44,790 nucleotides of DNA. Source: Candidatus Kapaibacterium sp. (GTDB lineage Bacteria; Bacteroidota; Ignavibacteria; Kapaibacteriales; UBA4661). This document shows, in pieces, positions 1 through 44,790 of the stretch. How positions within the stretch are numbered: position 1 is the stretch's first letter; each line of letters begins with the position of its first letter. The position numbers were made by a program, and so were the translations under genes. Location: positions 1 to 44,790 of the forward strand of contig JALONG010000052.1 of assembly GCA_025455065.1 (NCBI GenBank), given 5' to 3'. The notes below the pieces were generated by a model, which worked only from the letters and a program-made list of their open reading frames with translations, did not search any database and was not told where the DNA came from.

Positions 1-211
1 ATGGTTTAACGTTGGCAAGCGTATTGTACAGGCAGAAGGTCATAAATTGTGTCATATTAAAAGATTGCATTAAAGCGAGTACAGCTGACGGAGAGTAGCT
101 CGTGTACTTGCGCAGCTATTGTATCAAATCTCGACGACGCGCGTCAACGCCCGCTGTAACGTATGCAAGAGGCCAATTAAGTTCAAAAGAGTGTCCCAGT
201 AGGTCGAGTAA
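1..211. other. Non-coding or degraded sequence at the left end
   Basis: I see no convincing gene here. The stretch has short interrupted frames and no recognisable RNA. Together with 212-536 it separates the shortened uxaB from whatever lies to the left, and it may be a rearranged or decayed segment. Confidence 0.4.
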
Positions 212-388
212 GATAATCTTGCTTGTCAACACATTGGATTATTTTTGGGTCCCACGCCACATCAGCCAACACTAAAAAACGCTGTTGCGTTTGTACGTGC
301 CGGCATACCGTTAGCACAAGTTGCCAACATCTTAGGCATCGCCGAGGCAGAGATCACCACCGCGTTAGATTCACCAGAAGCAGCGTAA
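212..388 (+). pseudogene. Gene fragment with helix-turn-helix-like C-terminus
   Basis: This is an open frame without an ATG, running from just after a TAA at 209-211 to a TAA at 386-388. Its end reads as an alternating hydrophobic helix pair containing AGIPLAQVANILGI, which resembles the C-terminal helix-turn-helix of resolvases or MerR/LuxR-type proteins. It has no start codon or ribosome site and the upstream sequence does not continue it in another frame that I could recognise. It may be the tail of a decayed recombinase or regulator. Homology is not established; the call rests only on the helix-turn-helix-like pattern. Confidence 0.3.
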
Positions 389-536
389 ATGTCGGCATAT
401 AATTTTTGTTCCATCACACCATTCCCGCGAAGTGGTCTATAAGTTTTGCGATAAAAGATTTGGAAACAGGTTTATAGTAGATTGCGGGGATGATACAAGT
501 AAATTTTGCCTTGCGGAATACACCTTATGTAAACTC

Positions 537-1772
537 CTAGAATTCAATTTTCAGAAATTTAGGTTTCCTGCCAAACTTCCCTTCAAAGCAGTCAATACTG
601 GGCTGGACGCGCGTTTTGAACTTCATTTCTTCCCCATTACGAATCCCCGAAAGTTTATGACGTAAAAAAGGATTCCGGAAACGGTCAAGAACCACGCTGA
701 TATATTCTTGAACCCTATCCGGCTCATAATCAAGGGTTAATGCAACTTCCGTGCGTAGTGCTTCTTCAATATATGTTGAAAGTTCAGGGTGATTCATCAC
801 ATCTAACACCGTCTCTAAGCCTTGTTCTATGCCGCGTGGAGCCATAAGCGTATGCCCGGCATTCAAAATCCGCACTTTCAGTGTCCGCTCTTCCTGAATA
901 TTTGGTTTAACGACAACCCCTGCACAGTCTGTAAACGGCAGCAATGCTCGCACATCCTCATTTCCTTCGACTGCCCACAACCGATACGGCTCGGCTGTGA
1001 TGAGCGCATTATCCTCATAACCAAGCCAAGCAACATACTCAGCGAGTGAGGTTTTGTCGGGTGTTCCGGGAACAATTCTATCAACTAAGGTATTACAAAA
1101 CAAGACCTTGCTGTCAAGCCAATCAATAAAGGCAGATTCTACCGAGGCTCTCTGGCAAAGCTGACGAATGATAGATTGAAGCGTACTTGCGTTATTGTCA
1201 ATCAATTCCGTTGGCAAAACACATACCCCGGAAGCCGCACCATTACTCATGTTCCAGCGATGCAACAAACACGCCAATAATTTCCCCGGAAACGATTCCG
1301 GCACAACGCCTGATTGTACGCGCTCCGCGTCGCTTTCATCGAAAACAATTCCTGCTTCTGTTGTGTTGGAAACAATCAATCGGAGACTATCCGAAGCAGC
1401 AATTTCCAATACCCGCGCCCAATTCTCCGATGCGGCAATTATTTCCGAAACCGCATGAATCCTTGTTGCTTCTCGCACTTCCCTTCCCTCGACTATTCCC
1501 TGTGCAACAACTGTATATTCGTAATTCTGACGAGCTAAAACCTCCGAAGCCTCACTACGACTGCGTTCCACGATAGCAATACGCTCTTGCTTACCAAACC
1601 GCGTGTTTGCTTCCTCCACAAAACTTCCCAGAAACGCCCGTAAAAACACGCCGCCGCCGAATTGGAGGATGGTTGTTGGTTTTTGGTTGTTGGTTTTTAG
1701 TTGTTGGTTTTTGGTTGTTGGTTTTTGGTTCGTTGTTGGTTCGTTTTTAGTGGATTCGTTGTTGTGATTCAT
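537..1772 (-). CDS. uxaB: Tagaturonate reductase (altronate oxidoreductase), C-terminally shortened
   Basis: This enzyme reduces D-tagaturonate to D-altronate with NADH in the galacturonate branch. It belongs to the polyol-specific long-chain dehydrogenase family. Visible are the nucleotide-binding start QFGGGVFLRAF (residues 37-47), VSNTTEAG (134-141), PTELIDNN (187-194), NTLVDRIVPG (227-236) and the catalytic K299-x4-N304-x2-H307 set in KVRILNAGHT. The first 34 residues are not native: they are a translated heptamer-repeat array rich in N, Q, P, K and T that runs straight into the Rossmann strand. The protein stops at residue 411, shortly after the KFKTRVQPS motif, where family members (about 480 residues) continue with another helical segment of roughly 60-70 residues. 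I found no clear continuation in the other frames of 480-536. It is the last gene of the uronate cluster and may be inactive or structurally compromised. Confidence 0.88.
   Translation of the reverse strand: MNHNNESTKNEPTTNQKPTTKNQQLKTNNQKPTTILQFGGGVFLRAFLGSFVEEANTRFGKQERIAIVERSRSEASEVLARQNYEYTVVAQGIVEGREVREATRIHAVSEIIAASENWARVLEIAASDSLRLIVSNTTEAGIVFDESDAERVQSGVVPESFPGKLLACLLHRWNMSNGAASGVCVLPTELIDNNASTLQSIIRQLCQRASVESAFIDWLDSKVLFCNTLVDRIVPGTPDKTSLAEYVAWLGYEDNALITAEPYRLWAVEGNEDVRALLPFTDCAGVVVKPNIQEERTLKVRILNAGHTLMAPRGIEQGLETVLDVMNHPELSTYIEEALRTEVALTLDYEPDRVQEYISVVLDRFRNPFLRHKLSGIRNGEEMKFKTRVQPSIDCFEGKFGRKPKFLKIEF
1671..1750 (-). repeat. Heptamer-repeat array, 5-prime arm inside uxaB N-terminus
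   Basis: About eleven 7-bp words (GGTTGTT, GGTTTTT, AGTTGTT on the plus strand) lie in frame within the first codons of uxaB. In the sense of the gene the C-rich strand is read, giving N/Q/K/P/T residues. With the array at 1829-1880 it forms an inverted pair across the uxaC-uxaB junction. Confidence 0.9.
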
Positions 1773-1828
1773 CGGTAATATTACGAAAATTGAACAATAC
1801 TAACTATTTACAAATAAAAGTCTTACAT

Positions 1829-1880
1829 CCAAAAACAATCAACCAACAACTAAAAACCAACAACTAAAAACCAACAACTA
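1829..1880 (-). repeat. Heptamer-repeat array, 3-prime arm of uxaC
   Basis: Plus-strand words such as AACAACTAAAAACC run up to and include the uxaC stop codon, which reads TTTTAG inside the repeat. The orientation is opposite to the array at 1671-1750, so a transcript through the junction could fold into a long stem. Confidence 0.9.
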
Positions 1881-3341
1881 AAACCCAAAATACACTTCTG
1901 CATTAGTATAGCAAATGTCCGAGACCATGCCGCCGATGAGCGGAATATCACTAGGCAACAAGCCGCGCTCTATCTCGCTTCCAAGAATATCACACAGCAA
2001 ACGGCGGAAATACTCGTGTCTGGGGTACGAAAGAAAACTCCGAGAATCAGTCAGCATACCCACAAAGCAAGAAAGTAAGCCCATGTTGGAGAGTGCGTCG
2101 AGTTGGCGGCGCATACCGTCCAGTTGGTCAAGAAACCACCAGCCGCTTCCGTACTGGATTTTGCCCGCAATCGTGCCATCTTGAAAATTACCAATCATGG
2201 TAGCAAACACCTCGTTATCAGCAGGATTCAGATTATACAAGATTGTTTTCGTAAGCTGATTATTCGTATCCAAACGGTCGAGAAAACGAGCAAGGGAGCG
2301 GGCTTGCGGGAAATCACCGATGGAATCAAATCCTGTATCTGCGCCCAGCGTCCGCATCATGCGAGCATTATTGTTGCGCAGTGCGCCCAAGTGAAATTGC
2401 TGCGTCCAGCCTTTTGCATGATTCATCAAGCACACTTCGTATAAAACAGCCGACTTAAACTTCAGGATTTGTGCGGCATTCAAGGCATTTCCGCGACGAA
2501 TGGTTTGAAAGGCTTCCTCAATTTCTGCCGCCGTATATTCTTCTGCATAGACCTGCTCTAAGCCATGATCAGAAAGGCGGCAACCGTGTTCGGCAAAGAA
2601 ATCATGCCGCTTTTGCAATGCCTCACAAAACGATTGAAACGTTGTAATATCAACATTTGCAGACTGCGCGAGTTTGGCGGTGTAGTGCTGAAAGGCTTCA
2701 GGATTCTCCACAGCCATAGCTTTATCGGGGCGGAAGGTCGGTGCAACTTTCACAGGGAACGTTCCCGCAAGGTTTTGTGCGGCTATTGAGCGATGATGCT
2801 CCAAAGAATCCGTCGGGTCATCGGTTGTACCGACTACGCGAACATTCATCATCGTTAGAAGTTTTTGCGTCGGAATTTCGGATAATTGCTCATTGGCACG
2901 AGACCAGATTTCATCGGCACTTGCAGCGTTTAGCTGCTCAGAAATACCGAAGTATCGGCAAAGTTCCAAATGCGTCCAGTGGTAAAGCGGGTTGCGAAGC
3001 GTTTTAGGAACCGTTGCTGCGTAGGCATTGAACTTTTCTTTGTCCGAAGCATCACCAGTGCAGAAGCGTTCATTGATGCCGTTTGTCCGCATGGCACGCC
3101 ACTTGTAATGGTCGCCGTAGAGCCACACTTGCGCAAGATTGTCAAAGCGTTTGTTTGCTGCTATTTGGTCTGGCGGCAAATGACAATGATAATCAATAAT
3201 GGGTTGCTGCTTTGCAAACTCGTGGTAGAGCCTTTCTGCGTGGGCATTGGAAAGGAGAAAATTCTCGTGAATAAACGGCTTTGTTGCGGCACTGCCGTTG
3301 CCGTTCGTGTGAGGTTTTGCGGGATGAAGAGTGCTTTTCAT
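1878..3341 (-). CDS. uxaC: Uronate (glucuronate/galacturonate) isomerase
   Basis: UxaC isomerises D-glucuronate to D-fructuronate and D-galacturonate to D-tagaturonate, the entry step of both branches. It is an amidohydrolase-superfamily TIM barrel. The signature DYHCHLPPDQIA lies near residue 50 and carries the HxH metal ligands; RNPLYHWTHLEL and VVGTTDDPTDSLEHH follow as in the family, and the C-terminus GGMVSDICYTNAEVYFGF is typical. Length (487 residues) is near the usual 470. I chose the ATG at 3341 because the 11 upstream codons lack family resemblance. The first 25 residues are an extra low-complexity leader. No Shine-Dalgarno sequence is obvious. The stop codon TAG falls inside a heptamer-repeat array. 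It lies between uxaA and uxaB. Confidence 0.95.
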   Translation of the reverse strand: MKSTLHPAKPHTNGNGSAATKPFIHENFLLSNAHAERLYHEFAKQQPIIDYHCHLPPDQIAANKRFDNLAQVWLYGDHYKWRAMRTNGINERFCTGDASDKEKFNAYAATVPKTLRNPLYHWTHLELCRYFGISEQLNAASADEIWSRANEQLSEIPTQKLLTMMNVRVVGTTDDPTDSLEHHRSIAAQNLAGTFPVKVAPTFRPDKAMAVENPEAFQHYTAKLAQSANVDITTFQSFCEALQKRHDFFAEHGCRLSDHGLEQVYAEEYTAAEIEEAFQTIRRGNALNAAQILKFKSAVLYEVCLMNHAKGWTQQFHLGALRNNNARMMRTLGADTGFDSIGDFPQARSLARFLDRLDTNNQLTKTILYNLNPADNEVFATMIGNFQDGTIAGKIQYGSGWWFLDQLDGMRRQLDALSNMGLLSCFVGMLTDSRSFLSYPRHEYFRRLLCDILGSEIERGLLPSDIPLIGGMVSDICYTNAEVYFGF

Positions 3342-3481
3342 AGTTATTACATTCGTTGTAAATATCATTGTCAAATTTTTGATGATGCCTGTAACTTTGT
3401 CGAATAAAGACGATTGCTTTCAGAAAGGTCTTCATCCCTTGATTCGCCCGTATTCGCGGCATTGGTAAACATTGCTTCAAA

Positions 3482-3513
3482 CCTAAAAACCAAAAACCAC
3501 CAACCAAAAACTA
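3482..3513 (-). repeat. Heptamer-repeat array, 3-prime arm of uxaA
   Basis: Plus strand AAAAACCAAAAACCACC and CAACCAAAAACTA abut uxaA. The uxaA stop TAG is the first triplet of the sense-strand repeat TAGTTTTTGGTTGG. Confidence 0.88.
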
Positions 3514-5001
3514 AAGAGTAACTCCCGCTTTCCAAATCGCTATTTCGCGGTAGCCATTGCGCTCGTTGTTGGTGCGTTCTTGCCCCGAGGCAATAGCAAT
3601 GATGCGTTCCAAAAGTTCATCGCGGGTATCGTCCATTCGTGCGCCTTCCAAGATTGTTCCGGCGTTGAAATCAATCCAATGCGGCTTTTTTGCGGCAATT
3701 TCGCTATTGGAAGAAATTTTCACTGTCGGCACGGGAAAACCAAGCGGCGTACCGCGTCCCGTCGTGAAAAGCAGCATGGTTGCGCCGCTTGCGGTCATTG
3801 CAGTCGAAGAAACGCCGTCGTTTCCGGGCGCATTGATGAGCGCCAAACCCGCTTCGTTCCGTGCGTATTCGCCATACTCCAGTATTTGCACCACTTCTGC
3901 TGTGCCACCTTTTTGCACTGCTCCGAGCGATTTTTCCTCCAATGTGGTCAAACCGCCAGCTTTATTGCCGGGCGAAGGGTTTTCATACACGGGCTGATTG
4001 TGCTTCACAAAGTATTGCTTAAAATTATCAATCATTTGGACAAATTGCTTGAACGTCGCTTCATTCCTGCACCGCGAGGCAAGGACATCTTCCGCGCCAA
4101 ACATTTCCGGTACTTCGGTTTGCAATACCGCCGCGCCTGAGTCTGCTAAAGCGTCGGTAATCCGCCCCACAAGCGCGTTTGCGGTGATTCCTGAGAAACC
4201 GTCCGAACCGCCACATTTTACGCCAATGCGCAATTCCGAAAGCGGCACTGTTTCACGAACATCACGTTTCATCTGCTCGACGATTGCTTCAATAGCCTCC
4301 AGACCTGATTCTATCTCGTCTTCAACCTCCTGCGTATTGAAAAAACGCAAGCGTTCACGGTCTATCGTATCGCCAGCCAATTCCAAGAGGGCTTTCATCT
4401 GATTATTCTCGCAACCAAGCCCCAGAACCAAGACTCCACCTGCGTTGGGATTCCGCATGAGTCCGGCAAGTATTCGCCGTGTGTTCACCAAATCATCACC
4501 AAGTTGCGAACAGCCAAACGGGTGCGAAAAAGAATGCACACCGTCTATCAATCCCGCTTGCACGGCATAGCGTTCATGCGCTATTTTGGCAACGCGCTCT
4601 GCCGTACCATTCACGCAGCCAACGGTGTTTATCACCCAAATCTCGTTCCGCGTAGCAACCAAGCCGTTTTTGCGGCGGTAGCCGAGGAAGGTTTTTGGTT
4701 GTTGGTTAGTGGTTTCTGGTTGTTGGTTGTTGGTTTTGGGGTTGTAGGAAAGGGTTTGTTGGTCGTTCAAATCTGTTTTGAGGTTGTGCGAATGTATCCA
4801 CGCGCCCTGCGGAATATCCTCCGTTGCAGAGCCAATAGGAAAGCCGTATTTCACAATCTTCTCGCCAAGCGCGATTGCTCGAAGCGCGATTTTATGCCCC
4901 GCCGGAACATCCGTCGTTGTCGTAACGCCGTTTTCAAGCGCGGTTCCAGAAGGCAAATCCTTCACAGCAACGCAAACATTATCGTTGGGATGGATGGTCA
5001 T
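3511..5001 (-). CDS. uxaA: Altronate dehydratase
   Basis: UxaA dehydrates D-altronate to 2-keto-3-deoxygluconate, joining the galacturonate branch to KdgK. The two-domain architecture is clear: an N-terminal SAF-like domain (residues 1-75, with HPNDNVCVAV and GHKIALRAI) and the large UxaA/GarD catalytic part (from residue 105) containing INTVGCVNG, HPFGCSQLGDD, GLGCENNQ and IGVKCGGSDGFSG, whose cysteines fit the iron/metal site of the family. The total, 496 residues, is the expected size. Residues 87-104 between the two domains are a translated heptamer-repeat insert. The start is the ATG directly following another repeat array; I see no Shine-Dalgarno. Upstream is kdgK and downstream uxaC, all on the minus strand, consistent with one operon. 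Confidence 0.95.
   Translation of the reverse strand: MTIHPNDNVCVAVKDLPSGTALENGVTTTTDVPAGHKIALRAIALGEKIVKYGFPIGSATEDIPQGAWIHSHNLKTDLNDQQTLSYNPKTNNQQPETTNQQPKTFLGYRRKNGLVATRNEIWVINTVGCVNGTAERVAKIAHERYAVQAGLIDGVHSFSHPFGCSQLGDDLVNTRRILAGLMRNPNAGGVLVLGLGCENNQMKALLELAGDTIDRERLRFFNTQEVEDEIESGLEAIEAIVEQMKRDVRETVPLSELRIGVKCGGSDGFSGITANALVGRITDALADSGAAVLQTEVPEMFGAEDVLASRCRNEATFKQFVQMIDNFKQYFVKHNQPVYENPSPGNKAGGLTTLEEKSLGAVQKGGTAEVVQILEYGEYARNEAGLALINAPGNDGVSSTAMTASGATMLLFTTGRGTPLGFPVPTVKISSNSEIAAKKPHWIDFNAGTILEGARMDDTRDELLERIIAIASGQERTNNERNGYREIAIWKAGVTL
4690..4743 (-). repeat. Heptamer-repeat insert in the UxaA interdomain linker
   Basis: Eight consecutive 7-bp words of form GGTTNNT lie inside uxaA, in frame. 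They encode residues 87-104 (NPKTNNQQPETT and QQPKT) exactly between the SAF-like and catalytic domains. Length is a multiple of three, so both domains stay in frame. Confidence 0.92.
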
Positions 5002-5075
5002 TGGTTTTTAGTTGTTGGTTTTTAGTTTTTGGTTGTCATTGGTTTTTGGTTGTTGGTTTTTAGTTTTTGGTTTGG
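5002..5075 (-). repeat. Heptamer-repeat array, 5-prime arm of uxaA
   Basis: The array begins at the base next to the uxaA ATG. The words are GGTTTTT, AGTTGTT, AGTTTTT and GGTTGTT on the plus strand, with one irregular stretch near 5036-5040. It is inverted relative to 5130-5185. Confidence 0.9.
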
Positions 5076-5129
5076 AAGAAGCTAGATTTTAGGCGGCTTG
5101 CAGGTAATTTTTCTGAAATAGATTAACAA

Positions 5130-5185
5130 AAAACAATCAACCAAAAACCACCAACTAAAAACTAAAAACCAACAACTAAAAACTA
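5130..5185 (-). repeat. Heptamer-repeat array, 3-prime arm of kdgK
   Basis: Plus-strand words CAACTAAAAACTAAAAACC run to the kdgK stop codon, whose TAG is part of the repeat. Paired with 5002-5075 it makes the longest potential intergenic stem of the uronate operon, with a loop of about 55 bases. Confidence 0.9.
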
Positions 5186-6295
5186 CCTCACCACCTTCGC
5201 ACCTTTGCCATTAACCGCTAAGGCGCGTATTTCCTCAATGCTTGCCATGCTAACATCGCCCGGAACGGTTTGTTTGAGAGCAGCCGCAGCGACGGCAAAT
5301 TCGAGTGCATCTTGAGACGATTCTTCATGCAAAAGCCCGTAAATAAGCCCTGCTGTGAACGCATCACCGCCGCCAATGTCTTCGATAGGGCGATAGGTGT
5401 GTTTGTGCGAAAAATATCCGTTGCTGCAATCCCGCGAATCCAGCAATAATGCGCGTCGGTGTATCACGTCCGGGATTTGCACAATTTCACTTTCCCTGAC
5501 CGACAAGGCGACGGCATCAAATTTGAAGCGGTCTTTGAGGGTTTTTGCTAATGAACGATAGTATTCTTCAGTACTTGGAGACTGCTCCACTTCCACTTCC
5601 ACTTCCACACCCAAGCAAATCTGCGTGTCGTGTTCGTTGGAAACAAGCACATTCACGTATTGCATGAGATCGGTCATTGTCTCTCGTGCTTCTTCTTTTG
5701 ACCACAATTTTGAACGATAATTCAAATCGCAACTTACCTTCACGCCATGATTCTGTGCGGCTTTCAGTGCTGTACGCAATTCTGAAAGTACACTCGGCGA
5801 AAGCGCCGCCGTGATACCTGTCCAGTGAAACCACGCCGCACCAAGCAAAATCTCATACCAATCAAATTCATGTTCCTTTAAGTCGTTGATTGCAGAATGT
5901 TTGCGGTCGTATTCCACCACCGACGGGCGCAATCCCGCACCCTGTTCGTAATAGTAGATTCCAAGACGTTCTCCGCCCCGTTTGATAGAGCAGGTATTTA
6001 TGCCACACGATTGAAAAAACCGTACAGCCCCTTCTCCAAGCGAGTTTGCGGGAACTTTCGACACAAGCCGCGAAGCCTGATTCCAAGCACCCAACGCCGC
6101 AGCGACATTTGCCTCTGCCCCTCCAAAGTGCGCATCAAAACTCGTTGTTTGAGCAATACGTTTGAAAGACGGCGGCGTTAAACGGAGGAGAATTTCACCA
6201 AAAGTGATGATTGGCTGTTGGTTGGTGGTTTTTCGTTGTTGGTTTTCAGTTTTTTGTTGGCGATTTTCGGCTGTTGGTTTGTTGTGTGTTGTCAT
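5183..6295 (-). CDS. kdgK: 2-dehydro-3-deoxygluconate kinase (PfkB family)
   Basis: KdgK phosphorylates 2-keto-3-deoxygluconate to KDPG. PfkB features are visible: ITFGEILLRLTP (30-41), FGGAEANVAAALG (57-69), SCDLNYRSKLW (188-198) and the anion-hole/catalytic motif GGGDAF (308-313, base D311). The first 28 residues are a heptamer-repeat translation (N/Q/K/T/E rich), absent from the family, and the native fold starts at PIITFGE. Residues 231-237 are an EVEVEVE run from a short CACTTC microrepeat near 5588-5607, probably a surface loop. Length 370 compares with about 310-340 usually. The ATG at 6295 is the only plausible start that includes the first strand. The gene follows kdgA by 30 bases and precedes uxaA. 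Confidence 0.92.
   Translation of the reverse strand: MTTHNKPTAENRQQKTENQQRKTTNQQPIITFGEILLRLTPPSFKRIAQTTSFDAHFGGAEANVAAALGAWNQASRLVSKVPANSLGEGAVRFFQSCGINTCSIKRGGERLGIYYYEQGAGLRPSVVEYDRKHSAINDLKEHEFDWYEILLGAAWFHWTGITAALSPSVLSELRTALKAAQNHGVKVSCDLNYRSKLWSKEEARETMTDLMQYVNVLVSNEHDTQICLGVEVEVEVEQSPSTEEYYRSLAKTLKDRFKFDAVALSVRESEIVQIPDVIHRRALLLDSRDCSNGYFSHKHTYRPIEDIGGGDAFTAGLIYGLLHEESSQDALEFAVAAAALKQTVPGDVSMASIEEIRALAVNGKGAKVVR
6211..6285 (-). repeat. Heptamer-repeat array, degenerate, inside kdgK N-terminus
   Basis: A more diverged array (GGTTGGT, GGTTTTT, CGTTGTT, GGTTTTC) encodes most of KdgK residues 4-28. It is in frame and in the same C-rich sense orientation as the other 5-prime arms. Confidence 0.75.
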
Positions 6296-6325
6296 GCTAC
6301 TTAGGGCTTGAAATGGCTTGAATAC

Positions 6326-6958
6326 TCAGTTTTGAAGTGATTGAACAACCGTTTCCGCGTTGAGGGTTAATTGCTCAAAATTTTGTGCTTGCACCGCCGT
6401 AACATCACACAAGGCAGAGCCTACACCAACCGCACACGCACCCGCTTTGAGCCATTCTTTGCCGTTGGTGAGCGTAATTCCGCCCGTCGGCATAATGCGC
6501 AAATGCGGCATTGGTGCTTTGACGGACTTAATAAATGCCGGTCCGAAAAACTCCGCCGGAGAAAGTTTCACAATATCCGCTCCTACCTCTTGCGCAGTCA
6601 AAATTTCTGTCGGAGAAAATGCTCCAATCATGCCTGCAATCTCATGTTTCTGACATTCTTCGATAATCACCGGCTTCATCACGGGACTGACGACAAATTG
6701 CGCTCCGGCATGAATGACCTCCGCAGCAGCATTGCTATTCAGCACAGAACCCGCGCCAATGATGGCGTTTGGGAGTGTTTCGCGGAGTTTAGCAATAATC
6801 TTCAACGCATCGGGTGTTGTGAGCGTAATTTCGATGAGTCTCATTCCGCCCCGCACAATCGCTTCCACCGCCAAAAGCGCATGAATACTTTCGGGGAGGC
6901 GAATGACCGCAACGGCTTTTTCATTCAAAACGGTGCTGAGAATTTCGTTTTTTGTCAT
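6326..6958 (-). CDS. kdgA: KDPG aldolase (2-keto-3-deoxy-6-phosphogluconate aldolase)
   Basis: This class I aldolase cleaves KDPG to pyruvate and glyceraldehyde-3-phosphate, the last step of the uronate pathway. The catalytic glutamate lies in LIEITLTTP (E43), GAGSVL is at 68-73, the Schiff-base lysine is K131 in DIVKLSPAEFFGP, and the phosphate-binding PTGGI is at 157-161. The length, 210 residues, is normal. The start ATG at 6958 fits the family. The leader lacks a clear ribosome site, and CAACAACAAACC precedes the ATG, a possible very short relict of the heptamer repeat. It sits between the symporter gene and kdgK on the minus strand. Confidence 0.95.
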   Translation of the reverse strand: MTKNEILSTVLNEKAVAVIRLPESIHALLAVEAIVRGGMRLIEITLTTPDALKIIAKLRETLPNAIIGAGSVLNSNAAAEVIHAGAQFVVSPVMKPVIIEECQKHEIAGMIGAFSPTEILTAQEVGADIVKLSPAEFFGPAFIKSVKAPMPHLRIMPTGGITLTNGKEWLKAGACAVGVGSALCDVTAVQAQNFEQLTLNAETVVQSLQN

Positions 6959-6991
6959 GGTTTGTTGTTGAGTAACTGTAAAAAATTATAC

Positions 6992-8269
6992 TTACGGCGC
7001 TAGTATCGATGCGGCTTCAGCGTCATCAAATTCGTTCTCGCTTTTGGCTATAACAATCGTTGCCGCCACGTTACCAATCAAATTCGTGATTGAACGCGCT
7101 TCGGACATAAATCTATCCACGCCAAGCAAAAGTGCAAGCCCTTCCACAGGCAGGATCTGGGTTGCGGCAAGGGTCGCTGCAAGCGTGATAAAACCTGAAC
7201 CCGCCACACCTGCTGCGCCTTTTGAAGTGATGAGCAAAATTCCCATGATGGAAAGCTGCTGCATGATGGACAAATCCTTGCCAAATGCTTGCGCAATGAA
7301 CATTGCCGCCATAGAAAGATAAATTGCCGTGCCGTCCAGATTAAACGAATATCCTGTCGGTACAACCAAGCCCACGACGTGCTTGCTACACCCAAGTTTT
7401 TCGAGTTTTTGCATAATGCGTGGCAAAACGCTTTCCGACGACGACGTTCCCAAGACAACTAAAATTTCTTCACGAACATAGCGCAAGACCGCCCAGAGAC
7501 TGACGTTGTACCGCCAAAGGATGATATTCAAAACGATAAAGATAAAGAGAAAACACGTCAAATAAACCGCCGCCATGAGCTTTGCCAGTACCCAAAGCGA
7601 GGCTAATCCAAACTTCCCTACCGTAAACGCCATTGCGCCTAATGCGCCAAGTGGTGCTACCTTCATCACCATTCCGATAATCCGAAAAAATACCGCTCCA
7701 ACCCGCTCCAATCCTTGCCGAATCGGTACACCTTGTTCTCCTGTTCCTGCAAGTGCAACGCCGAAAAGGATAGCAAAAAACAGCACTTGCAGCATATTTC
7801 CTTCGGTGAACGCACCAAAAGCAAATTCGGGAACGATGTTCGTTACAAACTTGAGCATCGTGGTTTGTTTGGCAGCATTGGCATATTCCGATACATCTGC
7901 ATTTGCCACCGCGCTAACGTCTATGCCGCTTCCGGGCTGTGTGAGATTCACGACCGCCAGACCAATTCCTAACGCAAGCATCGTAACAAGTTGAAAATAG
8001 AGGAACGCCTTCAAGCCAACTTTACCGACTTTGCGCAAATTGCCGATAGATGCGATGCCCGTAACAATGGTGATAAAAATCACGGGCGCAATCACCATTT
8101 TGATGAGCTTGATGAAAATATCGCCAAGCGGCTTCAAAGACGTTGCGAACTCTGGCGCGAACACGCCCAATGCCGCACCGATGAACACGCACGTCAGCAC
8201 TTGCACGGTGAGATTTTTATACCACCGTTTTTCAACAGGTGCATCAACGATGGCTTGGTCAATAATCAT
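6992..8269 (-). CDS. Dicarboxylate/amino-acid:cation symporter (DAACS family)
   Basis: This is a DctA/GltP-type inner-membrane secondary transporter of about eight membrane helices with two re-entrant hairpins. The family signatures are evident: the serine-rich hairpin GTSSSESVLPRIM and the substrate/cation motif VVPTGYSFNLDGTAIYLSM, followed by GSGFITLAATLAA. At 425 residues it is full length. The substrate cannot be told from sequence; C4-dicarboxylates, glutamate or aspartate are usual. Its position 33 bases before kdgA at the head of the uronate genes suggests co-expression and perhaps uptake or efflux of an organic acid linked to pectin growth (inference). Confidence 0.9.
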   Translation of the reverse strand: MIIDQAIVDAPVEKRWYKNLTVQVLTCVFIGAALGVFAPEFATSLKPLGDIFIKLIKMVIAPVIFITIVTGIASIGNLRKVGKVGLKAFLYFQLVTMLALGIGLAVVNLTQPGSGIDVSAVANADVSEYANAAKQTTMLKFVTNIVPEFAFGAFTEGNMLQVLFFAILFGVALAGTGEQGVPIRQGLERVGAVFFRIIGMVMKVAPLGALGAMAFTVGKFGLASLWVLAKLMAAVYLTCFLFIFIVLNIILWRYNVSLWAVLRYVREEILVVLGTSSSESVLPRIMQKLEKLGCSKHVVGLVVPTGYSFNLDGTAIYLSMAAMFIAQAFGKDLSIMQQLSIMGILLITSKGAAGVAGSGFITLAATLAATQILPVEGLALLLGVDRFMSEARSITNLIGNVAATIVIAKSENEFDDAEAASILAP

Positions 8270-8306
8270 AGATTTTGTGTTTGTTGTTGTATTTCTGAGT
8301 TTAGTA

Positions 8307-8329
8307 TTGACCGCAGGGGCGCAGAAAAG
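8307..8329. repeat. Dispersed CCGCAGRGGCGCAGA repeat, copy 1
   Basis: TTGACCGCAGGGGCGCAG lies 38 bases upstream of the symporter start. It matches the copies at 26779-26811 and 26889-26916 with few changes, so it is a dispersed spacer repeat. Confidence 0.7.
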
Positions 8330-8447
8330 CTATGCTGAAGCAATATTTGATAGGTGAAGAAATAATGAAATCATTGTACTTGGGAATGTGATTCAAATAC
8401 AAGCGCGTTTTTTTGCACGGAACGATTGTTCTGCCACATATCGCATT

Positions 8448-8475
8448 GTAAGGGCGAAAGATTTTTCGCCCCTAC
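8448..8475. repeat. REP-like hairpin GGGCGAAA/TTTCGCCC
   Basis: GTAAGGGCGAAAGA pairs with TTTTTCGCCCCTAC to give a compact hairpin. It lies about 34 bases beyond the stop codon of the hydrolase gene and could serve as a transcription stop or be a REP-type palindrome. Confidence 0.6.
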
Positions 8476-8508
8476 GGCAAAAACACGCATTTATTGATTT
8501 TGCGTTCC

Positions 8509-9636
8509 TTACTTAAAAATCTGTCGTAAAGCCACTTCTGAGGTAAACATTTTTTTGCCATCATGTCCAACATCAGGCACAACCTCAATCGTGTGGCGAA
8601 TATTTTTTGTGAGTGGAAGTTTTTGTCGTTTTGTCACAACAAGGCTGGGTGCATGATTCAAGATATAAGAATGAAACGCCCGCCCACGCTCAAGACGGAA
8701 TCTGCCTTGTAGCCGTGCAGAACGCGAAGTATCAAGATTATTTTGGCTTTGCAGCGTGTCTGCTCCGCCCATCAGATAGCATACTTCGCGTTCCAAAAAC
8801 TGCCGCCGAATCCGTTCTTTGCCGGTCGCTGTCATGTACGGATTGAGTTTTTCTAAACCGTAACGGTACTCGTTGAAATCACCTGCATCACTTGTATCTG
8901 TCGGACGGGCAAAGGTTTTTGGCGGAACGCTGAAATCACCAAAAACAGGGCGTTTGTCGTCGAGGTAGGCGTAGGAGGAGGGGTTAGAGATGATAAAACG
9001 AAACGTAGGATTCGCTACTTTTTTTTGCTTGGAATATGCCTGAACAGCACTTGTAATCTGGCTTCCAGCCGTGTAACGTTGCATAAATTGTCCACCCGCC
9101 GAATGTCCGGCAAGCACGACAGTCGCTAATTTCGGAAAACGCATTTTGTCTACAAGGCGCATCACGACGGAATCCAACACGGCAAACGAACTTAGTTCGC
9201 CACACGCAATTTTTCGCGGACGCTTTTCGCTTTGCACCGATTCATCGCCTTGTTTCCAACCTACATTCGTCCAGTACAGAACGCTATCGCCCATCTTCAA
9301 GGAATCCAAATCGCGCTCCATCGGAAAATGCAGTCCAATCACAATCGTCGAAGCCTCACGCTTGGCTTTCTGTGCGGCACTCAGGGTGTAACTGTAATAA
9401 CCGCCCGCGTTGCGTCCTGCGCCATGTACCATCACCACAGCGCGAGTAATACTCGGATTTGCAGATGTATCGAGCGCAAAATTTCCGAAATACCATATTT
9501 CGGCTGGTTTGCCACCAACATTCATCACCAAACGCCGCTCACCGTCAGCTATCTGAGCCACAAGCGGTATAGCCAAAACAATCCAACAACCAAGCGCGAC
9601 CACGATTGGCAGAGCAAAAAACCTTAGAAAGCGCAT
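8509..9636 (-). CDS. Exported alpha/beta-hydrolase-fold protein
   Basis: The N-terminus has a signal peptide or anchor (hydrophobic 7-27, with IPLVAQIADG as a possible cleavage region). The alpha/beta-hydrolase features are VVMVHGAGRNAGGYY (68-81, oxyanion region), nucleophile elbow VLAGHSAGGQ with S179, CYLMGGADT as likely acid strand, and a C-terminal histidine in VVPDVGHDGKK. An esterase acting on a pectic or other substrate in the periplasm is plausible but not shown. The start codon lies 6 bases after the SusD stop, and the ribosome site GAGG overlaps the SusD end, so it is translationally close to the SusCD pair. Its substrate is unknown. Confidence 0.75.
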   Translation of the reverse strand: MRFLRFFALPIVVALGCWIVLAIPLVAQIADGERRLVMNVGGKPAEIWYFGNFALDTSANPSITRAVVMVHGAGRNAGGYYSYTLSAAQKAKREASTIVIGLHFPMERDLDSLKMGDSVLYWTNVGWKQGDESVQSEKRPRKIACGELSSFAVLDSVVMRLVDKMRFPKLATVVLAGHSAGGQFMQRYTAGSQITSAVQAYSKQKKVANPTFRFIISNPSSYAYLDDKRPVFGDFSVPPKTFARPTDTSDAGDFNEYRYGLEKLNPYMTATGKERIRRQFLEREVCYLMGGADTLQSQNNLDTSRSARLQGRFRLERGRAFHSYILNHAPSLVVTKRQKLPLTKNIRHTIEVVPDVGHDGKKMFTSEVALRQIFK

Positions 9637-9642
9637 AAAACC

Positions 9643-10941
9643 TCAATCGCGGATAAGTGATGGAAGATTGGGATTATTGTTGATTTCCTGAAGCGTAATC
9701 GGCAAATATCGCCATGTGGTCGCGCCCAGATGCCACGTATTAAAACGCCTTTGGTCAATCAGCCGTGCGCCGGTGCAGAAAAGCTCTTTGTCGCGCTCGG
9801 TTTGAATGAAACTAAGATTTATCGTTGCCGTGCTGGAAACGGCTTGCAGTCCAGGATAGGAAGCTCGTATCCGGTTCAGACGTGGCAAAACCGAAGGTGT
9901 ACTTTGGTTGTTATTTGCGCGAATTTCAGTCTCTGCTGCAATAAGTTCATTTTCCTGCCACGTCAAAAACCGTATCGGCGAGTCCTGAAGCGGGTACATG
10001 AGCTGGAAGTAGTAGGTAAAGCCCTGCCGCGTAATTGGACCACGAAGTTTGATGCGAGCAGTATCGGTGCGGTCTTGACGGATGTAGAGCGAATCGAAAC
10101 GCCTGTTGGTCAAATAAACAGCGCGTCCCACGCCAGCATTAGTCCACCAATTATTGGCAGCCGCGATGCTAAACAGTGCCGAAAGTGGCGCGTCGCCTTG
10201 CCGTAAGCCGATTTGCGCCGATGCTTGTGCTTGCGCAAAACGACCTTCGATGAGGTGGATGCGCGCTCGCAACGTGTTCACAATGCGCGTCTCGACTGGG
10301 CTCGTCGTGTTTTGCTCGGCAAGGTTGAGCAGTGCTAGTGCGGAATCGTGCATCGCGGTCGAGGGAATGAATGGACCGTTGTTAATTGTAGCACCACCTT
10401 GGTCTCTGTTCAGCCCAACATAATTTGCATAAAAATATCGCGCCACCGCGCCGTAGAACGCGCCTGTGAAGACCATTCTGCGGCGTGTGCTATCGCGACG
10501 AAATTGAATTTGCGAGGTGCGGCGTACGAGGTCGTCGGCATGGAAACGGAAACGTCCGAGGTCGTTCACAATTGCTGCAAGTGTCCCATTTCCTCGGTCA
10601 ATGAACACAGCGCGGTCGAGTTCTTCATAGAATACCAAGCCACCTGTACCGGAACGCGCATCGAAAATAAGTTCGTCTGACAGCCCGCCACCAAACATAC
10701 TCATGTCGGCATAGCTTTGTGCAAAGCGGCTCTGCACGCCGCGAATAAGGAAATCCGCTTGCGATTCGCTATTCAGCGCCTCTTCGGTAATTTGGTCAAT
10801 AGGGGGCTTGATGTCCTGCACGAAGCTGCTACACGCGCTTACCCACATTGTCAAAGCAAGTACACCTGCGCAAGCGAGTATTGGCAATACTTTGAGGGAA
10901 TGTGCAGTTTTTTTTCGTTGGTTGATTGTAAAATTTTTCAT
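9643..10941 (-). CDS. SusD/RagB-family surface lipoprotein
   Basis: SusD-type proteins bind glycans or other nutrients at the cell surface and form the lid of the partner SusC channel. A lipoprotein signal ends in MWVSACSS with lipidated C37. The body is helical and TPR-like, and the characteristic C-terminus is present: FIQTERDKELFCTGARLIDQRRF followed by YLPITLQEINNNPNL. The 432 residues are short for the family (often 450-550). A good GGAG ribosome site lies 9 bases before the ATG. It follows the SusC gene by 24 bases, the normal susC-susD order. Confidence 0.88.
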   Translation of the reverse strand: MKNFTINQRKKTAHSLKVLPILACAGVLALTMWVSACSSFVQDIKPPIDQITEEALNSESQADFLIRGVQSRFAQSYADMSMFGGGLSDELIFDARSGTGGLVFYEELDRAVFIDRGNGTLAAIVNDLGRFRFHADDLVRRTSQIQFRRDSTRRRMVFTGAFYGAVARYFYANYVGLNRDQGGATINNGPFIPSTAMHDSALALLNLAEQNTTSPVETRIVNTLRARIHLIEGRFAQAQASAQIGLRQGDAPLSALFSIAAANNWWTNAGVGRAVYLTNRRFDSLYIRQDRTDTARIKLRGPITRQGFTYYFQLMYPLQDSPIRFLTWQENELIAAETEIRANNNQSTPSVLPRLNRIRASYPGLQAVSSTATINLSFIQTERDKELFCTGARLIDQRRFNTWHLGATTWRYLPITLQEINNNPNLPSLIRD

Positions 10942-10965
10942 TGATATTTTCTCCGTAAAATCGTG

Positions 10966-13900
10966 TTAAAATCCGAGGTTGAGGGTGAAATTGAACACAC
11001 GTGGCTGCATGAGCGTATAGTTGTCTATGCCGCGAGAAAGCTCACGCGAGCCGTTGCGCGTAACTTCCACGTCTGCGCCGGAATAGCGGCTGAAAAGCGC
11101 GAGATTTCGACCAGAAACAACGAAAGCAATATTTTTCACTGCAAAGCCTTCGCCAAATAGTTCACGCAGCACTCGTGTAGCATTCCACGAAATACTCACC
11201 TCGCGGATACGGAGAAAATCAGCAGGCTCAACGCCGTTGAAGAAATGTCGGTGGTCAACACGTGCGAAGCGTTCCGCAGCAGCGCGGTATTCAGCCGTGT
11301 TGGGTGTGAGCGGCTGTACACCTGGGTAAGGTGGCAGCAGACGGATGCTCGTTGGTTGTGTGGGATTGCCCGGAAGCCCAAGCTGTGTCGCTAACACGTT
11401 AAATTCTTTGATGTTGCCGCGAGCGGGATTGGTCGCAAGCATCCGCGTGTTGTTGTAAAGAGAATGCCCCAAGCCCCATTCCACCATGCCGTAGAGCGTG
11501 AAATCGGTAAAAAAACGGAACGTCGTAGAAAACGACCCTGTGTAGATAGGCACTGGCGTTCCGGCAAATACACGCTCTGGTCCCAAGACCGGACCCGTGG
11601 CGTAGTTGTAGGTTCCATCAGGGTTGTAACGAGGTTCAATAACGGGAAACAGGAAAAATGCCGCTCGGCGTTGCCCGGGAATAATAACATTGCGGCTGGT
11701 GGCAGCAAAAATAGGCTGTGCGCCGCCAATGTCTTGAACGATATTATCAGCGAAATTGAAAATCAGATTGAATTGAAGCGATGTTTCTTTGGTGCGAATC
11801 GGTGTAGCGTACACGCTTGATTCTACGCCCCAACCCCTGATACTGCCTATGTTACGGGGAATACTTGATGTTGTAAGCCCAGTTGAAGGTGAGTTGACAA
11901 AGCCAATAATGGAGTTGGATGCAAACTGCTGATAGTAACTAACATCAAGTCCATAAGCATCGCTAAACTCCGCTTCCAATCCCACTTCTATTTCTTCGAT
12001 GCGCTCTGGCTGGATGTCGGGATTGCCAATATTCTGAAGCGTAGCACCCACGCCGTATCCAGACTGAACCGGTCCCCAAAGCCGCGATATGCCATCAAAA
12101 GAGTTTGGCAACTGTCCCGACTGACCATATGCAGCGCGAATCTTCAGCAAATTCAGGCTTTCAATACCAAGAGTTTTGCTCAAATCCAAGCGATCAAGCC
12201 GAACGGCTGCACTTGCACGTGGATAAAAAATGCTTGGCGCACGAGGTCCGATACTGCTGGAGTAATCGTTCCGTATTCCCGCCGAAAAGAACAGCCAATC
12301 AGCGTAACTCATTTCTTGTTGCAAAAAGACCCCCGCCTCGCGGCGATTGGTAAAGTTCTGGTTGGAATTGACAAACGTTGCACCAGCTTCGATGTCTTCA
12401 ATCAATGTTGTTGGAAAATTTTGGACGGTAATATCAGTGGCGCGGGTAACCCGTGAAAAAAGCTGCGCTCCAACAATAGTCGTGGAAGAAATATCGTTCG
12501 TGGGCTTGAAGAAATATGTCGCACTAACATCTGCATTTATCTGCTGTACTCGTTCGTTTGCCACAGCTCGCTCGCCATTGTTAATACGAGCAAGAGGGCG
12601 GTCTTGCGGAGAAATTTCTTGAAAGAGTGTATTTGCTGCGTCGTACCCCGCCAAGCCACGCAATGTCAGCCCTTTAATCGGTTTCCAGTTTAGTTCCAGC
12701 GAACCAATAAAACGCTGTGCAGCACTGGAATTTTCAATCTGCATCACGCCCAGACTATCGCCGGAATTAGAATATACTGCCTCAGGACGAAATCCGAGTG
12801 TATTGTTGAGCAGCCCGTATATGTTGTCGTCGTTTTGTGGAAGGGTGATATAGTTATCAATAAAATTTGTCGAAATTTTGAGATTGATAAATTCGTTAGG
12901 AGCAGCATCAATGTTCGCACGGAAAGAGGTGCGCTGCATTTGGTTTTGTGTCAATATGCCTTCTTCTTGGCGGCGGTCAAGCGAAGCGTAGTAATTCACA
13001 AAGCCCGTATTTCCTGCAAGCGTTACGCCTGTTTGCCAGAAAGGACCGAGTTTGAAGAGGTTATTTGCTTTTTCAAAAGAGAGCGCCATATCTTCGGTGT
13101 ACCGGCGCGATTGCTCGTTCCAACCGACAACGGTTTTGACATCAATAGATAGAGAATTCATTGATTTTTTCGCCCCAGTTTTCGTGGTGATAAGAACCAC
13201 ACCATTTGAACCGCTCGTGCCATAGAGCGCAGACGAAGCTGGACCTTTCAGAATTTCCACATTTTGAATATCTTCGGGATTGAGGTCAGCAAGCGTAGAA
13301 ACCCCTTGTCCGCCGACACTAAAAAATCCTGTTTCGCTGTTGTCAATCCGCACGCCATCAACGAACATCACCGGCTGTCCTGTTCCGAATAAACCGCCTC
13401 CAGAGCGCAGAGTAAAGCGGATACCACCGCCAACGTTGCCGCTTGCTGGGGTGATTTGCACACCGGCGACTTTGCCCGCTAGAAGCTGCGACATATCTTG
13501 GAACACGTTGTTTTTCGTGAGTTCCGCAGCATCCACACGCGCCACTGCAATTTCCGCAATGCTTTTTTGTGTCCGCGAGGCAACACCCGTTACCACAACT
13601 TCTTCAAGTCCCTTCACATCGGGAGCTAATTGCACAGCGACTTGTAGGGTTTGTCCCGTTTCCACCACAACCGTTTGAGAAGCTGCTTTGTAGGCAAGTG
13701 CCGAAGACTTCAGAATGTATTTACCCGGCTTGACGTTAGTAAAAATAAATGCTCCACCCGCACCGGAAATAGTGCCGTATTGACTGCTCTCGCTGACCGT
13801 TTCGTCTGCGGATTTCGTGGCAGAAACGAGTTTCAGTCGGATTCCCGAAATAAACTCTCCATTTTTTTGGTCGGCAACTGTACCTTTCACTATTGCTCCA

Positions 13901-14055
13901 CCTTCAGAGCCGTTTCCTGTCTGGGCTTGGGCATGATATGAACAAAAACAGACAACAACCAGGATGCCTATTGCCACCATCCTTTGCACACTGTTTTTAT
14001 CTAGCCACGAGAAGCATCTCCTCGTGTGAAAAAACGTTTGAGTAAAAAGATTCAT
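10966..14055 (-). CDS. SusC/RagA-family TonB-dependent outer-membrane transporter
   Basis: This 1029-residue protein forms the TonB-energised channel partner of the adjacent SusD. A signal peptide spans about residues 26-45 (ending in HAQAQ). Then come a carboxypeptidase-regulatory-like domain (about 52-130, starting IVKGTVADQKNGEFISG), the link LEEVVVTGVASRTQKS, a plug domain with VMFVDGVRIDNSE and EILKGPASSALYGTSGSNGVVLITTK, and a 22-strand barrel ending in FNFTLNLGF. The ATG at 14055 is preceded by AGGAG at 9 bases, which fixes the start although it adds 25 residues before the hydrophobic core. The substrate is unknown; the neighbourhood suggests pectic oligosaccharides. Confidence 0.93.
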   Translation of the reverse strand: MNLFTQTFFHTRRCFSWLDKNSVQRMVAIGILVVVCFCSYHAQAQTGNGSEGGAIVKGTVADQKNGEFISGIRLKLVSATKSADETVSESSQYGTISGAGGAFIFTNVKPGKYILKSSALAYKAASQTVVVETGQTLQVAVQLAPDVKGLEEVVVTGVASRTQKSIAEIAVARVDAAELTKNNVFQDMSQLLAGKVAGVQITPASGNVGGGIRFTLRSGGGLFGTGQPVMFVDGVRIDNSETGFFSVGGQGVSTLADLNPEDIQNVEILKGPASSALYGTSGSNGVVLITTKTGAKKSMNSLSIDVKTVVGWNEQSRRYTEDMALSFEKANNLFKLGPFWQTGVTLAGNTGFVNYYASLDRRQEEGILTQNQMQRTSFRANIDAAPNEFINLKISTNFIDNYITLPQNDDNIYGLLNNTLGFRPEAVYSNSGDSLGVMQIENSSAAQRFIGSLELNWKPIKGLTLRGLAGYDAANTLFQEISPQDRPLARINNGERAVANERVQQINADVSATYFFKPTNDISSTTIVGAQLFSRVTRATDITVQNFPTTLIEDIEAGATFVNSNQNFTNRREAGVFLQQEMSYADWLFFSAGIRNDYSSSIGPRAPSIFYPRASAAVRLDRLDLSKTLGIESLNLLKIRAAYGQSGQLPNSFDGISRLWGPVQSGYGVGATLQNIGNPDIQPERIEEIEVGLEAEFSDAYGLDVSYYQQFASNSIIGFVNSPSTGLTTSSIPRNIGSIRGWGVESSVYATPIRTKETSLQFNLIFNFADNIVQDIGGAQPIFAATSRNVIIPGQRRAAFFLFPVIEPRYNPDGTYNYATGPVLGPERVFAGTPVPIYTGSFSTTFRFFTDFTLYGMVEWGLGHSLYNNTRMLATNPARGNIKEFNVLATQLGLPGNPTQPTSIRLLPPYPGVQPLTPNTAEYRAAAERFARVDHRHFFNGVEPADFLRIREVSISWNATRVLRELFGEGFAVKNIAFVVSGRNLALFSRYSGADVEVTRNGSRELSRGIDNYTLMQPRVFNFTLNLGF

Positions 14056-14331
14056 AATGATGTTCTCCTAGAAAAAAACAATTATTAAAAGATGTTTTTC
14101 TGCAATCAGTAAATATGCGATTCAATATATGATATGTTGCAGAGCGATCGAAGGCAGAAAATACCGAAAAAAGAACAAAAACTGCTACCAAAAACTATAA
14201 GCCAAAAACACTCAAAAAAATGATCCGACACGTAATAGTAGCAAATGTCTTGATTATTGGGATTTCTGAGAGCATCACCAATGAGAGCGGAATCAATAAT
14301 CATGAATGAATCAAAAAAGTCTTTGCAGAAA
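14056..14331. other. Spacer between the MFS gene and the SusC gene
   Basis: This holds the SusC 5-prime leader. Bases 14070-14102 can form an A/T-rich hairpin (AGAAAAAAACA with TGTTTTTCT) just before the AGGAG ribosome site. I found no gene, no CG-centred LacI-type palindrome and no heptamer repeat here. Confidence 0.4.
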
Positions 14332-15576
14332 TTACTCTGTAAAATTGAGTGGTTCTAGGTTCCGAAGAAGCAACCGAATCAGTACCCAAGCTAGTAAATA
14401 AGCGCTTGCAGCCAACGCAAAAACAGGAACATACGAACCCGTTGCTTGGAGTAGAAAACCAATAATTGAGGCAATGAGCATCCCGCCAATTGCGCCCGAC
14501 ATACCCGCCAAGCCAGTCATAGAGCCAATCGTGCTTTTCGGGTACAAATCGGAGATGAGCGTAAATAGGTTTGCAGACCAGCCTTGATGCGCTGCGGCGG
14601 CTATTCCAATCAATACAACAGCCGTCCATAAGTCCGATGTTTGGGAGGCAAAAAATATCGGAACTATACAAAGTGCAAACACCAACATTGAGGAAATACG
14701 CGCTTTTGGAGCATTCCACCCTTTTCGGACAAGCCACGACGAGAGATAGCCGCCACTAACGCTTCCAAGAGTTGCCATCGTATAAATCGTTACAAGCGGC
14801 GCACCTACGCTACTGAGCGTTATTCCGTGATTGGTATTCAAAAATTTTGGCAACCAATAGAGAAAAAACCACCAAATTGGGTCGGTCAGGAATTTCGCGG
14901 CGCACAACGCCCATGTTTCCTTGTGTTTGAGCAATTCACGGTAGGAAAAACTACTTGTCGAAGTCTCTACAGGGTCAGCGAGAATATAAGCAAATTCTTC
15001 ACGGGACAAGGTTTTATGCGCTTCGGGGCGCTCATAAATGTACAACCAAAAAATCAACCAGATAAAACCAAGTCCGCCCGTAATGATAAATGCTTGTTGC
15101 CAGCCGAATTGCAGCGCAATATACGCCACCACTAGCGGTGCGATGATTGCGCCGATGTTTGAACCTGCATTAAACAAACCCGTCGCCAACGCACGTTCTT
15201 TTTTGGGAAACCACTCCGCAACCGCTTTAATGCTTGCGGGGAAGTTTGCCGCTTCGCCCAAACCCAGGGCAAATCGCGCTACACCGAATCCAAACGCCGA
15301 GCGAGCAAGCGCGTGCGCAGCACACGCAATGCTCCAAACCACCACCGCTATCGAAAATCCCCGCTTCACGCCGATTCTGTCCAAAACAAAACCCGTTCCC
15401 GCCAAACCCAATGCGTATGCGGCTTGGAAGGCAGTTACGATAAGACCATATTCGCTTTCGCTCATGGAAAATTCGCGCTGCAACTGCGGTGCAAGCAAGC
15501 CAAGAACTTGCCGATCTATGTAATTTATTGTTGTTGCAAAAAAAAGCAACGCGCAGACACGCCAGCGAATGTTCAT
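14332..15576 (-). CDS. exuT: MFS transporter, hexuronate (ExuT)-like
   Basis: This is a 12-helix major-facilitator permease of the anion:cation symporter group. The N-terminus RWRVCALLFFATTINYIDRQVLGLL is the hallmark of ExuT/GudP-type hexuronate and hexarate carriers, and NFPASIKAVAEWFPKKERALATG is the family loop motif. I set the start at the ATG at 15576 (414 residues), because upstream codons of the longer frame are only a tandem repeat encoding NHQPKTK. Uptake of galacturonate or glucuronate for UxaC is likely; other sugar acids are possible. No Shine-Dalgarno is seen, and the repeat touches the start codon. Confidence 0.88.
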   Translation of the reverse strand: MNIRWRVCALLFFATTINYIDRQVLGLLAPQLQREFSMSESEYGLIVTAFQAAYALGLAGTGFVLDRIGVKRGFSIAVVVWSIACAAHALARSAFGFGVARFALGLGEAANFPASIKAVAEWFPKKERALATGLFNAGSNIGAIIAPLVVAYIALQFGWQQAFIITGGLGFIWLIFWLYIYERPEAHKTLSREEFAYILADPVETSTSSFSYRELLKHKETWALCAAKFLTDPIWWFFLYWLPKFLNTNHGITLSSVGAPLVTIYTMATLGSVSGGYLSSWLVRKGWNAPKARISSMLVFALCIVPIFFASQTSDLWTAVVLIGIAAAAHQGWSANLFTLISDLYPKSTIGSMTGLAGMSGAIGGMLIASIIGFLLQATGSYVPVFALAASAYLLAWVLIRLLLRNLEPLNFTE

Positions 15577-15682
15577 GGTGGTTTTTGGTTGGTGGTTTTT
15601 AGTTTTTGGTTGGTGGTTTTTAGTTTTTGGTTGGTGGTTTTTAGTTTTTGGTTGGTGGTTTTTAGTTTTTGGTTGGTGGTTG
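15577..15682 (-). repeat. Tandem 21-bp repeat (three heptamers) before the exuT start
   Basis: The unit is GGTTTTT, AGTTTTT, GGTTGGT, repeated nearly perfectly about five times, and it ends at the base next to the ATG. Read in frame it would encode five NHQPKTK heptapeptides. Perfect tandem identity suggests recent expansion and copy-number variability. Confidence 0.93.
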
Positions 15683-15741
15683 AGGTAATAAGCGGTGATT
15701 GTTGAGTTGCAAATCAATGGAATTTGGTAGGTCAGCAATAA

Positions 15742-15785
15742 CCATCAAAACCACTAACCAAAAACTATCAACCAGAAACCAACTG
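15742..15785 (-). repeat. Heptamer-repeat array, 3-prime end of the chemoreceptor gene
   Basis: Plus strand CATCAAAACCACTAACC and AAAAACTATCAACC cover the chemoreceptor stop. The last codons (LVSG) and the TGA itself are encoded by repeat words. Confidence 0.85.
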
Positions 15786-17654
15786 AAGCCGAAACTGCCC
15801 GCCAATACTCACAAGTTCATCGGATTGGCGACGGAGTTGCGTGGCGATATTTGCCAGTGAATACACCGCCTGAGAAGCCTCTTCCGCAGCAGCGCTTATG
15901 GAATGGGCATTGGTGATGACTTCTTTCAAAATGGCTGTTTCTTCATGGCTTGCATCATTGATATTTGAAACAAGATTTTGAATCGTTTTTGTGCCGTCAA
16001 TAACTGACATGAGCTTTGTTCCGGCTTGTTCTGCAAGGTGTACACCGTTTTTTATTTCATCGAATTGCGATTGCATCATTTGTACCGATTCGCTTGTTTC
16101 TTGCCGAATCGCGCCAATCATCTGGCTAATTTCCTTCGTTGCTTTTTGCGTACGCTCGGCAAGTTTGCGCACTTCATCGGCAACAACCGCAAAGCCTCGT
16201 CCTTGCTCACCTGCGCGTGCTGCTTCAATGGCAGCGTTTAATGCCAAAAGATTCGTTTGGTCAGCAATTTCTTCAATCGTCGTCAGAATTTCGCTAATGC
16301 GTACGCTTGATTCGCTCAGGCGTTGCACACGCTCGGTGGAAGCCTCCGAAAGTTGATACATTTTACGCAAACGTTTCAATGTTTGTTGGAGCATTTCGCC
16401 GCCGGAAGCCGCAACAATACTATTTTCCTCACTTATTTCCCGCGCCTTATGCGTGAGTCGGGTATTGCTATCGCTTGAAAACATCACGTGTTGGATAGCC
16501 CGAGTGAGTTCTGTTACTTGTGCGGCTTGCTCTTCAGCAGTGGCGGCGAATTGGTGAGAGGAGTCGTCTAAGAGCGAGGAAGTCTGCGAGGCAAGCACCG
16601 AAGCGTGAGAGATTTGCTCGACGGTGAGGCGAAGTTTATCAACAGTTTGATTGTATTCTCCGTACAATGCGTTAATATCACGGTCTGTATCATTCGGCAA
16701 TAACGCCGTTAGATTTCCACTGGCAAGATCGCGCATCACGAAAGACATTTTTTCAACGCTGGTGTGCAGGTGTTCACGCTGCTTTTCTGCGCCTAACCGC
16801 CTCTTTTCTGCTTCTCCGGCTAAGTGTTCTACTTCAATTTTTTTTTCCTCGACTCTATGGAGAGAGTCTCGAATTTTTTCAACCATGTCATCAAATGCCT
16901 TCGACAAAATGCCGATTTCGTCGGTCTGTTCAAGCCGAATCGCCGTGTGCATATTCCCGGAAGATACTCCTTCTGCGGCTTCCTGAATGCGGTGAATTGG
17001 TCGGGCAATAGCTCTTCCTAAAAGAAAAGCAAGTGCAATAACACTTGTAATGCTTACGAGTGAAATAATGCCGAGTACAATCGCAGATAGTCTAAAGTCA
17101 GCCTGAGCTTCTTTTTGATGAGTTTTTGCGCGTTCATTGTAAAACTGTGTAAGTACCGTCATTTCTGCTTGTACGGCAGTTTTAACTTCGTCGTTTTGCA
17201 ATTCTATTTGCATTGCTGCGGCTTCTACGCTCCCGGATTTTTTCAAAGAAATTATCTCGTCGCACAAAGTATGATATGTTGCCAAGCCTTTTTGTATGCG
17301 CTGCACAAGAGTTTTCGTACTGTCGGTGTCCATCAAAGGTTGGATTTCCGCCACAAATTTTTCAATGAATTCAAAATCCTCTGCGAGTTTCTTCATCGTC
17401 TTTTTGATTTCATCCTCGCTCCGCCAATGGGATACAATCTGGTATTCACGTTTCCGAATCTGCTCCAGTTTTGTATTCATTCGTTGAACTTTGTTCAAAA
17501 CAACAATGTCTTCACGTTGAAGCGTCTCCACACGAGTATTCATGCGCTTCAGAGCGAAAAAAGCCGCGATATTTGATGCAATAAAAATCACTATCACCAA
17601 ACTAAATGACAGCAAAATTTTTTGCGAAATTTTCAGATTTCTAAACCATTTCAT
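15768..17654 (-). CDS. Methyl-accepting chemotaxis protein
   Basis: This is a transmembrane chemoreceptor. With the ATG at 17654 it has 628 residues: TM1 about 13-35, a helical periplasmic four-helix-bundle-like sensor (36-188), TM2 190-213, HAMP 213-265, a second HAMP-like segment around 305-345 ([14 protein letters not shown]) and the coiled signalling domain with hairpin tip [20 protein letters not shown] plus [18 protein letters not shown] (465-502). The start is supported by GAGG 9 bases upstream. The longer frame would add a hydrophobic leader encoded by a repeat and is rejected. Its place between uronate transport genes suggests a receptor for pectin-derived or related acids (inference). 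The ligand is unknown. Confidence 0.93.
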
Positions 17655-17697
17655 AGCGATAACCTCTAACACACAAAAAACAAAAATCAAGAGAAAC

Positions 17698-17748
17698 AAA
17701 AAACCAAAAACGAGAAACAAAAAACCAAAAACTAACAACCAAAAACTA
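17698..17748 (-). repeat. Heptamer-repeat array, 3-prime arm of the lactate permease gene
   Basis: Plus strand words AAAAAACCAAAAACTAACAA and CCAAAAACTA run to the permease stop, with TAG embedded. More degenerate A-rich copies extend to about 17676. Confidence 0.85.
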
Positions 17749-19377
17749 CTTCCCAAGCACCATTCCCGAAAATGGTGGAATGTATGCTTGCAACATCACG
17801 AGCAGCCCCATCAGCAGTGCCAGCGCGATACTATGCCAAAACACATACCGCAGCGTTGCTGATTCCTGTCCTTCATTTCCCGTCGCCGCGCCCGCAACAA
17901 CGATACTTTGAATGTTTACCATTTTCCCCATCACACCGCCTGAACTATTTGCAGCCGCCATCAGAACCGCGCTCAAACCAAGCTGTTCTGCGGTGATGCG
18001 CTGAAGCGAACCGAAAAGGACATTGGCCGACGTGTCTGAACCGGTAATCATCACACCCAGCCAGCCGAGTATCGTTCCGAAAAGCGGATACCACCAGCCT
18101 GTTTGCGCAAACGCAAGACCTAATGCGGCATCCAAGCCAGCATAGCGTAACACCATTCCTAGCGCAAGAATCGTGGAAATCGTCAAAAGCGATAATTTTA
18201 CGAGGTGAAATGTTGCTTTATATTCTTGCCAAAGACCTCGAACACTATATCCCATGCGCCTTCCGGCGAATAGTGCTGCAAGTAAAATACCCGTTCCTGC
18301 GGTAGAAAGCCAATTCAGCGTGAATACGGCGTTCTCTAGTGTCGGCTTCAAAACAACAGGCGGGACGCGCTCTACAGCTTTATGCAAGTACGGAACTTCG
18401 ATTTTAACTGCCGTCCAAGCATCTAAAAAGCCCTTCACTTGAGGGATTCCCCAAAGAAACACCGTCAACGTGAGTATTATCCAAGGTTCCCACGCTTGAT
18501 AGTAGTTTTTGGTTGGTGGTTTTTGGTTGGTGGTTTTTGGTTGTTCGGTGTTACTTTTTTCTTGTTGTGATGCGGGTTTCCAGACTTTGAGAAAAAGAGT
18601 TACCGCAGCAATGGAAACAAGCGATGCGACAATATCCACCAGCCAAGGTCCGTGATAATTCGCCACCAAAAATTGCGGAACAGCAAACGAAATTCCGGCA
18701 ATAAAAATTGCGGGAAAAAGCTCACGAACCGCACCAAATCCCGCATACATCCACACAAGCCAAAACGGTACGAGCATCGAAAAAAATGGTAATTGCCGCC
18801 CCACCATCGCGCTTAAATCCATCATCGGCAGCCCCGTTACGCCCTGAAGCGCGACAATAGGCGTTCCGAGCGAACCAAACGCAACGGGAGCAGTATTAGC
18901 GAGCAGTGCAAGTCCGGCTGCCTGAATTGCCGGAAAACCAAGCCCAATCAGCATTGCAGAAGTAACTGCGACCGGTGCGCCAAACCCCGCCGCTCCTTCA
19001 AAAAATGCTCCGAAACAAAACGCCACAAGCAAGAGTTGAAGACGTTTATCGGCGGTTATTCCCGTGATACTTTCTTGCACAACGTTGAACAAACCGCTTT
19101 TTTCGGTGAGTTTGTACAAAAAAATCATGTTCAAAATCAGCCAACCTATCGGCAGAAAACCAAATGCCGCGCCGTAAAGAGCCGATGCAGCCGCCATCGG
19201 AAAAGGAAAACCAAAGACCAGCGTTGCAATCCCAACAGCAAGCGTTAATGCGGTCAGTGCGGCATGATGCGCTTTTCTGCGAAGAAAAATCATCGCCATC
19301 ATCACCACAAGCGGCAGCGCTGCTACGAGCGTTGAAAGGGCTTGGCTTTGAAGCGGGTTATAGGTTTGTTGCCACAT
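17746..19377 (-). CDS. lctP: L-lactate permease family transporter
   Basis: This is an LctP/LldP/GlcA-type permease of about 12-14 membrane helices. It shows [23 protein letters not shown], a typical family segment, and [19 protein letters not shown] plus [21 protein letters not shown] near the C-terminus. With the ATG at 19377 ([11 protein letters not shown], a usual LctP start) it has 543 residues, the normal size. Residues of about 278-291 in a loop between helices are a heptamer-repeat insertion ([14 protein letters not shown]). The substrate is lactate or glycolate in the family; here a role in handling fermentation or uronate products is conjecture. Confidence 0.92.
18505..18546 (-). 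repeat. Heptamer-repeat insert inside lctP
   Basis: Six 7-bp words (GGTTGGT, GGTTTTT, GGTTGTT) lie in frame and encode a hydrophilic stretch in an extramembrane loop of the permease. Length 42 is divisible by both 7 and 3. Confidence 0.9.
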
Positions 19378-19422
19378 TGAAGGTTGAGGAGTGTTGAGTT
19401 TTGAATGCTGAGTTTTTAGTGG
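19378..19422 (-). repeat. Low-complexity array before the lctP start
   Basis: In sense orientation this reads CTCAGCATTCAAAACTCAAC followed by ACTCCTCAACC up to the ATG. It is A/C-rich like the 5-prime heptamer arms but with different words, so it may be a distinct repeat family in the same position. Confidence 0.45.
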
Positions 19423-19444
19423 GAAAAGTGTTAATGCCTGTCGT

Positions 19445-19520
19445 CTGTCATACCGACGCAGGTCGGTATCCATGACGCAACTACGTTTCCAATAGATTCC
19501 GACCTTCGTCGGAATGACAG
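19445..19520. repeat. BIME-like paired palindrome, GTCGGWAT family
   Basis: Terminal inverted repeats CTGTCAT (19445-19451) and ATGACAG (19514-19520) enclose two perfect hairpins: ATACCGAC-GCAG-GTCGGTAT (19450-19469) and ATTCCGAC-CTTC-GTCGGAAT (19496-19515). This layout is that of a bacterial interspersed mosaic element made of two inverted REP units. Confidence 0.85.
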
Positions 19521-19590
19521 TCCTTAGATGGTGAGTTTTTTCGCTGGCGTACTTTACTATCGCTACTTCTCAGCATTTGAGGTATAATGG

Positions 19591-19623
19591 AAATGTAGCC
19601 CACGTTCAAAGTGGACTACATTT
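19591..19623 (-). terminator. Hairpin downstream of the T9SS gene
   Basis: AAATGTAGCCCAC pairs with GTGGACTACATTT around a 7-base loop (one mismatch). It lies 11 bases past the stop at 19635 of the minus-strand T9SS gene. It may end transcription or be another REP-type palindrome; there is no clear U-tract. Confidence 0.5.
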
Positions 19624-19634
19624 GCGCGAAAAGT

Positions 19635-20927
19635 TTACTGAACAACGACACGACCACCAATAGATGCTCCATTGATGCTTGCGCGGTAGAAATAGACTCC
19701 CGAAGGGAGGTTTGTTACGTTCCAAGAAAATGCCTGCTGACCCGCTTGCAATGTGCCTTCGTGCAGTGTAGCGATAGTTTGCCCCAAAACATTGGTTACA
19801 AAAATTTGAACGCTACTAGCTTTTGGAAGATTCAGAACGATAGATGTAGAGCCGTTTGCAGGATTTGGTTGTGCAGAAATGCTTACTCCGACGAGTTCTT
19901 CTTGGCGGACACTTGTTGTGATGCTGGTTCTGCGGAGCAATACGCCGCCAACGCCCACAGCAAAAGCTGTACCGTTAGGCGTAACCCAAACACTGTTCAA
20001 ATCGCCTGTTCCTGCGGGATTCGTTTCTTGCGTCCACGTTGTTCCGGCATTGCTTGTGCGGAGCAAAAAGCCTCTGCGCGAAGCAATTACGCCATTGTTG
20101 GCATCGGCAAAGTGAACCGACATCAAACGCGGGTCATCGTTGGCAACGCGGGCGATAGGTGTCATCTGCACTGTCCACGCGCTTGCGGCTGTATCGCCAG
20201 TAGTAGTGCGGGCTACAAAGGCACTTGGCGCAGATTGTGGCGAACCAACAACGAAACCTGTGTTATCGCTGGTGAAAAACAGATTTTGTGTACGAGGATT
20301 GCCCGAAGAGCCGTAAGGACGGGATTCCTGCCACGTCATGCCACCGTTGGTGGTGCGATAAAAGAAGCCCCCGCGAGCAATCGCATAGCCCAAATTTACA
20401 TTGCGGAATTGAATCCCCGTTACGTCGCGTGTAGTATTGGCGCGGTCTCCAGCTTGACTTGTCCACGTAGCACCGCCATTAGTTGTGCCTTGAATTGCGC
20501 CGAGTTCGCCCGAAATCCAGCCCGTCATCTCGTTCACAAACGACACACCACGCAGCGAACCAGCGTATGCAGTACCCGCAAGCTGCGCTGCTGTTTGCGC
20601 TGTCCACGTCATGCCGCCGTTGGTGGTGCGAAGAATAGTTGCATTATCGCCGACAACCACGCCAACATTCTCATTCACAAAGCTTAGAGCGCGAAGCGTA
20701 ACGTTTACGCCAGTCGTCGTTAGGCGCGTCCAAGACATACCGCCATTGGTAGTTTTGAAAACCGCACCGGAATCAGCAGCAATATACCCGACGTTTTGAC
20801 TGGCAAAGCTAATTGCGCGTAGTTCTATTGTCGTGCCGATGTTTACTTGCGTCCATTGTGCATAGCTTGAAACAGTAGCAGCCAAAGCAATGAACGAAAA
20901 AACTAATGAGTTAATAAATCGTTTCAT
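19635..20927 (-). CDS. T9SS-sorted YCF48/BNR-repeat protein
   Basis: The protein has a signal peptide (residues 1-22, ending SSYAQ), then about six BNR-like repeats with the recurring pattern TTNGGMSWT and GVSFVNEMTGWISG, as in photosystem II stability factor HCF136/YCF48-type propellers, and a C-terminal sorting domain from about residue 346: QPNPANGSTSIVLNLPK, then LPSGVYFYR and a final VVVQ. Such domains direct export and attachment through the type IX system. Its function is unknown; a surface beta-propeller binding role is likely. A strong GGAGG precedes the ATG by 6 bases, and a LacI-type palindrome lies 54 bases upstream, linking it to the TonB receptor regulon. Confidence 0.85.
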   Translation of the reverse strand: MKRFINSLVFSFIALAATVSSYAQWTQVNIGTTIELRAISFASQNVGYIAADSGAVFKTTNGGMSWTRLTTTGVNVTLRALSFVNENVGVVVGDNATILRTTNGGMTWTAQTAAQLAGTAYAGSLRGVSFVNEMTGWISGELGAIQGTTNGGATWTSQAGDRANTTRDVTGIQFRNVNLGYAIARGGFFYRTTNGGMTWQESRPYGSSGNPRTQNLFFTSDNTGFVVGSPQSAPSAFVARTTTGDTAASAWTVQMTPIARVANDDPRLMSVHFADANNGVIASRRGFLLRTSNAGTTWTQETNPAGTGDLNSVWVTPNGTAFAVGVGGVLLRRTSITTSVRQEELVGVSISAQPNPANGSTSIVLNLPKASSVQIFVTNVLGQTIATLHEGTLQAGQQAFSWNVTNLPSGVYFYRASINGASIGGRVVVQ

Positions 20928-20980
20928 AAAATACCTCCGTTAAACACAAAAAAGTATGAATAAAAGTCTATTTTCTAAGA

Positions 20981-20996
20981 ACTAAAACGTTTTAGT
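20981..20996. promoter_or_regulatory. LacI-type operator upstream of the T9SS gene
   Basis: This is a perfect 16-bp palindrome, ACTAAAACGTTTTAGT, with the CG centre typical of LacI-family sites. It lies 54 bases before the start codon at 20927 and shares its core with 39083-39106 and 39287-39298. Confidence 0.75.
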
Positions 20997-21039
20997 AATT
21001 CAAAAATTGCAAAAATTTTTTGGACTGCCAAAAACTTTT

Positions 21040-22272
21040 TTACAATTCTACAATTTTCAATGTTTTGATGAAATCATTGTCAAGTTCTACACCCCACCCC
21101 GCCCCAAGCGGTATCGGCATCACACCATTTTTTACTTCCAATACAGGCGAAACGACGCTTTTCATATAATTGTCGGTCTGAAACTCCTGATGTTTGCTTG
21201 CGTTTGGGGTAATGGCAATCACGTGGAGCATCACGGCGTGGTTATGCGCCACACGCGGACTGTGGGGTGAAATTTTCATACCTGCTTTTGCCGCCATTTG
21301 TGCAATCTTCAAAACCCGCAGAAAACCTCCGGCGTACATAACATCGGGCTGCACAATGTCCACAATGCGCTGCTCAATCATACGCCGAAACTGCGGCATA
21401 TTCGTGTCCTGCTCGCCGCCAGCAATCGGGAGTTTGCTTGCTGAAGTAATGCGCTTGGTGAGTTCAAATTCCCGAAATTCGCATGGCTCTTCCAAATGCG
21501 CAAAACCCACATCGTGAAGCCGTTTGCAGATATTCATTGCCTCGGAAAAATCATTAAATGAGCCATTTGCATCGGCGTAGAGCGTTGCCGAATCGCCCAA
21601 AGCCTTGCGAAAGGCGGGAATCATCGCCTCGTCGCGTCCCGAATTTCCCGCTTTCATACGCCCCCCAACCTTGATTTTAACAGCATTTGCGCCGTATTCC
21701 GCTAATTTCTTTTTCACATTTTCGATGTATTGCTCAGGCGCACTTTCGCGGTCAAACGTCGTAACATAAACGGGCGTTTCGCGGCGTAAAATCTCGCCAA
21801 ACAAGGCTGCAACAGGCTTCTGGGCAATCGTTCCGAGCAAACCGAGTATGGCATTTTCCACGTGTCCAACGCAATTCCAAAACGGCATTCCGCAAAATTT
21901 GTAATTGCTGCCCGCCCTGTACACGCCTTCTACCAAGGCTTCCACATCTCTGGCATCGTTGCCGATAAAAAACGGAGCGACCAAACCCAGCATCAAATCT
22001 CGCATGAGGAACATTCGGTTGTTCGCCGGCATCGTGTAAGGCGCATACCCTTTTGCCGAAACCCGCACAAAATAAGCCCGCTCAGGCTTCCAACCTTCAG
22101 CACGAAGCAGTTCAATCTTCTCAATGATGATTGGCTCTTTGAAGGTTGTTGGTAGTTTTTGGTTGGTGGTTGTTGGTTTTTGGTTGGTAGTTTTTGGTTG
22201 TTGATTGGCGAAGAGTTGTGGTGCGGAAATTCCTGCAACACCGCTTGAAATCAAGAATTGGCGGCGGTTCAT
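21040..22272 (-). CDS. Exported enolase-superfamily enzyme (mandelate racemase/muconate lactonizing type)
   Basis: The twin-arginine-like leader MNRRQFLISSGVAGISAP is followed by a repeat-encoded linker (about residues 22-43) and then the enolase-superfamily fold. Active-site candidates are K199-x-K201 (AVKIKVGG), metal ligands D234 (YADANGSF), E261/E262 (LEEPC) and E287 (GGEQ), and H337 (SPHSPR). A sugar-acid dehydratase or epimerase is possible, but the substrate cannot be assigned. Export of such enzymes is atypical for the classical members. Its ATG lies 6 bases from the stop of the preceding GH28 gene, so the two are probably co-translated. Confidence 0.82.
   Translation of the reverse strand: MNRRQFLISSGVAGISAPQLFANQQPKTTNQKPTTTNQKLPTTFKEPIIIEKIELLRAEGWKPERAYFVRVSAKGYAPYTMPANNRMFLMRDLMLGLVAPFFIGNDARDVEALVEGVYRAGSNYKFCGMPFWNCVGHVENAILGLLGTIAQKPVAALFGEILRRETPVYVTTFDRESAPEQYIENVKKKLAEYGANAVKIKVGGRMKAGNSGRDEAMIPAFRKALGDSATLYADANGSFNDFSEAMNICKRLHDVGFAHLEEPCEFREFELTKRITSASKLPIAGGEQDTNMPQFRRMIEQRIVDIVQPDVMYAGGFLRVLKIAQMAAKAGMKISPHSPRVAHNHAVMLHVIAITPNASKHQEFQTDNYMKSVVSPVLEVKNGVMPIPLGAGWGVELDNDFIKTLKIVEL
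22144..22206 (-). repeat. Heptamer-repeat insert after the signal peptide of the enolase-superfamily gene
   Basis: Nine 7-bp words (GGTTGTT, GGTAGTT-type and GGTTTTT) encode [20 protein letters not shown], directly after the Tat-like leader and before the first strand of the enzyme. Confidence 0.9.
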
Positions 22273-22277
22273 GGGTG

Positions 22278-22315
22278 CTAGTTTTTGGTTTTTAGTTGCT
22301 GGTTTTTGGGTTTGG
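22278..22315 (-). repeat. Heptamer-repeat array shared by a GH28 C-terminus and the next gene leader
   Basis: This is the 5-prime arm of the enolase-superfamily gene. It also encodes the last residues (PKPKNQQLKTKN) of the upstream GH28 protein, whose TAG stop is formed by the repeat CTAG context. Confidence 0.88.
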
Positions 22316-23750
22316 GACGGAAAACTTCTGTGTCGGATTTTACGTCGTTGAGCATGATATTTTTTGCAAATACATCCTCTGCAAACGTGATGTCATGTGG
22401 CTTTCCAGCTTGTTTAATGTCAATATCTTCCATAAAAATTCGCCGAATTGGTTCACCCTCCACGCCGGTAATTTTTATGCCTGTTTGCTCCACAAAGCCG
22501 CATGAAATCTTGCTTGCATAAACATCACTCATGCGCGTTGTGAAGAGGTTTCCACGCCACGAATGATAATCGGTCGTGAAGACAAACACGCCTTTTTTGC
22601 ACGTGTCCATCGTGATATTTCGCAAGAAAATTTGTTCGATAAAGCCGCCTCGGTCGCGGTTGCACTTGAATTGAATGCCGTGCGCAGCGCGTGAAATCGT
22701 GCAGTTCTCCACAAACACATTCCGCACACCGCCCGACATCTCGCTGCCAATGCAAAAGCCGCTTCCCACGCCGCTTCGGAAGGTGCAGTTTCGCACAATC
22801 ACGTTTTCCGTGCCGGGCGATTTCCACGCATCTTGGTCGCGCCCCGCCTTGATTGCAATGCAATCGTCATCGGTACTGATGGTGCAACGTTCAATGAGGA
22901 CATCCTTGCAGGACTCAGGATCTATGCCGTCGTCGTTGGTCGTGCCGTGTTCGATGGTGAGATTGCGAAAGGTTGCATTCGTGCAAAACACCGGATGCAC
23001 CGTCCAGAAAGGGCTTCCCTTCAGCGTTACGCCTTCAACAAGGATATTTCGGCAACCGTGAAATTGCACCAAATCGGGGCGCAAAAAATGTCCTTCGCCG
23101 AAGATTCTTTGTGCGGGTGGCACAGAATCTGGCGAATTGCCCAGCCTGCGCAGCGTGGTTTTATCAGGCTCTTGGAGTTTTTTCCACGTGTGCCAAAATT
23201 TTTCCGTTTGCCCGTCCAATGTGCCTTCACCGGAAATGGCGATATTGCTTGCGTTCAGGGCATAGACAAGTGGCGAAAAATTCATACACCGCGTTCCTTC
23301 CCAGCGCACCAACACAAGCGGTAGATAGTCCGCAGGGGGTACCGAAAACCGTAATGCCGCGCCGCGCTCTAAATGCAAATTCACGCCGGAGCGCAGACGC
23401 AGTGCGCCTTTCACGAAATACTCACCCGCCGGAACAACCACACGCCCACCACCTTGTTTCGCACAATCCTCAATCGCGGCTTGCAGAGCGGGTTTTGCGT
23501 CTGCCGTAGAATCCAGCACCGAAGCGGCTTTCACGCCATAGCTCGTAACAAGAAAATCCCGTTTTGGAAATGTCGGTGCTTTGATGCGGGAGAGGATGGT
23601 TTTTAGTTTTTGGTTGTTGGTTTTTGGTTGTTGGTTGGTAGTTTTTAGTTTTTGGTTGCTGGTTTTTGGTTGTTGGAATGCGTGAATTTGTGCGGCTTGT
23701 AGTAGCATAATTACTACGATAACACTATATTTGCTTGATATAAATTTCAT
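22278..23750 (-). CDS. GH28 polygalacturonase-like glycosidase
   Basis: This is a right-handed parallel beta-helix protein of family GH28, likely releasing galacturonate or another uronate from pectin in the periplasm or at the surface. A Sec signal peptide (to about residue 24 from the ATG at 23750) is followed at once by a repeat-encoded linker and then FLVTSYGVKAASVLDSTADAK. GH28 motifs are NDDGID (variant of NTDG), STDDDCIAIKAG and GSGFCIGSEMSGG. The usual GHG histidine is absent, replaced by glycine or serine, and the last motif is HGIQFKCNRDRGG rather than RIK. So catalysis may differ from classical endo-polygalacturonase. The C-terminus is also repeat-encoded. The start at 23750 is chosen by the hydrophobic leader. 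Confidence 0.87.
   Translation of the reverse strand: MKFISSKYSVIVVIMLLQAAQIHAFQQPKTSNQKLKTTNQQPKTNNQKLKTILSRIKAPTFPKRDFLVTSYGVKAASVLDSTADAKPALQAAIEDCAKQGGGRVVVPAGEYFVKGALRLRSGVNLHLERGAALRFSVPPADYLPLVLVRWEGTRCMNFSPLVYALNASNIAISGEGTLDGQTEKFWHTWKKLQEPDKTTLRRLGNSPDSVPPAQRIFGEGHFLRPDLVQFHGCRNILVEGVTLKGSPFWTVHPVFCTNATFRNLTIEHGTTNDDGIDPESCKDVLIERCTISTDDDCIAIKAGRDQDAWKSPGTENVIVRNCTFRSGVGSGFCIGSEMSGGVRNVFVENCTISRAAHGIQFKCNRDRGGFIEQIFLRNITMDTCKKGVFVFTTDYHSWRGNLFTTRMSDVYASKISCGFVEQTGIKITGVEGEPIRRIFMEDIDIKQAGKPHDITFAEDVFAKNIMLNDVKSDTEVFRPKPKNQQLKTKN
23597..23677 (-). repeat. Heptamer-repeat insert after the GH28 signal peptide
   Basis: About eleven 7-bp words encode the N/Q/K/T linker ([19 protein letters not shown] and on) between the signal peptide and the catalytic domain of the GH28 protein. 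Confidence 0.92.
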
Positions 23751-23764
23751 GGAGAATGACAACA

Positions 23765-24022
23765 ATGGAAATAAATTCGTTTGCCTTTGAAATACCGCAA
23801 ATAACCTCGTTGCGTTTTACAAAAACCGCAATTATTCTCTATCTCAAGGATGGGCGCACATTGACCGCCCCGCTTTCACGATTTCCTGCAATTCAACAAC
23901 TCACCCCACAACAACGCCGTAAATACAACATCTCCGGCGGCATTGCCCTTGATTTCGACGATGCTCAAGAAGTGTATCACATCTCGGATTTTCTCGGTCG
24001 AACCAACACAAACGGTCTCTAA
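23765..24022 (+). CDS. Small DUF2442-like protein
   Basis: This 85-residue protein (MEINSFAFEIPQ) has the DUF2442 pattern: a short beta hairpin, LKDGRTLTAPLSRFPAIQQLTPQQR and then NISGGIALDFDDAQEVYHISDFLG. Members often accompany a DUF4160 partner in putative toxin-antitoxin pairs, but no partner is present here. GGAG spaced 10 bases before the ATG at 23765 favours that start over the ATG at 23756. It is transcribed opposite to its neighbours, diverging from the GH28 gene with 14 bases between starts and converging on the GH2 gene, so it looks like an insertion into the locus. Confidence 0.75.
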   Translation: MEINSFAFEIPQITSLRFTKTAIILYLKDGRTLTAPLSRFPAIQQLTPQQRRKYNISGGIALDFDDAQEVYHISDFLGRTNTNGL

Positions 24023-24023
24023 T

Positions 24024-24055
24024 CCAAAAACTAAAAACCACCAACCAAAAACCTA
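24024..24055 (-). repeat. Heptamer-repeat array, 3-prime arm of the GH2 gene
   Basis: Plus strand CCAAAAACTAAAAACCACC and CAACCAAAAACC end at the GH2 stop; TAG is the first triplet of the sense repeat TAGGTTTTTGG. It fills the gap between convergent genes. Confidence 0.88.
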
Positions 24056-26845
24056 CTTCTCATCCGTATTTCGTTGTGCTTCTTGTGATTTTCCTGTTTT
24101 GCTTCCTGTACCGCTAATAGCCCATAGTTCAATCGCGTCCGAAGCTGTTTCACCGTGTTTGGTCGCAACGGCTTTGAGCGTCGTCCAGCCTTCGGAAATG
24201 CCCATAGACCAGACAAAACCTTGCTTGCGGGACTTTTTACCAAGCGAAACATCGCCTGCAAAGAGTTCTACTTCATCACCATTCGAGAAAACCTCGATAG
24301 ATGCTTGCGTTGAGGCTATTGTGTAGCCGCGTCGTCCGTTCCAATTTGCGTGAATGTGCGCCATCGGTTTGTCCTGTGTGCCGCGCAACCACTGGCTTTG
24401 GTAGAAGCGATAGACCGATTTCGGCTTGCGGTCAAAAGTCATCATTCCTTTTTGATTGATGTGCGGAATGTTGCCGATTTTGGCAAAACTGGCAAAATCA
24501 AACATATTCCAAAGTGTTCCTCCCGCCACGAATGGTGCGGCTTCGATGGCTTTCCAATAGGCTTTGTGGAAATCAATTTGATAGCTTTCGGAATGGTCAA
24601 AAATTGCGGGATTCGTGGTGAAATAATCGTTTTTCCCTTCCGCACCGTATTCACTCACAAGCACCTTCCACGTAGGATATTTGCTGTGTTCGCGCTCTAA
24701 TTCATGCCCGATGTCGCTGTATTTTCCTTCGTACCAACCGAAGTACCGATTGCGCCCTTGCACGTCGGTAAGCGGCATAATTCGGTCATCGGCGAGGTCG
24801 TTTTGTGCTTGAATTGTCGGGCGCGAGGGGTCTAAATCCTTTGCCGTTTTTTCCAATTCCCGCGTGATTTTAAGCGCCCATTCGGTGTCTTCGCTGTTGA
24901 AAAAATTACGATAATACTCGTTTCCAACGCCCCAAACCACGATACTTGCGTGGTTGTAATCGCGGGTAATCATCTCTTTCATCTGCTTTTTTGCATTGTT
25001 CAAAAACGCCTCGCGCCCAATCGTGTTCACCACCGGAATTTCCGCCCAAACAATCAACCCCAGCGAATCACAAAGGTCGAGAACGTAGGGATGATGCGGG
25101 TAGTGAGACAATCGCACGTAGTTTGCACCCATTTGCTTGATAAGCACAAAATCCTCGCGCTTCCTTGAAGAATCTACCGCCCAGCCTTTGCCGTAAAAAT
25201 CCTGATGCACGTTCACACCGCGCAGTTTCACGGTTTTTCCATTCAAAGCAAAGCCGGAATCCGCATGAAACCTGTACGAGCGCACACCAAACTTCCACGA
25301 GTTTTGGTCAATAAACGCACCCGTAGAATCGAACAAACTAAACTGCGCCGTGTACTGATGCGGTGTTTCAGGCGACCACAAATACGGTTGGGTTAGAGTT
25401 ATTAGTTTTTGATTGTTGGTTTTTGTTGGTTGATTGCCATTGCCGACGACAAATTCTTTTTGTTCGCTGGAGGCGAGAAACACGGTATCATGCGCTGTGT
25501 GGACGATTTCGCCCATTGGATTCAGGATATTTGTTTGCAAACGCACCGTTTTTCCTGCGGCTGCTTTGGAACGCAAAACGGCTGTAACGCTCACCATTGC
25601 TTGGTTTGGAGTTACGCTCGGCGTAAAAATTCGCGGTGTTTTGACAAAATGCTGTTCCCAAATAAGTACGTGAACATCGCGGTACAAGCCGCCTTGAAAG
25701 TTGTAATCGGCTGTATGCGGCGCAATATCGTAGTTGTAGCGATTGTCCACGCGCACGGCAAGAACGTTCGGTTTGTCGAAATTCACAAACTGCTTCACGC
25801 CTTCTTCTCCGGCATCAAAAGCATGAATAGCCCAGTGAAAATCCGTGTAGCCGCCTTTGTGCTTGCCCAAATACTTGCCGTTCAGCCACACATCGGCAAC
25901 TTGATTCGCGCCCAAAAAGTTGATTTTAATGTACTTGTTTTTGTACGCCGAAGGCACGGTAAACGTGGTGCGATACCATCCAAACCCGCGCCGATACATC
26001 TCCGAAATGTCGAGAGAATCTTTGATGCCACGCTCATCGAAGGTATCATGCGCATTCCACGTGTGCGGCACGGAAACCGCTTCCCAGCTTGCATCGTTGA
26101 ACTTCGGTGTTTCGGCGTTTTTGAGTTCCAGCGTGTCTTTCACAAATTTGAATTTCCAGCCCGTTTTAAGCGGAATCTCTACACGCGAGGATTCACGCGG
26201 CTTCCAGACGACGTTAGTGTATTCTTTGGGCGGAATAACGATGTGAACAAACTTCGCTTCGTTTTCGCCCATGTCGTAGGTGAGTTCGCGGTTTACGCCA
26301 AACTGCTCGGCGCGAAGTTGGACGCGAACACGTTGTTTTATCGGGCTTACAAGCAGCATGAATACTTCATTTTCGACAACTTGTTTGCGCTGAAAAGCAA
26401 CGTGATAGCAGTTCGAGGCAATTTTGCTCGTAATGTCTTCCTCGAAATTGCGCCGCCTGCCGCTTGTTTTCAAGCCTTTGATGTCGGTCGCCGTCCACGA
26501 ATCATAGCTGAAAAGGTTGATAGTACGCCCTTTGTACGGCACATTCATCAGCGCAAACCACGAGTATTCGCGGTAGTTCGGGTAAAAATCTGCGCTTTTT
26601 TCCGTCGGACGAAAACCCAAGAGCGATTGCGCTTCGGCAGATTCGACGGTTTTGTCTGAAAGCCGCATATTTTCTTGCTTGGAAGGCGTAAGCATCATTT
26701 GTTTTGTGCCTTGCAAACCGCCTAATTTCAGGTCTTGTGCGGTGAGTTGCTGGGTTAGTAGCAATAACAGAAAGAATAATTGACCGCAGAGGCGCAGAGG
26801 CGCAGAGAAGAGTATTTGTGCGGCTTTTAGAGCAATATGATTCAT
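24053..26845 (-). CDS. GH2 family glycosidase (beta-galactosidase-like), exported
   Basis: This is a 930-residue exported enzyme with a Sec signal peptide ending in QQLTAQ. From about residue 223 it shows the GH2 order: jelly-roll sugar-binding domain (TGWKFKFVKD, VSVPHTWNAHD, FQGGLYRDV), an immunoglobulin-like domain and a TIM barrel. The acid/base is E643 in GVGNEYYR and the nucleophile E732 in LVSEYGAEG. An additional N-terminal region of about 180 residues precedes the GH2 part and is unrecognised. Residues 470-484 are a heptamer-repeat insert. A beta-galactosidase or beta-glucuronidase acting on pectic side chains would fit the neighbours. The ATG at 26845 is used; the longer frame begins with TTG. 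Confidence 0.87.
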   Translation of the reverse strand: MNHIALKAAQILFSAPLRLCGQLFFLLLLLTQQLTAQDLKLGGLQGTKQMMLTPSKQENMRLSDKTVESAEAQSLLGFRPTEKSADFYPNYREYSWFALMNVPYKGRTINLFSYDSWTATDIKGLKTSGRRRNFEEDITSKIASNCYHVAFQRKQVVENEVFMLLVSPIKQRVRVQLRAEQFGVNRELTYDMGENEAKFVHIVIPPKEYTNVVWKPRESSRVEIPLKTGWKFKFVKDTLELKNAETPKFNDASWEAVSVPHTWNAHDTFDERGIKDSLDISEMYRRGFGWYRTTFTVPSAYKNKYIKINFLGANQVADVWLNGKYLGKHKGGYTDFHWAIHAFDAGEEGVKQFVNFDKPNVLAVRVDNRYNYDIAPHTADYNFQGGLYRDVHVLIWEQHFVKTPRIFTPSVTPNQAMVSVTAVLRSKAAAGKTVRLQTNILNPMGEIVHTAHDTVFLASSEQKEFVVGNGNQPTKTNNQKLITLTQPYLWSPETPHQYTAQFSLFDSTGAFIDQNSWKFGVRSYRFHADSGFALNGKTVKLRGVNVHQDFYGKGWAVDSSRKREDFVLIKQMGANYVRLSHYPHHPYVLDLCDSLGLIVWAEIPVVNTIGREAFLNNAKKQMKEMITRDYNHASIVVWGVGNEYYRNFFNSEDTEWALKITRELEKTAKDLDPSRPTIQAQNDLADDRIMPLTDVQGRNRYFGWYEGKYSDIGHELEREHSKYPTWKVLVSEYGAEGKNDYFTTNPAIFDHSESYQIDFHKAYWKAIEAAPFVAGGTLWNMFDFASFAKIGNIPHINQKGMMTFDRKPKSVYRFYQSQWLRGTQDKPMAHIHANWNGRRGYTIASTQASIEVFSNGDEVELFAGDVSLGKKSRKQGFVWSMGISEGWTTLKAVATKHGETASDAIELWAISGTGSKTGKSQEAQRNTDEK
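25394..25438 (-). repeat. Heptamer-repeat insert inside the GH2 gene
   Basis: In frame, it encodes NQPTKTNNQKLITLT in the middle of the protein between the immunoglobulin-like strands and the QPYLWSP segment. It is partly degenerate. Confidence 0.82.
26779..26811. repeat. Dispersed CCGCAGAGGCGCAGAG repeat, copy 2
   Basis: This copy lies inside the signal-peptide region of the GH2 gene and encodes its APLRLCGQ residues. GACCGCAGAGGCGC (26782-26795) is the exact inverse of 26895-26908. Confidence 0.8.
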
Positions 26846-26888
26846 ATATTTTTTTGCCAAAACTTTGTTAAACGTTGATTATTTCTTG

Positions 26889-26916
26889 ACCTCCGCGCCT
26901 CTGCGGTCATTTCTCT
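26889..26916. repeat. Dispersed CCGCAGAGGCGC repeat, copy 3 (inverted)
   Basis: GCGCCTCTGCGGTC (26895-26908) forms a perfect 14-bp inverted pair with copy 2, and the GH2 start codon lies between them. Confidence 0.8.
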
Positions 26917-26927
26917 TTTTCTGATGA

Positions 26928-28442
26928 TTATTTCTTCTTCCAAACAATCTCTTTCGCGCCGGAAAGCTCATTATTCCTTGCTTGCACGGCTTTGGGCAAC
27001 ATTTCGCTACATTCCAAAAGCGCAGGTGCGTTTGTCCAAAGTTCGGCATTATTCACGCGAAACAAATTACTCTTCGAGGCAGTAATGACGGGCTTTTTGA
27101 GGGAAACACCCGCAAGTTTTTGCGCCTCGACCACAAAACCCGTTGCAGAAAAACTTGCCGCTCCGATGCTTGAAATCATGCTTTTCTCATTCGCCGTCGA
27201 GTCCATAAGCCGCACACGGACGTTTTCCATTTGGATTTTGTCAGCATATCCAAGCGCAATGAGCGCGGGAGCGTTGGCAAAATCAGCATTTCCGATGCGG
27301 CTTTCGTACTTGTAATTGCGGTTCCCTTTCGGTTTGCGGGCTTTCGTCATAGCCGCACAGTTCCTTGCTTCCAGCGTGATATTCCGAAGCGAAATGGAGG
27401 TGATATTTTTGTCAGGATGCCCTGAAATCAAGATTTTACCTTGTGTTCGGGCGGAGATGTCGTGAAAACTCAGATTTTCCATTGTTCCCAAAGCAAACGA
27501 CGAATCTTTGCGGTCTAAATCCACAAAAATCGGATAATCGTAAGGATGCCGCGAACCGCCGTCAATACTGATGTTCTGGAAGGTGATGTTGCGGTGCGTG
27601 CCGCCTTCAATCATAAACAGCGCAATGCCGTAGCGCGTGTTGCGAATGCTGCAATTCGAGAAAATGCAATTTTGCATCACACCAAGCGAACCTGTTCCCA
27701 GCTTCAACGCCGCATCGTCACTTTCAATCACGCAATTCGAGACGAGGATATTTTCTACGCGCCCACCTTGTCCTTTCAGGCAAATTCCATCGTCGCCCGT
27801 AGAAATGAGGCAATTACTGATGCGGACGTGGGAGCAATCGCTAATATCGAATCCGTCCGTGTTGGGGACACGAGGGTCGTTGTAAAGTGTTACATTGTCA
27901 ATGGTTACATCAGAACAAGAATCCAAAAAACACGTGTGCGAAGGAGAATTGATAAGCCGCACATCGCGTAATTGCACACGCGAACAGCTCACAAAGCGCA
28001 GCCAATGAACGGGGCGCTCCGGAAGCGGCTCATAATCAAGCGTGTCGCCCTTCCAAAAGCCCTTGCCCTGACCATCTATCGTTCCCTGCCCGATAATGGC
28101 GATATTGCTTGCCGCGTGAGCATAGAGGAGATGTCGGCGATTGTCGCGGGGTTCGGTCGAATAATCGTTGATATTGTCGCTGCCCAGCAAAACCGCACCG
28201 TTACTGAGTTCGAGCGTGATATTACTTCTCAAGTTCAGCGTTCCCGTCAAAAATGTTCCTGCCGGAAACAGCACCGTTCCACCGCCTTGTTTGGCACAAG
28301 AATCAATCGCGGCTTGCAAAGCGCGTGTATTCAGGGTTTTGCCGTCGCCGATTGCTCCAAAGCGCGTTACATCAAGCGTCTGCGCTTCCAATCCAAGCGC
28401 CCAACAACTAAAAACCAACAACCAACAACTAAAAACCCTCAT
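26928..28442 (-). CDS. GH28-family beta-helix glycosidase, divergent
   Basis: This 504-residue exported beta-helix protein has the GH28 start LDVTRFGAIGDGKTLNTRAL, motif NTDGFD (194-199) and STGDDGICLKG (214-224). The position of the GHG motif is taken by SDDAALKLGT (241-250), so the usual histidine is missing; substrate and activity may depart from polygalacturonase (for example rhamnogalacturonan or xylogalacturonan). The start ATG overlaps the stop of the upstream ADP-ribosylglycohydrolase-family gene (ATGA), giving translational coupling. Its signal peptide (VFSCWLLVFSCW core) is encoded by the G/T-rich strand of a heptamer-repeat array, and cleavage is likely after GLEA. Confidence 0.86.
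   Translation of the reverse strand: MRVFSCWLLVFSCWALGLEAQTLDVTRFGAIGDGKTLNTRALQAAIDSCAKQGGGTVLFPAGTFLTGTLNLRSNITLELSNGAVLLGSDNINDYSTEPRDNRRHLLYAHAASNIAIIGQGTIDGQGKGFWKGDTLDYEPLPERPVHWLRFVSCSRVQLRDVRLINSPSHTCFLDSCSDVTIDNVTLYNDPRVPNTDGFDISDCSHVRISNCLISTGDDGICLKGQGGRVENILVSNCVIESDDAALKLGTGSLGVMQNCIFSNCSIRNTRYGIALFMIEGGTHRNITFQNISIDGGSRHPYDYPIFVDLDRKDSSFALGTMENLSFHDISARTQGKILISGHPDKNITSISLRNITLEARNCAAMTKARKPKGNRNYKYESRIGNADFANAPALIALGYADKIQMENVRVRLMDSTANEKSMISSIGAASFSATGFVVEAQKLAGVSLKKPVITASKSNLFRVNNAELWTNAPALLECSEMLPKAVQARNNELSGAKEIVWKKK
28400..28440 (-). repeat. Heptamer-repeat array used as signal-peptide coding sequence
   Basis: This is the 3-prime arm of the upstream gene. Its sense strand (GTTTTTAGTTGTTGG words) is translated as FSCWLLVFSCW, the hydrophobic core of the GH28 signal peptide. 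Confidence 0.9.
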
Positions 28443-29707
28443 AAAACCTCCGCGCGTTTTGCAAGACGCTCAACGTCTTTTTGGTGAATAGATTGAACGA
28501 CGGTGAGAAACTCACGTGCTGTTTGTGAATAATTACGTTTGTTTGCAGCATCCACGCCACTTCGGAGCGATTCGGGGACGATGCTCGTGCCTTTAATTGC
28601 AGCAAGAATGCTTGTGGCTACCGCCGCGATTGATTCCGCATCACGCCCGTAGAAGAGGCTTGCTTTCAGGGTTTTCATGTAATCGCCATTGCCGTATTTG
28701 AGCGCGGCAAGAGCAATCGGCACATTTTCCACGCAAGCAATCCGCGACGGACGACCAATGTTAGTGCGGTCTCGGAGCATTTTTGGTGTGTCGTTGGGTG
28801 CAGTTCCGTCGAGAATATTTTTGAGTTGTTTCGGCGAAAGCTGCAAGTACGGAAGCACCGCGAGTCGCGCCTTGCGGATAAATTCGTCCTGCGAATCGCT
28901 TGTTTTCACGCTGGAAAGTACATCTTCCAGCGCAAGCCGCGTACCATCTTTCGCAACCCTCAAAGCCGCATCCAGAGCCGCATCGAGAGTACCATCTTTT
29001 TGAAATGCGACAGAATATGCCGCCGCATTCACGCCTGCGCCTTCCAACGCAAACGATTCCGTGTGCGCCGCACCAAAGCTCGTTACTTCGTCGTAAGCAC
29101 GCCAAGGGTCGCCGACGTTCACCGCACCCACCGGCAGCACAATTCCTTGAAAGCCCTCATTTAGCCAATTCCCAACGCCCGCCGTGCGCGGTTCGGCATT
29201 ATTGACGGCGTTGCGCTGATACACGTAGCGTTCAGGATACCAGAGCGGACGGTCATTTGGCGGCATTTCCGCGCCTTTTTCGGCAATCCAAACCTTCTTT
29301 TCAGTGATTTCTTTCACGAACAAATCCGCGTAATCGTAAGCGTCCAAATGGTCTTGGTGGCGAGTGTACACGCCAAGTAGCGCCTCAAGATTGAGCGTGT
29401 CGTCGGTAGTGCGCCCGTCGCCTTTGCCGGGTTCTTTTTTGTTGGGTTTAGTTGGAGGCAAAAAGCGCGTAAAATCGTGGTTTGCGAAGTCTGCTTTGGT
29501 TTGTTCGGGCAGATTATTTTCAATCGAACCGCCCATTGCATCGGCTACAACAAAGGCGTAGAGCGCACCGGAGAGTTTATCGGCGAGCAAGGGTGCTGTG
29601 CGTTGTTGCAGTTCACTTGCTTTTGCATCATGTGCCTGTAAGCTATGTGTGAAGCGGCTTGCAAGGAATGAACCAAGCGCTAATCCAAAAAAATTACGGC
29701 GTTTCAT
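28439..29707 (-). CDS. Exported ADP-ribosylglycohydrolase-family protein
   Basis: The ATG at 29707 gives 422 residues with a Tat-like leader, MKRRNFFGLALGSFLASRF. The ADP-ribosylglycohydrolase (DraG/ARH) fold is indicated by GALYAFVVADAMGG (47-60), the metal-binding GRTTDDT (98-104), the later aspartate-rich and GAGVNAAAYSVAF helices, and IAAVATSILAAIKG. Known family members remove ADP-ribose from proteins or small molecules inside cells; here the leader and the carbohydrate neighbours suggest that it acts outside the cytoplasm on a glycoside, but that is inference. It overlaps the downstream GH28 gene by 4 bases and follows an enolase-superfamily gene. Confidence 0.78.
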   Translation of the reverse strand: MKRRNFFGLALGSFLASRFTHSLQAHDAKASELQQRTAPLLADKLSGALYAFVVADAMGGSIENNLPEQTKADFANHDFTRFLPPTKPNKKEPGKGDGRTTDDTLNLEALLGVYTRHQDHLDAYDYADLFVKEITEKKVWIAEKGAEMPPNDRPLWYPERYVYQRNAVNNAEPRTAGVGNWLNEGFQGIVLPVGAVNVGDPWRAYDEVTSFGAAHTESFALEGAGVNAAAYSVAFQKDGTLDAALDAALRVAKDGTRLALEDVLSSVKTSDSQDEFIRKARLAVLPYLQLSPKQLKNILDGTAPNDTPKMLRDRTNIGRPSRIACVENVPIALAALKYGNGDYMKTLKASLFYGRDAESIAAVATSILAAIKGTSIVPESLRSGVDAANKRNYSQTAREFLTVVQSIHQKDVERLAKRAEVL

Positions 29708-29741
29708 TTTTGGTTTTTGGTTTGTCGTTTTGGTTTTTTTT
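29708..29741 (-). repeat. Heptamer-repeat array, 5-prime arm of the ADP-ribosylglycohydrolase-family gene
   Basis: A short, partly degenerate array (TTTTTGGTTTTTGG, then TCGTTTTGG) lies next to the ATG at 29707, with the C-rich strand in sense. Confidence 0.7.
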
Positions 29742-29800
29742 GTGTGATGGTGTAAGAGCAGATGGTGTAGAGCAAGTTCAAAGCCAATGACGAACAACGA

Positions 29801-29828
29801 GAAACCAGTAGCTAAAAACCAAAAACTA
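29801..29828 (-). repeat. Heptamer-repeat array, 3-prime arm of the second enolase-superfamily gene
   Basis: Plus strand AAACCAGTAGCTAAAAACC and AAAAACTA run into the stop codon, which is TAG in the sense strand TAGTTTTTGG. Confidence 0.8.
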
Positions 29829-31046
29829 ACGATTCAACTTCTGCTTTTCCATTTCCTTATCATTCACGTCCAAGCCCAGTCCCGGTGCGGTTGGGATGTA
29901 CAAAAAGCCATCTTCAAACTTCAATGAGTTGTTGAATAGTACGCCCAAGCCCATTTCAGGGCGCATACCCGAAAACTCTTGTATTTTCGCGGCATTGGTG
30001 ATGCTTCCCACTAAATTCAGCGTGGCTGCGGTGGCGAGCGTGGGGCGCGTGTTGTGCGTCATCACTTCTTTCTCGAATGCTTGAGCCATCCCAGCAATTT
30101 TTTTGCACTCCGAAAGTCCGCCGCACTTGATTACGTCAAGGTTCAGCGTGTCGGGATTGCCCGTAACAATGAGGTCGCGGAATTGCCATTTGTTGTACTC
30201 GTGTTCACCTGCATTCACATCGCAGGGAAGAGCTTCCACAACTTGCCGTAGCCCGTGATAATCCATGCTCGAAACAGGTTCTTCAACGACTTTGATATTG
30301 AAATGTTCGTAGAGTTTCAAGCCAAGTTCTATCGCTTTCCCAGCCGTATAGCCGTTGTTGAAATCAACGAACAATTCGATATTGTCGCCGATTGCCTTGC
30401 GGACGGCTTTAATGCAATCGTAAGTAAAATTGAACGGCGGATTGCGGTCGCGGTCGTAGAGCTGCATCCGAGATTTGACGGTCTTGTAGCCCTGTTCAAC
30501 GAATTTTGCAGCTTCGGCAGCCATTTCGTCAGGTGTCTTGAAACCGCCGTTTTTGCGCCGTCCGTAACTTCCATAGACGGCAACTTTTTCCACGCCATTG
30601 CCGCCAAGCAGCTTTGAGACTGGCTTTCCAAGAAGTTTTCCTTTCAAATCCCAGAGTGCATTGTCCGCTCCTGCCACTGAACCCGGCACAAATCCTGAGT
30701 TTCCGCCCTCGAAGCCTTCAAAAAACATCTCTTTCCAAAGGTATTCGCTGTCAAACGGGTCTTTGCCGACAAGTACCGGCTTCAAGATTTTTTCGACAAT
30801 CATGCCCGCAACAGGCGTAAATTCGTGGTCGCCTTCGCCCCAGCCTGAAATTCCGGCATCGGTTTCAATCTTCACATACAAGGCTTTATCAAAGATGTAG
30901 GGCTTGACATTGGTGATTTTCACGCCTGATTTTGCGGCATCGGAAGGAGACTTTTTTTCTTGTGCAGCGTGTACGAACGAAGGCTGGGAAATCAGCATTG
31001 ATGCGCTTCCCAGCCCCAGTGTTTGCAAAAATTGTTTGCGGTTCAT
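29826..31046 (-). CDS. Exported enolase-superfamily enzyme, second paralogue
   Basis: It has a Tat-like leader, MNRKQFLQTLGLGSASML, then the full enolase fold: WGEGDHEFTPVAG capping-domain region, K191-S-R193 (TVKSRMQ), metal ligands D228 (FVDFNNGY), E255/E256 (VVEEP), E281 (AGEHEY) and H331 (MTHNTRP). The KxR and His arrangement differs from the paralogue at 21040-22272 (KxK). A sugar-acid dehydratase or related function in the mandelate racemase subgroup is likely; the substrate is unknown. At 406 residues it is full length including the leader. Upstream lies the divergent toxin-antitoxin pair, 79 bases away. Confidence 0.83.
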   Translation of the reverse strand: MNRKQFLQTLGLGSASMLISQPSFVHAAQEKKSPSDAAKSGVKITNVKPYIFDKALYVKIETDAGISGWGEGDHEFTPVAGMIVEKILKPVLVGKDPFDSEYLWKEMFFEGFEGGNSGFVPGSVAGADNALWDLKGKLLGKPVSKLLGGNGVEKVAVYGSYGRRKNGGFKTPDEMAAEAAKFVEQGYKTVKSRMQLYDRDRNPPFNFTYDCIKAVRKAIGDNIELFVDFNNGYTAGKAIELGLKLYEHFNIKVVEEPVSSMDYHGLRQVVEALPCDVNAGEHEYNKWQFRDLIVTGNPDTLNLDVIKCGGLSECKKIAGMAQAFEKEVMTHNTRPTLATAATLNLVGSITNAAKIQEFSGMRPEMGLGVLFNNSLKFEDGFLYIPTAPGLGLDVNDKEMEKQKLNR

Positions 31047-31125
31047 AAAATTGGAAATGGTCTGGGAAAATGCTAATTTTCGTTGTTATACGTTGCTTGT
31101 TTACTTATTTTTTGAAGGTGCGATT

Positions 31126-31431
31126 ATGTCATCACTTCATCCGTTTGTTGCTGAAACGCTCAAACATCTCCATATTTCTCCTGAAGAGGCTGCGCGAGCT
31201 TTTGCTATTTCTGCGACGAAAAGGAAACTTGAATTGCTTCAATCAGAGCGAAATCAACTTGAGCAAAAATATCAGATGTCATTTGAAGACTTTGAAAAAC
31301 GGATACTTGCCCGACAGAATGAAGAAATTTTTGAAGAATCCGATGATTACAATGATTGGATGTTCTCTGTACAGCTAGAACCAATTCTAGCTCAACGACT
31401 ACAAAAACTTGAACATTTGGAAGTAGTCTAA
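31126..31431 (+). CDS. Putative antitoxin partner of TumE-like toxin
   Basis: This 101-residue protein (MSSLHPFVAETLKHLHIS) has a helical N-terminus, a likely coiled coil (KRKLELLQSERNQLEQKYQ) and an acidic C-terminus (EEIFEESDDYNDW). Small acidic proteins of this style, with a YGMSFEEF-like element (here YQMSFEDFEKRI), commonly precede DUF6516/TumE genes. The start at 31126 is supported by GAAGG 7 bases upstream. Its stop overlaps the toxin ATG by one base (TAATG), so the pair is translationally coupled. The longer frame beginning at 30904 has no such support. Confidence 0.65.
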   Translation: MSSLHPFVAETLKHLHISPEEAARAFAISATKRKLELLQSERNQLEQKYQMSFEDFEKRILARQNEEIFEESDDYNDWMFSVQLEPILAQRLQKLEHLEVV

Positions 31432-31799
31432 TGAATATTCTTTTTCCAAGCAAGGTTGTATCACAGTTTCAGCACATTATCATTCATTCAAACGTCTTTC
31501 TTATTCTTGAAGACGATGAAACTTTTTCATACAAATTCAAGGGTGATTTTGTACTCAGTACCAATAGTCGCTTCGTTGTCCGTGATTATTATTTTCCCGG
31601 TGGACGGCGCAAATACTCATATCATCTGCAAGACAGCAATGCAAACCTCATTTTTCGTTATGACAACGAACCGCATTGGGCTTCACTTCCAACATTTCCG
31701 CATCACAAACATCTACCTGATTCCGTGATAGAATCTGCCGAAATGACGCTTGAAATGGTCTTTGCGGAGATTGAGCAGTTGTTGAATGCACAAATGTAA
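31431..31799 (+). CDS. tumE: TumE-family toxin-like protein
   Basis: This 122-residue protein matches the TumE (DUF6516) pattern from memory: RKYSYHLQDSNANLIFRYDN, then PHWASLPTFPHHKHLPDSV and a C-terminal helix TLEMVFAEIEQLL. Such proteins are predicted toxins of type II toxin-antitoxin systems. It is coupled to the upstream acidic protein and inserted, on the opposite strand, into the pectin gene cluster. A G/T-rich heptamer array follows the stop in the same sense orientation as for minus-strand genes. Confidence 0.72.
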   Translation: MNILFPSKVVSQFQHIIIHSNVFLILEDDETFSYKFKGDFVLSTNSRFVVRDYYFPGGRRKYSYHLQDSNANLIFRYDNEPHWASLPTFPHHKHLPDSVIESAEMTLEMVFAEIEQLLNAQM

Positions 31800-31800
31800 C

Positions 31801-31832
31801 TTGGTTTTTGGTTGCTCGTTTTTGGTTTTTGG
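31801..31832 (+). repeat. Heptamer-repeat array, 3-prime arm of the plus-strand toxin gene
   Basis: TTGGTTTTTGGTTGCTCG then TTTTTGGTTTTTGG starts 2 bases after the toxin stop. It is the only 3-prime arm on the plus strand and obeys the same orientation rule relative to its gene. Confidence 0.8.
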
Positions 31833-31887
31833 TGCTGTTTGCATGAAGCTAAGGATTGAACGAAAAATAAGTGGATAGACTTTTCTT

Positions 31888-32015
31888 CGTAGCACAGACA
31901 TTCTTGTCTGTGTCCAAAATGAGCGAAGCGAATAGTCTTCAAAGTCTGTTTTATGCCGCTTTCGGTAATTACGCCTTGCGGCGTTAATGGCACAGACAAG
32001 AATGTCTGTGCTACG
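31888..32015. repeat. BIME-like paired palindrome, CACAGACA family
   Basis: CGTAG plus hairpin CACAGACA-TTCT-TGTCTGTG (31888-31912) faces hairpin CACAGACA-AGAA-TGTCTGTG plus CTACG (31991-32015). Both stems are perfect 8 bp with 4-base loops, and the two units are inverted copies. The architecture equals 19445-19520 with unrelated sequence. Confidence 0.88.
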
Positions 32016-32047
32016 TCAAAGATTGAATAATTATTCTTTCGCTATTC

Positions 32048-32081
32048 CTAAAAACCAAAAACTACCAACTAAAAACTAACA
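32048..32081 (-). repeat. Heptamer-repeat array, 3-prime arm of the beta-helix lipoprotein gene
   Basis: Plus strand CTAAAAACCAAAAACTACC and AACTAAAAACTAAC end 2 bases before the lipoprotein stop (TGA at 32083-32085). Confidence 0.85.
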
Positions 32082-32082
32082 A

Positions 32083-33687
32083 TCACTGCCGTATCTGCCC
32101 ATTCAATTCCCGCACCCAGCCGCCGCGAGTCCAATCGTTTGCAGCGTTTTGAACTGCACCCGAAAACTGTGCCGGAGAGAAGAAACTACCGAGTGTTTGG
32201 GGATTAAACGTGGATGCGCCGCTTCCAACGAAATTATTCAAATCAACCCCCTGAACCGCCGTCAGTGCATTACCAAACCGCGCCATTTCAAGAAACAACG
32301 CCGCGCCGGAGTGGTTGTTTCTGCGATTATTGAACAAATATGAGTTTGCAAAAACACCGCGTGTGCCTAAGTCTGTTGCAGTAAAATTATCAAACCGTAT
32401 TGCATTTTCCGGCATTTCCGTCAAAATACCATTATAAAGCCGACCAAATGCACCATTGCGTACACGAACACCGTAATTCGGAAAGCCCGAAGCCTGCCCG
32501 GGTCCAATGCCCGTGAAGTTTGCAATCGTACCATCGGTGCGAGGTTCGGTGGTATTGCTTGAGCCGTCGGGAGAATTACGCAACTCGAACACCCGCTCTG
32601 CTGCTGTGTCGCGGCGCTGCATACCCAGCCAAAACTGCCCCTGCCCCCGCCAGCCAAAATCCGCGCGAAACTCGTACTGACCGCTTCCAAAGACAGCTGC
32701 ATACTTCACATTCACCGTACCGCCATAAAAACGAATACCTTGATTTGCACTGTTAAACACGGTCAAATATTCAGCTTTTGTGCCGCGTCCAACGCCGTGA
32801 AAGCTAATGCCATTTAATTGAAAACTTCCGGTATTCGGCAAAATCTGCCCGGCATATTCGACGCGAATGTAGCGCAGCGAACCGGAGTTGTCATCATCGT
32901 TCATTCCGCCGAATGCGCCGACACCGCCCGGAATCACCGAACCCGCACCAGCACTTGTTTGAGCGCGACCGTTAATGACTAATCCAGCCCAATCACCACG
33001 ATTAGCCATATTGCGCAGCGTACGCTCACTCGTCATCACAATCGGGTTTTCGCGTGTGCCTTCAGCGATAATCTGTGCGCCTTGTGAAATGACCAGCATC
33101 GAAGCCAAATTTGCACCGCCAAACCGCGCATAAATCCTTGTTCCGGGTTCAATCGTCAGCGTTCTTCCTTCATCCACAAAAACCGCTCCGTCCAAAAACC
33201 AAGGACGTGCCGCAGAAAAAACGTAATTCGCATTGATATTGCCCCGCACACGGCGCATTTGCTGACCTGCAACAAGCGTATCAGCAACATTAAACGTTGC
33301 GCCGACCACTGTTACGCGGTACTCCAAAGCAGGTGCGGTGCGCCCTTGAACGTCAGTGAGCAAAATTGAATAATTCAGCACATCATTTTCACGCGCCGTA
33401 GCTGGAATCGTATCTACAAGTTCCAAGCGGTCAATAAATTTATCCGAATAGGTGCGCTTGATAACTTCCGTTTGCCCACGCCGCACCGACAGTTCTTTTA
33501 GCCCACCGGCGGCTTGCAGACTAAGCCGGAGCGTAATCGTTCCGCCCGGCACTTGCCGTGCTGTATTGACGTTATCCGAAAAAGCAACAACAGGTTCTTG
33601 TGGAATAAATACGTTGTCGGTGTAACATCCAGTTATGCCCAGAGTGAGCATAAAGGCTAGAATGGTAGAAATGATGCGGGGTTTCAT
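32083..33687 (-). CDS. Lipoprotein with right-handed beta-helix-like repeats
   Basis: This 534-residue lipoprotein has lipobox LGITGC (C21), an N-terminal beta-sandwich-like part (about 30-135) and then a repetitive region starting at GTRIYARFGGANLASMLVISQGAQIIAEGTRENPIVMTSE, with recurrent short strands such as YLTVFNSANQGIRFYGGTVNVKYAAVFGSG, suggesting a parallel beta-helix. Such proteins occur as surface or outer-membrane partners in Bacteroidota glycan loci, but I cannot name a family with certainty. Expected location is the outer membrane. It lies between the toxin-antitoxin pair and manD. Confidence 0.72.
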   Translation of the reverse strand: MKPRIISTILAFMLTLGITGCYTDNVFIPQEPVVAFSDNVNTARQVPGGTITLRLSLQAAGGLKELSVRRGQTEVIKRTYSDKFIDRLELVDTIPATARENDVLNYSILLTDVQGRTAPALEYRVTVVGATFNVADTLVAGQQMRRVRGNINANYVFSAARPWFLDGAVFVDEGRTLTIEPGTRIYARFGGANLASMLVISQGAQIIAEGTRENPIVMTSERTLRNMANRGDWAGLVINGRAQTSAGAGSVIPGGVGAFGGMNDDDNSGSLRYIRVEYAGQILPNTGSFQLNGISFHGVGRGTKAEYLTVFNSANQGIRFYGGTVNVKYAAVFGSGQYEFRADFGWRGQGQFWLGMQRRDTAAERVFELRNSPDGSSNTTEPRTDGTIANFTGIGPGQASGFPNYGVRVRNGAFGRLYNGILTEMPENAIRFDNFTATDLGTRGVFANSYLFNNRRNNHSGAALFLEMARFGNALTAVQGVDLNNFVGSGASTFNPQTLGSFFSPAQFSGAVQNAANDWTRGGWVRELNGQIRQ

Positions 33688-33751
33688 AGTGGCAAATGGA
33701 TAGTATTTTTGAGTTGATAGTATTTTTTGAATGATAGTTGTGTGCCGAAAT

Positions 33752-33793
33752 TATGTAGAAGTAGCTATGTAGAAGTAACTATGTGAAGGTAGC
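33752..33793. repeat. Three tandem 14-bp repeats
   Basis: TATGTAGAAGTAGC, TATGTAGAAGTAAC and TATGTGAAGGTAGC follow one another in the spacer between the lipoprotein start and the manD stop. The role is unknown. Confidence 0.75.
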
Positions 33794-33926
33794 TTGCAGC
33801 CTCGCCATTACCTGCTTTTGCAACGACGAGGCGCAAACAGCCTTTCCCCTTCAGGAGAGTGTGTGTATGAAGATTTCTGAAAGAACAACGAAAATATTTT
33901 CTTACAACCCAGCGTATTGCCGACCA

Positions 33927-35144
33927 TTACCAGTTAAACATCGTTCCATCAAGTTTCCGATTGACAGGCAAATAAGCGCGTTTGTACTCATATTTTGCAG
34001 CTAAGGCTTCGTCAATATCAATGCCCAAACCGGGTTTGTCGGTGATATGCAAATACCCTTTGTCGTAGTAGTATTCATGCGGGAATACGGCATCGGTTTC
34101 ACCCGTATGGCGCATATACTCTTGTACGCCAAAGTTATTGATAGCAGTGTTGAAATGCAGTGCTGCCGCCATTGTTACAGGCGAAAGGTCAGTCGCACCG
34201 TGAAAACCCGTGCGAATGTGGTACACGCCCGCCATTGCTGCAACTTTCAAACCATGCGTAATTCCACCGCCTCTGAGCAAGGACATCCGCACATAATCAA
34301 TAAGTTGCTCGGTGAAAAGCGTCGTGTAATCGTAAATCGTGTTAAAGACCTCACCAACGGCAAGCGGCGTAGTTGTGTGCTTGCGGATGATTCGGAAGCC
34401 TTCTTGCAATTCGGCTTGCACAGTATCTTCCAGCCAAAAGAGATGATACGGCTCTAACTCTTTACCCAACCGTGCAGCTTCTATCGGCGTTAGGCGGTGG
34501 TGGCAATCATGCAAGAAATGATGCTCTTCGCCGTAGGTATCACGTAATTTTTTGAAAAGTTTTGGTGTGAAATTCAGATATTTTTCGGTGGACCATTCGT
34601 TTACTGCCGGAAGCCCGGAAGCGTCATTTTGTGCGGGTTCGTAGTACATTTTCTCTTTGGCAACGCCGTATGTGCTTTGTAAACCCGGAATGCCCGACTG
34701 TGCGCGAATTGCCAAATATCCCATGTCAATATATTTCCCGACTTCATCAATCGTCTGCTCCAAGTCCGCGCCGTTGGCGTGTCCATAGACCATAACCCCT
34801 GTGCGGCTTCTGCCGCCAATGAGATTGTACACTGGCGTATTCAGTGCTTTTCCTTTGATGTCGTACAGTGCCATATCTACCGCCGCAATCGCACTCATCG
34901 TAATCGCGCCGCGCCGCCAATACACGCCCCGATAGAGATATTGCCAAATATCCTCAATATCAAACGGGTTACGCCCGATAAGGCATGGAATCACATAATC
35001 TTCTAAGTACGAAACAACCGATTTTTCGCGTCCGTTCAGCGTTGCATCGCCAATGCCGTACACGCCTTCATCAGTCATAATTTTCAGCGTAATAAAATTC
35101 CGTCCGGGACAGGTAACGATTACTTTTGCGTCGGTGATTTTCAT
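33927..35144 (-). CDS. manD: D-mannonate dehydratase (ManD/RspA type, enolase superfamily)
   Basis: ManD dehydrates D-mannonate to 2-keto-3-deoxygluconate in the glucuronate branch. The start [20 protein letters not shown] is the family hallmark. Counting from the ATG at 35144, R147 ([10 protein letters not shown]) and Y159 (STYGVAKE) match the known catalytic Arg/Tyr pair, and D213 (HDCHHR), E239 (WLEDT) and E265 (VGEVF) fit the metal ligands. The length of 405 residues is standard. It has no leader, so unlike the other two enolase-superfamily proteins it is cytoplasmic. The upstream SDR gene ends 46 bases before, with a heptamer array between. It replaces a UxuA-type mannonate dehydratase, which is not present. 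Confidence 0.93.
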
Positions 35145-35145
35145 A

Positions 35146-35183
35146 GTGGTTTTGGGTTTCTGGTTTTTAGTTTTTGGTTGTTG
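35146..35183 (-). repeat. Heptamer-repeat array, 5-prime arm of manD
   Basis: GTGGTTTTGGGTTTCTGG then TTTTTAGTTTTTGGTTGTTG fills the SDR-manD gap, with the C-rich strand in sense. Confidence 0.85.
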
Positions 35184-35190
35184 TATGACT

Positions 35191-35946
35191 TCAAAATCCA
35201 ATCGAATTTCCACCGTCCACAGGCAGATTCACACCCGTAACGTATTTCGCGGCATCAGAAGCAAGATATACTGCGGCATAGCCAATATCGGACGCTTCTC
35301 CAAGCCTTCCCATCGGTGTTCTGCCCATAACCTTTGCTTTGCGTTCTGCATCGGAATCAAGTGCTTTGCGGAGCATTGGTGAATCAATAAATCCCGGCGC
35401 AATAGCATTGACGCGGATTCCGTGCGGAGAAAGATCGCTTGCTAAAATGCGCGTCATGCCCAGAACTGCGGTTTTTGATGCCCCGTAAGCTGCAACTTTG
35501 GAAAGACCGTACATTGCTGCCATTGAGGTAATCATAATAATTGAACCATTCTTGCGTTCCGTCATACCCCGTGCCACTTCTCGCGTTAGAGCAAAAACTG
35601 CGTTGAGATTCGTTTGAATAATGCGGTTAAATTCTTCATCGGTGAGGTCGAGGGCGTGTTTTTTCAGATTGATTCCGGCGTTATTTACCAAAATATCTAT
35701 CGCGCCATGCTCTGCTTCAATGCTACGCACAAGTTCCGGCAACCCCGGAAGATTGCTGACATCATTCACAACAAATGCAGCATTTACGCCAAGTTCACCA
35801 ACTGCTTCCTTCAAAACCTCTTCACGCCGCCCGGTAATGACAACCTTTGCTCCTGCTTCCAAAAAGGCTTTTGCTATGCCGAGACCAAGCCCTGTGCCGC
35901 CTCCAGTGATAAGTGCGAGTTTATTTTCGAGTGAAAAAGGGGTCAT
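35191..35946 (-). CDS. Short-chain dehydrogenase/reductase, probable sugar-acid oxidoreductase
   Basis: This is a classical SDR of 251 residues: cofactor motif TGGGTGLG (14-21), NNAG (88-91), catalytic S141, Y154 and K158 (YGASK), and the family tail [12 protein letters not shown]. It resembles gluconate 5-dehydrogenase/KduD-type enzymes. Next to manD, and in a locus without a UxuB gene, it may reduce D-fructuronate to D-mannonate; the alternative is a KduD or gluconate oxidoreductase role. The start lies next to a long heptamer array and no Shine-Dalgarno is present. Confidence 0.85.
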
Positions 35947-36070
35947 TGGTGGTTTTTAGTTTTTGGTTGGTGGTTTTTGGTTGGTAGTTCGTAGTTTTTG
36001 GTTTTTAGTTTTTAGTTGGTGGTTTTAGTTGGTAGTTGGTAGTTGGTGGTTGGTGGTTGGTGGGTAATGG
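35947..36070 (-). repeat. Heptamer-repeat array, 5-prime arm of the SDR gene (longest)
   Basis: About sixteen words of the RGTTKKT type begin at the base beside the ATG: GGTTTTT, AGTTTTT, GGTTGGT and AGTTGGT, ending in a GGTTGGT-rich tract. It is inverted relative to 36081-36136. Confidence 0.92.
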
Positions 36071-36080
36071 TTGTAAAAAA

Positions 36081-36136
36081 GAAACCAAAAACCAGAAACC
36101 AAAAGCTAAAAACCAAAAACCATCAACCAAAAACTA
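36081..36136 (-). repeat. Heptamer-repeat array, 3-prime arm of the TonB receptor gene
   Basis: Plus strand GAAACCAAAAACCAGAAACC and on to CATCAACCAAAAACTA run to the receptor stop, where TAG is part of the sense repeat TAGTTTTTGGTTG. Only 10 bases separate it from the inverted array at 35947-36070. Confidence 0.92.
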
Positions 36137-39031
36137 AAGAGTATAAGACACACCGAAACGCATAGACCAGCCATAGAATTCGACGTTGGAAATGCGGCTA
36201 CGGAGTCCGAAAAATTCAAGACGCGGCTGATTGAGGAGGTTCAAGAACTCAGCATAGAGGCGGTATTTGTCGAATCGGTAGGAGGTGTTTACGTCTAATT
36301 GCCAGCGTTCTTCGGCATATTCATCGCGCTGCCCGTCGGGACCAATGTTGAGAATAAATCGCCCGTTGTAATTGAGCGAACCTTTCACCGCAAAACCGCC
36401 AATGTCATACGAAAGCGCGAAATTGCCTGAGTGCGGCGACTGCCCCGGAAACGAGATATTCTGCCGTGTTTGCGTAAATGCTGCGGATTGAGTAAACGTG
36501 TAATTTGCATACACGCCCAAACCATTGAAGGGGAACGGCAGAAAATCAAGGTTTGCCTGCACATTAACTTCAGCACCAAGCACCGATGCTACTTCGCCGT
36601 TATCGTAGGTGGTAAAGCGCACACGGTCGCTCGCCAAGCCGTCAATGCCAAACTGTTCTGCCGGAACAAAATCTATTTTCGTGTAAATAAATCGGTCAAT
36701 GCGTTTGTAGAAAAATCCACCCGAAACAATCCCCACATTTGGCAAAAAGTATTCTGCCAAAAGGTCAGCATTCATCGCACCGGAAGGACGAACATTGGGA
36801 TTACCGCGAGTAACGGTCAAGCCTTCGGGGTTAATATCCTCAATCGGGACGTATTGGTTAAAATCAGGACGTGCATAGCTAAAGGTCAGCGCACCGCGCA
36901 AATTCAGGAGTTCCGTAGGGCTGTATTTCACGTGAACGCTTGGCAAAACGAAGGTGTAGTTAGCTGCTTCGTCGCGGCGCGAGGTACTAAGCCACCTGTC
37001 GCCCGTTGCGCGAACTTGATTCGCAGCATTTGCCAACTGCGTATGCTCCACACGCACACCACCCAAAAACATCCATTTATCCACCAAAAGCCGCGTCATT
37101 GCGTAGCCGGAAAGCACCGTTTCATTTGCATCCCAGAAATATGGGTCGGAAATGCGACGCATACCGTTGGAATCAGGCAGGAAGCGGTCGCGGTTGTTGC
37201 GATTTGCCTCAAAATACTCCCGCATACGAATATGATCAACCGTCGGACCAATGCGGAGTTGGCGATTGTAAAAGCGAATATCTTCGTAGTTATCGCGGAA
37301 ACGGGCAAAAAATTCATTTTCGTCCGGTGCGCCAACGAAGTTGTAATCAATGTTCATACGGTTGCGAGCATTGTTTAGCGAACGAGCTTTGATGCCTGTT
37401 TTGAAGACACCGAAGTAATCACCGATTTGATAGTTCAACGTTGCGTTAATTCTTGCAACAACATTTCGTCCTGCATTGCGAATATTATCATCGGCATAGC
37501 TCTGGAAATCGTTGTAGGTAAGCGGGTTGTAGATGTCGCGCACCGTTGCAACAGCTTTGGGCAAATCAGTGTACAAACCACGAATTTCCATATCAATATC
37601 GCGGGCATTGAAGTTAATGCGAGGAAATATGCGCTCTGCACGGTTCACCGTTACGAAAGCCCCATAATCAATGAGCCAAGCACCAGTGCGGGATTCACCC
37701 GTTAGCGAGATATTGAGGTTGTCGCGTTGAATAATGCGATTCGAGGTTTGAATTTGCATCCGCCCCAAGCGAGAAAATTCGGGCGTTACAAAGGTTCCGC
37801 TATTCGGTCGAAAGCGTAGAACTCGGCGTACATCCTCGTCGTTGATGTTGCTGTACTGCACATCAAAAATGAGGTTTGAGGTATTGTTAAATTTGTAATC
37901 CAGCGTGATTCCCGCACCAATGCGCCGACGCTGCGTTGTTTGGTCGCGGTAACGGTAATCATTCATCACAAAAACACTGTCGCCGCTGCGATGTGGTTGA
38001 AATTTTGGATCGGCAATAACGCTTGGCGCAAAGCGGCGAAAGCCCCAATCAGTAACCTCAATGCGGTCTTCACCGATATTTGCTGAATAAAACGTAAAGT
38101 CCGTGCGCACACCCAAACGCCCGTCTTCGACTTCGTTATCTTCAAAAAAGCGTTGATTCCAGCCGACTTTGCCAATACCCGTAAATCCGCCAATAAGGTT
38201 GTTGTAACCACCGCCCAACTCCGCTTTAATTTTGGGTTTTAAGCTCTTCGCCATCGGTGTCCGTAAATTGACCGAACCGCCGATTGCGTCGCCGTCTTGG
38301 TCGGGTGTGAGTGCTTTGGTAATTTCCATCGAAGCAAGCAAATCCACCGGAATAAGGTCGAGCGACGCACCGCGACTGCCTTGCTCTTCCGTGCTGACAA
38401 GCTGTTCACCATTCATATTCACCGTCGTAAATGCAAACGGCGTTCCGCGTAGCTGCACACGATTACCTTCGCCGCGATTTCGCTCAATTTGTACGCCCGG
38501 AACACGCTGCAACGCCTCGCCGATATTCAAATCGGGAAAACGGCTGATGAGGTCTGCCGAAACGATATTTTTGATATTGTCCGCCGTGCGCTGCTGATTG
38601 AGCGCCTTTTGCTGCCCTTCCAAGTTTGCCGACACGACAACTTCATCGGTCAGAACAGCCATCGGTTTCATGGTGAAATTTTTTATCGTGAGTTCACCCA
38701 CTTTCACTGTCAGCGTAAGTTCTGCTTTCTCAAACCCCAGATAGGAAGCCGTTAGCGTAGCCTCCCCGACAGCAACGTTACGGATGTAATACTCGCCTTT
38801 GGTGTTGGAGACAGCACCGTTATTTGTTCCTTTTACCACAATACTCACGCCTGCAAGCGGGTCGCCGGAGAGTTTATCGGTGATTTTTCCTTTGATTTCG
38901 CCGGAAGCCCAAAGCAGATTTGAACAAGCAAATACACTGATGATTGTTACCAAAAACACGTATTTATGCGCTACGTGTTTATGTGCTAGAAATGTGCTGC
39001 GCAGAGCGAAACGGAGGTAAGAGAGATTCAT
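36134..39031 (-). CDS. TonB-dependent receptor with carboxypeptidase-regulatory-like domain
   Basis: This outer-membrane receptor has 965 residues from the ATG at 39031 (the longer frame opens with GTG). It has a signal peptide ending about SNLLWAS, a carboxypeptidase-regulatory-like domain (EIKGKITDKLSGDPLAGVSI), a link with MAVLTDEVVVSANLEGQ, a plug with FPDLNIGEALQRVPGVQIER and TPDQDGDAIGGSVNLRTP, and a large beta-barrel ending in WSMRFGVSYTL. No SusD partner lies nearby; this type is like the oligosaccharide receptors of the TIGR01782 class. The 354-base divergent spacer to the LacI-type gene holds two operators, so it is probably repressed by that regulator until an inducer from pectin appears. 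Confidence 0.9.
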   Translation of the reverse strand: MNLSYLRFALRSTFLAHKHVAHKYVFLVTIISVFACSNLLWASGEIKGKITDKLSGDPLAGVSIVVKGTNNGAVSNTKGEYYIRNVAVGEATLTASYLGFEKAELTLTVKVGELTIKNFTMKPMAVLTDEVVVSANLEGQQKALNQQRTADNIKNIVSADLISRFPDLNIGEALQRVPGVQIERNRGEGNRVQLRGTPFAFTTVNMNGEQLVSTEEQGSRGASLDLIPVDLLASMEITKALTPDQDGDAIGGSVNLRTPMAKSLKPKIKAELGGGYNNLIGGFTGIGKVGWNQRFFEDNEVEDGRLGVRTDFTFYSANIGEDRIEVTDWGFRRFAPSVIADPKFQPHRSGDSVFVMNDYRYRDQTTQRRRIGAGITLDYKFNNTSNLIFDVQYSNINDEDVRRVLRFRPNSGTFVTPEFSRLGRMQIQTSNRIIQRDNLNISLTGESRTGAWLIDYGAFVTVNRAERIFPRINFNARDIDMEIRGLYTDLPKAVATVRDIYNPLTYNDFQSYADDNIRNAGRNVVARINATLNYQIGDYFGVFKTGIKARSLNNARNRMNIDYNFVGAPDENEFFARFRDNYEDIRFYNRQLRIGPTVDHIRMREYFEANRNNRDRFLPDSNGMRRISDPYFWDANETVLSGYAMTRLLVDKWMFLGGVRVEHTQLANAANQVRATGDRWLSTSRRDEAANYTFVLPSVHVKYSPTELLNLRGALTFSYARPDFNQYVPIEDINPEGLTVTRGNPNVRPSGAMNADLLAEYFLPNVGIVSGGFFYKRIDRFIYTKIDFVPAEQFGIDGLASDRVRFTTYDNGEVASVLGAEVNVQANLDFLPFPFNGLGVYANYTFTQSAAFTQTRQNISFPGQSPHSGNFALSYDIGGFAVKGSLNYNGRFILNIGPDGQRDEYAEERWQLDVNTSYRFDKYRLYAEFLNLLNQPRLEFFGLRSRISNVEFYGWSMRFGVSYTL

Positions 39032-39082
39032 GGTACACACAAAAAATTGAGATGAATCGAATGAGATGATTCTGTTTGAAGA

Positions 39083-39106
39083 AAATACTAAAACGTTTTA
39101 GTATTT
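39083..39106. promoter_or_regulatory. LacI-type operator upstream of the TonB receptor gene
   Basis: This is a perfect 24-bp palindrome centred on CG at 39094/39095, with core ACTAAAACGTTTTAGT extended by AAAT and ATTT on the sides. It lies 51 bases upstream of the receptor ATG, a position suited to blocking transcription. Confidence 0.85.
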
Positions 39107-39286
39107 AGTGTAAAAAAAATTTCGGTGCAATGCGAAATTTTTCTGGTGAGCAATTACAAAGGAAGACTGCTTGAGATGTTTATCAATCAAGAAATCTGAA
39201 CACACGTATAAACGATTTGAAAGCGAAAAATTTTATCTCAATGAAGAAAAGATACTACGATTTGAGATAAATTTTCTTTACTTTTG

Positions 39287-39298
39287 TAAAACGTTTTA
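39287..39298. promoter_or_regulatory. Second LacI-type operator, before the regulator gene
   Basis: The 12-bp core TAAAACGTTTTA is flanked by CTTTTG and CAAAAG, an imperfect extension. It is 86 bases before the regulator ATG, suggesting autoregulation, and 193 bases from the other operator, suited to looping. Confidence 0.72.
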
Positions 39299-39384
39299 GC
39301 AAAAGTACAACACGAAGTTTTTTTACGCAAATTTTTTTTCGCTTATTGCGAAAATATTTATCAAAATGTTTTGAGGAAACCGCT

Positions 39385-40416
39385 ATGCCCACAACTAAAA
39401 CCACGATTAAAGACGTAGCAAAGCAAAGTGGCGTTTCCATTTCAACGGTTTCTGCGGTTTTGAACGCCACAGGCTGGGTGCCGGACGAAACGAAAGACCG
39501 CGTAGAACGTGCTATAGATGCGCTAGGCTATCGCCCGAACCGCATTGCACAAAGTCTGAAAAAACGCCGCTCCAATGCTTACGGAATCATCGTTTCCGAT
39601 TTGCTGAATCCCTATTTCACCGAGATAGTAAGCGCATTACAACTGCGATTGCTGGAAGGCGGAAAGTATTCGTTTATTTTTAATTCCGACCGAAGAAGTG
39701 ATTTAGCCGACAAAAGTTTTGAATTTATTTTAGACCGCCAGCTTGACGGAATCGTGCTGATAAGCGATTCGGTCAGTGAAAAAACTGTCCGCAAATACAG
39801 CAAAAAATATCCCGATGTGCCAATAGTTGCTATTGAGCGCGATTACGATTTGGACAGTATTTATACCCTGCTCGTAGATTCAGAAAAAGCAGCTTTTGAA
39901 GCAACAACGTTCCTCATCAATCTTGGGTACAAGCGTATTGCAATGATTACCGGTCCTTCTTCCGGCGTGGGAAGCAGCACCTACGGGCGTTTGCAGCGTA
40001 CCGAAGGCTACAAACGCGCCTTGCGATTAGCAAAATTGCCCGTGAATGACGATATTATTTTAGAAGGCAATTTCCGCATGGAATCCGGCGAACAGGCAAT
40101 GCACAAACTCCTTTGCTTGCCTAAGCGTCCCGATGCGGTGTTTGCAGCAAACGACCTTATGGCTCTCGGTGCAATGAAGGCGTTGAAGCAAGTAAATTTG
40201 CATATTCCTGGTGATATTGCCCTTATGGGATACGATGATATTGCCTTAGCATCAATGGTTTCACCTGCCTTGACAACGCTTGCTATGCCGAAAAAATCTC
40301 TTGGCGAAAAAGCAGCAGAAATTCTCCTGCAATTAGCCGAAGAAGAACCGGAAAATAATGACATTGAGCGCGTGCAATTTTTCAGTGCTATGCTTGTACC
40401 GCGTGATTCGGTCTGA
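39385..40416 (+). CDS. LacI-family transcriptional regulator
   Basis: This 343-residue regulator has an N-terminal helix-turn-helix and hinge helix (TIKDVAKQSGVSISTVSAVLN, then GYRPNRIAQSLKKRRS) and a periplasmic-binding-protein-like core (NAYGIIVSDLLNPYFTEIV, MITGPSSGVGSS, PDAVFAANDLMALGAM, DIALMGYDDI). The ATG at 39385 is supported by GAGGA 8 bases upstream. It most likely binds the CG-centred palindromes at 39083-39106, 39287-39298 and 20981-20996. The inducer may be an intermediate of uronate catabolism; this is inferred from neighbours. Confidence 0.93.
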   Translation: MPTTKTTIKDVAKQSGVSISTVSAVLNATGWVPDETKDRVERAIDALGYRPNRIAQSLKKRRSNAYGIIVSDLLNPYFTEIVSALQLRLLEGGKYSFIFNSDRRSDLADKSFEFILDRQLDGIVLISDSVSEKTVRKYSKKYPDVPIVAIERDYDLDSIYTLLVDSEKAAFEATTFLINLGYKRIAMITGPSSGVGSSTYGRLQRTEGYKRALRLAKLPVNDDIILEGNFRMESGEQAMHKLLCLPKRPDAVFAANDLMALGAMKALKQVNLHIPGDIALMGYDDIALASMVSPALTTLAMPKKSLGEKAAEILLQLAEEEPENNDIERVQFFSAMLVPRDSV

Positions 40417-40448
40417 GTTTTCCGTATCATTTGAGAGAAAATTTTACC

Positions 40449-41783
40449 ATGCCTACCATCAATTACAATGCTATAATCGAAGCTATTCTTACGGCTTCAG
40501 ACCCACAAACTGCTGTTCATCGCTTTGTGAAGCGAGAAGGAATGGTGCTGTCGTGTAACGGAAAAACGTACAATTTGGAAGAATACGAACGAATTGTCGT
40601 GGTGGGGGCAGGAAAAGCAAGCGGTAATATGGCACTAGCAATCGAGGAAATCCTTGGAGACCGCATAGAAACGGGCTTAGTGATTGTAAAAGACGGCTAC
40701 ACCGCACGCACAAAGCGCGTTCGCATTGCCGAAGCAGCGCACCCCGTTCCCGATGAACGCTCACCGAGATTAGTGGCTGAAATGGCGCAAATACTGGGTT
40801 CTATGACAAAGCGTGATTTGGTGATATGCCTCATTTCCGGTGGCGGCTCCGCGCTGATGACTGCTCCCATCACAGACAGAATCACCTTGGAGGAATATAA
40901 AAATCTGACCAATCATTTGCTTCGATGCGGTGCGGCAATCACAGAAATCAATACTGTGCGAAAACATCTTCTACGGCTTTCCGGCGGAAGACTTGCCGCG
41001 CTTGCTGCTCCGGCGGAAGTGTTGTGTTTGATTGTGTCGGATATTGTCGGCTCGCCTCTTTCGATGATAGCTTCGGGCCCGACTGCGCCCGATGAAACTT
41101 CACCGCACGATGCACGTGCAATTCTTGAACGGTACAAGTTACAATCAATCATTGCACCGTCAATTTTGGAAACATTATCTTCCGTCATTAGTGAAACACC
41201 CATGCCGTTACATCGAACTTTTTCGAGGGTTCACAATGTGATTATCGCCGATAATAGTTTAGCGGCTGAAGCAGCACAAAAAGCGGCATCAGAACAAGGC
41301 TTTCAAACATTTATTCAATCCACAACGCTGGAGGGTGAAGCCCGCGAATTTGGTAAACAATGCGGTGCTATTGCGCGTAGTGTGATAGCGGGCGCTACGG
41401 CACATTCACCCAGAATATGCCTAATATGGAGCGGTGAAACCACCGTAACGGTAAGGGGTTCAGGCAAAGGTGGACGTAATCAGGAATTAGCACTTGCAGC
41501 AGCAATCGAATTGTACAACTTGCGCGGTGCGTCATTACTGGTGCTGGCGACAGACGGTACAGATGGCCCCACAGATGCAGCAGGAGCTATCGTACACTCA
41601 AAAACGATTGAAGAAGGGCGGAAATATGGCTTTGATGCGACGATGTTTCTTGAAAGAAACGATTCCTACTCATTTTTTGATAGTACCCAATCTCTCCTCA
41701 AAATAGGTCCTACCAATACCAATGTGAATGATGTTGTGATGCTGTTTATCGAGCATTCTTCGACTGATGTTAGTACACACTAA
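40449..41783 (+). CDS. Glycerate kinase (MOFRL/DUF4147 family)
   Basis: This 445-residue protein has the DUF4147/MOFRL two-domain layout: VVVGAGKASGNMA, AAHPVPDERS, VICLISGGGSALM, LSGGRLAAL, SDIVGSP and ASGPTAPD in the first domain, and LIWSGETTVTVRGSGKGGRNQELALA plus LATDGTDGPTDAAGA in the MOFRL domain. The family phosphorylates D-glycerate to 2-phosphoglycerate (GckA/GlxK type), linking sugar-acid breakdown to glycolysis. It follows the LacI gene by 32 bases and is probably in its operon. The start is the ATG at 40449; the longer frame begins with TTG. Confidence 0.92.
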   Translation: MPTINYNAIIEAILTASDPQTAVHRFVKREGMVLSCNGKTYNLEEYERIVVVGAGKASGNMALAIEEILGDRIETGLVIVKDGYTARTKRVRIAEAAHPVPDERSPRLVAEMAQILGSMTKRDLVICLISGGGSALMTAPITDRITLEEYKNLTNHLLRCGAAITEINTVRKHLLRLSGGRLAALAAPAEVLCLIVSDIVGSPLSMIASGPTAPDETSPHDARAILERYKLQSIIAPSILETLSSVISETPMPLHRTFSRVHNVIIADNSLAAEAAQKAASEQGFQTFIQSTTLEGEAREFGKQCGAIARSVIAGATAHSPRICLIWSGETTVTVRGSGKGGRNQELALAAAIELYNLRGASLLVLATDGTDGPTDAAGAIVHSKTIEEGRKYGFDATMFLERNDSYSFFDSTQSLLKIGPTNTNVNDVVMLFIEHSSTDVSTH

Positions 41784-42230
41784 TTTTCAGATAGGCATTT
41801 TGGGGTTTCATTGCTATTTAACCCACGGTCAGAAATATGGCAGTATTATTTTTATGGTGTTGTTGTTATTGCATAATTGAGTTTAGCAAAAACATCTCAT
41901 TATGTAATAACGGCAATACAATGTTCTCAATCCCGTAACCTTAATTTGTCTTAATGCCAATTCATATGCTGTTTTACATGGAAAAACTCAGCTTCAACGG
42001 TCGTCGTTAATGTTGAACCTCGGATACACAATCCTTATGGCGTGATTAGTTTACGTCAAAAATCTGGAGAACAACAATGTGCATAGCATAAATGTCTCGC
42101 ATTACCACCATATTGTGCCGTCATGATTGACCAAATTTACAGCAAAAATTGGGTTTATATCTGGACTAAGGAATTTTTTCTTGATCATTACATCAACATC
42201 GTGTTGTTTGTTATGTTCTATTGTGCCTTG
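41784..42230. other. Non-coding spacer
   Basis: I see no gene, RNA or repeat in this A/T-rich stretch downstream of the glycerate kinase gene. Confidence 0.5.
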
Positions 42231-42458
42231 TTTTCGGTAAATTCTGCCTAATCTTCGGTGAACGTTGCCTCATCTTCGGTAAATTCTGCCTAATCTTCGG
42301 CGAATGCTGCCTCGTCTTCGGTGTATCGTTGCCTCATCTTCGGTAAATTTTGCCTCATCTTCGGCGAATTGTATTCCGTTTCCGACAAATGTGGTCCTGT
42401 CTCCGACATATCGTAGTCCCGTTTCCGACAAATTCTGCCTTGTCTCCGACGTGTCTTC
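42231..42458. repeat. Degenerate 21-bp minisatellite
   Basis: Eleven units of about 21 bp (two are 22 bp), based on TCTTCGGTAAATTCTGCCTA, decay towards TTTCCGACAAATTCTGCC at the right end. On the minus strand units read as heptapeptides such as AEFTEDE, but some carry TAG and others break the frame. Confidence 0.9.
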
Positions 42459-42856
42459 AGATTTTTGCGGTTAATCACGATGAAATTCATCGAATTCAGC
42501 ACAAAAAGTGCAATTTTTTATGTTACAACAGCGACACGAAGAAATCTCCGCACAAAAACAGAGGAATATTGATATTTTTTGCTCTTTTGTTTAGAATATG
42601 CAGTGACTTTTCTTCCGATACCTTGCGCCAAGATAAAATTTCCTTCATTTGGTTGTGCAAAATAATTGAAAACACTGTTGAGAAACGAATTGTTGATGAA
42701 AATTTGAACCAATCGAATCAGTACCGAATTATGAAAGGGATTTTTTTTGCTATCGCACGTGAGCTATGTACGTTGTGAATTGATATATTATATGTAATTT
42801 AGCAATGTAATTGCGGTTTTACATAAATCCATCTGCTCCATACATCTATCTCCCCA
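42459..42856. other. Non-coding spacer before the ATPase gene
   Basis: This is A/T-rich sequence with overlapping short frames that lack ribosome sites or family patterns. It probably contains the promoter for the gene at 42857. Confidence 0.4.
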
Positions 42857-44080
42857 ATGATACCACGAACACTCCACACTTATCTTCGGCAAGCCGCGCA
42901 GTATTTTCCTGTTGTGGCGTGTTTAGGTCCGAGGCAATCAGGAAAAACTACTCTCGTTCAAGATGCCTTTCGACATCTGCCCTATTGTTCTTTGGAAAAT
43001 CTTGATGTCCGCGACTTTGCCCAATCTGACCCGCGAGGCTTCCTTGCTACCTATCAGCAAGGTGCAATTTTCGATGAAGTGCAGCGTGTTCCATCTTTGC
43101 TGTCGTACTTGCAAGGTGCTGTTGATGCAAGCCCAAAGGTAAACAATGTGCAATATGTTCTTACGGGTTCACATAATTTCCTTTTGCATGAAGCAATTAC
43201 GCAATCCTTAGCCGGGCGTGTTGCTCTGACAACGTTACTACCCTTTGCTCTTGAAGAACTACGCACGTATCAACATTCCTCCGAATCCCGTTCCAATCAA
43301 TCTGAAAACACGTACCTGCCGCAGCAATACGAGGACATACTTTGGAGTGGTACGTATCCGCGAGTTATCGCAAGCGGCATTCCGGCACATCAATGGTATC
43401 CGAACTATATCAGCACGTATATTGAGCGCGATGTTCGCCAAATTCAAGCGATTACCGATTTAGCACAGTTTACACTCTTTTTGCGGATGTGTGCCGGTCG
43501 CACAGGGCAGATTATCAACCTCACGGCAATGGCAAATGAGTGCGGTATCAGTCCCAACACGGCAAAAGCGTGGATCAACCTTTTGGAAGCGTCGTATATT
43601 CTTTTCAAAATGCCGCCGTATCATAAGAATTTTAACAAACGTCTTATCAAAGCACCGAAACTCTATTTTTATGATACCGGTCTAGCATGCTCGCTGCTGG
43701 GCATACAGTCGCCGGAACAAGTACAGAGCCATTTTGCGCGTGGTGCCTTATTTGAAACCATGATTGCGGCGGAGCTGAAAAAATGGTTTTTTCACCGTGG
43801 ACAACAAGCGAATATCAGTTTTTGGCGTGATAGCAACGGCAAAGAGATAGATTTTGTTATAGAGTACTCGACCGAAAGTATACCGTCTCGGCGTGTGGTG
43901 GTTGAAGTAAAGTCCGGACGGACATTGAGCAGTGATATGCTGAATACCTTGCAGTCGTGGCAAATGATGAGTGGTGACACAGCCGACGATTCCTATGTAG
44001 TTTATGGCGGCGATGAAATGCAACGTCGCAGTTCGTGTACGGTCGTCGGTTGGCGGGATGCTATTGACCATATTTTCTAA
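42857..44080 (+). CDS. AAA-type ATPase with DUF4143 domain
   Basis: This is a 407-residue P-loop protein of the AAA_14/DUF4143 class. It has Walker A GPRQSGKTTL (24-33), Walker B QGAIFDEVQR, sensor YVLTGSHNFLL and the arginine-rich NYISTYIERDVRQI, followed by a winged-helix-like segment (LTAMANECGISPNTAKAWINLL), YDTGLACSLLG, and a C-terminal nuclease-like EIDFVIEY...VEVKSG. Members are widespread, often near mobile DNA; the physiological role is not known. It stands alone beyond the minisatellite and is not obviously tied to the pectin genes. Confidence 0.9.
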   Translation: MIPRTLHTYLRQAAQYFPVVACLGPRQSGKTTLVQDAFRHLPYCSLENLDVRDFAQSDPRGFLATYQQGAIFDEVQRVPSLLSYLQGAVDASPKVNNVQYVLTGSHNFLLHEAITQSLAGRVALTTLLPFALEELRTYQHSSESRSNQSENTYLPQQYEDILWSGTYPRVIASGIPAHQWYPNYISTYIERDVRQIQAITDLAQFTLFLRMCAGRTGQIINLTAMANECGISPNTAKAWINLLEASYILFKMPPYHKNFNKRLIKAPKLYFYDTGLACSLLGIQSPEQVQSHFARGALFETMIAAELKKWFFHRGQQANISFWRDSNGKEIDFVIEYSTESIPSRRVVVEVKSGRTLSSDMLNTLQSWQMMSGDTADDSYVVYGGDEMQRRSSCTVVGWRDAIDHIF

Positions 44081-44365
44081 TATCCGAAAACTGCTACTCT
44101 CAGCCATCGGCTGATATGACTGTCTCAATTATTGCCTCAAGTGGAGAAAAAGTGTTGTAAATAAAGTGCTGTATCAAGTGCTGTAAAAAAAGCATGACAC
44201 CGTAAAGATATTGAGTGAGCTGATCTGCCCTCACCTGTAATCCCCTTTTGACAAAACACCCTTAAAATACCTCGGTATTCACATTGGCACACTTCTTTTA
44301 GAAACGTGTTCATAATTCACGTGAGATGCTCACTGTATGAACATTTTTTTGAAGGATACCCCGCC
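44081..44365. other. Spacer between the ATPase and the terminal peptide gene
   Basis: No gene is seen. TGTAAATAAAGTGCTGTA and GTGCTGTAAAAAAAGC near 44157-44192 are a short direct repeat of GTGCTGTA. Confidence 0.4.
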
Positions 44366-44608
44366 ATGCGTAGTTCTTGGCTTTTGCTCGCCCGCTCTCT
44401 GAACAGTGCATCGTGCCGCACTGCTGCTTCCCTTCCTTTGGTAATGCCTATGATGACGGTGCTTGCTTTTGTGCTGTTGTGTATAAACCCAGAACACCTT
44501 TCAGCGCAGATGGTGCAATTTACCTACAATCAAAAGACAGAATCATACGATGTCACTACCGACGACGGTAAGCCTGTGCATAATTTACCAATAATTAGTC
44601 GCCCCTGA
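44366..44608 (+). CDS. Short secreted protein, probably frameshifted
   Basis: This 80-residue frame has a signal peptide (hydrophobic core VMPMMTVLAFVLLC, cleavage likely near HLSAQ) and a short mature part, MVQFTYNQKTESYDVTTDD. GAAGGA 9 bases upstream supports the ATG at 44366. The stop TGA follows a CCCC run at 44602-44605; one extra base there would continue into the open frame at 44599-44790. No family is recognised. Confidence 0.6.
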   Translation: MRSSWLLLARSLNSASCRTAASLPLVMPMMTVLAFVLLCINPEHLSAQMVQFTYNQKTESYDVTTDDGKPVHNLPIISRP

Positions 44609-44790
44609 AAAACCTCAAGGAACAAGGAAATATCTATGTTTGGTATCGAAAAGGACGGTCAAAAATACGCAGAAAAGCGTACATTGGGCTAAAAACCTTG
44701 CAAAATCAATCGCCCACAAAAGCAGAAATATGCTATGAAACCATCCTCTGTCCCGACGAATCGTCAAAACCTTTTTCTTCCTCGCTTGGA
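44599..44790 (+). pseudogene. Open frame continuing to the window edge, possible second part of the secreted protein
   Basis: The frame has no start codon and stays open for 64 codons to the last base. It reads KNLKEQGNIYVWYRKGRSK, a basic, plausible protein sequence rather than random. It may be the continuation of the frame ending at 44608 after a one-base shift, or a separate gene starting outside my recognition. The window ends inside it. Confidence 0.4.

Follow-up and report, generated by a model that had tools for sequence, protein, structure and literature searches.

The question raised by this locus is whether a simple tandem repeat codes for the export signal of an enzyme and, if so, whether the repeat family does this as a rule. 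The window (the whole stretch of DNA that was analysed, 44,790 nt) carries arrays of a heptad, RGTTKKT on one strand and AMMAACY on the other, which were counted at a score of at least 16. One of them lies at the junction of two genes on the minus strand. The features of this junction are as follows.

26928-28442, minus: GH28-like gene, 504 aa, PF00295.
28383-28442, minus: predicted signal peptide of 20 residues (MR, repeat-coded core, ALGLEA).
28401-28437, minus: heptad array GGTTTTTAGTTGTTGGTTGTTGGTTTTTAGTTGTTGG, GH28 codons 3-14 (VFSCWLLVFSCW); also the 3′ GT-arm of the upstream gene.
28439-28442, minus: ATGA overlap between the GH28 ATG (28442-28440) and the stop codon TGA of the upstream gene (28441-28439).
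28447-28451, minus: Shine-Dalgarno-like motif GGAGG, 4 nt 5′ of the GH28 ATG.
28439-29707, minus: ADP-ribosylglycohydrolase-family gene, PF03747; its C-terminus is at about the same place as that of the orthologue from genome G165.
29707-29739, plus: heptad array ending at the ADP-ribosylglycohydrolase start codon (AC-arm on the coding strand).

The 37 nt of the array match RGTTKKT perfectly and are in frame with the GH28-like gene. The longest perfect run was 16, both in 200 Markov shuffles of 26900-28500 and across the 825 other genes called in the genome sample. The protein, a putative pectin-degrading enzyme, matches Glyco_hydro_28 (PF00295) with 111 bits (cut-off 22.9). Its N-terminus, MRVFSCWLLVFSCWALGLEAQTLDVTRFGAIGDG, is laid out as MR-VFSCWLLVFSCW-ALGLEA/QTLDVTRFGAIGDG, the slash marking a predicted cleavage site. 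Features of a Sec-type signal peptide are present: R2, an uncharged run of 16 residues, a small residue at -1. The net charge is +1 and the top 10-residue hydropathy is 2.16, i.e. the 70th percentile among 722 genes of the same genome; an uncharged run as long as this one is found in 12.7% of the genes of that genome. Cleavage would occur at A20/Q21, with A20 at -1 and an unusual L18 at -3, or at G17/L18, after A15-L16-G17. That the ATG overlaps the upstream stop and opens a repeat-coded hydrophobic leader had been proposed in the initial annotation and was found at these positions. The leader text given there, ALG then GLEAQ, holds as a leader, but one G was counted twice (ALGLEA/Q). The 3′ arm after the ADP-ribosylglycohydrolase gene is thereby confirmed, from sequence features, as coding for the hydrophobic core of the predicted GH28 export leader.

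Arrays of this family are not scattered at random. The window has 25 arrays with a score of at least 16; none was found in 5 Markov shuffles. Ten of its 11 minus arrays, and one plus array next to a plus gene, begin -15 to +2 nt from a stop codon of the same strand, a range reached by 103 of 20,000 random positions; the exception in the window is a weak minus array (14187-14209). TAG accounts for 7 of the 11 stops at arrays versus 107 of 803 genes in the genome sample, an excess due to the use of the array's own TAG as stop. For strong arrays outside the window, an ORF starts within -2 to 5 nt on the AC side in 14 of 31 cases and on the GT side in 0 of 31 (random positions: 19/620). For 80 named loci, the corresponding counts of ORF starts beside arrays are 18/130 and 4/130 (random: 74/2600). 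The rule is thus that a GT-rich arm starts from a stop codon and an AC-rich arm runs up to a start codon. The GH28 array follows the stop rule and, since the ATGA junction leaves no spacer, a GT-arm that starts at the stop is translated in the GH28-like gene.

What the array stands in for is indicated by two genomes, G115 and G165, that carry the orthologous pectin/galacturonate locus (L324-L327; identities: uxaC 67%, uxaA 62-64%, MR2 76%, MR3 78%, GH28 43%). No RGTTKKT array with a score of at least 16 was found in 100 kb from G115, G165 and G086. The orthologous GH28 leaders, MKRHLLIVCIALGCAPLMSDALA/Q and MNLRQTAFCVFICCFFAPTLSA/Q, are unrelated in sequence to the repeat and have 22-23 aa versus 20 here; all meet at A/Q, with an equivalent start. 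GH28 homologues in the phylum have ordinary leaders with ends near the same point. The top 10-residue hydropathy of three GH28 orthologues (3.10, 2.92 and 2.27) is in each case above that of the repeat-coded leader. On the simplest reading, the repeat would have taken over the core of the leader and left its ends, so that the leader was overwritten rather than created; with a GH28 identity of only 43%, this route is inferred from position and length and not from a near relative.

Segments elsewhere in the window give a similar picture. The UxaA array segment has 19 residues versus 22 and 19 native ones in the orthologues; in UxaA, MR1 and mtlD, array segments stand in for native segments of similar length. 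Replacement is not universal: arrays add residues to pfkB and GH2 relative to the orthologues. The array of the lactate permease is without an orthologue for comparison. The C-termini of uxaC, uxaA, pfkB, ARH and MR2 are near the ends of their orthologues, so the array-associated stops are close to the native place.

We consider it likely, from these comparisons, that the arrays of the window are an invasive or expanding repeat in low-constraint sequence, that the GH28 leader core was overwritten by it and that the enzyme is exported through the result. The heptad repeat would occupy stop-to-start junctions and, within genes, linkers, loops and leader cores. A normal junction would hold a GT-arm from the stop of gene A and an AC-arm up to the ATG of gene B. 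At the spacer-less ADP-ribosylglycohydrolase/GH28 junction (ATGA), the GT-arm would necessarily be translated, as codons 3-14. It would have replaced the core of an old signal peptide, with the Shine-Dalgarno-like motif, ATG, n-region and ALGLEA/Q end kept. The array could substitute for such a core because two of its three frames are open, each of them hydrophobic. The enzyme would then use the general secretory route via the repeat-coded leader. If so, simple repeat DNA has here taken the place of a targeting signal, and the array-free orthologous loci allow a clear comparison of the states before and after.

Alternatively, the GH28-like gene may start downstream (TTG 28391 or other), which would leave the enzyme intracellular and the array as leader RNA only. 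A codon-usage model by itself does prefer TTG 28391, 3′ of the repeat, as expected because repeat codons are odd, and arrays elsewhere in the same genome directly precede start codons. In those cases, however, it is the AC strand that faces the gene, as counted above, whereas the GT strand faces GH28. Moreover, GGAGG is present at the ATG (such motifs precede 62 of 695 sampled ATG genes versus 7 of 695 after shuffling) and no motif of this type was found ahead of the downstream TTG starts. Unrelated leaders in orthologues would have counted against the initial annotation had they shown the true start to be elsewhere; the leaders are indeed unrelated, but they are retained at the equivalent place. 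We regard a downstream start as unlikely. The TTG extension of the upstream ADP-ribosylglycohydrolase gene was also rejected, as an ORF artefact like the extension of the MCP gene (below).

The opposite strand of the repeat had been annotated as a source of N/Q/P/K/T linkers, and four such segments bear this out.

4690-4747, plus: antisense-read linker of UxaA, between SAF and the second domain; the orthologues have a native linker of similar length.
22144-22208, plus: antisense-read linker (21 residues) directly after the RR-type leader of the MR1 gene (21040-22272).
23597-23676, plus: antisense-read linker directly after the leader of the second GH28 gene (22278-23765).
25387-25436, plus: antisense-read loop in the GH2 protein, longer than in the orthologues.

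Antisense arrays do code for linkers. For the 75 arrays in 1.61 Mb of the same genome, mean hydropathy is positive in all 101 open sense frames (0.75 to 3.0) and negative in all 119 open antisense frames (-3.35 to -0.8). With strong arrays of this genome and of the named loci, 193 of 225 open sense frames and 0 of 241 antisense frames pass a test for a hydrophobic core. T versus A at the second codon position, hence the genetic code alone, is sufficient for this split; the orientation rule is true, but it is a consequence of the code and needs no dedicated function or adaptation. As the 7-nt unit rotates the frame, the same array can have two open frames on each strand. The case shows why T-rich repeats can become signal peptides, and their complements linkers.

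The data do not support a general provision of export signals by the family, as the initial annotation had it. The whole genome was scanned for an ATG running into a sense array, a pattern that misses degenerate arrays and GTG/TTG starts. It gave 35 matches, of which 30 were examined as loci; among these 30, GH28 alone opens a long gene-like frame, and the second longest frame has 56 aa. A weak array (score 17) at L237 (8492-8520) overlaps the hydrophobic core of a lipoprotein-like leader (...VALLLGLVWFVVGCGQN). Array scores of 16-19 are also scattered through the unbiased genome sample, so this one may be due to chance; L237 is a weak candidate for a second repeat-coded leader, or for convergence. 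Repeat-coded export is thus, in this genome, one clear case plus one weak candidate at chance level and not a family habit. Two other candidates were rejected. The hydrophobic array leader of the MCP gene (15768-17756) is an upstream extension only, an ORF artefact, since a 15-residue stretch of the protein sits downstream in frame. The array of L072 (10821-10856) lies, in the opposite reading, in a TonB-like protein with a leader and a repeat linker (read by eye).

These data bear on the view that the family is a kept module, with export signals in one direction and linkers in the other. The full separation of hydropathy by strand would fit it, as would the linkers that follow leaders, two in the window and one in L072. 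Given that GH28 is the sole clear export case among the 30 of 35 matches examined, that the L237 array scores 17 and that T-rich or A-rich codons explain the orientation effects, we give such a module little credence. No more credence is given to a lipoprotein signal that would anchor the enzyme at C13: compared with the lipobox pattern, L9-V10-F11-S12-C13 is only loosely similar, C13 leaves a very short leader, and ALGLEA/Q, with an A/Q junction common to the orthologues, favours ordinary signal peptidase I. That GH28 is a decaying gene with an accidental hydrophobic reading is the least probable alternative: the island is heavily repeat-loaded (5.6 arrays per 10 kb in the window versus 0.15 in the unbiased 1.14-Mb genome sample), but an open frame of 504 aa, a strong coding score (96) and a good Pfam match speak against decay.

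The pectin island was probably acquired. GH28 was not found in 40 relatives, and no genome of the same order or class was among the matches listed for UxaA at E 1e-60; these absences from the relatives searched argue for acquisition of the pectin island. A search of 41 relatives gave matches of the repeat pattern in the genome itself and one in a congener, and nowhere else; a backwards control pattern also matches the same genome (51 and 4), as such arrays look alike both ways. The region 537-41783 is a pectin/galacturonate utilisation island with two GH28 genes, UxaA, UxaC, SusC/SusD and genes of KDG kinase and aldolase types; it is rearranged, its gene order being shuffled relative to G115 and G165. 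Arms were considered as gene-shuffling joints and rejected: order differs from G165, yet the conserved pairs kdgA-pfkB and uxaA-uxaC also carry arrays, which are therefore not simple joint markers.

Elsewhere, arms occur in pairs. Two pairs of the window are predicted to form long RNA hairpins.

1662-1890, minus: paired arms between uxaC and mtlD; hairpin of -69.7 kcal/mol, z -7.4.
35946-36138, minus: nearest arm pair, 7 nt apart; hairpin of -54.5 kcal/mol, z -9.1.

Neighbouring array pairs at most 600 nt apart (67, from 99 sources) are ordered GT-then-AC in 50 cases, the reverse in 5 and on the same strand in 12. Arm pairs thus have terminal inverted repeats, as in MITEs; the GH28 array itself is without a partner arm, and the RNA fold of its region has a z of 0.6.

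Some pairs enclose a small ORF. The loop ORFs of L158 and L164 match PF05635 (hmmscan), the 23S rRNA intervening-sequence protein (IVP); that of L175 resembles them by look. No PF05635 gene was found between the arms of the window. The single one of this genome is on another contig (C20, L200), where it is flanked by inverted CTTGGTTA/CTTGGTT arrays; TTGGTCA inverted pairs also occur (L276, L278). No Rfam match was found in the window, nor a location in a 23S rRNA gene. Four-helix-bundle protein genes are present in 157 of the 198 genomes sampled. Thirty-one IVP loci (L200-L230) were compared: the best 30 of those returned when 198 genomes were searched, plus the one of this genome. In 17 of the 31, the match between one flank and the inverted copy of the other exceeds the 95th percentile of mismatched pairs; these 17 are not independent, several having the same neighbour genes. 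Period 7 reaches 0.413 in the flanks versus 0.26 in far flanks, and lag 8 is raised too (0.335). At 9 of the 17 loci, the arms span the upstream stop (-16 to +10 nt) to the downstream ATG (-7 to +16); at 4 more, they abut an ATG on the other side (random ends: 94/3100 and 232/3100). RGTTKKT arms as the usual ends of IVP loci were rejected, as weak matches were found in only 5 of 31 and the heptads differ; the link emerged only once any inverted heptad was allowed.

In the window, a GT-arm and an AC-arm, within 23597-24053, enclose a DUF2442 gene (23756-24022, plus; PF10387), an IVP-like layout. The loop 31834-32047 between two arms translates as HRQECLCY/AQTFLSVP-like text, which we take to be a spurious ORF product of palindromic repeats.

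The combination of inverted heptad arms and IVP genes suggests an IVS-like element between protein genes. A wider reading, possible but rather doubtful in our view, is that heptad arms and IVP/S23 genes form one widespread, undescribed class of intervening element in protein operons, made up of a GT-arm, an optional small ORF and an AC-arm. Such an element would fill the junction from stop to start, would be excised from mRNA as an RNase III stem like the 23S IVS and would spread by overwriting, not adding; the GH28 leader would be an arm at a spacer-less junction. No description of the IVP link and of the stop-to-start rule of inverted heptad arms was found in the literature searched, whose coverage leaves out many subscription papers. 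Both, if they hold, would say in a testable way what the 'four helix bundle protein' genes, very common in Bacteroidota-like genomes, are.

A published precedent is RU-2, a small mobile repeat that forms the predicted signal peptide of YPO1552 (Delihas 2007, PMC2759123). As with the GH28 array, a repeated intergenic element gives a predicted signal peptide and the leaders of the homologues are unrelated (for YPO1552, the predicted ones of homologues from other genera); RU-2, however, is a 168-bp element of unique sequence, whereas the GH28 array is a 7-nt tandem array with Shine-Dalgarno-like motif and ATG outside. TAACTGA heptamers of Bacteroidetes and Cyanobacteria are mostly intergenic, many of them just before start codons, a position shared with the arrays described here; some lie over stop codons or inside proteins at tolerated places, and horizontal spread was suggested (MacGregor 2015, PMC4679880). 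Their unit differs from RGTTKKT/AMMAACY, they include one indirect repeat in the main genome, whereas arms here pair as inverted repeats, and no mention of four-helix-bundle genes was found for them in the accessible text of that paper. Rickettsia palindromic elements are likewise inverted-repeat sequences in frame inside unrelated protein genes, but have about 150 bp and a conserved peptide instead of tandem heptads without a fixed peptide (PMC10969869). ORF tandem repeats of Borgs also yield disordered hydrophilic stretches, often in exported proteins, from units that are divisible by three, unlike the frame-rotating 7-nt units (PMC9879509).

The IVS of 23S rRNA have complementary ends around a PF05635-type ORF, as do the elements found here, and the stem of the Coxiella IVS is cut by RNase III; the present elements differ in sitting between protein genes with heptad arms (PMC4990558). 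By analogy, they may be excised or move in the manner of an IVS. PF05635 is homologous to Avd of diversity-generating retroelements (PMC10053308). Matches of the repeat strings themselves, in the literature text open to searching, were only in one paper on cotton and one on liver cancer. A predicted signal peptide supplied by a repeat is already known (RU-2); what is new is the leader made of tandem frame-rotating heptads, the spacer-less junction and the array-free orthologous loci.

The repeat extends beyond this genome. A 25-nt form of it is present in 98 stretches of the genome collection, of which 80 were listed; these are from Bacteroidota, Cyanobacteria, Deltaproteobacteria, Armatimonadota, Omnitrophota, Chloroflexi, Planctomycetes and others. 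Many carriers are metagenome bins, in which misbinning is possible, and isolates are found too (Hymenobacter, Cnuella, Polaribacter). Perfect heptad arrays of 99 nt lie at contig ends of the same genome (start of C22, end of C105; L070, L071), so that longer arrays probably interrupt the assembly, which makes the copy numbers too low. A different repeat, in tandem arrays of 21-22 nt, is found at 42233-42455, near the contig end.
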